Of a stretch of DNA of 64,000 nucleotides, positions 1-64,000 are shown piece after piece; position 1 is the stretch's first letter; each line of letters opens with the position of its first letter. Where the stretch lies: the NCBI RefSeq assembly GCF_019649055.1, contig NW_026570232.1:806001-870000 (forward strand), read 5' to 3'. The stretch is from Paramacrobiotus metropolitanus. Lineage: Eukaryota > Tardigrada > Eutardigrada > Parachela > Macrobiotidae. The position numbers were made by a program, and so were the translations under genes. Below the pieces are notes generated by a model. The model saw nothing but the letters and a program-made list of their open reading frames with translations. It made no database searches and was not told where the DNA came from.

Positions 1-198
1 TGCAATGATGCGCTCTAAAGTTCTTACTAAGTTAATTCTGGAATTCGATGTTCCTGTGCACGAGTTTTTTCCACACGACTTTGTATCGTGTTGATCTTTG
101 TTCATGTGCACTGGACTCGTATAATATAACTGCAGCATGCTTTTAGTGGATGTTGGACTTTCATTGGGTGTATACTTAACAGGCGGACTGTGTTTTAG

Positions 199-1345
199 GA
201 GACTCTGACCATGTTAATATGAACAACCACCCGGAAGTGTATGACGGCAACATGGACCATGCCCGCATCATTTCGCTGAAGCTGCGCCAGCGCGTAGTTC
301 ACCGCCTGGCTGACAATGCCCACACTGCGGCTTTACTGGACCAGGCGCTGCACATTGTCGAATCCCTCAAACACTCGACGGCCGCCAACTCGGTCAACCA
401 TGTCCTGGACAACATTCGGCGTCTGTCGGTGGCCAGCCGGACTAACGGCGTGCACCACCAGGAAGGCGTTGATGTAAGCGTGTTAGCGGTGGCGTTGGTT
501 AAGAATCTCACTGAGCAGCTGAAGGAAGCCATGGAACTGACCAGTCAACAAGTGTCGCGTTTTCTTCCCCAGCCGGTCACTGACAGGATTTCCAGTGCCA
601 CGGAAGTGGCCCGTGATATGTACGCACAGGTGTCGCAGGTGAGTTGGCATGGCGGATCTGAAAGGAGGGCATCAGTGGCCGGCTGATTGCGAAGGAGCGA
701 CCTTGTACAGATTGTCCTCTCAACCAGCGTAAACAAGCTACCACAAAAATAAAACTGATTTCTTGGGTTATTTTATTTTGGTTTAAAATAAGGTTCGAAA
801 ACCAGAAAATAAGGTTTAGAAAAAAAATGCAAATACTCATTTGATTCTGAGTATGGCGTACCGTGACTACCGTCCAAATTAATATTAGCAGCTGTTTTTA
901 AAAGTTTTTCGGTGTTTAAATGGAATCTTGATTTCGCGATATGCTACACTAATTGACGTAAAACATTCTGTTTCTAAACAATAGACATCAGTTTTAGTAC
1001 TTGTTGGGTTCTTCTTTACTGGGTTTCTGAACTCGTTGCGCTCTGCAGTGTTAGAGTGGTCGGCATTAAAATTAATTTGGCAAAAGCGGCGTTTTGTTAT
1101 CGCGATTTCGATTTGAATATGCGCAGATGTACGGTCAATACGAAGAAACTGATTATTTTGGCTGATTGCAGGCGCATCATGTGGATGACCTTTCGCACTC
1201 CCTTCTTGGCCAAGTCCAGGGTTATGTTGCTTCCGTCCAAACCACTATGAATGCTGCACTGGATGTTTTAACCGAAACATATTTGCTGAAATGGCTTATT
1301 CCAGAGTACAAAAATATCGGTTCTTTGGAGATCCACATGCAGTAA
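199..1345 (+). CDS. Perilipin-like lipid droplet protein, 3' end (partial)
   Basis: The last two coding exons of a gene that starts left of the window. Exons are 199-638 (acceptor ttttag, donor gtgagt) and 1172-1345 (acceptor attgcag, stop TAA); they join in phase 0 and give about 203 residues. The first exon has the amphipathic region typical of the perilipin C-terminal four-helix bundle: a KLRQRVVHR segment, then LVKNLTEQLKEAMELTSQ, then a FLPQPVTDRI stretch. The last exon has a helix ending in TETYLLKWLIPE. Perilipins (PLIN2, insect LSD-2) have the same order: helix, 'ARNLTQQLQ'-like helix, 'LP..IQDQ', final helix with an NWLV-like end. Members coat lipid droplets and control lipase access. 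The N-terminal PAT domain would lie outside the window, so the family call rests on C-terminal similarity alone. Confidence 0.6.
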
Positions 1346-2328
1346 CCCCGCAAAGACCTGTAGTTAAAAAAGTCCCCGGTTTTACGCGTTCTTCTTAGCA
1401 TGTTATAGTGCTTACATTAGTTTACCGCTGCTTCATTATCTAAATTCGGCTTGTTGAGCCTGTGACGATCATGTTTATGTCAACAGGTGTTTTGTCACAT
1501 ATTGAAGTTCGTTCTTTGAGAAATATCACATTTGTTGAAATTCATTCCATGAGAAATGTGGTTCCGTTTCTTTTGGAAGCTGTTTGCTTGGTGTTTCTCG
1601 TTAGGTTTAGGTTTCTGATGCTAATTTCAATGTTCTTACTCTCGCGTGCGAATTATCTGCTTGCTGCGCTATGCCTACGGCCCTACATACCTCAAGATTC
1701 TCCATATGCAATATAAGCAAAGTTAGCAAATAGATGAAATTTGTTCATTCCCAGTAAACAAGTACTTTGGATAGTGCATGATTAATAAGGCTATGAGGCT
1801 CGTGTGTTACTGTCACCGTCAAGAAGAGATATATCAGTTTGCCCCTAATACTGCTTCGCTCTAAGAAGATAAAAATTAATTATTTGTAGCACTGCCATTA
1901 CATTACACCTGACAAAATTTCAGCGAGATTTTGAGAGTGAAGGGAAATTGCAAAATGCGTAACTGCGTATAGTGTACAAGATATACGCATGATTCGCATC
2001 GCAAAGGGCGATATTATCCCTAATTGTAAGTTGATGTACAGATAGAATTTGCACGACATCTACCGCTTCGAATAAGCGTTTCTATTGGGTCACAAAATGG
2101 TGAACTATTCTGACGTCGGTAGCATTGTAACCAAGTAAAATATATCTTTCCTTCAAACCGCGAATCGCACATGTTAAAGCTGGTAACACCTTTTGGAGCG
2201 CGTGCATACTGTAACTGACATCAACATCATGCCGATAACAATTAAAACCATCAATACAACATCCATTTTCCAGCATAAAATTAAATAACAAAAACTGGGA
2301 TAAGAAAATGGCCAGGCTGGTTACAAGT
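1346..2328. other. Intergenic, 3' flanks of perilipin-like (+) and OSTC (-)
   Basis: The two genes converge here. The stretch is AT-rich with stops in all frames and presumably holds both 3' UTRs. I see no further gene. Confidence 0.5.
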
Positions 2329-3402
2329 CTAATTTTGCAGATAGCCGGGCAATTTCATGCGCATGAACACCCAGCACATGCCAAAGGAGACCAGAACACA
2401 AATAAATCCGACCATAATCCACAGCATCCTGTTTAATTTGGGCATGAGCGGACTGTTGGTCTGGTCGAAGATAACGAAACCTAAACTGCCGAGCGTGAAG
2501 AGGAAGCTGGCGGCTAAACCTTCCATGATGTACTGTCCGTTCACTCTCCACGGCATGAACGCCACCGGACGCTGGTGGCCGTGCTCATCCGTCGTGCTGC
2601 CGATGCTCGGCGGCTCCACAATAACATCATAAATTACACCTGCAACAGACAAACCGCCATTGTTGACTGAGCTTTTCAAGTTTTAATTCATTTATTACTT
2701 AACATCAGTTATCGGGATCAGTTCCACAAACCAATCAACCTTTCGGCATAATTAACAACGTTTAACGTTGAAGTTCAAATCACAATACAAAATATCAAGC
2801 AAAGCTAAAAAATGGAAAAGAGGTACGTACTTCTATGGAAAAATTCCAAATCGGTACGATTACATGCGTTCTCTCGCGGTAATGCAACAAATAATTCTCG
2901 TGAACGAAAACGTAATGCAGTGTTAAAAATGAATCTATTTGAAATGTGCTCTACAGGTGCAAATATAAATAAAATACTGCGAGCATAAAAACTATAACAC
3001 ATAGTCTACGAGAATAAATACGAGTACTAAACGAACCCGAACGGCTATTACAACTCAAGCTAATAATAATATAGTTTCCTCTGATTGCAGACTACGCTAT
3101 AATGTTTCATTGTTCACTTTAGAAACATCTAAAAATTGTTTTAAAAACGAGAAAATATTTTGTACACTGTGCAGCCGAAACCAAATGCGCGGTATACAGC
3201 GTGCACTTCAGTGTTCCGAGACACAGGGTATTGACTCTATTTCTTCTAGCTACGTACCTCCAGTTACTAGAAAGTAGGAAAGAAGGATCATGGCAAAAAC
3301 CGTCATGGGCGCAGGCGCGTGGAGCCAGCTGGGTTTCTTGATGCGCAGGTTGGGCACCTGCAGCACGCTGAAGGGGAACGCTTCGTACACCGTGTCCAAC
3401 AT
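2329..3402 (-). CDS. OSTC: Oligosaccharyltransferase complex subunit OSTC (DC2)
   Basis: Two exons on the minus strand: 3402-3258 (ATG, donor gtacgt) and 2639-2329 (acceptor ttgcag, stop TAG), joined inside a Gly codon, giving 151 residues. Vertebrate OSTC is 149. Conserved blocks are seen in order: N-terminal [14 protein letters not shown] before the first membrane helix; [15 protein letters not shown] just after it; [20 protein letters not shown] before the second helix; and C-terminal [10 protein letters not shown] after the last. The protein is an ER-membrane accessory subunit of the STT3A oligosaccharyltransferase and links it to the translocon for co-translational N-glycosylation. The 618-nt intron (2640-3257) holds no other feature. 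Nearly every diagnostic motif is present, so the call is firm. Confidence 0.96.
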
Positions 3403-4777
3403 TGTGCTTGCTCAAGGGAATCTGTCAGGGATGAACGATACTCGTATATTATGAGCGGATACAAACCGCGGACTGATATAGAACCATGCAATAAAGAATT
3501 CACCAAATCGCAGACGGCGTAAACCATGAAACGGGATTAATATCCAGTTGTCAAATAACTCAAACTGAACACAAACTGAACGACAGAAAGGAAGAACCGG
3601 TCGGTTTCACCGTGTACACTTACCCCCGCAAACTGATATTCACAAGGGCACCAATCCTTATCCGAGCAAAAAAAATGAGAAGAACCTTGCCTGGATGAAG
3701 AAAGACTGCAGGACACAAAAAAACGGGGAAATCACGAAAAAAACAAACAGGCAAACAAAATTTGTATTTGCGTATGTAAAGTTGTAAATGTAAACTTTAC
3801 TCCACGTCAGCGCAGTTACGGTGGCGTAACGAGGTATAAAGTCAGATTGCCATATGCTTTTCCTTGCACTAGCCCCTTGGGCGGTTGTGAACTTGCCAGT
3901 TAGCGTGCGTGCTCGTATGCAAAAATTTAAATGCATATTAAGTAGGACTCCTATTTTCTATAGTAGAATAAAATATAAAATACCCATAATATGTGTATAA
4001 TAAAATAAAATATGTAGAAAGTTCATGGTGCTTGTTCATTTTTTTTAATAAAAGCAGATAAGCCAAGTATTGTATGTACAGTACATAGGTCGATTTGTTA
4101 TTAGAGAGGTGCAGCTCTAGGATCCGGGCATGGGCCTGGACGACCGACAGTTGCATCTGACTATAGGGGAGAAATACGTGAAAACGTTTTCCGGAAATCA
4201 CGAGAGTCAGTGAATACTTACTATATAAATAGAATTCTGCAGAACATAAAAACGTAAACAATAATGTTTGCAAAATATGTCTTCGCCTGGCCGGATGGTT
4301 CGAATGGAATAATTATTATGGCTGGTGTCCCTGACCTTCCCTGAAGGAATTATTGTGCATTTCCTGTTGGTGAAAGCGCCGCCGTTCGCAATCTGCTGTT
4401 CATGTGCTCATAATATTATAATTATAATCGTACACTTTTATATAAACAAAAAACACCTTTCATTCTAGGTTGCTGGGATTGGCTACTTAAGAGACTCTAG
4501 CGTACCTAATCATTCTATGTGGATCTGCATATATATTCTGCACTACATGCATAATGATACTGTACATTATCGAAAGATGTAATACGTATACAGTGAAATT
4601 GTTTTTTTAGCCAGGTTTTATGCTTCCGGGTTCGCCAGGGTGCAAATTCCTCTTCACACTTTTGTATTTCACTACGATAAATTCTTTCGTGATTTGAGTT
4701 TTGTTAACCATGAGCTCGTAGCAGATAGTTATGTAATACTTAAATACGACATAATATCTATATAATTATTACACATA
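3403..4777. other. Intergenic, upstream of OSTC
   Basis: Contains the OSTC 5' UTR and promoter (read leftward) and AT-rich DNA. Open stretches near 3658-4273 on the minus strand have low-complexity, biased composition and no recognisable domain. I see no gene. Confidence 0.4.
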
Positions 4778-6075
4778 CGAGGGTTGTTAGTTATGTTCTG
4801 TCGTATTACTTTTATTTATTTTTGGACTCATGCAATTATTATATTATTTTCATATTACTATTACTGAACTCCTAAGGCATCGTTTTCATCTGTTGCCAGA
4901 TTTGTAAATACGACACAAAAAAGTTATAAATTTTTTGAATGATGGCACCTTGGAAATTTCGTTTAATTTTCTTATTTTTTGTTATTTCATTTCTCCGCAA
5001 CGAATCTTTCCGATTCGGAAATTATTTTGAACCTATGCAGGATCAAGCTTATCGAATATTTAGGTTACACGAATATCCGAACTATGGATTAAGTAAAACA
5101 ATTTTTTTAATATTTAGAGGTTTTTGGTTTGGGTCCGTCGTGGTGCCAATTACACCAGTCGACCACCTCCCGCCTCCAATTTTTTGCGTTTTCTCAAAGA
5201 AAGTTATCAAGGTATTTGCAGATTACTGTAAACGCTTGATAGTTATTTCCGACAGAAAAGGCTTCTGGAAATAATTTCATTGCGGGGAGGCGCACCAACA
5301 TAAACGTTTCTTCGAATGCTTTTTGGCTCTTGGTCTCCCACTCCATTGACAAAACCCTGTTCTGTTATGCTGCTTCCACCAAGTATGGCGCTAAGCAAAT
5401 CAGGATCTGTCGTGAGTGTAGTCTTAGGATTGATAGCTAAATGAGAGAAGTTTGGCTTTGCTAAGGAGCATTAAATGCAAAAGCACCAGTAACCACTAGT
5501 CAGCGTAAGTTGTGCCCGACGGTACTCCGCCTTGCTAAAAATCAGATCCACGCGCAATACGGAATCTGTTACTGGGGATCTGCTCTATGCTTCCCTGTCC
5601 ATCCATCGGACAAACACATTTGGGGATCGGTGTCTGCCACGCGCAACAGAATGGCTTGCTATTTTAGGTTCCTCAACAAACAGACTGTTCCGATCTCCTC
5701 TCGCCATGCCTTGTTAAAATTCCAGAATAAAAACCACAAGACAAGCGCTCAGTAGTTCACGCAGAAGAACATTTAATCACCAACATAACAAGCACTTCAG
5801 ATAGTCAATGGGTTGCATCCCAGTTTTTTTAAAAAATTTTAATGTGAAACAGCGCAAGCCTACGTTCGGGTGTTAATGCGCCATTTTTAATTGCGAATTA
5901 AATTTGGTGCGGGTGAGTCGTGCTCTGACTCACGCTGACTGCCACCGAGAGCGGCCATTGACTCGGCCATTAGCCTACTATTACAGTTATGATATGCTCT
6001 ACTTTTTAATAATAATTTGATATTTTTAGTTTCATAACTGATATACGCACGACAGAACATAACTAACAACCCTCG
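4778..6075. mobile_element. Mariner-like element, 1298 bp, decayed
   Basis: Inverted termini of about 25-27 bp: CGAGGGTTGTTAGTTATGTT from 4778 and its reverse complement ending at 6075. Each is flanked by a TA dinucleotide (4776-4777 and 6076-6077), the Tc1/mariner target duplication. The 'CGAGGGTTGTT' start and 1.3 kb length match known mariner elements. I could not find an intact transposase. The longest open frame (4939-5274, +) shows no recognisable D,D34D motif, and a minus-strand stretch near 5890-6050 only weakly recalls a mariner N-terminus. It is therefore a dead or internally replaced copy. Confidence 0.75.
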
Positions 6076-7178
6076 TATATACAGTATTCATGCATGTTAT
6101 TCCGCAGTACAACTTACAGTATTCGGTATTTAAGTACAGTACAGGACAACTGCTAATTGCGCATGGACCGGTACGTAGATGCAATTTAAGCGATGCCGGA
6201 CGACTTTGTAAAATTGTGCTAAACTAAAAGTGCATGCGGCGATGGTGCAGAACGTGCATTTCCTCAAAAAGCTGATTGCTTTTCAAGTTGCGATTACAAT
6301 TTTAATTTAATTGCGTCCGTGTTAAATAGCTGCTCGTGCTACGGATTTTATTTACCTATATTTTAGAGGCGAATGTATATAAAATCCTTAGCAGAGACAA
6401 TTCAGTCAACTGTTTCAGAGCTTAATGCTGTCAAGCAAAAATCGGTCAGAGGAACGTTAACAATAGAAACAGTCGACGGCAATTAGTTATAATTCAGGAT
6501 TTTCTGGTTTAATCACAACGTTTTTACTGATCTGGTCAACAATACTCTTGAATACTGCATTCATCGTATTATTCGCATGGCACTTATTCGATAAAGTCCG
6601 AAAGACAGGATTATTACCAATTGGATTTTAATCACTTCCGGTACACCGAGTACATAGCATGCGCGTACGCCGCCGTGTACCCGGCACCCGGCAAATCACT
6701 TGAAGCCCACTTTACTATATAACCATCTTTAGCGAATTGTTAACGGGAATCTACCGTTTATGTTTTTGCGAGACAGTGCTCAAGATAGTTATCAAGTAAA
6801 TGTTACAGCATAATCTTCGGATGATCATTGTTCAATCATAAAATACTCGAAGTTGTTATTCTTACACTACTAGTGACTAGTGCCATATGTTGCTTTCCAT
6901 GGAATCATCATTACGCGACGATTGAAAAGCGTCACCGAAACGGAAATCAGCATCGAAATAATAAGCCTTATTGTCAGTTTTTTACTGAAGTTTGGTAAAT
7001 GTAGTGTCTCAATTTTCTAGTGGCCCGCGTTGTTTAATCTTCAACTGCAAGCGGTCTGGATATTGTGAGTTTACGGTTTGTCGGATTATACACGTTGAAT
7101 ACACCAGGCAGTTATTTTAACTTCATAGTTCTGGTTTGATTCACCATTCGCTGATTCGAGTACTTAATACCATTGAAA
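6076..7178. other. Intergenic / 5' region of the chitin-binding gene
   Basis: No convincing coding sequence. It contains a TATA plus initiator arrangement (separate entry) and another TATA-like tract near 6713 (ctatataacc). Confidence 0.4.
6376..6407 (+). promoter_or_regulatory. TATA box with initiator, candidate core promoter
   Basis: TATATAAAA at 6376-6384, followed by TTCAGTC at 6401-6407. The initiator A lies 28 nt downstream of the first T, the canonical animal spacing. The next gene on this strand is the chitin-binding protein at 7179, which would need a long or spliced 5' UTR of up to about 775 nt. Assignment to that gene is inference. Confidence 0.4.
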
Positions 7179-8085
7179 ATGCTCCGCCTAGCTGTTTTTG
7201 TATTGTGTTCATTATTTGGATATTCGTTATGTGCTCATTCCTGTGAACCAAACAGCGCATTATGTATGGAAGCGAAAGGTCAGTTCGCTGTGCCCAATGA
7301 GTGCCGGAAATTCGCAAACTGCTGGGATTCGTGTGCTACACTATCGTCTTGCCCAGGAACTTTGGTAATTTATTGTTTAATATACAGTAAAAGTAGGCAG
7401 TAAAAATTTCAGCTCTTAAAATCAGTGAATTGTAAGTACCGACGTAAATGACAACGAATCTTACCAGTAAATTATACTTACCACTTGTTCACTTCACTTC
7501 GCTGCTCACTTTCAAGAACGTTCTGAAATCCTGTGCAGCACGATTAGTGCTTCTTGTTAGATGAAAACTGGGGCTGTTTAAATTAACCACATGTTTGGAC
7601 AGTTCCATAATTGATTGTGCAAATACTTATGGTTAGGTTAATATGTGACAAGATTACGTGTCTAATTTGATTTTAAATAAACAAATTGCAAAAACTGACT
7701 TACAGAGATATATGTAATTCAGAAAATGCGAGCAGACACTGAACAAACAGTATGCACTAGTCTGGTGCACCACTGTTCAGGACTTCAGATGTTAATCGTA
7801 ATGTTAATTCCTGTGCACTTGGACTTTCAGGTGTTCAGTGATGCTTTAGGAAAATGTGACTTCTCCTGGAACCTGGCAGCCGACCATCCGTGCTTTAAAC
7901 CAATGGGCAACATCGGCGGCGGCATAATTGGTGACATTCCAAAAATATCGCCTATTCCACCCCTTAATCCCTTGTTCCCGACGTTCTCCCCACTGGGAAA
8001 CATGCGTCAGCAGATGAATTCCGACGGTAGCATGTCCCAGAGCTTTAGCAGTTTATTTGGTTTCGACCATCAACAGCAAGCGTAA
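7179..8085 (+). CDS. Secreted single-domain peritrophin-A (CBM14) chitin-binding protein
   Basis: Two exons, 7179-7364 (donor gtaatt) and 7831-8085 (acceptor tttcag, stop TAA), joined in phase 0, 146 residues. Residues 1-19 form a signal peptide (MLRLAVFVLCSLFGYSLCA). Residues 20-83 carry a peritrophin-A domain with cysteines at 29, 42, 48, 58, 71 and 83, plus extra ones at 22 and 52. The stretch GTLVFSDALGKCDF is the typical aromatic 'lvFd...CD' chitin-binding core and spans the splice junction, which confirms the join. The C-terminal 60 residues are Gly/Pro/Ser-rich without cysteine (GGGIIGDIPKISPIPPLNP). A polyadenylation signal AATAAA lies at 8175. The protein probably binds chitin in cuticle or gut lining. 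The start is the ATG at 7179; no better upstream ATG is in frame. Confidence 0.9.
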
Positions 8086-8467
8086 ATCGAAAGGCCATCG
8101 TTGTAATAACCCAGAATGGAGTTGCATTATTCATCTTTTAATTTCACATCTTGGCTCGCACTAACAGCGCTTTAAATAAACATTACAGGATCTAAAGCAG
8201 AAAACGGATTTCTAAAAAGTACTTACTCTATGTGCTTACGTTCAGTCCCAGAATGCGAACACTGACAATTACAGTAAACTGACAAAATCAAATTTTGCGC
8301 TGCACACAAAATAATGCGGCAGTTATTTGACACATGCGCGATAAAGAAATAAAAGCCTCACAAGCTCACATCGTCCGGCTTGGTACTATAACTAGGTATG
8401 CTGGTTCATAAAATGGAATAATAGATACAATTCCAGACAGACTACACTTCGTAACATCGGTCAAGTT

Positions 8468-11001
8468 TTAATTACTGCGACGTTTTCGGTTTCGTTGCTC
8501 GTCTTTTTGTGCCAAAAGCACCAGAATGTGCTTGAAAAGACTGACGGCATCAATGAAGAGATCCAACTGCAAAAGCCAAAATGTAAAATAACGGAAACTT
8601 TCAACTCAAATGACACCGTAAACATTTACCGGCAAAAGATAAAACATATAAAAATTAATAAAAATAACTTACCGCATGTTTAATGTAATCCGTGTCTCCC
8701 ATTCGGCGTTTCATGACGATCATCTAAAATAATAAAACTAATGATTTCGCAGATGTACATTAATAGCAGAATTAAGACAAATCTAACAGAAAATATTAAA
8801 TATTAGATTTTGCGGAAATATTATTACAACCACCGAAAACATTTTTTAAATTTTATGCACGAAGAAGTACCGACAAAGGCGCATTTAAAGTAAACGTTAA
8901 ATAAGGAATCAGTATTATGTCGCACAGTGTAATCAACGAAAAAAAGCGAATGTAACAAAAACGCTTTCAGTGCGCCTTGGACGTATTATTTTAACAAAAT
9001 CAACAGTCAACTTACAGTCCCGTTGGCCAGGAAGACTATTTACTCAAAAGCCGGATGTATATGCATACCTGCGTGTCGAAAAGGATGAATCCACACATGA
9101 GTGCCAATCCAAGGTACAATGTCACCTACAGAACAACAGCCATCATTATACCGCCGCAGCTTCAATTTCCCTGGGATAATGCTTGAGCAAACTCACATCC
9201 ATTGCCATTCGCCATCCAGTCAACATCCCGATCAAACGAATGATCATCAGGGAGCTTAGACCTGACATGAGAATTCCTGCAACGACAACGAAAGATATTG
9301 TTCCGTTCCCAGAACAAGTAATGCACTGGACAAAAATCTTGTATGAACCGCAGTGGCATATAACATTAATGTGCCCTACCAGGCCAAATACAAAGTGTAA
9401 TTCACAACCGAAAGCAAATTTTTCTGCTGGATGAATGAAACAACTTTTTCGTATCTACCCGGGTAGTGCATTATCTAGTGCACTGGCACATATCAGTACT
9501 TACTCTTACACATATTTACAATAATGAAAATGATTTATTTTAAACGCTGGAAAATGTTTTCATTCATTCAACAACGAAAACATTAGCAAAGGATAACGAA
9601 TACATCTCACACACCAAATTCAAAATCAAATCTAGTGTGCTATCTTTAATTACAAGGTGTTATCCCATGCCGATAATACAACGGAAAGCGCTTACGCCAG
9701 CTACCTCACAAGTTCACAACTGAATAATAAAGTCATTAAACTATTACCAATGCATTTCCAGACTTTTCTGTAATGTAAATAATCACGCATTTTTACCTCC
9801 GAGGTATAAGAAGCTTCGGGCATTGCCGGATAAAAGCGATGCCAACGTGAAGCACACAAAAATGGTCGCTGTCATCAATAAGGCCGTAAATATGATCTGT
9901 GGATTGATCTGGATAACCGTCTGAATCAAGGGTGTCATGTTGATTCCTGTAAAATCAATGGCATCATTAACCATAAGACTGTCCGTAAGTGTACAAAAGC
10001 AATGCTGCCTTTTAATAAGTAACTGTGCTCTGTGCACCACCTATTTAAAATAACCAAAAAAGTTCCATAATTAAAGACCACTGCGCAAAAGGAAGTGCAA
10101 CATTTTTACGAGCATCTAAATGGTACAATTCGATTCGACAGAATGACAATAATGCGGACCACTTCGTGTGTGTTGGTTAAAGAATTCTGTGTCGCTTTTC
10201 TGGCCAGCTATGGAAAACCGAACACGCATCCCGAACTTTTACTTACCCATCATAGCTGCGATTCCCATGAAGAGACCCATTCGTTTATCTTGGTTCTGCA
10301 TAGTTGGCTCCATCGTCACCAGAGCGATGGTCATGCCGAAAATGGCCAGGATGAACAGGAAGTTTCCGGCCAGAAACGCTGGAATGATGCCCTGGAGTGT
10401 GCAATACACACCAGCTGTGCACACCAAACAGGCCATTGATAAAGCGCCATAAACACGCGTTAAATGGGCTTTCACTGGCTTCTCTAACCTACAAAAGATC
10501 AAAAGTATTATCAATTATGTATTGAGTTTTTCAGTGGCCGTTCTCCTTAAACTTTAAATTCAAAAAAAATTCCGAAAACAACAAAACCTGCATTTTTAAA
10601 AACAGATTACTAACTCATGGGAATTTAGCTTGTATTTTTAGTCGAAGATTCCTTGTAATGCCTTTGTAAACCAACCGATAGGCTACCGGGAACTACCGCT
10701 ACGCAAATTCGCAATAATAATTTTTCTTTAGTCATGTCATTCCACAAAATCAATGCCGTTTTCAAGGTCGATTCTACAGCTTATGGTGACAATTATCGGG
10801 CCAGCTTTTCCCCCGGATTTTCACAGAAGGGTAGATAACTTTTAACAGTTAGTTTGCTAACCAGTAAGCTTATTAATAGTGCTAAAACAAAAGCAGAAAG
10901 GGATTTAATAAATTTATTGTCACTTACGCAGAGAAGTCCAACAGCCCTTCCATACTGAAACGCGATCGCTCAGGCGATGTAGGGTTCCTCATAAAATCCA
11001 T
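8468..11001 (-). CDS. TMBIM6: Bax inhibitor-1 (TMBIM6), seven exons
   Basis: Exons on the minus strand: 11001-10928, 10488-10247, 9946-9797, 9276-9197, 9125-9069, 8723-8673 and 8566-8468. All have GT-AG borders in matching phase and total 250 residues (family about 237). Landmarks: N-terminal cytosolic MDFMRNPTSPE; LEKPVKAHLTRVYGALSM leading into helix 1; the loop QNQDKRMGLFMG; FVCFTLASLLSGNARSFLYL; LYLGLALMCGFILFDTQ; then MGDTDYIKHALDLFIDAVSL, equivalent to the family's 'GDQDYIWHCIDLFLDF' region; and a basic tail QRNRKRRSN. It is an ER multi-pass protein that leaks Ca2+ in a pH-dependent way and suppresses ER-stress-induced death. Exons 5 and 6 are very small (57 and 51 nt), and the smallest intron is 71 nt (9126-9196). 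Confidence 0.96.
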
Positions 11002-11539
11002 TTCGATTGAAAATCCGTTAACGTTTCAGAAATTTGGTGTCGAAGAATCAAATTAATTCACATAAAATTGATAAAAAGATATTAAATAATTTTCGAAGTA
11101 AACTGATCAACACTTTTTCAGTAGGCCCACTAGTGCAGAACGTCGGATGTAGATTCCAATGTGGAACATTCTGTATGGTTGGTTGGATTGTTGTCTGTTT
11201 GGTCAAAAAGCGTTCTCATGACGGTAGGACCGTACGAGTACGTACGAGAACGTATGACTTTGCAGGAACGGAATGACATCACAAGAGGCGTTGCTTAGAG
11301 TCTGACACGTGATGCACGTATTTTATTTGTTTTTATTTTAATTTTTTGTTTTAACCGTAGATCTACCGCGGTGCTCTACGTAAGTACAGTGCTATGCACT
11401 GTAAATTTGTGTACATATTATAGAATTTGATAATATTGCTATTTGCAAATTTTGAATAGTCTGCTGTAAATTTCAGGTTATTAATTATGTAATTTATAAC
11501 TGTTGCCCGTTATCGCGAAACAAAATAAACCAAACATGT
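11002..11539. other. Intergenic, upstream of TMBIM6
   Basis: Holds the putative TMBIM6 promoter (reading leftward), including a CACGTG E-box near 11307 and a short repetitive 'gtacgagtacgtacgag' tract near 11232. No gene seen. Confidence 0.4.
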
Positions 11540-11923
11540 ATGCATACGATGGCCCTATCACATATCGCAGCAACATTCACGCAAGCCGGCGCAGCAGCGG
11601 CACAAGCCGAACGGAAGAAAATCGGGAAGTACCAGAACATCACACAGGACTATCTGTTCCTTGTGGTGGGCGTTGAGATATTGGGGCCACTCGGATCAGG
11701 AACATCCCAGCTAATCAGTGAAGTTGGCAAGATGATTCGTCAGGAAATAGGCAAGATACTTGCAACGGAATATCTGCGCCAGAGGTTCAGCATCGAAATC
11801 CAACGTGGAAACGCGGCATCCATCTTGGGAACGGCACCAGCCTCGGCTAATTTAGATCAAATTTTTGTCTGTAATTCGGCCGCCGGGCGCCCGTTTCCGC
11901 TGCTTGTTAAATTTTTAATCTAA
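11540..11923 (+). mobile_element. C-terminal tail of a non-LTR retrotransposon protein
   Basis: An open frame of 127 codons resembling the C-terminal tail found after the reverse transcriptase of LINE-type elements in many invertebrates. Visible landmarks are an Ala-rich AGAAAAQAERKKIGKY segment, the pattern YLFLVVGVEILGPLG, and then YLRQRFSIEIQRGNAASILG; 'L.QRlS...QRGNAa.vlGT' is the hallmark I recognise. No reverse transcriptase or endonuclease precedes it, so this is a 5'-truncated insertion, the usual outcome of target-primed reverse transcription. The frame is not interrupted until about 11923, so the insertion is probably young. An AATAAA lies near 11967. Not a host gene. Confidence 0.7.
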
Positions 11924-14900
11924 TGTTTTTTTGTTTCTGTTAGATTGTCTTTTGTATTCGCTAATCAATAAACAATCACTAATCACAAACATGGAATAGT
12001 ACATAGCATTAAGGGAAGTGACCCGATACATGGTGTCAAATTTGTGTATACTATATTTATATATTTACTATACGATTAGATATATTATGTATGTACTGTA
12101 TACACGAGTGGTTTTGGCCTTATAGGCATGATGACTATCACTTTCGCGCGTTCCCAAACACTTTTTGCTATGTTTTATGACATTCTGTACCCAGAATCAT
12201 GTTTTGTACCCTATACTTACAACTGAGGACATAAATTATATATGGTGAGTCTTCAACGCCTGCATATATGCTGAAAATTCTAGTTTCTCTTACGAGTTAG
12301 AACAATGGAGCAAGACTTCGGTTCATGGTTTGCCGGTTTGGAGTGTGTGGACCCTGCAGCCCTGCTCGGTTGTTCTTGGTGACAGCACCTCGGCGTCGCG
12401 GCTGGCTCATTATGCCGGGCTGGGCGATTGCCAATACAGCGTTTCCACGGAAGCGCTTAAATGGTTGATTCGTCCCATACTCTTTTTATACTGTATTTTC
12501 CAACTTCCTGGTCAGAAAGGTCAACTTAATTTCGTCACACGCTGCCATTCTGCTTGGAGGTGGGCGTCGCTGCAGTATGTTTCCGGGTTGAATTCGTGAT
12601 TTTGGATGCTGGTTGAGTAAGCCGAGACGAGGAATTGCGGAAGTGGTTATTGTTAATTGCGCTACATACTTCTTAGTTCTTTTGTTTATGTTCAGACTTT
12701 CAGTGAGAGTATAATTGTTGATTTTCATAATTTAAGCGAAGTTTAAGAACCAATACAGACGATTCACAAGAGATCAGTCATTGTTAGTTTTCCTAATCCA
12801 GAACATAAAACTACACTCGTGCATGCTGTAATGGGATACCGCAACAAATTGACCCGTGAAGATCCAGCTGCACTGCATAAAGTTGAATTACAGTTTTTCT
12901 GCGCTAACAGTTTGAGTTTTCCTCTTCAGATTCCATCTCGGAAACGTCGCGATTACGGATTAATGTTGTCATAATTGTTTTCCTTCATTCTCTCATCCTC
13001 TTCGTATCCGAGTAAAGTGCTGATAAAATCTCCTGATCATGAGTTGTAGAGCGTACAACCCATATTTATATTGTTCAGTTTTTTTTAGCTTAATAAAACC
13101 TCTGAACATCATGATCAGGTACAATACATTCACGAAGTACTCAGTATTGTCAGTTAACTCACACTCACAACGTTTACAACCTTGATCTTTCAACGTGATC
13201 ATCTGTATGGTTACGTTCGAAGCAGCAGCAGCGATAAAACGTAGATATAACAAAAACCACTTCCTCGATGCTTTCTTGAGTCGGAAGCGTTTCCATTACA
13301 GAAATGACATTTTCTCGTTGAATTTGAATTGACAGTTGCTGCCGACTATATTCTTTCGCCCGCTTCTGGCCGCGGGTGATGACTGATCTTTTCCACTAGC
13401 TTCTTGGTCCCATCTCCCCAAGGTCCGTAGATCTCGAAGGCTGCGGCAACTACTCAGTAGGTGGTATCTTAGTGCGATGCTCATTTGGAAGGATCGGAGT
13501 TGTTTTCCGGCAGATTACCAAGGCATATATACTCGTATATATAATAATATGCATGCTGCCGATAGCGCATGGATCCAGATTCCGACACCGCTTTCAAAAT
13601 CTGGAGTCTGGAATCGACATTGCTTTCAGAGGGGCGATTTCCTCCTGCGTTGTGCCCAGTGCGGTTAATCTCGAGAATGCTGAGAGTGGCGCGGGAGTGT
13701 CCCATGGCCAGCTTTCGGAACGCGAAGAAGAGCGACCGAAGGAGTATATTCAGTATTGGCCATTGTCTCCATGTTCGTGTGGCTACCTCTACATCTGAGA
13801 TCAGTGGCCGTACCGAGTAAGCCGATGCCCAGTCAAACCGCCCAGGTGAACGAGAAGGGATGCTTTTGTAGCCAGCTGGGATGACCCATGGTTACATTAA
13901 TATTAGCGATAGTTTCAACGGCGTCGCTGCAATACATAATTATGCGTATCATTGTAACGTGTACGTACTCTGTATGTACTTCTTAGACTTCAGCGACGTC
14001 TTTTATAGGCGATCCGCGATGACGTGTTTCTTGCGATTGTTTAATGCCGATGTTTTTATGGAAAGTGTAATTAACTGCGTTGATATGCAGTGAAATATAT
14101 GCCGCACATCTGGTGCGGCATCAGTAATGTTATGTAATAACAATATGATGGTGCGTATAGAAGTATTTTTGTTTTCCGGCATTCCGTTTCATGCATATTA
14201 GTATGTGGATGTTGCGTTAACCCTGACGATCCTTAACACTTGACATAATTCCCGAAAGACCCCCACACTCGGTGAAGTGCCCAGCACTTTCAAACAATAA
14301 TTTATTGGTTTTCTGGAGATGATCGATAAATCTCCGTTCTCGCCATCTGCAGACAAACCATGTTTAAGCCTTTTCGGTGCAGTTGCTGATGCTGAGCAAT
14401 GAGAAGAAAAACGTGTGCGTATCACTACTGGCTACGCACTGTAAAGTGAATGATTACTGAATTATATTGTTGACAGCCAGGATTTCAAACTTACGATTGT
14501 CCGCAACTTGTTTCCACTTATAAACCCATACGCTGGTCCCTTTTTAACAACAATTCTGACGTGGGCGACATAATCAAACATCCATGTTGCTGTAGCATTT
14601 CTTATGCGGAATTTGCGCTGAATTTATAGCTTCAATCCGAAATATATTTTTTCTTTGTAGAGCTTGCGCAGTTACGGAGTCGGCAATAGCGCGTATTCCT
14701 AGCGAATGATCAGATTATTGGAGTTTAACAATGAAGGTGAGATGATCAGCTGTTTCAGCGTGCCTGCATTAAAATTTGTAGGTAAGTAGCGCATGCAGTG
14801 TAAGTAATTGTGTTTACCTACTGTATTGTACGAGTATCGTAAACAAATCGCTATTAGTAATTATTACTGCTGTTTTTCTGCAAGGAGTTCAGGAAACTGA

Positions 14901-15897
14901 ATTTTCTGTAGATTTCGGGTTGCAAAACTGTAATTTCTTTTTTCAAACACCGCGCATTTAATACTGACGATACACGTCGCATGTCCATCTGTTCAATAAT
15001 TCGTATGTGTTACCAATATTGTTTGTAAACTTACAGCCAGATGAGCCGAATGAGCGAATTACAACACTATACATATTGCAAATGTCACCCGAAACTGGAA
15101 GCGGCAAAAACATGGTACGACAAGTTCATTAATAACAGTTTAATGGATTAAATTTCAGTGATGTAAAGTGTTAAATTCCAAACCTATTTTTGGCTGCAAT
15201 TCAGCTGTGCAATGGCGAACCTTGATGGTGCGCAAAAAAATAATTTGTACCTACGTGTTGTTCTGGCTGATTAATATTGAAGTGGCTTTGACCTTTCCCA
15301 GGCATTGTACAGTAAACTATTCTCAAACAGTCTGATTTTATATCTGACAGTTTTAAGCAGCTTCGTATATTCTTGTACCGTGCATTGTTACTTGCTTATA
15401 TAGTATACTTGTATTTTACGCTGTTTTTTAACTTAAAGATTTTTTGCTACTTTAAATTGTTCTGTGTGACGTGCATCAACAATTCAACATTATCTGTAGG
15501 CAGCGTTTTATGAATTTCACGCCAATGCAATTTATTGTGTCTTAGCGTTCATATATTTACTGATATCCATTATCCAGTCACTGATTATTCCTGTTAACTT
15601 TGTGTTTATGACTGTAAAGTAATTATTCTTGGGAAATTTGTCTTGTAGAAATGACGCAATCTGGCGGTACAGTATTAATTGCACAAGATGGTAGCCGTGT
15701 TGTCCGAGTGGGATTGGTGGGTGTACGAGGCGTTTCCGGTGGGGCGACCGTGTTAACGTTCCCTTAAAGGATGTGGCCGGCCTGCTGCTGGCTGTTGAGC
15801 AGTTTCCGCCAAGTGCATCCTCAGACGCCTTAAGTGTCTTCTCGGGGGAAGAAACTGCTGTTCGTTCAGATTATCAATCGATCTCGATAAACAAATC
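11924..15897. other. Long intergenic stretch, no supported gene
   Basis: Contains a degenerate copy of a foldback repeat (12008-12220, separate entry) and a GC-richer island at about 13300-13870 that is open in several frames on both strands but has no recognisable domain. Short open stretches at 14198-14425 (-), 15041-15151 (+) and 15651-15767 (+) are unassigned. Parts near 15650-15897 may be 5' UTR of the gene that starts at 15898. Confidence 0.35.
12008..12220 (+). repeat. Degenerate single arm of the 34.8-kb foldback repeat
   Basis: Begins TTAAGGGAAGTGACCCGATA, like the arm start at 34783. Further on it keeps 'cgcgttcccaaacac...ttgttttatgacattctgtaccc', matching the arm near 34850-34890. 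Many mismatches and an AT-rich insertion lie between. It is an old, solo arm of the same family. Confidence 0.6.
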
Positions 15898-18766
15898 ATG
15901 CCATTCAGTGTCCAGAGAGTTCTGCTGTTCTATTATGGTAAGAAATGCAGCCGGGAGGGAATTTATTTGGTAAAAACTCACTGCTCATTCAGTAGACCAT
16001 GTGTGCGCTCATGTATAGACTATTCAAGAGTAGTTATGACTACTTATCAGATAAAAATCGATTTTTGTTCCGGATATAAACCCGAATATCACCAACACGA
16101 ATCACTGTCGGCAAAGCAAAATATTACCATCTGGATGGTTTTCATGAATAATCGATCCACACTCCCCAGCTACTGCTGTTTAAACTTTTAAAACAGTTAA
16201 ACTTTTGGTTTTGAATAGATTTCGAAAACAAATTAAAAAAATTAGAATATATATACATACGAATACGTATAATCGAATACGGATACGTATTTAAAGAAAC
16301 ACTTTGATAACTTTTTTAGTACTATTGGCTATCGCAGAAAGAAACATTTTCGTCCAATCAGCAGCCAGTGGTAGCAAAACGCTAACCGTGGTGGAGAACA
16401 TCGTGCAGTACTCGGAAGCGGCCATGGACGCCAAAGCCAAGTCCAATCCGGCGCGTAATGCGCCGCCGGCCGTAGTTGCCGGCGGCGACTCCAGCCGTTT
16501 CGTCACCGCAGGGATTCCCCGGAAGACGGCCTCGAAATTTGCTATTAGTATATCTCGTGCCAGGGAAAAAATTGCCCAGACATTCAAGTTCATTGTCCGA
16601 CCGAAATCCAGCGTGGCGCGACCGGCTGTGGCACAGCTGATTGCGCCGGTTTACAAGATTGACGGAGGTACATTAATCAATAACGTGATATTTGGGTGCG
16701 TATCTGTTTGCATAATTAGTCTAAGGAAATTAAAACGTGGCGTTTAGATGTAGATATTCAATTCAATCTGTGTAGACACACAGAATACAGCAATGGCACA
16801 CTAAAATAAAATCACTGTTGACTGAGTGCTGCAATGATTATTTATAAATTATACATATGTTAAATATACGTAAATATGTACCCGTAATTACATTCTCGCA
16901 GGTTCACGGAATAATCATATCGATCAGCTGGTGAATAGCATAATGATGCATACGAATCGCAGTGTTTTGTACGACGCGGAATTGAAGTCTATGATCGTTA
17001 CACAAGCGGAAATGCGGACAATGACGGCGGAGAATGGCCAGAGTAACATTCTGATTCACTCCAAATTGATTGATGTTTGTTGGTTGTATCGGTGGAATTT
17101 CGAGTTCCCGCTAGCGCGATTACCCGGCGTAATCATCGCTTTTCTGGCTGATGACACCATTTCGGGCAGCAATTTCCAGGACAAGGCTGAGTACGTATCG
17201 AGCATAAATTCTGACATGGTAGTAGTATCACCATGAGTCTGACTATAAGCGCGGTATAATTTGTTGTTTTGCTCTATCAGTTTGAATACGTTCAACTGTC
17301 TTGTAAGTTGTTTTTGCAAATTGTGGTGTTTCACGTATGTTTCGCTCGCTTTTTTTAAAGCAGTAAAAACTCTTCGCTTTCTGTACTTGCAGCTTCTTGG
17401 CTGGATTTATGCAGCATGCACTGGATGTGTACAATAAGATGCGCCAGAGTCCGGAGAGACTGTTTACCGTTTTCCAAATTCCATCGGGTACAATTCTTAA
17501 ACACTGTGAAGCGGTCGCAGCCGAGGAACCGTTCACGATTGCCGTACACAATCTGCTGGGAATCTATTCGGCGCACACTATCCACAGGGAATTTCTTGCC
17601 GGTACTTACAGTTAGTTAGAAGAAAACGACAGCAAATTTAGCACAATGACATACGAATTATGAGGATCTAAGTTATGCGGGGGAAAATAGCTTTACTGCG
17701 TCTGACGTATCTATACACATTTGCAAACTTCATCTGTGCAAAAAAAAACACTGATTCTTGAGCCTAGATATGCATGTGATTAACGTTGTTAGTACGGCAC
17801 CAGTAGGCTACGCTATAAAGGTTCATTAATCATTAATACAATTGTATGTTCCAACATATGGCTCAACAAAGGGACACATACTGTATTATTGCTTTCAGAT
17901 TTGGTGGAAGCCAGCACAGTTTGCACTGACGAAATCGCCAAAGAACCTGTGTTCCATGAAGTTAGCCCATGCTTCTTTTATAAAATTAATGTCAGCCAGC
18001 TTCTCGATTTGAGAAAACCTGATAGTATATTCCGCAACGACGATATCTGCCGGTAAGATGCCAATGCAACGCAACATGGGCGAAATGAATTAGCAAATTA
18101 GCGCCTTCCGTATCTGCAACAAATTATACAGGCAATTCTAAATTAAAGAAGAATGAAGGTGCCGGTATAAAGTTGTTTTACGAAACTTTATTTCATACTG
18201 TACGGAAAATTAGCCAATAAGCGATTTTTGTACAGCTTGTTACTTATTACGGTTTACATTTCTTGGATGTAAACCGTAATAAAAAATTATTAGTAATGAT
18301 TTTATAACTCTTCTAAGAGGACTTACTTTACGCATACCTCATGGGCTGCGTTATAAAAATCATGAAACAAATGTTCAGAGGTAATATTGATCTTTTAGTG
18401 AAGTTTCCTAATTACATATTTGTTAGGTATGTTACGATTTCGCATGAACTTGACCTTTCTTACAGGTACTACTTCAGTCCTCCTATGTTATCCTGCATTT
18501 CGCGAGCTTGGTCGTCGAACTGCACAGTCGACATGCTGTTGACAATCAACATGTTCATTAGGAATTTCTTTCTGTGTGCGGAATCGCTTCCTAGGGACAC
18601 GGTATTGTTGATTGCACTGTTATCATCAGAAACACTTTGTTTCGTTAGAACAAACTTCTGTGACGATAAGGCTGCTAATTTGTCTAGGCAATCTTACTCC
18701 AGGATGATGAATATTTACGAGATTTCGAAAAGTTGTACGGTTCAGCTTCGCCGATCTGTCAAATAG
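15898..18766 (+). CDS. Orphan secreted protein with a cysteine-rich C-terminal half, six exons
   Basis: I rebuilt six exons: 15898-15937, 16320-16667, 16902-17190, 17393-17601, 17899-18052 and 18466-18766. All five junctions are GT-AG and keep frame (phases 1, 1, 2, 1, 2), giving 446 residues. Residues 1-20 form a signal peptide or anchor (MPFSVQRVLLFYYVLLAIAE). Residues 30-125 are Ala/Ser/Lys-rich without cysteine. From residue 189 on there are eleven cysteines (189, 264, 304, 320, 346, 357, 366, 384, 405, 412, 437), suggesting a disulphide-bonded extracellular domain. Distinctive stretches are FLAGFMQHALDVYNKMRQ and EVSPCFFYKINVSQLLDLRK. I recognise no family. Exon 4 can also be read through to a stop at 17615, so a short form is possible. 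The last exon might end at the GT at 18601 if a further exon exists. The first exon is short, so the exact start is the weakest part. Confidence 0.65.
18244..18282. repeat. Perfect 16-bp inverted repeat (hairpin) in an intron
   Basis: TTATTACGGTTTACAT at 18244-18259, a 7-nt spacer, then its exact reverse complement at 18267-18282. It lies in intron 5 of the orphan secreted gene. Confidence 0.8.
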
Positions 18767-19715
18767 GTGAGCGGTTTGCTTACTTGCGAACAAAAAACAA
18801 ATGCATAAATTTTTAAGTAATTCTAGCCGATACGTTAAGGTATCTGCTAGAATTCTGTATTTTTCTGATAGTTCTTGTAAGAAAAACACATTTAAAAGTG
18901 TTCGATCTATTGTACACTGACTGTTAGACTATTAGCGATGGAGAAAATCATCAGATGTATGCCAAATACGCTGGACGGGAGCTTATGTACATTTACCTAG
19001 TACATTTACTTAATTAAGAGATTTTGCCTGCGCCTGTGCCGGCAAGTCCCGAGGCGAACATTAATTTATGGAAGTATTGCAAATATTAATTTATGGAAAT
19101 ATTGCGAAAAAACTCTTACCGGTGTTCTGTTTTTTAGGAGTGTTTGGATTTATTCCAAAAACCGTACTGTGCGTTTCAACTATATTTTTGCGCCTGAAAC
19201 TCACGCTGTGGTAATGCACACGGTTTTGCAACTGACTGCTTTTTTAGCATTTCCTTAAATTATTTGCAGAATCGAAACAGTATTTCAAATTGTTTTTGAC
19301 AATTACGAATTAGCTCATGATCAGAGAGCTTGTTCTTTTTTTAACTTTCGTTACATGTTACGTGCCTTACAAACGTGTAAATACTGTAGCTGCAGTTTAG
19401 CGGTGTCTTTCTATGGATTTGGTCTCTGTTGTGATGCACAAAGAACAAAGGTGTAGTCCATCTTCGTATGACCAGTTTTTATTATACTGAGTTAAACAGT
19501 GATAGATAGTTATACCTTATAACTTGTAAGTACATTTATTTTATTCGCACCCTTATCTATCTTGGTAATCTTGTTCGCATGGTATTTGTACAAATATACT
19601 AATTAAGGAAAGTCGAATTTAATAAATTGTTACGTAGTTTGCCTTGAAATGACAAAACAGGAACACATGTGCGACCAGTTGATGCAAAATAACAAAACGC
19701 CATTTAACAATCAAG
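18767..19715. other. Intergenic, between two converging genes
   Basis: AT-rich 3' flanks of the orphan secreted gene (+) and the cadherin-like paralogue C (-). Nothing else seen. Confidence 0.45.
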
Positions 19716-21365
19716 TTAATACGGCGCTGCGTTAGCGCAGTTGTCTAAAGTCATTATTCGAAGACAGCCGACGCCAGTTCTGCCGGAAGTGTCCCGCGCT
19801 AGCACCTGTACCGGCTGTATTGTCTGGCGCGCGCGCAGCGGAACAGCAGCATAGATTGTTCCTGTACTATCAATCCTGAAATTTGTGTTTGGAGGCGGAA
19901 TTGAGTACGTAACTTTAGCGGTCTCGTCTTCCATCCAGATAGTCCCAATTGTAGCGCCTGCTCCACAATTTCCTATGCAGTACAATAATTTACAATATTG
20001 TTGTGGTGAAACTTTAAACTTCCCACAATGACATGGTTATATTGTATGAGTACTACTTTATTAGTACTGCAGTGTAGCTGTGGTCATCCAATGTTTCTAA
20101 TTACTCATGAAATCATAAAAATACGGACCATCAATTACCTTCCGTTTTCACGGTGCAGTATAAAAATATAAATCCGATTTTATTTTCTAGTTAATTTCTA
20201 ATGCTTACTGGTCATCAGAAGAAACTCCCATTGACCAAATTTCAAAGTGGAAGGTGATGCCGGCGTGGCGACACACTGCGCGGCTGTCGTGGTCATTTGC
20301 GTCGTCGATGTTGTGGTGGTGGTTGTGGTAGTTGTCGTTGTGGAAATCCGTGGACAGTCATTACTAACAGTAACATACGCTGACGCGGTTCTCTCTGTTC
20401 CCTTCATGGCCGTCACCGTAAAGGTCACGCCTAATGCAGGAAACGCTCCCGTTAAGTACAACTGACCATTAGGATACAGCTTTATATATGATGGAATATC
20501 CTGTCCGGTGTACGTCGTTGTATACACCGAACGAGCGTACGGCGCCACCGAACCAATATACGTCCCGTTGGTACAAGTGGTAACACTGAAGCTATACGAA
20601 GTCTGCCGGAAAGGTGACATGGTCGTGGTGGTTGTCGCTGCACTGCAGGGCGCGATGTTGACTGTAACGAAAGTGGTGGTGGTGCTGCCCGCATCCAGAT
20701 CTTGAGCTTGAACGACGAATATAAAGGAACGACCGGATGAAAGAGGTTGTGCGATGAACAACTGACCGTTGGCCGGGTTAATGGCGAAATTGGGATCGTT
20801 GCTGGGAATATTAAAGCGCACGGCGTTGGGGAAGTATGTGAGAGCCAACTGGTCGATGAATGTTCCGGCAGTTGTTGGGTTGCTTATGCAGAATGAGTAG
20901 GATGGGTTTTGGAAAGAAAAATCCGTCGGTAGGGCCGCCTGGCGGGAGTACCTTTCCTAGTAGTACAATTCAGTATAAATTTGAACTCGAAATTACACCC
21001 ATGTATTCGGCATTTTTGTGCCACATCCATTTCTAGGTCACAAAAAACTTGGAACAAGAATGTGGCGATAGCTGATGTCGGTTTTGATAAATTATTTTGA
21101 TGGAGCATTAGTTCAAGAAAGTACATTACTTAGATGTGGAACCACATTACCCACATGCATAAAAACGATGCAGAGATATATACTCGTAGATACATGTGCT
21201 CGCCTGCATTATTCTATGTGCCAGTTCAATCCGATTAGTTTAGCGCTGGCATTTGCAACAAATGCATGACGGCTTACTTACCGTGCTTTGGATACCTAGG
21301 ATTGATGTAAATATGAGAATCAAACTATAAAGGTGGATTCGGCACATAATACCGGTTGGATCCAT
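19716..21365 (-). CDS. Secreted cadherin-like repeat protein, paralogue C
   Basis: Exons on the minus strand: 21365-21282, 20938-20209 and 19972-19716, in phases 0 and 1, 356 residues. Exon 1 encodes only a signal peptide (core HLYSLILIFTSILGIQS), donor gtaagt. Exon 2 opens with FSFQNPSYSFC and then a cadherin-like unit: DPNFAINPANGQLFIAQPL followed by FVVQAQDLDAGSTTTTF. A second unit follows, then a Thr-rich linker of about 20 residues encoded by a (gtt/gtg)n-like tract. Exon 3 completes a third unit (NFRIDSTGTIYAAVPL, VQVLARDTSG). The pattern 'F.I....G.l.....L......v.A.D..' is that of cadherin strands, but the Ca2+-binding DxNDN/DRE motifs are not clear, so 'cadherin-like' describes fold only. 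No transmembrane segment, so probably secreted and matrix-associated. The ATG at 21365 lies 4 nt from the start of a 368-bp inverted-repeat element; a second ATG is at 21347. Confidence 0.75.
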
Positions 21366-21368
21366 AAT

Positions 21369-21736
21369 AGGCATATCCCGCTGAATACAAATTGTAAAGA
21401 ACAGGAGATGACAAGAGAACAGGAGATGACTTATGGTGATTGCTTGTGATAACTAAAATTGCCAATTTTGACTTAAATCTGCTCAGCTTTGTACGGAAAT
21501 AACGATGCGGGAAGTGTCATTTCTGTAAAGTTGATGCTGAAATGAGCAATGAAGTCGAAAAGTTATTCGCAAGTAGTGTTTTGACTGTTTGCTGGATTAC
21601 CGGTAGCAGACTTAGAATTCAGGTTTAGCCGGAAGTTCGCAGCATTCTCTAAGGATCGCACTACCACTGCCCTGTTCATCTTTGTTGTGCTGCAGCGCAC
21701 CTGTTCTTTACAATTTGTATTCAGCGGGATATGCCT
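21369..21736. mobile_element. 368-bp element with perfect 36-bp inverted termini
   Basis: The 36 bases at 21369-21404, beginning AGGCATATCCCGCTGAATAC, recur exactly as the reverse complement at 21701-21736. The interior of about 296 bp has no coding capacity. This is the structure of a MITE or other non-autonomous DNA transposon. I see no convincing target duplication. Its left end touches the start-codon region of paralogue C, so it forms that gene's immediate upstream DNA. Confidence 0.7.
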
Positions 21737-22342
21737 TTACAAGAACCAACTGAGTCAGCAATTCTCTATAACAGTTACTCATGAAAAATAATGTTCGGTA
21801 TATATGCAGGCTTAACGCTTCCAAAGAATGTGGTCGGTCTACAGTGGCCTGCTCGTAAGGTACAATATATCACATAATAAAACATGCAGAAGTCAAGACT
21901 ATTTAATGTACTTAAAGTCTTCTAAATTCTCGTAAAAAAATTAGTTACGAATGTTTATAAAAGTATACCATAAAAAACTATCTGCTTATTAGTTATTACT
22001 ACTTCGATTATCTATGTAAAGTGTATGCATCACCGAAAATTTCTCAAACAACTGCATGACTGGTACAAAAGATACAAACCAAACAACTTTGTATAGACTA
22101 TAGAGTGAACAATCAGATGGTAAGATTTCTATTTGAAGACTACATATTTGCAACAGTAGGTCCCAGTGCTGACCGACGGACCTCCAAAAACATTGTCATA
22201 CTTATTTCCGCGCGATTAACTTTTCATTTCCTACCATACACTGGAAGTCTGGAACCGATATACTACTCGTGGTACTGCAATGATACACTCTAACAGATAC
22301 ATGCTTTGTATGCAAAAATATTTCAATCGATCGATGTTTTTA
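21737..22342. other. Intergenic between cadherin-like paralogues C and B
   Basis: AT-rich and without a convincing open frame. Contains the 3' flank of paralogue B. Confidence 0.4.
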
Positions 22343-22960
22343 TTAGCCAATAATGTCTGGAGACGACTGGGATCCGTAGCAGTTTGCCGGTATAATAATA
22401 GTAACCGGCACCGCAGATGTTTGTCCGTCACTTGTGGCCATCACGTGCAGGGTCTGTGTTGTCCCGGACAACGGTGGTGTGTTGGAAACCAAGATTTGCC
22501 CGGCGGGGTTGATAGTAAAGTACGGACTTCCGCCCAACGCATAGGTCACCGCTGACCCCGTGCTCGTTGTGACCGTGAGTTGTCCAACGATTGATCCGCT
22601 GTCGCAGTTCGTGGCCGTGAATTCAAAGGCAGGGTAGGTCATCTGGGGTGTAGCGGGAGTAGTCAGAACCGTGTTGACTGGTCCACATGGCGATGTGTTG
22701 ACGGTAATATAAGCGGTCGCAGCGCTGCCGGTGTTGAGGTCCTGGGCTTGTACGGTGAAGGCATACGATTGGCCGGATGGTAAGTTTTGGGCAATCACTA
22801 GGTTTCCCTTGTCGGGATCGACGACGAAATTGGGATCATGGCTGGGAATGGAGAAGTGGATGGCGTAAGAAGAATATGTCATGCGCAGTTGGTCGAGATA
22901 TGTGCCGGCTGTTGCCGGACTCGGCACGCAGAATGTTCGAGAAGGATCTTGGAAAGATAG
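22343..22960 (-). CDS. Cadherin-like repeat protein, paralogue B (5' end not found)
   Basis: One exon, 22960-22343, with a plausible acceptor (aaccaatcag) and stop TAA, 205 residues. It opens LSFQDPSRTFC, parallel to FSFQNPSYSFC in paralogue C. It continues DPNFVVDPDKGNLVIAQNL and AFTVQAQDLNTGSAATAYI, and ends with a unit nearly identical to paralogue A (TYALGGSPYFTINPAGQILV) and the tail CYGSQSSPDIIG, which matches A's tail CNGSQSGPDIG. An upstream signal-peptide exon in phase 0 is expected but I found none between 22961 and 24525. Either it is short and missed, or the gene has lost its 5' end and is decaying. The sequence itself has no internal stop. Confidence 0.6.
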   Translation of the reverse strand, partial: LSFQDPSRTFCVPSPATAGTYLDQLRMTYSSYAIHFSIPSHDPNFVVDPDKGNLVIAQNLPSGQSYAFTVQAQDLNTGSAATAYITVNTSPCGPVNTVLTTPATPQMTYPAFEFTATNCDSGSIVGQLTVTTSTGSAVTYALGGSPYFTINPAGQILVSNTPPLSGTTQTLHVMATSDGQTSAVPVTIIIPANCYGSQSSPDIIG

Positions 22961-24525
22961 CTGATTGGTTTGCCGACGTGACCTTTCGGTTTTCGTCTAA
23001 TAATATGCACAATCGCAATTTAAATTTACTGAAAGAGCAGTATGATGAAAAAGTTAAAAAAGCACGCAGTCAATCGATGCATATACCGTATTTCATATCT
23101 ATTGCTAATTTAATATTATCAAGTGTATCTCTCAAAATGCATTGCTGGGTGTGTGGTTTAATGGACACAACGCACCGTTTGGATGCACAGCAAAATAGTG
23201 CATACAAGGAATATCAGCCAAAGTGGACTGTGCCACATAATGATGTCCGCTTTCTAAAAAAATTCGCACATTCAAGTTCCTGCGCGGGCGCATTAGCGGT
23301 AACAATAAATGTTTTAATTACATCGGTATGTTGAAGATAACTGACCTGGTTAATTAGCTGTTTTCTCTTTATCCTACCGCAAAGTTTTGGTATACGATTA
23401 TTCTGGGTCAATTCCTCGATAAATGCAGAATTCTAACATATACATGTATTACACCCTCCGTGCTGATTAGTTATCGTACTCGTAGTTCTGCGTAGGTGTT
23501 GGCTTTTTATGTAGGGTTCGCGTACTCTGTCATGCTTAGTTTGCGCTCTTATTTTCGCCTCCTGTTGTTTGAAATCAGAGGAGGAACAAAAATGGGCAGG
23601 CATAATTTTACAAGATCTATCTGCAATAAAAATCCTTTATGTGAACTTCCTGACGCGGCATCTCCCAGCTTACGTTTTGCCAGATAAACGCGAATGGTAA
23701 AGGCAAAGCTTGTTACAAATCAGGTACAAAGAACAACTATATTCGTACAACTTTCACGCAGTTGTGCACGGTTTTCCTTAATTGTTAAATATCGTATACC
23801 ATGCAATATCAGTAGTACCTCCGTGTTCTGATGAACTTGACTTTAACCCGGGCACTACGTAATTTTGCTCCTGTTTGCAAATATTACTCTCTCATTATTT
23901 TGGCACACACATTCAAAATTAAGTAAATGAAAAATGAATAAATTTGAAAAATTTGTCTGGTCAGCAGAATAAAAACAATTGCTCATATCGGCCTGCAGTC
24001 TGTATATTGTGCTGATAAGGCGTAGATTTGACCGTTTGGCTCATGTTTGATTACTTGTTCATCGCTTTTCCCTCCATACTGACAATGAGTACTGAGTAAT
24101 AACTATTAAAGCTGTGAAATTCTTTTTCGTACATGCAATGCCAGTCCAGAGGAACTGAACATGTGTCTGAGTGCAAAACCCCAGCAAAATTCAAGTAGTG
24201 CAAGTGCAATGTACAATTAATGCCAAAAACACATTTTTGATGATACTTTTTTAAAGAAGGAAAATTAATGTGAAAGGTTTTCGCGATAATTATTTGTGGC
24301 TGTACACTGTATAGCCTGTACTAGCCCTACATATATATATATAGTGACTCGGAGAGCTTGGATGGACAGTTTTGGAAAGCTGATAACTACAGTATAAAAG
24401 TTTTTATTTGCAGTGAGACAAAAATAGATGCAGCGTTGCAGAATGGGACGCAAAACCGCTGTACGCTTTTTAAAAAATACGTACAGTATTCTCTGCACTC
24501 TGTACATTAACTGGCAAACTGGCCA
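22961..24525. other. Spacer between paralogues B and A, with an exon relic
   Basis: No complete gene. A minus-strand segment at about 23325-23248 reads as VSYLQHTDVIKTFIVTANA, resembling the start of paralogue A's second exon (TTNYLQPCSLYNVIVRASNA). It is either an unrecognised internal exon of paralogue B or a relic. A plus-strand open stretch to 23334 overlaps it but looks fortuitous. Confidence 0.35.
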
Positions 24526-25949
24526 TTAGCCAATATCCGGTCCCGATTGCGATCCATTGCAAAGCACCGGTATAGTTATCATAACCGGCACCATCGATGA
24601 TTTCCCGTTACTGGTATTTGTAGCGTAAACTTCCACGGTCTGGGTCGTTCCGGAAATTGGGGGAATCCCGGACACCGAAATAACACCGGAGGAATTAATC
24701 GTAAAGTACGGGCTGCCACCCAGCGAATAGGTCACCGCGCCGGAAGTAGACGTGGCCGTCACTCTCCCGATAATCGATCCGCTAACACAGTTTGTCGCCG
24801 TAAAGGCATAGGCGTTTTGTGAAAAGGTCGGGCTGATCCCGGTTGACACGCCCGTACATCCGGCAGTGTACAGGGTCACCGGCACCGACCGACTGCCGGC
24901 GCTGTTGGCGGCGATGACGTTGACCACGGTGGGACTGTTGGGCGGGGCGTTGGTCAGCGTAATCTGGCCGCTAAAAGGGTTAATGTTGAAGTATGGGGAA
25001 GCTAGGGAATAGTTGGTGGCACGAGCCGCGGTGACGACGCCCACGTAACTGTTGATAGGGCACCCGTTGCCCACGGATATACTGTAGCCGGTCGGCTGGT
25101 CGAAGGCGGGAATGGAGATGGCGCTGTTGGGGCACGATGTTTGCACGGCTACGTTGGTGTAGGGATTGCCCCGCTGGGCGTTGCTAGCACGCACGATGAC
25201 GTTGTAAAGGCTGCACGGTTGCAGATAGTTGGTAGTTATCTAAGAAATGCAAATAATTATACAAGATGAACATGTATCGCAATAACGTGGCAAAAAGATA
25301 TTTTAGTATTTCTATGTAACCGCAAACTATAAATTGCAGATCGCTAAAACCGACCGATGATTGCAGAATGACGGCAGTATGTTAGCTGGCGTATTAATTT
25401 TATGATTACCGTGCCGTCACGCAGATGCCTCACGAATGTTGGTTGACATATGAACTATGACCATAAAATAATCTGCATGCCAAACAAACCCCTGATTGTG
25501 AAGCCACCAAACTTTCAAAAATAAATCTTTGCGCATTACTTGATTTTAAATTGCTAAATGGTCATATTTCCAATTGATACTCGTATATCTATAATATTAT
25601 ATGAATCAAAAACGTGTCGTGCAACTTTTCGCCACACATCCGTATTATTGTTCGTATAATAAGTTCTCGTACAACTGGGAAGTTGGGAACATACCAGTGT
25701 TCCGTTAAGATAGTTGATGGCAAAATTGTTGGTTGCATAAACAATGGTCCATACTGTGGCAGACGGATAATTAACAGACACCACACCAACAGCTGTGTTG
25801 AGCTTAACATCGCTCGCTACGGAAAATGTATAGCTAGGGCTTGAAAAAGCCAGTGCTTGTGATACAGCAACCGGAAGGGCGTAAGACAATAAAAGGACAC
25901 CAAAGGTCACGCTTACGGTTGAGTGTGTGAACATGCTGATCATGACCAT
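24526..25949 (-). CDS. Secreted cadherin-like repeat protein, paralogue A
   Basis: Two exons, 25949-25695 (donor gtatgt) and 25239-24526 (acceptor tttcttag, stop TAA), phase 0, 322 residues. The N-terminus has a signal peptide (core VTFGVLLLSYALPVAVS); in-frame ATGs at 25949, 25943 and 25934 are alternatives. The repeat units follow: YTFSVASDVKLNTAVGVV with NFAINYLNGTL at the splice junction; YSLASPYFNINPFSGQITL; and YAFTATNCVSGSIIGRVTA with YSLGGSPYFTINSSGVISV. Each unit ends in a short 'V.AANSAG'-type strand and a Cys, so units are about 80-95 residues with one or two conserved cysteines. The tail is CNGSQSGPDIG. No membrane segment, so secreted. A TATA box lies 88 nt upstream of the ATG. 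It is the most complete member of the trio and shares most with B. Confidence 0.78.
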
Positions 25950-26036
25950 CTTGCCGGTATACCCTAAAGTCTGTCCCCTTTGCAATTTGCGTTACTGCAG
26001 ATTGACAATGAGTTGTTTTACGGTTTACCACGTGTC

Positions 26037-26045
26037 CTATTTATA
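26037..26045 (-). promoter_or_regulatory. TATA box of cadherin-like paralogue A
   Basis: TATAAATAG on the minus strand, about 90 nt upstream of the ATG at 25949. This would place the transcription start near 26015 and leave a 5' UTR of about 65 nt. It is preceded by the plain AT-rich spacer. Confidence 0.55.
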
Positions 26046-29000
26046 CAACTATTTTCTGTTCGGGAATTTTAAGAAATTTGTTGCATTTTGTCGAGATAGC
26101 AGTTTGTGGCAACATGTGCTATATCGTGCAAATTTTCCCACAACAGTTACTAATACGTAGAATAATAAGCCAGAAGTTGCGGTGAACGCTTAAATCACTC
26201 ACGTTTCTCCACTTCATTTTTCTGTTGAGGTTAAGCGCACTTCTACAGTTTTGCTAACTACCAGCAAAAGCAACGCTCCATAGTTTTATGACGTATTTGT
26301 GCGTGGAACAGACCATGATGTAAAATGTACCGTACTGTAATAGTATCGTTCGTATTTACGATAAAACGTGATCTGCGAATAAAGTTCAATAAACATCTGT
26401 ATGTTGTACGTACGTACATCCAATTCCACAGATCCTGATTTTATTATCCTCTTCCTGGCCAACGTGCCAATTTCTTATGCAACTTTACAGTATGTTAATT
26501 TTCCGGACGCCTGAGGTGTGCATACATTCTTCATAAACAAGCTATTTTCTCAAAAATTCGAATCCAACTATATAGTGTAGACTATAGTCAGCATAGTGAG
26601 TGGGCCTACGCTTAATTAAGCTTATATGGCTGCTACCGCTTATTTTGATGCACAAATTGTCGCGCATCAACACGCTACAATTATGACCTTATTTCTTCCA
26701 ATTTCCGCAGTTCCAACCAAATAGCAAAATTGGAAGAGAGTTTTCCCAAAGTATGTAGTGGAAAAAGTTTACGGTCTTGCGTTCGTTGCGTTCCTGCGGT
26801 CAGGCCGTGCAATATAAGTGGACTTTACGACGGACAGTTCATCAGTTCCATTACAATAGAACTGTAAAACGTTTCATGTGCTGAAACCGATGCGGCCAAC
26901 TTTATTGATTTAATTGTAAGTGTACATCAGGGACATATTATTGAAAATATGTATGCAGAGAGTATGTAAATATGTAATTCGATACAGTCACGCTACTTTG
27001 ATACTTGAATAAACGTTGTGGTATAATTAAACATGGTGACTGAGGCAGAGTGGAAGCAGAAAATGTTCGAAGAAGCCCATGCAATGATGCAAGTAGAAGC
27101 CACAAAAGCTAAATCAACCATGCACATGTGTTCTTTCAACAACACCCGTACACGCGAAGAAAAAACCATTTCACAACAAACGAGGAATTACACTCCGTTG
27201 CGGAGCGAGAGAGGAAGGGAGGAAACCTTGAACTTTAAGGTTGCAAGCACCGTTGGACACGCTGTATATGTTGCCATTGCGCATATGGTCATTTCCCCGT
27301 AGCTATATATGATAAACCATCCCGTGTCGGTGTGCGCCGCACTCAAGGGCTAATTCAATGTCAATTCAATCTTGTCCACTGCGCGTAGTACGTTATGTAT
27401 AAGTACATGTGTGTTATGCATCACTGGCTCGTTGTATCTGTTTGTTTCCTTTTGTATAACACCCCACGTCAGCGCGATGGGAGCGGGAAGCGGGATAATA
27501 GTCAGCTGAACATCTGGGCGCATGTGTTGGTTTGTTTATTTGATGCGGCGAAAAGGCAGCAGATTTGTTTTTTGTTCTGCCAGTGGGCTGCTGCTCGATA
27601 TGCAGGAGGAGAAGCCGGTTTGTGCAGGCCAACACTGCATCCGGTCCCGGATGCGTTTTTGAGCTTTGCAATGGAAAGGATCGGTGTGAATCGTGTGATC
27701 TATGTCTTTTACGGCGAATTAACTCTATTCTGGTTGTTGTGATGTAGTCATACAGGAAATACTGGACCTGGAGATTACGGCTTGGCATTGATTGTATTTT
27801 ATTAAGATTTGATCTGTTTTATCACGCATTTGCCTTGGCGGGAAGCATGCATAGAAGTATGGATATGTGGTGCGTCAATATATATTAATTCACTACGGTA
27901 CAAGTACAGCAATTCTTAATTTTTGTGGGCAGGGAAATTTACTTGTACTGTAATCTTACGCACTAACAAGCTGCACTTTCTGGTTCAAAAAGGCCGCAAG
28001 GAATTGCCTTGCAAATTATTAGAACTCGTTGAACAGGATTGTAAACTAAGTGCATAGATTTGGATACCACCATTATTGTTTGCATAGAATACGGATTTAT
28101 ATAAATTTAAAAATCTGTCTTAATTATTTCGTTCGATTCTTTTGTGCCATTTATACAACGTAACCACCTGAGCACGAGTCGTGCTACTTTAGATCATGAA
28201 AATACGAATAATATCGTTGTAATCTTATTGATTTCTTTTAATTACATAATGATGTTTTAAAGCAGACTTTACGATTAAAAACACATATGTATACCGTAAT
28301 TTCACCTACGCTATTGTGGATTTCAGTGTTAAGCGTACTTCTAGTATGCAAATCAAAAATCCTTGTTCGATGTAAATACCGGAAATGCTATGTCTGTGCA
28401 TGCAGCCGTGACGGATAACCATCATGATTGGTTACGCGAACGCTTTGGTGTTCACGGACACATTAGTTCCGGTGGCATCAAGTCAACGATAAAATTCGCT
28501 TCCAAATGGATGCGACAGAAAATAAGATTTCCAGAAAATTCCTACGGTAATTATCACGCTTCGGATCGAAAAACAAAAAGACTGCTTGCAAATGGAAATT
28601 TTTTTCGAGCTCTCCTACAAGTAGGCACAATCGAGCACCAATATTTGAATTTATTTTTAGGGTCAGTTTTAAAACATACGACATAACACTAGAAAGAGAT
28701 ATCAGTTAAAGCTTATTTTTAATGTCTGAACGCCAATTAATAATCTGGTTGCAATAAGCACTTTAGCGATCATTTGGTGTGGCTTGAATTGCTTGGGTTA
28801 AAACTTAAAACCATTGACAGGAATACAGTAGAATAGACAGTTCCAATACAAGTGTGGAATAAGTACATCTTTATTATGATAGAAAAATTGTGTGAATTTT
28901 GTATGCCGCCAAATAAAATACATACAAGTTTATTAAACTTGCATGTAATATGTAAGAGATACCACTGTAGCTGCATACAAAACCATATGTCCGTTTTACC

Positions 29001-29751
29001 GTTCCGCGGGTGTTTTTATGGTGGAACGGTAGGGTAGACACAAAATGCCACGAATAATTTATAATATTAATTTAGTCAGAGGCCACAGAAAATTAGTGTT
29101 CGTGGTTAATAACTGAACACTACCAATTACCAAACAATCACACTATTCGCACTTACTACTTACTTTAATCCAGGATAATGCAGAATGGCGGCAATAGCCA
29201 GCAAACGCGTTTGCGCGACGGCTGTTGCCGGAAATCCACTATTCTAATAAGACGCCGGTTTAATACTGCTAAATCAGGAAGACTGTCAGTGTCACTTGCT
29301 TTTATAACCTCGCAAATGTAACAAGTTTTTCATGTATAATATCTAGTCATCTTACATAGTCATACTGTACTAAGTGTACCACTAATTGCAAATGTACTAA
29401 TTAATTCTAAATTTAATTTATAATTTGAAAACTATATTTTATTGATAAAAGCCATATCTGTAACGTTAACACTAGTTACATTGGTGCACTACTTGATAAA
29501 TAACATTTTAAAAAATCGAAATACATTTTCGAAAATAAGCTGCCCCCACAAATCGCTATCAAGCCTTAAGTCGTGACGCCAATCCAAAAATACGCTGTTT
29601 GTTTAACTTTTTGTATGAACGCATACGGGAAGTTTTATTGCGTTGGTTTTGATTTCCAGTACGCTGTACAGATAAGTGCCTGTTTATGTGTATAAGTTTT
29701 TGCTTTGTTTCTACCTTGTAATCGCAATCCAGTTGTCGCAATCTGAGTAAC
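26046..29751. other. Gene-poor stretch, two unsupported open frames
   Basis: Mostly AT-rich with stops in all frames. Two plus-strand stretches look slightly more protein-like: 27033-27302 (89 codons; begins MVTEAEWKQKMFEEAHAMMQ, helical and charged) and 28390-28546 (52 codons; begins MSVHAAVTDNHHDWLRERFG and ends at a GTAATT donor). I recognise neither and could not join them to other exons. A short inverted repeat (taccgttcc / ggaacggta) lies near 28998-29034. Confidence 0.3.
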
Positions 29752-30024
29752 TTAAGCTGAAAGCAAGAGTTTTTCAATGCGAACGGATATTAGAGCACTT
29801 TCGAGACAACGACTTTGATGGCAGTGTTTTTTTACGATCATCCCCTGCGGGCTTTTGCTGGCAAGAGACACCATCGATTGCCAATAAAGTCGTCCATCGC
29901 GACAATAGCATTCACACTGCCTGCCGCTCATATCAGCTGTATGACCATGTAGTCGAATAAAAAGCCCCTCGGGATTTCGGTGGATTTCAATTCTGCTCGT
30001 CACCTGATCGCTGAATTGTCTCAT
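29752..30024 (-). CDS. Hypothetical small protein, 90 residues
   Basis: An uninterrupted frame from ATG at 30024 to TAA at 29752. The product begins MRQFSDQVTSRIEIHRNPEG and has a balanced composition with six cysteines in the middle and C-terminal half (CECYC cluster, later KKHCHQSRC). I see no signal peptide or known domain. Its codon composition is less AT-biased than its surroundings, the main reason to keep it. It could equally be a single exon of a larger gene or chance. No promoter or polyadenylation signal was identified. Confidence 0.3.
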   Translation of the reverse strand: MRQFSDQVTSRIEIHRNPEGLFIRLHGHTADMSGRQCECYCRDGRLYWQSMVSLASKSPQGMIVKKHCHQSRCLESALISVRIEKLLLSA

Positions 30025-33000
30025 AAAAATCAAATTTATCTTACTACAGCACTACCTCCGACCGTGACAACGATCCGCCGTCGTACCTTGCACATATGAT
30101 CATCGTTTTTGTTTAACAGGAAATCGGCCGCAGCCAGCCAGCGATTTATGCTGACGTGGATGTGCTTGATGGTGGATTAGCACGTGTGCGGCGTGTGTGA
30201 TAGCGGCGGATTAGTGTGAACGAGTGCGCGCGGGAGAGGCACGACACGGGCTGCTGTTGCTGCTGGATGAGGGGGATTTGTCGTTGTCGTCCAAGCGGGT
30301 GTCTGTCAGCGGATGTGGGTTTATTCTGGGATTATGCTTGACAGGCCAAGGTTGCGGTCGATGTCCATGTGAGCAGCAATCAGCGAAGCAACAGGTTTGT
30401 TTGATTTGTGTTGCCGTTTTTCAGCTTTGCTTTTATAGAAGTATTGCTGATGCAGAGACTTGCAAAGTACGGAACTTACCTTTTGAGTCTGTACATCTAC
30501 TGTTGAGTCTGAACGCTCACATCACACCAGTGTTGTTGTAGACTGTTATTAGTCAGCAGTCAGTTGAGCAGTTGAAGAATTGTTTTGTCGGTTTCGATTG
30601 TTTACGCATTTTTCACTGTTTGGCGATTAATGTCTTCGGAAAATTTTTGTAAGGGTTTGTCATGCAGATTATTTACAGCTTGCGTGGAATGATTATTTAA
30701 CACTGGGATTTTGTTCAAGCGCATAAGTTTTGTAGTAATGACTAATAATTTATTGTAGTTTTTAAGTCCTTGTTAATTACTCTCCTTTTGTTTTCAGAAT
30801 GAAAATAAAAAAGGTTGCCTGATGAGTTGGTTTATTTTTAGCCGAGGTATTTTTGTGAGGACGCCGCATTCTGCTTTAAAACTGAATCCTCAAGTCAAAT
30901 AATTTGCTTGCTGTAATTCTTCTGCGATTTGGTTTCGTGCCGTAAAATTGATGTGCTGTAATGCTTACAGACACATTGTCGAAATTCTACTGTTGTACTT
31001 TTTAAAATTGTTTTATACAGTAATTTATTTTTACCGGTTACAGTAATTGGCTTTTCTGTAATTTGATTTTTTTTAAGAGTTTTCGTTTAATTTTCCCGGC
31101 ATTGGATTTGGCTTACTAATAACTGTCCAATGTAGCGATCACTCTTCCATAGTGCTTGGTTTGACTCTTTGGGCTGGTCGTTATTGATGATTGCGTTTGT
31201 TGCTGAATCTGTTGTTGTGTACCGGAATGAGCATGCAGCTATTTCCTTGAAAACGCTCCAGATTCACGTTTTTATCGGTCGAAAAGTTACCATTATCGCT
31301 ATATTCTACTATCGGCATTGTAATTTTTCCCTCGTAAATTCACGGATGTGCCGATATATAGTTTCACTAAACGAAATATTATATACCCGGTTAGCAAAAC
31401 TCCACCGGTGCATTATTAGCGATGAACATTTCTCCGGGAGAGAACTTTATTTAAGTTGTTTTAGTCTTCTATGACTTGCATATTGAGTCCATCGTTTTGG
31501 CAATATTGTATAAAACTTGTCTTTGAATGCCCTTTTATGTGGTTTTGCTTTCTGTATAGCATCTGGTGAAGGAATAATATTTGTAGACTGTATGACTGCG
31601 GATTTGACTGCTTGAGACGCGTTTTTCCGATGCGTCAGGATTACCGTGCGGTTTCTGGTTTCCGCGTGTTGGAGTATTGGTACGTAAGTGCTTGTTGTGG
31701 TAATTGTTCGGCGTAAAAAGTGTGTCTTCTATGTTTGGATCGCGTGCGCAGACAATTGTCAAGTCTCGTGAATTATTTAGCACATTTGCCGTATCATGAC
31801 ACACTGAAGGGAAAGTATCCGGCGTTATTTATATGATTAATGATCGGGAGCATGTTTCCTTAACTGGCTGCACTTTTTGTGCGAGCGCACTTGGTGGAAT
31901 GTGTCGGCTTTTGAGTGCCTGCAAATATTCGGTAGATCGCCGATCAATATGACCGTTTCAAAAATGTCGGATACTGTAATATTGACTGGAAAATTGTAAC
32001 ATCATAATTAGTCGACTTTGAAGCATTTAAATCTACTTCTAAAGCAGTTAAGCAACAACATTTGCACCGAAGTAAATTTTGCTTGGATTAATAATTTCGA
32101 ATAGGTGTATGTTAACGCAGTGGCTGGCAGTCAGTTTTCTCTGTACTGGATCCCGGCTCGTTTAGAAAATCACATCAGATGGTTCAACATGTACAGTATA
32201 CTTTGTTTGTGCAGCTTCGAATTTTATATTTCTAGTTGATTATTCTGAAATTTTTAAAGCGGTGCTTTTAGATTCATGTCAGCACTTATTTTTGTAGACG
32301 TTACTATAGTCAGTTTTAATATTGTAAACAGATTCGGTACTGAATTTTTTGCGATGACTGGAAGGAAAATAGTGGCACCGTTGTTTCCGGGACCAAACTG
32401 TATACGAGCAGTTATGCACATTAGTGCAGTTATTTATTATTTCGCTCATCTGTCGCGCATTGCGCTTTTCATGCACGAGACACAGTGGCATTTGATGATT
32501 ATGTAATCCACGGGTCTGATCGTCATTAAGCACCGTTCCGACTGTCTGTTTGCATATTGGCAGTGAGGAAAATTTTATTACGGTTAAAAGTGCTTTGGCA
32601 AGCTAGAAATTTTATCGTTTATATCCACTTGACCGCCGCGATAGGAAATTTTATCTCTTCCACACCGCGATATTCCGTATCGGTACAAGGAGCTTGCACA
32701 CTGTATACGGCGGCGCTCGCTACAGCGGTGTCTAGTCGTTTCCGTTGACGATCGTACTCACGCTTCATACTATTGTATCGCATTACTTATCGAAATCAAC
32801 AGCAGCCACTTTCCAAGAGTTTTTACCAAGGCCATATACCACATTGCACGTTGGGTTAAAGGTGGTAGAAATGGGTTTCGACTCATCGACGGAAGCTTTA
32901 TGGCTTATTAGACTAGCAGGATTAGGATTAGGTCTCGTCTGAATTTTGTCTCACTTTTTATGGCCCACCGGAAGTTGGAAGGTTATGGCCTTTATTTTGT

Positions 33001-34215
33001 CATAAGTGAAGAAAGGCGGTTTTCAAGTGGTTTTGTTTAGCAGACACTCTCGCATGCGGTTCAGTCTACTCTAGGTAAGCTTTCTATGGTTTTTAAGCTG
33101 TTCATTATTATTTTTGAATTTGTTGCTTGAGTGCATCATTTGTAAAGTTGTGTAATATGTATTGCTGAAATAATGTTACTAACCGTAGGCTCACATTATT
33201 TACAATTTTATACTGCAGGTTGTATTCTTTCTTTAATAGTTTGTGTTCTACTCACGTGCATTGCCTTTTCGCTTAATTTAAATTGTTAACCCGGCAACGG
33301 CTCGGGTTTAAATTGGGTTCGAACGGGTGTGCTCATTGTGCTGCTGGAGTCAGTGGCTTTGTGACGTCTTATGCCTCTATTTATTTTTGCACATTTCTTC
33401 CTTATCATTTAATCTGCGACTGTGGTCAAAAACGTTTCCAAAGAAAACTGTTTCTAAATAGGGATACTTGCCTCATCAGCTTTTAACCGGATGGCAGAAA
33501 CGTTGCAAACGCTGGCTTTGGTTACAACTAACTTATTTATAACTTGGAATGGAAGAATAACAGGCGATATTGTTATAGCAATAAGTTGAAGATCTTTTCA
33601 TAACCGGTATCCAGTTTTACAAGTACTTTATATACAGCTTTAATCTTTAAGAGTCAGTAGCAATTTAGCAGTGGCGAAATGTTCTAAGTAGTGCATACAG
33701 TGCAGTAATTGTGAAAACTGATCGTTAAGGCAAAACCGGTCGTTAGAAAGTGTATCGAAAAAAGATAAATTTGCTGGGCTTATTTTTAAATAAGCTGGGG
33801 CTGTCAAATGCATTCCCAATTTGCATCCCATTGGAAGGAGTGCTTAGCAGTCTTTTGTTTATTATGGAATCCGACACCCACTTGTAACGTGCTATGAATA
33901 CTATCAACATTTCACTGAGGTGTCCCTCTTGAATTGTAGATGGACCTGATCAAGTGTCGCGTTTTTCTGATTGTGTTGATTGTGTTTACGCATATGGAGA
34001 TGCGTCGTACATCTTTTTGTGTGAGAAATTTAAATTTTATTGATGAACGTGCAGTGCTTCGCTTGTGGATGTACGGTGTGCTTATTTTCTACATTGCTCG
34101 GTTTGCGTTTGGAATATCTAATTATTAAGTGTTTTGATTTTTAGATCGCTATACAAGAATTTTCCCTGTGCCGCCATTTAATTTATTATGCCTGTTTTAG
34201 GTGTTTCCTCCTTTA
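30025..34215. other. Gene-poor region upstream of PKG; possible untranslated first exon near 30.2-30.4 kb
   Basis: A GC-richer block at about 30110-30400 ends in 'gaagcaacag' followed by a GTTTGT donor. It could be a 5' UTR exon of the PKG gene, whose first coding exon at 34245 is preceded by a good acceptor (tcctcctttag, ending 34215). The remainder to 34215 is T-rich on the plus strand, intron-like, with no gene. Confidence 0.3.
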
Positions 34216-34244
34216 GGCCTTAATTTGGTGAAACAACCGGCACA

Positions 34245-37200
34245 ATGTACAACCATTCCATTTTGCTAACCAAAATGACGCGGAAGAAGGAGACGCAGCA
34301 GACCGTCGAGGGTCTACAGAGAAACCTGAAACTAAAAGATGAATACATTGAAAAATTGGAGCATGATATCCGGGAGAAGAATGAGCAGATCACACGATTG
34401 ACCAGTCTTGTGGACAAGTACCAAAGCGTGTTCACAACCAATCAGAGCCTCCTTTCCGGGCCGAAACGTCGCCGAAATCCCGGCATTAGTGCTGAGCCAG
34501 TGCGCGCTGACCGGGCACTCGAATTCAAAAAGGAGTCCGTCAGGAAATATGATAAAGGAAAAAAGTAAGGAATTTTTCTAGCTGGTCATTTCTCTCCTTT
34601 TCAAAATTCTCGAGTACTCTGTACATGTACGACAGATTTGGAGTTGAAATAGTACTGCTGTAAGTTTCAAAATATCCAAAGCATATGCGGATACAGACTT
34701 GAAAATTACTCTGGCGTTCGAAGAAACTGCATGGACGTCAGTATACGATTTATCTGGTGATCGTTCACATTCAGTAGTTGCTTAAGGGAAGTGGCTCGGT
34801 ACATGGTACCAAAATCGTGTAGATGCACGAAATATTTCACTTGCGACTTTCAAACCCTTTTTTCTCTTGTTTTATGACATTTTGTAGCCAAATGATTTGT
34901 ATACAGGAGAAAACCGTTCGTGTAACATCAGTTCGGGAGTTATGGCTCTTAGAAAATTCCAAAAAGTTTAAATGCATTCAGGTGTACCAAAAGTCTCATT
35001 ATGGACCGATCTCCTTCAAATTTTGCACGTAAATGAACATAACCACGAAGAACGTTTTTACACCGATCCACTGTTCTAGCATGTTTTTCAAATTTTAAAA
35101 TGAATTTCAAAAAATTTAAAATTCATTTTAAAATTTTAAAAAAATCATAGAACTCTGGATCGGTGTAAAAATGATCTTCGTGGTTATGTGCATTTACGTG
35201 CAAAATTTGAAGGAGATCGATCCATAATGAGACTTTTGGTACATCTGAATGCATTTAAACTTTTTGGAATTTTCTAATAGCCATAACTCCCGAACCGGAT
35301 GTTGCGCGCACAAACGGTTTTCTCGCCTGTGTATACAAATCATCTGGCTACAAAATGCCATAAAACAAAAGAAAAAAGGGTTTGGGAGTGCGCAAAAGTG
35401 AAAGATTTCGTGCATGTACACGATTTTGGTACCATGTACCGGGCCACTTCCCTTAAGGGCGTTAGCGTTGAAGGTGTTGTTAAAATCGCGATCTCAAATC
35501 TTACCGTAATCTTAAGCTTTTGCGAAATCGAAAATCGTAGTGAAGAAGATTCTCTTGCACTTCTCGCTGGATTCTCTCTCTGACATCATGCTCGATCTGA
35601 ACCACTTTTACAAGATTCGAAATTTTTAACGACGTTTACAAAATAATTTGATCAACAGGTGGTCAAAACTTTAATATTGCCATACTATTTTCAGTTGGCA
35701 TAATACAGGTATCTAATTTGGTTTGGTTAGTTACAGTAGTTTCTCTTTTTTTGTTATTTAAGGTTGCTTCTACGTACAGGCGTTTTGGAAGTACTGCGCT
35801 TTTGTGCCGAATCAGTTAAAATTGCCATGAATTTCGATAGGTGTATCACTTTTATGGCAAATTTCGTTATTTTTATTGTCGCTGTTGGCATTCACGAACA
35901 GTAAAGCACCATTTAATAGTTGGGTTAAAATAAAATTGCGGGACAGCTTTTCTGTGGCGTGTATCGTATAATTGTACTTAATAACTAATGGTCTTTCTTG
36001 CTTTATACTTACCTTGTTAGTCATACTTAGTTAGACTGCACGTTATCTTCGGCTTCGTATGCGACTTAGTTTTAAATAATTATTAAAGCTCTTGTTATGT
36101 TATTAAAAATTTTGTAAATTTACCGAATTTGGTGCTATACTTTCTAACATTTCTAACAAATGTGGTACAGAACTGCCAGATCGAAAGGCAGTTTGTACTT
36201 CCGTACAGTAATAAGTTTGCTGTATGGTAGATATATGCTGTATACATAATCGTGTAAGAAATATAATCCAAACAATTTCACATTGGTCGTTTGTCAGGTC
36301 GACTACAAAATCTAATATTCGACCAATTTGCAGGAAGACAATGCACAATGCACGGTTGCGTATATATATTTTTTAGGACTTAAGAGTCCACAATAACCCC
36401 AATGGCTGTAAGATATTGATTTGTCATTACTACGTAGCAAGGCGTGTTGAGTCACGCTTGTGGGCGTTATGTTTGAGAGTCGGCGTTTTAAGTTAATTAT
36501 TGCGTATCCTTGTCATAACGTTTGGAGTGTAATTTGAAAACTGACGGCGAAATATGTCATCTGTTAAAGGCATTCCTCATAATTTGACCGCTTATCATCG
36601 TTCTGCCTTCGTCCACTGATGCGATGCTTTTCTGCATCCTGTGTACGGATACATGTCGCCTCGTCTTGTTGACGGACGAGAGACGGTGTTTAAAAATTGT
36701 CTGTAATCCGATCCGGCTTATTTGTTAGTTGTTTATTTAATTTAAGGAATTCAGCATCCTTTTGAAGCTTGGTAATTTGATAAGCAGAAAGAATGTTGCA
36801 GTTTCTGTACAGTGTTAAAGTTTCAAAACTTTTCGCCCTCGCTACAGAAAATTCGCAAGGCACGGAAAATTCACAACTATACGGCTGGGTAACTTGGGTT
36901 AGTGTTGAAATGGGCTCTCCTTGTGCGCTACTTCGGGTACCGTTAAAAAAACTTTCACAAAGGCAGAATGTTTAATAATTTTCCTGCGCATTTATTCTTT
37001 CGCGCGGCTATGATATTATGTACAGTAAATATTGTTCGTGCCTTAATATTCATAAACTGTACTTTCGACACTTTTATGTCAAGCTCAGAATACTAATGAA
37101 AACGTAGTAGGCCGATCCAGAAGCAGAGATTCAGAAAATCTGTGGGTTTAATTTCGCGAAAATTTGATCGCGTAAATTTCTGATCCTTCCTGTAACGAAT

Positions 37201-40200
37201 GTTTTTCGTTTCTCCATATCTTAACTCGTAAAAATCCATTGATGATGTAATTTTATTTTGTATTAGCGACCGGTGGTGGTCCCTTGGTGTTTGATGATTA
37301 TCTTCCCTGCCGGTTCAACATCAGAGTTTCCAGTGGTTGGCAAGCCGAAACCGCACCCGTCCACAGCTTGCACCATGCATCGCAAACCGCTATAAATCTG
37401 TCTGTAGTCAATCGAGTTGTGACTGAACCGTGTTATAGACGTCAGCCGGAAACTTGTCAGTTTTCTGCCAATTTTTATTTTCAAAATAGCACCCGCACAG
37501 TTAATAACTGTAGACGTGAGTGGGAGCTTTTTTCCTCTAACGTGCACAATTAGTTCGGGCAGATAAGAATTTTCCGATGGGGTCATTGCGTGAGTTCCAG
37601 TGGGCGCTGCTGCATAAGATTCAGGAACTAGAGTACAAGGATATTGAGATTAATGAATTGCGGAAGATTTTGTCACAAAAGGAGGAACTGCTGGAATATC
37701 AGAAGCGGGAAATTGCCAAGCTGAGAGAAATGCTGAAAATGGCTGCTGCCATGATTACGTTGCCGGTATCACCGGTTGTATCTGGTGCGGTTGTTGTGAA
37801 AAAACCCGCAGCCAAAAAGCGAGTGGCTATTTCGGCTGAACCTATTGATGCGCAAGCAGTTGCCACGTTGACCTTAAACCTCAAACGTCCCGTTACTTCC
37901 CGCAAATTTTCACAGTATGTACGCCTTATAACTTTGAATTTTTCATAAACATCGTTTTTAGTTATTTAATTTATTAGTTTCTGCGCGTTGTTCTGCGACC
38001 GCAAAGTGGTAGTTATTTTATTATTGAGCCGTTTCGAATTCTGAACCATATTCTCTTATATTTTCAGTCTGTTTGACCTGCAAATCTGTTTGACCTGCAA
38101 ATCTGTTTGAGCTGCATGTACATGCATTTTGAAGTTGATTACAGTAATTTTACTAACATTGCATGTAGATTCTGTATACATAATCCATATATTTCAGCAA
38201 GTTATGGGATTAGAATATTTTCTAATCTTGCTGTTGTGTTACTTTTTATGGATTATGTATCTGCATAAAACTACTTAAGTGCTGCATGCGAAGTGGTTGA
38301 TTTGTTTTTTCAAAAACCAGATCAGTAGTTTTGTATTCCTGACCGGCACTTAGAAATCCTTAAATTGTTTCACTTTCAAGTTCGATAGCTCGCAAAAAGA
38401 GCACGAGTATTTTGGATGTTTCAGTAGAAGGTGAGTGATGTTTGTACAGCAGTAACGAAGTGGAATGCTAATGGTATTGAATGCACTGGGCGTTTGTTTT
38501 TAATTTGAAGTTCTGACGCAGTGATGTGTTGTTTTAGTAACATGATACCGAATTTTCCTCTATCTATGTGCCTTACGTTAATACCAAGCGTGCTGCCGGT
38601 ATATGCCAAGCCGACTGTCTTTAAAATAAGTAAAGTAGAAGAAAAGAAAAGAGGGTTTGAATTGACAATTTCCATTTTAATCTCGCTGAGTAAAGTGATA
38701 CGATCGAATCAAAATCTCTTTGCCTATGGAAATCGGTTGGTAATCTGCTTGCCTAATTCGTGATATTAAGTGGTTTTATTGCTGATTCCTGCTTCTAGAA
38801 CGGCACAGTGGTAGGAAGGGTCCATAATGCATATGGTGCAAGCAAGACTGCAGAAACGACTTTGATGACAGCTGGAGAATGAAAAAACTTCAGATTACAA
38901 TGTTTAAATGTGATTTTCAGTGTATGTTATCTAACATTCGAGACGGTTCTGAAGTTGTTTTAATTAAATAATGTAAACCGATAACCAGATTTTTCAAAAA
39001 ATATGTGTGATATCTTATGATTAATTTGCTGAATCTTCGTATTGCAGTAAGATTATTTATACAAGTATGCTTGCAACCGTGCACGTGTATAAACCATTGC
39101 TAACAAAGACCGTAATTTTTTACGCTGCTTTTACAAAGTAGTACATGTATACCTAGACAAAATGAGGAACTCTTCTGAAGGAACAGTAAGCTAAGCGTTA
39201 TAAAATGCGCTGTGCAGCACAGAATTTCTGCTTAAGCAGACAAATCGGAGAATTTTGCTTTTGTACCATAAAAAAGGGTAAATTTTGCCGAAGGGTCGTG
39301 CAGTAATGCTAATAACCATAATCAGTTTCGAACCTTTCTGAATTGTTCCGCATAATCGCGATCACCATACGTTCTTTGGCCTTCCAACCAGATTTAAGAC
39401 GTTGCGATAGCCTTCGTTTTGTGAATAAGCAAGTTAGTTAATTGGATTTGATACTGCATAGTAAGAGAGCGGAAAAGACTGCAAAAAAGATGTTATGCAA
39501 GTGATTTTTCCGGGTTGTAAGCTAAACGCTAGCCAAACTTGTTCTGCTGGAGTAGCATACTGAAGAGTGCTTTTGGTCAATGCAGATCAAAAGCCACCAT
39601 CAAGCAAGCCATATTGGAGAATGATTTTATGAAGAACTACGATCATCAAGAGATCTCGGAAATTGTGGATTGTATGTATTATGTGGAGTATGCTGCCGAC
39701 GAAATTATCATACAGGAAGGAGAGGATGGCAAGCTTATGTATGTTCTGGAAGGTGAGTGCCGAATGCTGCATTATATACAGTATCAGTTTAAATTATGTA
39801 TTTCTGCATTTAATCATGCAGGGCAAATTACCCAGTTCATATACGTATTACCTACATATTCTACTGACTATTTTGTGCGGTTCAGTATTTTATCATTGGC
39901 GATCGTTGCTTAACTTTTAACTACTAGTACCCGCACAATTTGTAGCTGTTTCACAGATACATAATAATTTCCATTATTGTTTTACCAGTAGTAATACATA
40001 ATATTCATCTCAATTCAATGACAAGGTACAAACGCCACCCAGCAGGGCTAAATGAGCAAACTGATAAAAACGACAATCAGTTTGCAATAAATTTTGTGGA
40101 AGGTTAAACGATACACGAAATGCGGAAACAGTTACATTGTACTTTCGTTCGCGATTGTATGCATAAATAAGCGTTTTGACACACGTGAAGCACACGCGCC

Positions 40201-43200
40201 GCATAAAAGAATAAGTAGTGAAAGGTACGCTGTACACATGAAACGGTTTCCAGGCATAAGAATGTTGAAAAAGTGCGAAACAGGACCGCAAAAAAATGCA
40301 CTACCATATTTGATCATAATCCTTTCCGCCCTTAGCAATGTTATTCGCGTTTTTCGCTTAAACTGTCCTTCTAGAACAGCGGTTGCAGAAGTTCGGTTAA
40401 TTGTTTAATTTGTTTTCTTTGAGCGAGTTTCTTGGTAGTGCCGCTGGCATTAGCCAGCAACAGCTTATACGCTGTGGCATTCTCGAGCCGCTGCAATTAA
40501 AAGGTAGGCAGCATAAAAGTTTCGAGTTTTCAATTTTTTACGTTTGAATCACAGAAAAAACGTCATGCGCTATGTAAACAAGCAGCATCCACCAGGAACT
40601 GACATTTTCCCATGATTTACGCCATAATAATGCCGAATATTTACCGGAGCGCGTCTGTTCCCTATAATTCAGTAGAATGTTTACCGTTACCACTGTTGGT
40701 TATCTGTCGCGGCGTCGATTTAATCCATCGCGGCGTCGATTTGCAGACGGTGAGGTTGAAGTCACCAAGGATGGGAAGAAACTGTGCAATATGGGACCGG
40801 GGAAGGTTTTCGGTGAGCTGGCCATATTGTACAACTGCAAGCGGACAGCCACTATTCGAGGTGAGGAAGACAACACTTTGTGCATTATGCTGTTGGTTTT
40901 GCGATTTCATTATTATGGGAAATGTTTATCACCGAAACTCTTCTTCCTCGCAGCTGTTGTGCCTTGCAAAGTATGGGCCATCGACCGACAGTCCTTCCAG
41001 ATGATTATGATGCGGCAGGGATTGATGAAGCAACAGGAATACGTTGCCTTCTTGAAAAGGTTAGTTTGGTTTACGATAATCATGAACTTGTTGCTGTTTG
41101 AAATTCGTACATGAACGCTGTCAAATCTGATTGCGCCAAATTGGTTTCCATTTCAGAGTTTTTTTATATAGGTATATTCATTAGGCGCAAATGCAAATTT
41201 GATTAAAGGAATTAACAAGGTTGCAATTATTGCAGTGTTCCTTCAATGAAAGGCTTACCGGACGATACGTTGGCACGTATTGCAGATGTCATCGAAGAGG
41301 TGAATTGGTTTAGTGCAAACCAGTTGTCTATTGCATGAAACTGACAGGGAATAACGCGGTGTCTTTTGTTTTCCATTACAGTACCATTATAACTGCGGGG
41401 AGTACATTATCCGACAAGGTGCTCGCGGTGACACTTTTTTTATTATCAGCCGGGGCAGGGTATGGCGCTTGCATCGCTTAAATTGTAAAGTGTGGTTAAG
41501 TCTGAAATGTTATATTTACACCGCAATGAATATCAGGTGAAAGTCACGAGGAAGGCCACGGAGAACGAAGAGGAGAAGTTCATCCGGAGCCTGGAGCGGG
41601 GAGACTTCTTCGGCGAAAGAGCTCTTCGAGGGTCAGTTGCCGGTGTTAGATTTCTTAGTATTTACGCAAATCTATGTATTCATGTTTATCTTAAAACTAC
41701 TTTTATGACTGCTTTCACAGGGAGGAAATTCGAACGGCCAACATTGTGGTCGAGTCGAAGGATGGCGTCACCTGCCTCGTTATGGACCGAGAGTATGCTG
41801 GATTGCAGCTAATTCCTGCTACAACTTATATATTATATTATTGTATCGTTTTACAGCAACTTCAACCAGATGCTCTGTAGTCTAGAAGAATTCAATCGGC
41901 AGTATGAAGACGAAGTGGAAACGGAGCGATTTCGGTAAATATGGATTTTAAGTTGGCTTACTGTGTAGTAATTAACATATTTTGTTCAAAATTCGAACAT
42001 TCTTGTTTCTGTTGATAAGGTTGGTTATTGAATTTGTGTTGCAGTGTGCGTGGTGAATATGCTCATCTCAAATTATCTGACCTGCGCGTTATTGCCACAT
42101 TGGGCATTGGCGGCTTTGGTCGTGTGGAATTAGTGCAGCTAATTGAGAATCCCGAGAAAAGCTTTGCGCTGAAAGCCATGAAGAAAGCGCACATCGTTGA
42201 AACCCGGCAACAGGAACATATTATGTCGGAGAAAAAAATTCTTGAAGAATGCAACTGCATGTTCATTGTCAAGTAAGCATAAAGTCATCGAGTGTTCTTC
42301 CGGTTCCTAAAGAAATGAATTTGTATTTTGCAGACTGTACAGGACGTTTAAAGACAGAAAGTACTTGTACATGCTGCTTGACCTTCTTCAAGGCGGTGAA
42401 GTGTGGACCATACTGCGTGACAGGTGCGTAACACTTAAAATGTTTTTGCACCAAAATCCGCTGGAAATTCCGTAGGGTTCATCTTACGGAATAATTGACA
42501 TACTTTTTTAAAAATAATTGGTTGTTTACCAAATTTTACAAAAATGTTTATCCTTTGCTTCAGATTTCTTTGCATCGCATGTTTTGCACCTTCGGATTCT
42601 TGTTAATCGTGTTGCGTAATTTTCATATCCGTTTGGCAGGGGCTGCTTTGACGAGCCAATTGCCAGGTTCTACACGGGGTGCATTGTGGAAGCCCTGTCA
42701 TACCTGCACTCACGCGGCATTATCTATCGTGATCTGAAGCCAGAAAACATGCTGCTGGACGCCCGCGGCTATGTGAAACTCGTTGATTTCGGCTTTGCCA
42801 AAAGGCTGGGAGTGGGCAAGAAGACATGGACATTCTGCGGTACACCGGAATATGTGGCACCGGAAATTATTCTCAATAAGGGACATGATTTGTCCGCTGA
42901 TTACTGGTCCCTGGGTATACTGATGTATGAGCTGCTCACCGGAAGGTAAATGCGAAATGTGGGACACCTAGTCTGCAGTATTCTGTTCATGCACCTAGTC
43001 TGCAATATTCTGTGCTGCTGGGTGTATGTTTATAGCTTTATGCAGAGTTGAAGATGCCGGTTTTTCCGTTTTATTCGGTATTCATGTATAGTTGAATTTT
43101 TTTAAAACAAAAATACGCAGTAAGAAGTAAGAACAAAGTGCCGGTTGTAACGGTTTTGGGTGTGACATGCATCCCAGTCAGTTTCTTTGTCTTTTTAGTC

Positions 43201-43656
43201 CTCCGTTTACCGCTGTGGATCCGATGAGGACGTACAATATCATCCTGCGTGGTATCGATGCCATTGAATTCCACCGAAAAATTACCCGCGTTGCTGCTAA
43301 TTTAATTAAGAAGTTTTGCCGTGATAATCCGTCAGAGCGACTGGGATGCGGCAAGGGTGGTATGAACGATATTCGCAAGCATCAGTGGTTTACCGGTTTC
43401 AACTGGGAAGGACTGCAGAAGGGTTCACTGGAAGCGCCCATCATTCCCAAGGTATTTAAAGCACACTGATGGGAAAATGGTTGATTTCGATAGTTTTGCG
43501 AAACAGTTTTATTTATAAATCAGCGACATATGGGAATTTAAGTTTTTGTCTGATTGGTAGATTGGGTCAGTTACGGATCATTCAAATTTCGATGCATATC
43601 CTGCTGATGACGAAGTGCCGCCGGATGATGTGACGGGCTGGGATAAAGATTTTTAA
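34245..43656 (+). CDS. PRKG1: cGMP-dependent protein kinase (PKG I type), form 1
   Basis: Fourteen coding exons: 34245-34564, 39586-39752, 40747-40860, 40954-41059, 41236-41299, 41382-41459, 41537-41631, 41721-41792, 41857-41934, 42045-42272, 42334-42423, 42640-42945, 43199-43451 and 43561-43656. All are GT-AG in phase; 688 residues (human PKG I 671-686). Residues about 18-65 form a dimerising leucine zipper, followed by the autoinhibitory GISAEPV. cNMP-binding cassette A is [14 protein letters not shown] (184-197) and cassette B is [16 protein letters not shown] (307-322). The kinase has glycine loop GIGGFG (385-390), Lys408, catalytic RDLKPEN (Asp502), DFG (520-522), activation-loop [10 protein letters not shown] (Thr535) and an AGC C-tail ending GWDKDF. 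All catalytic residues are present. It phosphorylates Ser/Thr targets downstream of NO/guanylyl-cyclase signalling; relatives are Drosophila foraging and nematode egl-4. Confidence 0.97.
34782..35457. repeat. Foldback element, about 676 bp, with arms of about 310 bp
   Basis: The left arm from 34782 (TTAAGGGAAGTGGCTCGGTA) and the right arm ending near 35457 are reverse complements over almost their whole length, with scattered mismatches. They meet at an AT-rich centre near 35085-35130 (nested ttttaaaatgaatt / aattcattttaaaa). The transcript would fold into a long hairpin. The element lies in the PKG intron between the two alternative first exons. A degenerate solo arm of the family is at 12008-12220. 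Confidence 0.85.
35458..37576. other. PKG intronic DNA between alternative first exons
   Basis: No supported gene. A minus-strand open stretch at 36103-36348 (80 codons) and plus-strand stretches near 36793-36975 are probably chance. It should contain the promoter of the second PKG first exon. Confidence 0.4.
37577..37914 (+). CDS. PRKG1: PKG alternative first coding exon (form 2)
   Basis: A second first exon from ATG 37577 to donor GTATGT after 37914. It ends in the same phase 2 as 34245-34564 and so can splice to 39586; the product would be 694 residues. It encodes its own leucine zipper (heptads across [20 protein letters not shown] and [18 protein letters not shown]) and its own autoinhibitory site [11 protein letters not shown]. 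In mammals the I-alpha form has a GISAEP-type site and the I-beta form an AISAEP-type site preceded by basic residues. The two exons here show the same contrast. It sits about 3 kb downstream of the first, suggesting a separate internal promoter. Confidence 0.85.
37915..39585. other. PKG intron before the first shared exon
   Basis: AT-rich and without coding signal. It contains 2.9 copies of a 17-bp tandem repeat at 38068-38118 (unit TCTGTTTGACCTGCAAA). Confidence 0.5.
38068..38118. repeat. 17-bp tandem repeat, three copies
   Basis: TCTGTTTGACCTGCAAA occurs at 38068-38084 and 38085-38101, with a third diverged copy at 38102-38118. It lies in the large PKG intron. Confidence 0.85.
40705..40746. 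repeat. Tandem duplication at the PKG exon-4 splice acceptor
   Basis: The motif TCGCGGCGTCGATTT occurs at about 40707-40721 and again at about 40729-40743. The second copy runs directly into the acceptor GCAG ending at 40746. Confidence 0.75.
42965..43018. repeat. Tandem duplication of about 27 bp in a PKG intron
   Basis: ACCTAGTCTGCAGTATTCTG and ACCTAGTCTGCAATATTCTG occur about 27 bp apart, just downstream of the donor at 42946. Confidence 0.7.
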
Positions 43657-44440
43657 AAAATTTCGACGTTTCTCTGTTGAATTTTATCAGTGACGAAACT
43701 AGTTGCATGACCTGTGAATGGTTGACATTCTGATGGCTCAATTGTGACGATTGTCTATATTTTTGGAGAGGTTTATTGACAGATATAGCCGAATGCGTCC
43801 CGTTTTGACATGGACGTGCGGGAGTAATTTATTGGTGGAGCCGCGGTTGATCGGTTTGATTTTGTGGATTGATCGGGCTGCACGGATCTTGCCTTATCCC
43901 TATGTTTTCCTTGACATTGTTGTGCTTTTATAATGACAGTGAAGTTTGCAGATATTTGGCAGTTTTGCTCAAAGTTGGTCGAAATAGTAAATGCGCCGTT
44001 TGCGGAGTGTTTATGTACGAAAGTCTAAAAAGCACGGTATGGATTACATAATTACCTAATAATTACGATATAATTTACCACGAATACTTACGATTACGTA
44101 TTTGTACACTGCGTATCGGTTTTAAGGTCATCAGCGAATTTCTCGAATGTGGTTTCTCCCGACACAGCTGACCTGTAGCTGCAGTTAAGTACTATAGTAA
44201 AAAAATACTTATATGGCTGGAAATCGGAAATGAGCCCTGCAGTTGCACTGTGAGTACTGCTTATTGTGACGTATGTATTGTCCACGGGCTGTACAATACT
44301 CGTACAAACAAAATTTGCGGTTTTTAGTCATACAAAAGGGTAAATACTGGTCGAATGAGTCAGCTGCCCACCCGACTCCACCGGGTCCGATGGTGAGTCA
44401 GGGCTAGGAGCCAGAGAAAATACAACAAGTGCTAATTAAT
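43657..44440. other. PKG 3' flank
   Basis: Presumed 3' UTR and intergenic DNA. Small open frames (43751-43933, 44094-44285) have no recognisable content. Confidence 0.45.
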
Positions 44441-45169
44441 AGTACTACTCGAAACGCACTTTAAATGCGTTCTGCAAGATACAGAGCCGGGAGTTCTGTA
44501 AAACTGAATCTACCAATGGTACAGCGCTGAATCTTATAGAGCGTTACAGAGCAACGAGACCTCGGACTCTAAAAGCGCCCAGTTACCGTTGACCAATTTG
44601 GTCAACGATTTATTTACTATTCACAACAATTTTGTGGCCGTTTCCTTTCTGTTTTTCTGGCGATTTTAAGTTTTATTAAGCTGAAGAAATCAGACGACTG
44701 GTGAAAAAGCGAAACGCAATTGCACCTAAAGTATTTACGTCGAGGTGGTTTTACCATTCCTCGCGCTGACGACTATGGCGAAGTCGCCTGTTGCCATCGA
44801 TATAAATTCAAACATGCACAGCCGGAGGCAGCATAAAAACAGTGAACAAAGCAGAACTGGAATGTTGATTCGATAGAAGCAATTAAATTCCCGTTACTTA
44901 CACCCTCAAATCTTGAAAAATAGGACTTTAGACGAATTAAAAATAGGACTTTAGACGTACAGCGGACTGTGCATCCACATCAAAAAATAAATTTGACATA
45001 GCAAGAAATGCGAGTTCTGTATCGTAACGGAGCCAGGAGAGTTCCTTTTAGATACAGAACACTTTAACTCAGTCGTCCAATCAGCGGTAAGGGGGTGGTA
45101 TCAAAAGTTACAGAACTTCCGGCTCTGTATCTTACAGAACACAATTTAAAGTGCGTTTCGAGTAGTACT
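44441..45169. mobile_element. Non-autonomous DNA transposon (MITE-like), 729 bp
   Basis: Inverted termini of about 60 bp: AGTACTACTCGAAACGCACT from 44441, and its reverse complement ending at 45169, continuing with mismatches through 'gatacagagccggaagttctgtaa'. The interior has no coding frame but contains a near-perfect palindrome (CGTTGACCAATTTGGTCAAC, 44588-44607) and further 'gatacagaaca'-type sub-repeats near 45048. Flanks show AAT on both sides, a possible 3-bp target duplication. The superfamily is unclear. Confidence 0.8.
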
Positions 45170-45586
45170 AATGTAATTTGCGACCGCACTATACGTACGT
45201 GTGGGGTCAATTTTTGGTTTTGCTGTACGCATTAAAACCTTATAATTATCTATAGTACATGCCATTTAACGCGGGATTACCGAATTTACCGTACATCGGT
45301 GGTGTACTTATACAGATAAGAATCTGTGCTACCCACGGTGCACGGGTTTACACCGTGCCTAGATTTCTTCGGGTCCAGTCAGTACAGTAGATTTGCCAGC
45401 TGCTCGCTGCATCCGCCATCTTCGCACTTTCGCAGACCGCGATAGATTCTGGCATTATTCGCAGTTTTTTCAGCCGCTGATCACCCTCCTTTTCATTGCG
45501 CCGATCTTCATTGCTTGTCGCCACGTTACAGTAACCTTTCGAGAATTCTCTTTTTCCTCCGTTATTTCTCCACTCGACCTTTAATC
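45170..45586. other. Intergenic / thioredoxin promoter and 5' UTR
   Basis: The segment from about 45360 to the ATG is less AT-rich and has no in-frame upstream ATG. It probably holds the thioredoxin transcription start. Confidence 0.4.
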
Positions 45587-46242
45587 ATGCCTAGCCTGAA
45601 GGATATCGATTCCAAGGACAGCATGAAGCGTCTGCTGAGCAAGGCTGGTGATGAGCTCGTCATTGCTGAATTCTACGCCACCTGGTGTGGAAGCTGCACG
45701 AAGGTGGCTCCCGCCTATGAACAGTTGGCCGAGAAGTACGCGGACAGCGCCCAGTTCGTCAAGGTGGACGTGGACAAGGCCGATGATATCCATCCCGAGT
45801 ACAAAGTTACTGCCACTGTGAGTAGCGTTCATCGCAAGTTTTGCCAGAAATCCCCTTTTCTGCAACAATAGCATGGCGACCCTCGATCTGTAAATTTTGT
45901 ACCTTGCTCATGAAATGGTGTCGAAAACATAACAGCATATGTTATAAAAATATTCTACAACAAAATCTCGGTAGTGCAATGCTTATCGGTAATTTTACAG
46001 CATTATTTGTTTTGATAAATTCATATTCTTACAAATACCATAATGTGCGTTCTAATGCAAATATGTAGTGAATTGTAAGGGCGGTACGGTATACTTCCGC
46101 ATTCCCAGTCGCAGGTTGTTGACCTTTCGTTAACTGTTTGTCGTAGCCCACGTTCGTGTTCATCAAAGATGGGAAGGCCATCGACCAGTTCCAGGGATCC
46201 AACGCGGGAATGCTGGAAGCGGCCATCCAGAAGCACGTCTAG
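45587..46242 (+). CDS. TXN: Thioredoxin with CGSC active site
   Basis: Two exons, 45587-45817 (donor gtgagt) and 46147-46242 (acceptor tcgtag, stop TAG), phase 0, 108 residues, the normal length for a cytosolic thioredoxin. Landmarks: VIAEFYATWCGSC (active-site Cys34 and Cys37), KVAPAYEQLAEKY, FVKVDVDKADDIHPEYKVTA, cis-proline TPTF (Pro78) and FQGSNAGMLEAAIQKHV. The conserved proline of the classical WCGPC motif is replaced by Ser36. Family knowledge says changes at this position shift redox potential and protein selectivity. Everything else looks functional, so this is an active thiol-disulphide reductase with altered chemistry rather than a pseudogene. AATAAA lies at 46426. No signal peptide, so cytosolic. 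Confidence 0.95.
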
Positions 46243-47054
46243 CGAATAACCTTTATCCTTGATTGCCGACGTCGATTTTTTGTACAGTTTCTTCAAAATT
46301 GTGTGTTTTTGTCCCGGTTTGAAGGTTTTATTGTGTATATTTCTGGCAGCCACTTTTTGCCTGTGACCTGCGTTTGTCGTTTTTGCAGCTGTGATTCGAA
46401 TTTCCGTATTTATGGAGACTTCAATAATAAAGTGAATTACGGATTCGGTGTTTGTTTGGTCACCTTTCATCTACAAAGCTTTACGAAGTAGTGGCAGCAT
46501 TTTTAGCCCAGTTTCACACTGTACTCTTAATGTAGTTATGTACCGTATGTGTGTGCGGCGTGCGCTATGAAAGCGCTGTTAATATTGGCAAAATGCCACA
46601 GAACTGACAGAAGCACGTTTCGAACTTTCTTCGAATTCCAAAAAAAACGCGAATCGTGAGTACTTAAATGAAAGACGTACCATCTAGAGAGCAGACATTA
46701 ATATTTAATGCTCGTACAGAAGTACTACGAGTATATGAAAGCATGAACGAAATTGTCTGGCACAGCCTCGATCTTTACAGTTGCACGGGTAAAAACAAGC
46801 GATGATGATTTCGCAAATTTCCGAATTGTTCTCTTCCCGCCAATAGGTAAATGCGTTTAATGTGTTGCCAACCCGAAACACCCGAACGTTTTACGAGTAA
46901 AACAACTTCTTTTCTCGGTATTCTGTGCAGACCATGATGATAATAAAATATAACAATAACAATGATGTAACACAAAACCATGTTAACATCAGAATAATTT
47001 ACAATAAATAAAACGTCGACACACAACAGTTACCATTAACTGCATCGGGATCCG
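46243..47054. other. Intergenic between thioredoxin (+) and the two-THAP gene (-)
   Basis: Contains both 3' flanks. No further gene seen. Confidence 0.5.
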
Positions 47055-48859
47055 TCATTTCTTAGACTTAAAAATAATTCCATCGAATGCCGCAAAATTG
47101 TATAAAAACGGGCTCAAAACTGGTCCGCCAGCGGACAAACTGGCTTCGGCAAAATAGGAAGATACCACCTGGGAAGGTATGACACGGTTGCCGGAAGACA
47201 GCACGACGCTCAAATCACGGTTGATGCGAACAAAGTCCACGGTGCTGGAATAATACAACGGCGCGGCGTGGGAGATTAATACTGGACGAATACGGGCAAA
47301 AACGATGTGGTCAGCGTCGCGCTGATACACATTCCAAGCAGTGCCCCCGTCATCCGCCACCGGAGCTTGAAATCCATCCGAGATTACAGAATTCCTGTAG
47401 TTAATAACCAAATTAATTTTATCAGTGATTAACAAAGCAGTGGGCTTTAAAAAAACTACATTATTTTAACAATCGAAAAGCGAAACAAAAAATTTCAGTG
47501 CCAAATATCAGCAGTATCGTTTCGAAACAATCGAAAGCACACTTTGTTAGAACTGCAATTAAACACAATTAAAAAACTAACACCGGTTCTAACAAGTTAC
47601 CATATGTCGCTAGGAACGATTTCTTCGATCGCTTCCGTTCCGGCAACATCGTCATCCTTATTGACATCCGCCATTTCCTCAACCTGAACCACCGGAGTTT
47701 CTTCGACAGTGGCTGTTTGAATAACAACCGGCTCATCAACGGGATGCTCCGGATTCTGTTGGTGATCGTGGATTTCTTCGATCTTCTCGGCTTCCTCGAT
47801 CACCGCGTGGGAAATGATCGGCACCGACGGCGTCGGAGCCGGCGGTGCAGTGTGACTGTCCTTGCCCATGGAAGGATGTTTCAGTTTGCCCAGGAATTTC
47901 TTGGGGTAGCTCCCCGGGCGGAGGCGCGTACGGCAGACGTGCGGATGTTGGTCGATGTCAGCGTCGTCAAAGTGCCGCGAACACACACGGTGGTGGTTGG
48001 CAAATTCCGTCAAATCCAAACGGGAGCACGCGCTGAACCATTTATTATACAAATCCCGCTGTTCTTCCGGGGCTTCCGGTGCCGGTTTCTGGGGGCATTT
48101 GAAGAAATGCAGGTTCTCTGCTTTCCGATCGCCAGCGTATTTATTGCAGCCCAGAACGGCGCAGATGCTGCCTTGTTTACTGGCCGCCCGCCGCCGGGAG
48201 TCACGCGATAAACCGGATTCTGTTATGGTTGTAAGTGCACTGAAATTATGCAGCTGTAAGTATCACACAAAGAATTCTAAACCGACCGATACATTAATTG
48301 TACTTTAAAAGCGGTACATCAAAATATAATAGAAATTCAATACCTCAGACAACAGACTGCAAAAAACAACCAAAAATCAAAAAAGTGTGTGTGTTTCGTT
48401 TGACAGCCATAAACGCCAACCGCAGCATATTAACGTAATTTCAAAGAAGTACAGTACAATGTACTTATCTTACTATCTGTACTCTGTAGTGTATACATAT
48501 GAATTCATCGGCGCTGAAGCCAAATTTTATCACATGAAAATCAAAATTTTGACAAAGTAAGACTTAAGAGAGTTATTTAAAACTTACTCAGAATTTGAAT
48601 TAATCAGATTCAGCGATGGTCGCGCAGATCGCAGTAAGGTCCCACTTTCACTGAAATCCTCTGGCGTAAAGTGATCCGAACAAATTGCCGACTGCTTTTG
48701 AAAGTGATGTATTCCACATAATCGACGAAATTCGTCGCGGGCAACGAGATCGCGTGGGATTGGAAAGAATTTTACATCTTTGTCGAAGGAGTAATGCTTG
48801 CATGAAGGGACCACGCAGGGCTTTCCTCGGAATACACCATGCCGTGAGATTTTTGTCAT
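47055..48859 (-). CDS. Protein with two tandem THAP zinc fingers
   Basis: Exons on the minus strand: 48859-48588, 48239-47601 and 47394-47055, both junctions in phase 2, 416 residues. The first THAP domain (about 13-85) has Cys15, Cys20, Cys60 and His63, in the C-x4-C...C-x2-H pattern; context PCVVPSC and AICSDHF. The second (about 115-200) has Cys117, Cys122, Cys177 and His180; context ICAVLGC and VCSRHF. A Pro/Glu/Val-rich acidic linker follows (EEAEKIEEIHDHQQNPEHP). The C-terminal about 113 residues (exon 3) are unrecognised, hydrophobic and Ser-rich (ISHAAPLYYSSTVDFVRINR). THAP fingers bind DNA and occur in P-element transposase and in host transcription regulators. No transposase domain is seen here, so this is probably a host nuclear DNA-binding protein of transposon descent. 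The join of the two fingers in one gene rests on phase match and strong splice sites. Confidence 0.82.
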
Positions 48860-49054
48860 TGCTGCATGTCTTGCGACATAATTTCAGCACCACTCAACTG
48901 ACTCAAAACATTTAATTTATTTCACAATTTCAAGAAGATAAAGAGTTTGATAATATTTAGGAACTCTTTTTGAATTAATTTAAATTTAAAGCTTTCAAGT
49001 TCAATTCAAGAGTTTGTTTGGATCCGTAAATGATATTTTGAATGTGTCCGAACC

Positions 49055-49600
49055 TTACGAGTGCACAATAATACTGTGCAGAAGTGGCGTCTTACTTGAT
49101 TTTATTCGTGATTTTACAGCCATTGCACCATCTGTGGACCCTCCAGTTGTTAAGTGACAACGTAACAGAAGCACGCGTGCGGTGGCCCATGCCACAGGCT
49201 GTTTTAACGTAAATCTTTGAAAATTGATAACTTTGTTCATTCCTGCATTAAATTTTTATGTATAATCTTGAAAAATGCAGAATAATACACAGGATTAGGC
49301 AAAATAAATTCTTTTTTGTTTTTCTTTCAGGGTTATGCACTGTTAGCCTGTACGGCTAGCATAGCCGCCTATGGAGGATTTGTCATAGGCGGCTATGTTA
49401 ACCGCGGGGGCTCCTAGTGCATTATCCTGAAGAAGAAACAGAGAATCATTTATTTTGTCTAATGCTGTGTATTATTCTGCATTTTCCAAGATTATACATA
49501 AAAATTTAATGCAGGAATGAACAAAGTTATCAATTATTGTATTATTGTGCACTCGTAAGACGCCACTTCTGCACAGTATTATTGTGCACTCACCTTACTC
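49055..49600. repeat. Foldback element with interrupted long inverted repeat
   Basis: The outer arms share TGCACAATAATACTGTGCAG...GTGGCGTCTTAC (left about 49062-49096; right, inverted, about 49557-49592). The inner arms share ATTGATAACTTTGTTCATTC and about 90 more bases (left 49220-49345; right, inverted, 49417-49540). The left arm has about 110 extra bases between outer and inner parts. The centre holds a second palindrome: CATAGCCGCCTATG (49360-49373) and CATAGGCGGCTATG (49384-49397). No coding capacity. Confidence 0.8.
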
Positions 49601-52600
49601 GCATCTGTCCGACTCTGTCTCTGATGAGCAAAATACGCGTCCCCCTCGTACTGCAGTCTCCTATAATTGGTGCTGGATGAGCGAAACTGGATCAGCGAAA
49701 ACTTTTTCGCATTGCAGTTGCATTTCTCGATAAAAGTAAAATTTGTTTGCTAGTTTGCTACCAGTTCCTTTGTGATTCATCCGGATTCAATAAGAAAAGT
49801 CGGAAACAAATTCTCACGATAGAAATTCATTTTTTCAAATTATTAGCAGTTATTCAGCCCAAGTTTATCTGGCCCCGTCCATCCTGTGCTCTGGAATTAG
49901 TGTACTCGTACAGAAGTACAACTTAATAGTCAAGTGACTCAAGTAATAAGCTGCGCGACGTGAAACTGAACTCCGAAGGTACCACAGCCCGTTGGGATAT
50001 GTGTTAATATTATTATTGTGTTATAAATGTTATGATGATACTGTATTCCTGTGAATGTAAGTTGGTCGCTGTAAATTACTTGTACTGTTCAGCACATCGT
50101 TTCTAGCTTGTATCATGCCACTAAATTACAGGACTTTGACTGGCTGGGCTGATTTTCCAGAGAAGTAGCACCGAAGCGGTGAACTATATCGGAAGAATTT
50201 CTCTTTCTGCATATTTTGGCAACTGTTCAGGAGAAACTGCCAGACTGATGAGGAACTGGATGATTATTTGTGAAGGAAGGAGATGTTAACTTGTCTTTAA
50301 ACGAAGTAGGTAACTAATTTATCGAATGTGAAACTGGTTTTGACTATGATTTTGAACGTTTCGTTTAAATCCTGGTAAATTTAACAGCTCCCATTGTATG
50401 CACTTCGATATTTTTGTGCGATAAATAAATTATTAAATTGATAAATTGAAATATTTAATTATTAATTTACCATTCCGTTGGTGCGAGAACATAATATGAA
50501 TTAACTCAAAGTAGTGGCTTTTTACAGCAGATATTATCTGCTGTAAAAAGTCACCGAGTTAAGTAATTAACAAGCAGTGATGCTGAGTTTGATACCAGTG
50601 CAGGAATTATACAGGATTTTTTTGCTCATATTTTTTAACATATTACCACTTGTTCGCATACTTACGAAATAGTGAATAAATCATATCGTACTTATTGTTA
50701 GTGGTAATTAACAGATGTATATATTTGGACAAAACAAGAGTTTGATGCCATTTGGAGGGGGCTATTGCAAAATGACTACGTAATTAAGAGGATTGCGATG
50801 CCGTACAACTTGCTTAATTAAATAGTATATAATTAATGTTGTCTCAACTCCAGAGCAGATTCCGTGATATTATCATCATATTTTTCGTTCTTTATGTTTG
50901 GTTATACTTTCTTTATAATAAAATTAAACTGTAACCACATCAGCTTTTTCTTGATCCTGTTAGTCCAGCAGTAATCCCGTTACGCGTTGTTTGTTCCCAA
51001 AATCTTCCATCGGTCAGTGACAGCGGCCACTGCCGGCAGTAATATTCCCGCCACTAGCACTGTGGAATAATTGCGGCCTGGGTATCGCTGCTGGCAGTGT
51101 TGGAAATTTGCCGGCCAATCCAAGTAAATTGACGTAAACTTATTCTGAGTTTGTTTGATTAAATCGGATTAGGCACTTTTCTCTGGTGGTATACGAGTAT
51201 TCCAAGTGGATACTGTGCCCACGTGGGTTTATTGGGGAGTTGTGTTTGCTGTTGGACTGGAAAGTTGATGTTAATAGCTGACAGCGGCCTGCTCGTCCGG
51301 ATGGTAGCGGATACTGTACTTGCGCGGTAGGGAACGGCATATGAAACAGCTTCAGCCCCTTCGCCTGTTTTTGTCATGCAAAGTTTTTCTTTAATCCATC
51401 TTTATTGACGGTTGACTTTGAGTGATTACCTCCCGGTGCCCGCCCACAAAGTAGCAAAAACATTCATTGAAAGCACGGAAAATTTGCCCTTGTGATCCTT
51501 TCGTGGTCCGAAAGCTTCTTGGTCCTTTTTTATCATCGGTGGTGCTCTTTGGTCAGTTATTTGTAGTTTGCTTTTTGCCGTTTTTTAAGAGCAGTAATTT
51601 TTAATGGTTATCGTAAAAGACTGAGCAGTCCAGAATGTGTCTATATATGTACACGTTGTTGAGCATCAGGATTAGTCTTCCATGGTTGAACTACGTACAA
51701 CATTTTTTTTATGTAAGCTTGTATGCTTAATTAATGATGCCCATTGTTTCTTCGTGTGTTGCCCTTAATAAAAACGGCTTTACGGTGCATTATTGATTGT
51801 TTATGGAGAAAGTTCATCGTAAATTAATTTGGACAATAGCGTGGTCGGATGTCAGAGTGATGGATGAGAATAGCCAGTCGGCGGCGCTCGCGATGACTCC
51901 CGTTGGGATTCTTTGACACGCTGCCTACGTGGCTGTGTGGGTAGAAGTTGTCAAAAAGGAAACCTATCGCACTCTCGCACCAAAAGGGAGCGTGATTGAA
52001 TTTTGAATTTCGCCCAAGCGAATTTTTATCGAATTAAGCCGTGGTATGGAAAATAATGCCCAGCTGATTGCCGCCTTCGGCTTTAGTTGCTGTGGTTATG
52101 CCATATACGCTGGTGAAATAGGATAACAACAGCTGAAATTATTCTTTTATTCGCCACATATTTTATATTTTACTCAAATAATTTTTCGTTGTAAATATTT
52201 ATGCATATTCCTTGCGACTATTTAACAACAGTGTAACGCGATTTGGTAACGGACATTTCCAGAAATCGTGGCCCTAAGCCCCCAGTAACCTTTCTTATAC
52301 AGCCGTTGGGACAATCCGGCAAATCAGTTTTCTATCAGGTTACGAGTAGGGATTTTTGTTTAAGAGCAGTTGTGTTCGAACAATTGTAAGTGACAAAGTT
52401 TTACGGCATGGCGTCAGTCACTTCCGGCTTCGCAGTTTTTAATGCAACGGTTGTTACTTACAATAAGAAATAATAAATTGACGATAAACAACAGTCCTAT
52501 TCTAAAAAAGTAGCGGTGGTCGCTTACGATTAATCATTTTGCACTGTATTAGTGAATGTATATATTGGAAGAGTTGTGAAATTTCGTAAGATCATTAATG

Positions 52601-55267
52601 ATTCATTCTGGTGGTCATCAGCGGCTGCTATCCGCTCGGAAATGTTGTGAGTTGGCGGGATTATATGGGTCAAAACGTTACTCAACATGTGGGTGGCCGA
52701 TAAGGTTCGATAGGATTCCGTGCTGTTCAGTGCGGCGTGAAATACGAGTTAAACGCGCCTGTCTAACGATAAAGTCCTTAGCAAGACTTTGACTATTTGT
52801 TCAGTGTACGGGCACAAGATTATTTCTAGCGCTGCGCAATTCATCGATAAATATTCAAATATCGTCGTCTGCTGAGAAACGATACTTGTGTTTGTGAAGT
52901 TACATCTGTCCTTGTGCACTGTAAACCCTGAAAGAGCAAGCGACTGTATATTGATTTAATTCTCGTTTCTTTGTTTGTTAACTTCTGCAGAAGTTTCTTG
53001 GATTTTTCGGGTCGAACAATCGATCTGCTTGCGTCCTTTTTTGAATTGCAGTTTTTGAGTATTTTTTTTATTTGTGCCGGTAAGTGGCCAAACAGCGCTT
53101 TTGGGCACGTTTCTGGTTCGTACTTACCATAATCTAATGATTTTTAACAATCAGAATGTGATCGTATTTCTGCTTAAATACTATAATTGACCGGAATTAT
53201 TCGGCATAATTTTGCGAGGTGTGGGTGGATTGCTCTACTTGATGAAGCAAGAAATAGACAGTAGAGTGGTGTTTACACGACATCCTTATCGGGCTGCTGT
53301 AGAGTGCGTATCCATTCCAATCATCTCGTAAACCGCTGAATTTCCGGATGGTACAGTAGGAGATAAATGATGATATAGCACGTAAATATTCCACTGGATA
53401 TTGCCATTGGAGTGGAGAGTTGGCCATAAATATTAGATTGGGGTTAAATGAACATACGGGAAAAGAGGCGCGCCAGCTGGAGATCGCACTGAGCAAGTTG
53501 ATTTATTTACCAATGTTTTGGAGTAGATGTAGTAATTCCGACTGGAGCACCGGATGAGCTGAATTACATCTTGCATCTCCATTCGTTTCAGGAACAACGC
53601 ACTTTAACCCGGCGTTATGCTGTATCGATGCCTTGAGTTGTAAATAAAAAGCTTTTCTGAAATCGAACCCGAGGAGTTTTGTTTATTGTTCCCTTTGACA
53701 GTTGGACGATCCTCGTTGGTTAATCGATTTGTCGTCTAAGAGCGCAGCTTGGTGTCAACAGTGAGTTTTTTATAAGATGAATTTTTCAAGGATAAGCCCT
53801 TTTAATTTCCACTGGATATAGTGTGATTTTTGCGGTGGAGTATAAACGAATATCGATTGCAAGAATATTTCACACAGTGTGTTGCGCGCGTAACGAATGT
53901 AGCCGGCAGTTTATTAACGTTGCTGTATTTTCGCAGAATATTACTTTGATCATTTCCGTTTTTTCCGTTTTCAAAATTACCTCGTCCGTTACCTTAGATT
54001 TAGATAGACTGGGGTTCTAATGCAGACTGTTTTCATGACGAAGGGAGAATGCTGTAGTTCGGATTTCTGGTGAATGATGAGAAAGTTCAACAGTCCATTG
54101 TGTAGGAAATTTTATGGGCCTTTTTTTAATTGAATGTGCCATTCCTCATCAGGTGCATGAATGGCGGAAGGTGTTTTATGGGGTGTTATAAAGCCTGTTA
54201 TGGAATGGGTTTGATGCGGTAATGGATGTGTTCGGTTCTTTAAGCATGCATATCAGGTCTAAATTCTGATTGGATTCACTGCTGCGGATTTCCGTTCTTT
54301 CCATATCCGCTCAGTCAAGCTCGTCACGACGGGCAATTTCAATCGGGACAGTCACCATGTACCGAATGTCACTGTTTATTTAACGCTGGCCTTTACATAC
54401 GCCTATCTCATTTTGATTATTCTATGATTTGATCTGGTGGTCGTTTAAACGAAGATGGATTGACATTTTTTCGCTGATGGATTACGGTTTGCGCGTGTAT
54501 CGATTTAAATGCCTACTGTAGATTTTTTGGAAAAGCTATAACCATTCGTTTTATATTTAACGTTTTATTCACGACTTTCTTAATGTCCTTCGTTGTGCGC
54601 GTTATCATTTTTCATTCTGGACTACGAGTACCGATTTGTTTGACTGGCTTCGAATCTTTAATGGTAATTGCTAAAAATTAATATCACACATGATTTTCTC
54701 TGTACCATTATTTTTAAGCCTTTAACCTATCTTAGTGAGTCATTTCTCGTTGGTTCAAAACGCGAGTATCAAAAGAATGTTCCTTATGAATCTGCTGCTG
54801 AATTCTTAGAATGCGAAATATTTTTACAGGAATTTTTTAAAGTATCCGTAGTATACGTATTGTTAAACCGCAGCATGGAGTTGCTTTAAGAGTAACGTGG
54901 TAGAAGTCGTACTCTTGATATTGTGCCGCAATGTAAACGAATGTTTAAGTGCATTTTTAAAGTCTTAGCGTAATCCATGGGTTTTAGTGCTGACGTATTA
55001 AGTGGTTGTTCATCCATCAAGCTTAGCGAAAAGTATGAGATTTTTAGCGGTAATCGATATACGCCAATTTTTTCCTACCATCTTCCTGCTGCACTTTAGG
55101 AAATTGCTTTTATGCCATACGGATTTTCCTCTAAATTAAGCATTCTCTTCCCCACAGGATGGAATGACTGACCATGACAAGTCTGTGTTAAACACACCCT
55201 GTCCGATTAATGTCGGCTGACATGTCGCCGAACGATTCCCTTTTCGCGACATTGTATCTGCACGGTG
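49601..55267. other. Long gene-poor stretch upstream of NDST
   Basis: No coding region I can support. It includes a hairpin at 50501-50562 (separate entry). A pyrimidine tract and acceptor (gctgcactttag, near 55098) before the NDST start suggest upstream untranslated exons inside this stretch. Open frames at 51140-51377 (-), 53197-53496 (-) and 53823-54020 (+) have no recognisable content. Confidence 0.4.
50501..50562. repeat. 62-bp hairpin with near-perfect stem
   Basis: CTTTTTACAGCAGATA and TATCTGCTGTAAAAAG form a 16-17 bp perfect stem with almost no loop (50518-50550). The outer TTAACTC / GAGTTAA extends it with a few mismatches. The size resembles a small-RNA precursor or a very short MITE. 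Confidence 0.75.
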
Positions 55268-58200
55268 ATGATTCCATGGGAAAAAATGACAGGAAACGGC
55301 TACAAATCCGGGAAAATGAAGCCAGCCGTCAGAATGGACCAATCGTGGTTAATGCGCTATCTGCGCGCCGCAGCCCTGTCACGGAGCATCGTGTTGACCT
55401 TTATCGTTGGACTGCTGTCACTCTTGCTGCTGGGATGGTGGGTGGCGGTCAAACCCGACGAAATCGCTATGAAAACTACACCAAACGGCCGTGCTGACGA
55501 TATCGGCGGGCCGGATCCAGTGATTGAACTGCCCCGGCCCGTCAGTGTCACTACGACGTTGCCACGGTTAAAATACGAACCCAAAGTGTTGGTGTTTGCG
55601 GAAACGCAGTATTCGCCGCTGGGAAGGGATATTGTGACGGTGTTGGAAGCGGTGCGGAAGAAATTCCGGGTGGAGCTGGGTGGGAAGAATGTGCCGGTGT
55701 TGACGTCGGAGGATCGGGGAAAGTTCAGTCTGATTGTTTTTGAAAATGTGGATAAGTATTTTAAAATGGATAAATGGAACCGCGACTTGCTGGATCGGTA
55801 TTGCCGTGAATATCACGTGGGAATTATCGGATTTCCACCGTTGTTGGAGCACACGCTGATCGGCGCCACGGTGCCCAATATGCAGATGCTCATGCACACC
55901 AATGTCCAGCTGCAGGATTATACTGTCAATGTAGCGAGTCCTGTACTGCATCTCACTAAAGGGGGACAAAGTTTAGAAGGCGTTTTACCAGGTTTGCATT
56001 TAAGTAAAGCTAAACTCTGTTTGTTGGCAACATTGCTACCAATTACTCTTTTTCGCTGCTCAGCCTCAACGGACATAGTATGATTTATAACTTTATTGCA
56101 GATTTGCAATTGTAAAACGCGCTGTTGTGTGTATGACAGGTTCGGTATTATATTGTTTTATTAGTTTAGCATAAATTTGCATTGCGAGGCGTCGAAGTAT
56201 ATAGCCTGATAAATAATTTTTTTCTTGTCTTTTTTTGTTAACAATTTTTTAACATACTTGACATTCATTAGTTACATTGAATTAATTTTTTAACAATAGT
56301 TACTATAATAGAAATTTGGTCACAGGAGATGATTGGACGGTTTTCGTTCCAAAGCACGAAACGTATGAGATCGTCGCGTGGGCTCTTCTTTCGTCGCCAT
56401 TGAATTCGACGCCGAGCGCTAACAGCACGCAGTTGCCGACAGTGGTATTAGATACCGGTAAACTCGACGGAGTGCGCCGCGTGTTCTTCGGGCAGTCGTT
56501 GAAGTTTTGGTTGCATAAGATGTTGTTTCTGGATGCGATGGGTTATCTGATCAATGGCGGACACCAGCTGATGCCCTTGACGCGCTACATCCTCATTGAT
56601 GTGGATGACATTTTCGTGGGACGGAAAGGGACCCGTATGAACATCAGCGATGTTCAGGTAAAAAACTAGGATGTCAAACCGCCGACGCTCGAGACGGTGG
56701 ACTTCAATTATAAATCCAGCTGTTTGGATTTTAAATGCGATCGTTTAAGTTGTCCACATAACAGTAGATACATAATAATTGTTAGTTGATAGCAAATGTT
56801 AAATTTAACCTTGTGCAGGCCATGATTTCGACGATGATGCGATGGAGAAAAACCGTAGCGGGTTTTCGGTTTAATTTAGGATTCTCGGGAAAATACTTTC
56901 ATGCTGGATTTGAGGAAGAAAATAAGGGGGACGATTTACTGCTAGGTAATGAATTTAACATCAAAATCAAATCTCATCTCTGTTCGCGTGTTTCAGCGAA
57001 ACAGATGGCATTGACTGTTAGGACTAACATAAATCGTTATTGTCACCGTTGTTATCGTTGTTGTATCGTTGTTTATTGTAATTACAGCTAATGCGTCCAA
57101 GTTCTGGTGGTTCTGTCATATGTGGGGACATTCGCAGCCACATCTTTTTAATGCCAGCACCGATGTAATCATTCGGGAAATGCAGCTGAATTATCAGTTT
57201 GCGAAGGTAAGAAACCCACATCCTGGAGAAATACGATGATTATGATATTGCAAATCAAATTGAAAAACCTTCGATTAGTACTAACTTTACTGTTACGGTA
57301 CTAACTTTACTGTTACGGTACTAACTTTACATGGCTAATCTTTTGTGGAATATGGCTTGCAGATATCTAGTTTTCCACATTATAATTTATATACTGGTTC
57401 CACTAACAACTGCTGTTTAGATTTTTTTCGCTTTAACTTTGAAGTGCTTACCGTTTTTTGTGTCGGTGTCTATCTATTATCCATTAAAATTACTGTTCGA
57501 TTCGTGACGTCAGTAGAACGTTTTGGATGTAGGAAAATGGCATTCCAACGAATTCGGGCTACGTTATCTCGCCGCACCATTCTGGCGTGTATCCGGTACA
57601 TGAGCCACTGTACGATGCCTGGCGGCGCATCTGGAATGCACAAGTGACCAGCACGGAAGAGTATCCCCATTTCAAGCCGATGCACATCCATCGGGGATTT
57701 ATTTATCGCGACATCCGCGTCCTACCGCGACAGACATGCGGTCTGTACACGCACACCATCTTTCTGGAAAGCTATCCGGGTGGAAAAGAGCGATTAGAAC
57801 GGAATATCTTGGGTGGCGATCTCTTTATGACCTTCCTTTATAATCCCATCAACATCTATATGACCCACTTGTCTAATTATGCAAATGATCGTTTGGCGCT
57901 CTACACCTTCGAAAATCTCTTTCAGTTTATAGGTAATTTGTTTAATCGTTAAGCAGGCTTAATATCAGAAAATACTTATTAGCCGTATCGCTGGTTTCTT
58001 GATATTCCGACCAAAAATTTTAGTTACTTGTATTTCCAAAGTCTGGAAGTTTTGTTTCTTTGGTTAAAATTAATTTAAGTCGTTGTTTTTCAAGTCCATT
58101 TTTCGATTTGGTTGCTTCTGTTTGTAGCTTTGTTAACACGTTCCCTGAATTTGCATGCTGGTTTCTTTCTATTTGACACGAAACTTTTTAGATTTTGTTT

Positions 58201-60170
58201 AGTACGATTTTTATTAAAAAGTTACGACATCTTTTGGTTTGGTTTGTTTTTCGGTTCATTTTTTGTGACAGTTGCAGGATCAATGGGCTTAATTTGTTGT
58301 TTCGGTTAAGATTGCTTAGAAACTCATTTGCCATTTTCGGTACAATGAGAGGGAAATCAATCTGATGTAAACCATGTCAATTAAGAGATTAAGCATGTTG
58401 TTGGCTTTGGCTTAATTTCCGGGCATCACTGTAGGCAAATGGACTAATTTGGAGCTGCGATCCGCACCGCCCCTGGAGATGGCCAAATTGTATTTCCACA
58501 TGTTTCCGGGTGATGTGGATCCGGTGTGGCACAATCCCTGCGATGACAAACGCCACATGCAGATCTGGGCCAGCAGCAAGTCCTGTGAGCGACTGCCCAA
58601 ATTCCTCGTGGTCGGTCCACAGAAAACTGGCACCACGGCGCTTTACAGCTTCTTGTCCATGCATCCGGCCATTAGGAGTAATTATCACAATCCTGAGACC
58701 TTTGAGGAAGTGCAGTTTTTCAGCGGCAAGAATTACCATAAAGGATTGGACTGGTATGTCGTTATATGGTGTAAAATAATAGTTGTGGTGCTAAAGTTAT
58801 GATACACTTATTGCCCTTAGGGTTAAAATTAGCTACTCGTTCATTGTAAAATTTACATTTGCATACATTGCATGGATGCAGTAATCTTGACCAGTCATTT
58901 CTGCACTGATTGAATATTTTTGAAAGACTTGCGATGGTAGTTTTCGTTCCTTAAAGCGTATTTATGGGTACAGTTGTGAACTGTGATGGTGGTTTCAGCA
59001 TTTGCTTCGTCGATCGGGAAAACTGTTGTGTTTTGTGCAGGTATATGAACTTCTTTCCCTTGCCGGATAATTCTTCTGCTCAGTATTTGTTCGAGAAAAG
59101 TGCCACGTATTTTGACGGTGAATTAGTGCCAGTGCGTGCCTTTTCCCTGATTCCTCGTGCCAGTATTATTGTGATTGTCATCGATCCCGTACGACGAGCC
59201 TATTCGTGGTATCAGGTGGGAAAATGTCAAAAATATAGTACTGAATGAAATTTTTTGTACTGGGTTCTGTTGTCTGAAATGTTCATGATTAATCCTAATT
59301 GACTGGCAGATTTTTTATACTTGTATGTTTCTACCTTATTTTCGGTCTAGTACCTGATGTTTAATCGTATGTCGAATTGCATTCATTCCAAATGCTTTTT
59401 ATTTCGAAATCTACTCAAAGTATGAATTCATTTTACTGTCGCTAGCAAGCATTGTCTTTTGGTATAGCACATGCGAGCGCATGGCGATCGCACAGCCCGG
59501 CAACACAGTTTCTTGGATGTGATATCGGCGTCTCGGGATTCTCCGTTGCCATTGCGGAATCTGCGTAACCGCTGCTTGAAGCCGGGCGAGTATGCGGTGC
59601 ATATTGAGAAATGGCTGGATCATTATCCCGCGAATCAGGTAAGGCTAGCGAGAAAAGAGAAGCAGAACGACTAGAAAATGTCGAAGGGAAACCTTTATTT
59701 TGATCTGTCCGATTTAGTAGATGCCACGGTTTGGTCGGAGATGCAATTCTTTGCTTTGTTTTTAGTTGCTCATTTTGGATGGTGATGAACTGCGACGCAG
59801 TCCCGTGTCGGTGATGCACAAAGTGCAGCGCTTCCTCAAAATTAAGCCTTTCATAGATTATACGGATCTTCTAAGGTTAGTGTTCAACTTTGTTACAACA
59901 GTCTTGTGCTGTGTAATATCAAGTTATAAGTGTGTCGTCAATATCTGTAGATACGACGCGAAAAAAGGGTTTTATTGCCAAGTGGTGAATGGAGAGAGTA
60001 ATCGCTGTTTGGGCCGCAGCAAGGGGCGTCGATACCCGCCCATGGACGCGGAAGCGGAGAAGTTCCTGCAGCATTATTATCAGCCCTACAATGTTGCCTT
60101 ACATAAAGTGCTGACGAGGCTCAACCAACCGGTTCCTCTTCCTAGATGGTTGCAAGCTGATCTGCACTGA
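55268..60170 (+). CDS. NDST: Heparan sulfate N-deacetylase/N-sulfotransferase (NDST)
   Basis: Ten exons: 55268-55991, 56326-56657, 56819-56945, 57088-57206, 57533-57932, 58435-58753, 59041-59215, 59468-59638, 59766-59875 and 59951-60170, all GT-AG in phase, 898 residues (human NDST1 882). It is a type II Golgi protein with a short cytosolic tail and signal anchor at about 41-58 ([18 protein letters not shown]). The N-deacetylase half has [54 protein letters not shown] and [14 protein letters not shown]. The sulfotransferase half has the PAPS 5'-phosphate loop GPQKTGTTA (Lys631 equals the catalytic Lys614 of NDST1), [23 protein letters not shown] and the 3'-end motif [12 protein letters not shown], with the disulphide pair in FYCQ...NRC. 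It removes acetyl from GlcNAc in heparan sulfate and adds N-sulfate, initiating all later modification. All key residues are present. AATAAA lies at 60626. Confidence 0.97.
57278..57330. repeat. 20-bp tandem repeat, 2.6 copies
   Basis: The unit GTACTAACTTTACTGTTACG occurs at 57278-57297 and 57298-57317, with a partial copy to 57330. It lies in NDST intron 4. Confidence 0.9.
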
Positions 60171-61029
60171 TCAGTCGAGTTTTTAATTTTTTATCGTTGA
60201 TGTTCCTAAGTCGCTTTGCTTGTTGAATTTTAAAAATGGAAAATGGTTTCGATCTAGATGTCCCTGGATGTCTGCAGACGAAAAAGAAAACTTACATTCC
60301 AACACGACGCATAGAGATAGAAAATGTACATAGAAAATTGTGTACCCACATCTGCAGATATCTGATGCCATTCACACAAAATCTTTTACGTTAGTAGAGA
60401 AAAATAGTCTCTTCAAAAATTGTGCAAGGATGCACTTTTATGTATCTGTATTAGGTAGGTTGCCTTATACTCTTTCAACTCGTATACAATATTTTCTGTT
60501 TGGTACTGCAGCGACCTGGCGCAAAAGCCATGAACTAATTTTGTGTGAATTATTTGCAGGTACAAAAACTAACCTTATGAGACGAATAAGAGTGTTTCAG
60601 AAAATGTAATTTTGAGAAACTGTCAAATAAAAATGCTTTATAAAATAGTGTATGAATTATTTGAGCAGTATATGCATTCATATTTCATAATAATAAATAT
60701 TTATTAGAAGCTTGGTTAGCATTCCAAGAACTGTCAGATGTGTTGCATGATTTACGTACTTACAGAGTACATCTTCCGATATTCGGCGGAAGACGATCAC
60801 GCGCCGCAAGGCTCCTTTATTTGCGAATGAATTATGGAAAGCAAACAGGTTTTGTGGCAAGACAAGGTCAATCCGATACCTCCACTAAAACTGTCCGTGT
60901 TTGTACAGTTCGGCACCGCACTGGATTTTTACGATTATGAGCAAGTTTTTTGGAAGGCATTACATTTCACGGATAATAGTTTAGTATAGTTTTGCCATTG
61001 TCGAAGAACTTGTGGTTGACGTGTACACG
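60171..61029. other. NDST 3' UTR and spacer before the GR-like gene
   Basis: The NDST polyadenylation signal is at 60626. An open frame from ATG 60834 (51 codons, beginning MESKQVLWQDKVNPIPPLKL) looks protein-like and could be an upstream exon of the GR-like gene. It is in a different frame and I found no strong donor/acceptor pair to join it. Confidence 0.35.
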
Positions 61030-63023
61030 ATGGACATCGATGACAAAACAGTACTGGCGGAAGTTGATACATTGAACTTGGATATTCCGTTCGCATTATT
61101 CGTTAAATTTTTTTTAGGGTGGAATTGTCAAAAACATCTACAAATTTTTCTCCGCTACCTAATTCCAGTAGTCTGTTTCATCTTGTTTATTATTGATTTT
61201 TGTGATTGGGTGTACAATGGTCACGAAAGCACTTACGAAGTCGGCAAGGTGCTGAGTTATCAACAAAGTCCCATAATTTCTTTGTTAAGTTATATGACCA
61301 GCCAGATTTCGTATATGACCGCATCGGCTGTGCTTTTTGGATTTATTGCCAAAAGCAGTCACATCCGGTCCGCCCTGTATCAGATGACAAATGCCGGTTA
61401 TTGTGGCACTGCCCGCCATGGAGTCAACAGCAACAACATCATGGTCAGTGCGCGCATTAAATGGTTGTACTTTGGCTACTTCTCACTGGCTGTGGCAGCG
61501 ACCATTCACGTGGCGACCTCTCTGGTGTTTTTTTACGACGCGCTGGTGGCCACCCGTGACCAGTTCTGGAAACCGGAACCGTACTTCGTCTGGCATATTC
61601 CATCCGGTCTGAATGACCTTTTCCAGCGCATTCCGCTGTTGTTTGCGCGACTGCTGCCGTTTGTTTTCTATGTGCTTTATTATTATCTGGCGACACTGCT
61701 GACCAATAGAATTGTCAGTCTCAATGTCAAATTGAACTTGTCCATACTGGGAGTGAAACTGGATTCGGTTTGCTTTGAGAGCAGTTTGTTGTTGCTGCAA
61801 GCGGAAGATGAAGAATTGGCCACGATTGTTGGTTCGCTGAGCAGCGGCTTTTCTTTGGTATTAGCGGGAGGGATTTTTGGTAGTTTCCTGCAGATCTGCT
61901 CTTCGACGGCACTGTGTTTCGTGTCGAATATGTTTTCCACGCCATGGAGTTATATCCGGCAAGCAATTTTTATTGCCGCTACATTGATTGTGTTGCTGAT
62001 GTTCTTGCTGTCTGGAGCTCGGTTACACGAAGCGGTAATACAACATGACCTTTGTTCCTAATTAAAAACAATTCCCATTTTTACGAGGAAAAGAAGTATT
62101 TAGTCACACAGAAAGGTCAACGGATCTTATTTCTTACGTTCGCTTGTTTTCATGCGACATTAATACTATTGTAATAGCATGACCTTTATAATTACAGGGA
62201 AAAGAAGCGAAACGCTTATGGACAGACCTGATTATTTCGCACCAGGACTATCGAAAAAAGGTATATTGCTTTTGTAATTTATGGATAATTATAAGCTCAC
62301 AGTTTCTTTTCGTGCCGTCATTATGTACAATGTATTTGCTTCGTAAGTAGCTGTTAAGTAGACTATCTTTATAAGCAGAATAAAGTCTGTGCAGGTACTT
62401 TAACTACTTTTATCGACGTACTCTGATGTGCTTTTACTTTTTGAAAATCGAAAATTTTTTCTTTTTGTTTCTTCTAGATCTTGCCCAACGTAGACGATGC
62501 TAGACTGATGTTCTCCCTCTACAGAATTAGTCAACGAAGTGAATGTTTAACCTTGGCCGATTTCGTACACCTGACGAGAAGCATTGCAGCAACAGTAAGC
62601 CAATCTTTCTATTTAAGCAGATGCTTTATAGGCTTGTGTCGTTCAAATCAAACACGGTATTTTTCGGACGCTTAGAACTGACGAGTGACGGCAGAACTAT
62701 CGCGATCGTCAGTTCTGACCTTTGATGCGACATCGTATTAAAATAAATCTTTAAAATCAGAAATTTGCGCCTTTTTGTTTTTGTTGTTTTACTGAGTGTG
62801 TACTCGTTTATATAAATTAGTAAGGCTAGAGTAGTTCACTGCACAGAAACAAGTTTGGATGTTACAACGTATGTGTCCATTCTTGCAGTTTGTCTTCGCA
62901 TTTATCGGATATCTATGCTTTTTGGTGGAAAGGTCAGAACATTTCCAGACGGATGAAAAATTAACGGATGCTCTGCGGAACAATCTGACACTGGTTCATA
63001 ACGTCAACGTGACTCATAGTTGA
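61030..63023 (+). CDS. Gustatory-receptor-like seven-transmembrane protein 1
   Basis: Four exons: 61030-62034, 62198-62260, 62478-62594 and 62889-63023, all phase 0, 439 residues. Exon 1 encodes six hydrophobic helices (for example LIPVVCFILFIIDFCDWVY, LLFARLLPFVFYVLYYYLA and FIAATLIVLLMFLLSGARLH). Three small exons then give an intracellular loop (KRLWTDLIISHQDY), the segment LTLADFVHLTRSIAAT and helix 7 (FVFAFIGYLCFLVERSEHF). A long intracellular stretch before a last helix encoded by its own small phase-0 exon is the arthropod Gr arrangement, with inverted topology and a cytosolic N-terminus. The canonical TYxxxxxQF motif is replaced by AATFVFAFIGYLCF, so this is a GR-like relative, probably a ligand-gated cation channel. 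The ATG at 61030 is the first in frame; an upstream exon is possible. AATAAA lies at 63214. Confidence 0.75.
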
Positions 63024-63477
63024 CGATAAATTACATACTTATAAACTGACTGATTTAGCTGAAACTCGATCAAGCATGACAGTACAGTATATTGCTTCTG
63101 AAATTTATTAACTTGTCATGTTAGCATTAATACTGTGTCTGACGGCACGGTACGTATTAAACTACCAGTATAATTGCAAACCTGTAAATTATAAGTTAAA
63201 ACTGAAAATGAACAATAAATTTAAGAAAGGGCATTAATTTGGATAATAGCACTTTGAACAAGACTGAGAGGATGTTTTTTTAACAAAACATAAATCGCCT
63301 TGCGCTGTAACAGAATAAGCAAACAATCTAGAGATGCATATATATGACGATAACATCATGGTTTTGCCACACACATGTACCGTATGCACATACAACGCGT
63401 TCAAAAAAAATATTCTGCTGCTGCTAATTACAGAAGTAATAGAATACGTAGTCGATAGGATTTGATGGCCGGTCACA
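63024..63477. other. Spacer between converging GR-like genes
   Basis: Holds both 3' UTRs, including AATAAA (+) at 63214. No other feature. Confidence 0.5.
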
Positions 63478-64000
63478 TCAGCTTCCGGATGCGGTTGTGT
63501 TGTGGAGACTGGCCAGTTTAGTAGCCATTCGGTACTGTTCGGATCTTTCGATGAGAAAACATAAGTACCCAAGAAAAGTGAAAACAAGCTGCAATTAGAG
63601 TACTTCATGTTCATATCGTTATTATCAAATTGTACTATTGTCAGCAATATTTGTTAAAGAATGCTCATATTACCGTAGCGCCTGCTTTTCTCGTCAAATG
63701 CACGAATCCGCCCAGCGTTAAGTAATCCACGCGATGTGTTGCTTTGTACAGAAATGTAACAAACTGTGCGTTGTTCCTCCATGAAGCATTCTGCGAAAAC
63801 CGTACATAAAATTCTTGACCGCATGCTTAGACAGATGCATGTTTAAACCGTCAGGACGAAAACTTACCTGACCAGCACAAGAATCACTGTGCGTGATAAT
63901 GATTTGCCGCCACAATTTCACCGTCTGTTGCGCCTAAAAGAAAATTACTGAGTTGATAATAATTATTAACGCTCTGAATTTCATAACTACAGGAACGTTA
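63478..64000 (-). CDS. Gustatory-receptor-like protein 2, 3' end (partial)
   Basis: The last three exons on the minus strand: 63933-63868, 63790-63674 and 63588-63478 (stop TGA), all phase 0, 71 residues visible. The main membrane exon lies right of the window. Exon sizes 66, 117 and 111 nt mirror the 63, 117 and 135 nt of receptor 1. Sequences align directly: VKLWRQIIITHSD with KRLWTDLIISHQD; LTLGGFVHLTRKAGAT with LTLADFVHLTRSIAAT; LVFTFLGYLCFLIERSEQY with FVFAFIGYLCFLVERSEHF. The two genes are tail-to-tail paralogues separated by 454 bp. The tail after helix 7 is short (RMATKLASLHNTTASGS). Confidence 0.78.

Follow-up and report, generated by a model that had tools for sequence, protein, structure and literature searches.

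A spliced animal gene with a likely secreted, cysteine-bearing product and an ambiguous 3′ end

Genes of the tardigrade Hypsibius dujardini contain 5.94 exons on average, functional and similarity annotation covers about 50% of the proteome, and 4,364 of the 19,901 genes are species-specific singletons (PMC5531438). Here we describe a gene in a stretch of DNA of 64,000 nucleotides, called ‘the window’ below. Among known extracellular helical cysteine-rich families, those that come into question as relatives of its product are the arthropod 27-kDa haemolymph glycoproteins (Pfam DUF1397) and nematode proteins of the DUF19/CPG4 type. The arthropod glycoproteins presumably have a cysteine run similar to that of the present product.

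The locus is a real multi-exon protein-coding animal gene. A preliminary description had assembled six exons, separated by five GT-AG introns, in one frame, and recomputation from the sequence gave the same 446 codons followed by a stop. The introns are 382, 234, 202, 297, and 413 bases long, all GT-AG. G+C content is 41–56% in exons vs 32–37% in introns, with even the lowest of the six exons above the highest of the five introns. The exons and the alternatives to them discussed below are collected in Table 1.

Table 1 Exons of the gene and alternatives at its 3′ end, in positions of the window.
Feature	Positions	Strand	Content or remark
Exon 1	15898..15937	+	Start codon and first 13 codons of signal peptide; 40 bases
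Exon 2	16320..16667	+	End of signal peptide, followed by a basic segment rich in Ala/Ser and free of cysteine; 116 codons
Exon 3	16902..17190	+	First cysteine C189; sequon N148
Exon 4	17393..17601	+	C264
Exon 5	17899..18052	+	C304, C320, C346
Exon 6, better supported part	18466..18601	+	C357, C366, C384
Exon 6, entire, as in the preliminary description	18466-18766	+	
Probable 101-base intron, taken as coding in the preliminary description	18602..18702	+	
Alternative exon 7, different frame (DDEYLRDFEKLYGSASPICQI)	18703..18766	+	Ends at strong donor AG/GTGAGC, 18767
Tentative last exon of alternative model	19138..19214	+	Acceptor 6.8

The neighbours in the window are ordinary animal genes (perilipin, an OST3/OST6-type subunit, Bax inhibitor-1, a CBM_14 exon, thioredoxin, a protein kinase, THAP, and heparan sulfate N-deacetylase), and the locus therefore lies on a metazoan chromosome. 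The CBM_14 exon, at 7155–7403 (+ strand), encodes a chitin-binding Peritrophin-A domain that scores above its curated cut-off. On the − strand, 19716–25991 encodes one or more apparently cadherin-like proteins whose extracellular domains are repeated; the Cadherin and Fn3-like matches there are weak and below the curated cut-offs. The kinase gene has a weak coiled-coil match at 34224–34565, and the kinase looks cGMP-dependent. An open frame of 358 codons at 60985–62061 (+ strand) contains many hydrophobic stretches and has no Pfam match at E up to 1; its product presumably resembles a chemoreceptor. Another open frame, 11573–11923 (+ strand), without Pfam match at E up to 0.1 in 11573–11920, is presumably similar to the tail at the C-terminus of LINE reverse transcriptases. 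Two tandem repeats fall in introns as modelled, one in the NDST gene (57278–57330, 20 bases × 2.7, 100% matches) and the other in the kinase gene (38068–38116, 17 bases × 2.9, 96%).

Consistent phase over five introns had been offered as a strong argument for the gene. The gene is real, but the phase argument is weaker than claimed, because the junctions had been chosen to keep the frame, which makes the kept frame a weaker and non-independent kind of evidence. Our gene model used dynamic programming with codon scores and donor/acceptor matrices. Codon frequencies were trained on 18 segments (2,329 codons) from other genes in the window, and the splice matrices combine generic values with those of 26 introns from the window. 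None of these training introns comes from transcript data; all were taken from gene models that we built for the kinase, NDST, thioredoxin, BI-1, and OSTC.

The best chain in 15600–19700 scores 44.8, with its start at 15688 and its stop at 18056, whereas dinucleotide shuffles of the locus reach a maximum of 3.8 (n = 300). On the opposite strand of the same stretch, the best chain scores 12.9. When the start codon of the six-exon chain is imposed, the best chain scores 43.7, and the exact six-exon chain scores 29.4. Among 30 blocks of 4.1 kb, ten score above 20 and the remaining 20 score at most 12.9. All ten high-scoring blocks overlap either the present gene or a gene model some part of which matches Pfam, although for the two cadherin-like models among them this match lies only below the curated cut-off.

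The junctions between exons 2 and 3 (16667/16902), 3 and 4 (17190/17393), and 4 and 5 (17601/17899) were recovered in both gene-finding runs, the first of which takes a spurious far exon if let into the neighbouring gene. The exon 5/6 junction was recovered in the first run only and the exon 5 acceptor in both. The exon 2 acceptor was placed at other in-frame sites, at 16362 in the first run and at 16338 in the second.

Codon log-odds in the claimed frame are 29.4–29.5 for exon 2, which is near the median of known coding windows, 13.1–15.1 for exon 3, 8.6–9.2 for exon 4, and 3.7–4.6 for exon 5. The other two forward frames are negative for each of these exons, with stops in seven of the eight. 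Three reverse-strand frames are positive but lower, at 18.9 with a stop for exon 2, and at 4.2 for exon 4 and 0.6 for exon 5, both without a stop. When stretches of the same length were placed at random in non-coding DNA, they were open and scored as high in 9 of 15,488 placements for exon 2, 26 of 15,870 for exon 3, 60 of 16,101 for exon 4, and 195 of 16,611 for exon 5. However, 11–19% of open unmasked non-coding stretches, a comparison set that may include unmasked real exons, match the codon scores of exons 2–5. Codon use alone is thus moderate evidence for these exons, and the strength comes from openness, codon use, and splice sites jointly.

Our main reading, with a probability of roughly 0.55, is that the product of this spliced nuclear animal gene is secreted and acts outside the cell, and that it combines an N-terminal part that is basic and lacks cysteines with a disulfide-bonded C-terminal domain. 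Secretion had been proposed from a signal-type N-terminus, and it is likely, although it depends on where exon 2 begins. Three in-frame acceptors are available, 16320 with a score of 2.1, 16338 with 5.1, and 16362 with 0.7. Read through 16320, the product would start with a signal peptide of 19 residues (MPFSVQRVLLFYYVLLAIA, followed by ER) that has A-I-A as its cleavage motif; with 16338 the signal peptide is absent. The h-region VLLFYYVLLAIA has a mean hydropathy of 2.66, a value that 2.3% of 388 random open ATG starts from unmasked parts of the window attain. With 16338 or 16362, the core hydropathy is 1.0, which 49% of random open starts reach.

The product could instead be intracellular and the gene still real, if 16338 is the first base of exon 2 or a different start codon is used. 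We hold this to be unlikely: acceptor 16338 is indeed the better one (5.1 vs 2.1) and was picked by the gene model, but VLLAIA, completing both the hydrophobic core and the A-x-A cleavage site, would then be a coincidence of intron sequence. Because the 18 bases gained by starting at 16320 instead of 16338 code for just these six residues, we favour acceptor 16320 despite its weak score, which is below those of all 26 training acceptors.

Exon 1 has A at −3 of its ATG, a donor ATG/GTAAGA scoring 4.9, and codon log-odds of +1.4, indecisive alone. An unrestricted gene model favours an upstream ATG at 15688 by 1.1. Just upstream of exon 1, 15650–15850 is a G+C-rich block (46–64%) with open frames on both strands, and a Pfam search with one + frame of it gave no match. 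The block may belong to the 5′ untranslated region or to an exon unrelated to this gene.

At the 3′ end, exons 2–5 stand, but the 3′ part of exon 6, up to the proposed end at 18766, was not confirmed. Codon log-odds of the entire exon 6 are −11.7, a value that 134 of 152 open non-coding placements reach. Within it, 18464–18601 is neutral (0.1, with 1.7% of coding windows as low), and 18602–18700 in the original frame scores −7.7, below 99.6% of 1,778 coding windows. Further downstream, 18703–18765 in the alternative frame scores +0.9 vs −2.1 for 18701–18763 in the original frame. The segment of 101 bases from 18602 to 18702 is probably an intron, and the last 54 residues of the original product are probably not protein. 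On the other hand, the donor at 18602 (2.1), which is weaker than all 26 training donors, speaks against such a split of exon 6; the acceptor scores 3.7.

The donor AG/GTGAGC directly behind the proposed TAG scores 6.8, the strongest of seven scored, and such a site occurs about once per 5,100 bases. It could belong to an intron in the 3′ untranslated region, and the original end would then be possible. The acceptor at 19138 also scores 6.8 (about once per 2,500 bases), and the exon 19138–19214 has weak codon log-odds of −0.7.

When whole tails were compared, the score was −12.0 for the original end, −5.0 for 18466–18601 joined to 18703–18766 and 19138–19214, and −2.8 for a stop at 18056 without a sixth exon. 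Two alternative 3′ ends thus beat the original one, the poorest of the three compared, by 7–9 log units, and the gene model does speak against the original end. This enumeration also yields other tails, probably due to chance, with scores of −3.0 to −6.4, and therefore the gene model cannot choose between the alternative ends.

If intron 5 is retained, the frame stops at TAA 18054–18056. A short form of about 348 residues could end there, at 18056 inside intron 5, and be polyadenylated at AATAAA 18278, with exon 6 belonging to another isoform or being non-coding; such a form would be compatible with secretion. Its 3′ end scores highest of those compared and also appears in the best gene models, and its AATAAA lies 222 bases downstream of the stop, beside a stable hairpin. 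However, by our own estimate DNA of this kind would contain an AATAAA about every 1.4 kb, and the splice sites flanking intron 5 are both strong (5.9 for the donor at 18053 and 6.1 for the acceptor at 18466). In addition, 18480–18554 is locally G+C-rich (0.49–0.56) in the manner of an exon. We hold the short form to be unlikely.

The hairpin in intron 5, at about 18244–18283 (+ strand), is an inverted repeat whose 16-bp arms match perfectly around a 7-base loop, and it overlaps the AATAAA at 18278. It is very stable as RNA (z = −4.8; 0 of 200 shuffles fold as well), and it is present as a single copy in the window. It could mark the 3′ end of the short form.

The 446-residue product has cysteines at residues 189, 264, 304, 320, 346, 357, 366, 384, 405, 412, and 437. 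The eleven cysteines counted earlier in the C-terminal half are there as read, but three of them fall in the doubtful tail. The count is uncertain because the 3′ end is ambiguous; the five cysteines of exons 3–5 are secure, three more are likely, and the last three are doubtful. The cysteine-free Ala/Ser-rich segment of the preliminary description was found again, as the first cysteine is residue 189. Within the first 130 residues, the signal peptide is followed by an Ala/Ser-rich stretch that is basic (+10) and has no cysteines, and the cysteines cluster from residue 304. Sequons are present at residues 148, 326, and 365, and a fourth, at 418, is inside the doubtful tail.

Under the main reading, the protein would most likely enter the secretory pathway via its N-terminal signal peptide, which would be cut after Ala19 (AIA/ER). 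The mature N-terminus, about 110 basic, cysteine-free, Ala/Ser-rich residues with a net charge of +10, may then be a flexible or binding tail. The next region of about 200 residues is predicted to be compact, and no fewer than five of its cysteines, more probably eight or nine, would form disulfides in the ER. N-glycosylation would take place at the three sequons outside the doubtful tail. Our guess is that the protein acts outside the cell as a disulfide-stabilised protein of body fluid, matrix, or cuticle. The further proposal that it represents an undescribed secreted family, confined to the animal’s lineage and built from a basic Ala/Ser-rich tail with a new disulfide-bonded domain some 200 residues long behind it, is tentative and somewhat doubtful.

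The product had been called an orphan of no recognised family, and this holds for Pfam, NCBIfam, PHROGs, PDB, phages, viral contigs, and prokaryote genomes. Its orphan status is relative to those libraries, in which animal proteins are represented through Pfam and PDB. Pfam gave no family at E up to 10 with the whole product in two 3′ versions, with exons 2–6 singly, or with five sub-segments, where HMMER filters may hide very weak matches. There was no match in NCBIfam with the whole product, in PHROGs with residues 1–384, or in phage records with a 356-residue stretch. Two PDB sequence searches were empty, and a third gave one meaningless chance match (E 9.2). With residues 1–392, 9 pattern matches arose in viral contigs and 34 in prokaryote genome contigs, of which none was confirmed in either set.

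A tblastn search of the window for a paralogue gave, beyond the gene’s own exons and their open extensions, one match with E below 1, all others having E > 1. This one (E 0.013), at 18925–18707 on the opposite strand of the locus itself, was taken for chance. The most promising by eye of the matches with E > 1, 23266–23319 (+ strand), was rejected as a paralogue: it scores 37, whereas shuffles average 31.7 and reach that score in 82 of 500 cases, and the codon log-odds of its frame are −23.4. Internal duplication was also rejected: one of three segment pairs scored 35, a value reached in 8 of 300 shuffles, but the second member of this pair is in the doubtful tail and the match vanishes in the alternative model.

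The product might also be a diverged member of one of the families introduced above, DUF1397 or DUF19/CPG4, beyond profile recognition, which would be compatible with the main reading. The cysteine spacing from residue 304 (C-x15-C-x25-C-x10-C-x8-C-x17-C) presumably resembles that of these families, and a secreted protein of such size fits them. However, none of these families appeared at E up to 10 in the Pfam searches with the product in either 3′ version or with its pieces. We consider such membership quite unlikely. Among the matches listed in literature searches on 27-kDa hemolymph/DUF1397 proteins and on tardigrade secreted, orphan, or lineage-specific proteins, the excerpted texts contained nothing bearing on the product.

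If the main reading is true, the large unannotated part of an invertebrate proteome grows by one uncharacterised secreted protein, and by itself the gene opens no long-standing question. Its practical value is a corrected target, in which exons 2–5 (16320–18052) are safe for homology search and RNA-seq, but the last 54 residues of the original product are unsafe.

Compared with the arthropod 27-kDa haemolymph glycoproteins (DUF1397), the product is presumably similar in its secreted size class and its cysteine run, but differs in lacking a Pfam match at E up to 10 and presumably in having a longer basic N-terminal segment. Like the Hypsibius dujardini singletons (PMC5531438), the present gene is multi-exon and has no recognised domain. 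Because such singletons number 4,364 of 19,901 genes in that genome, an unmatched multi-exon gene like this one is expected and ordinary.
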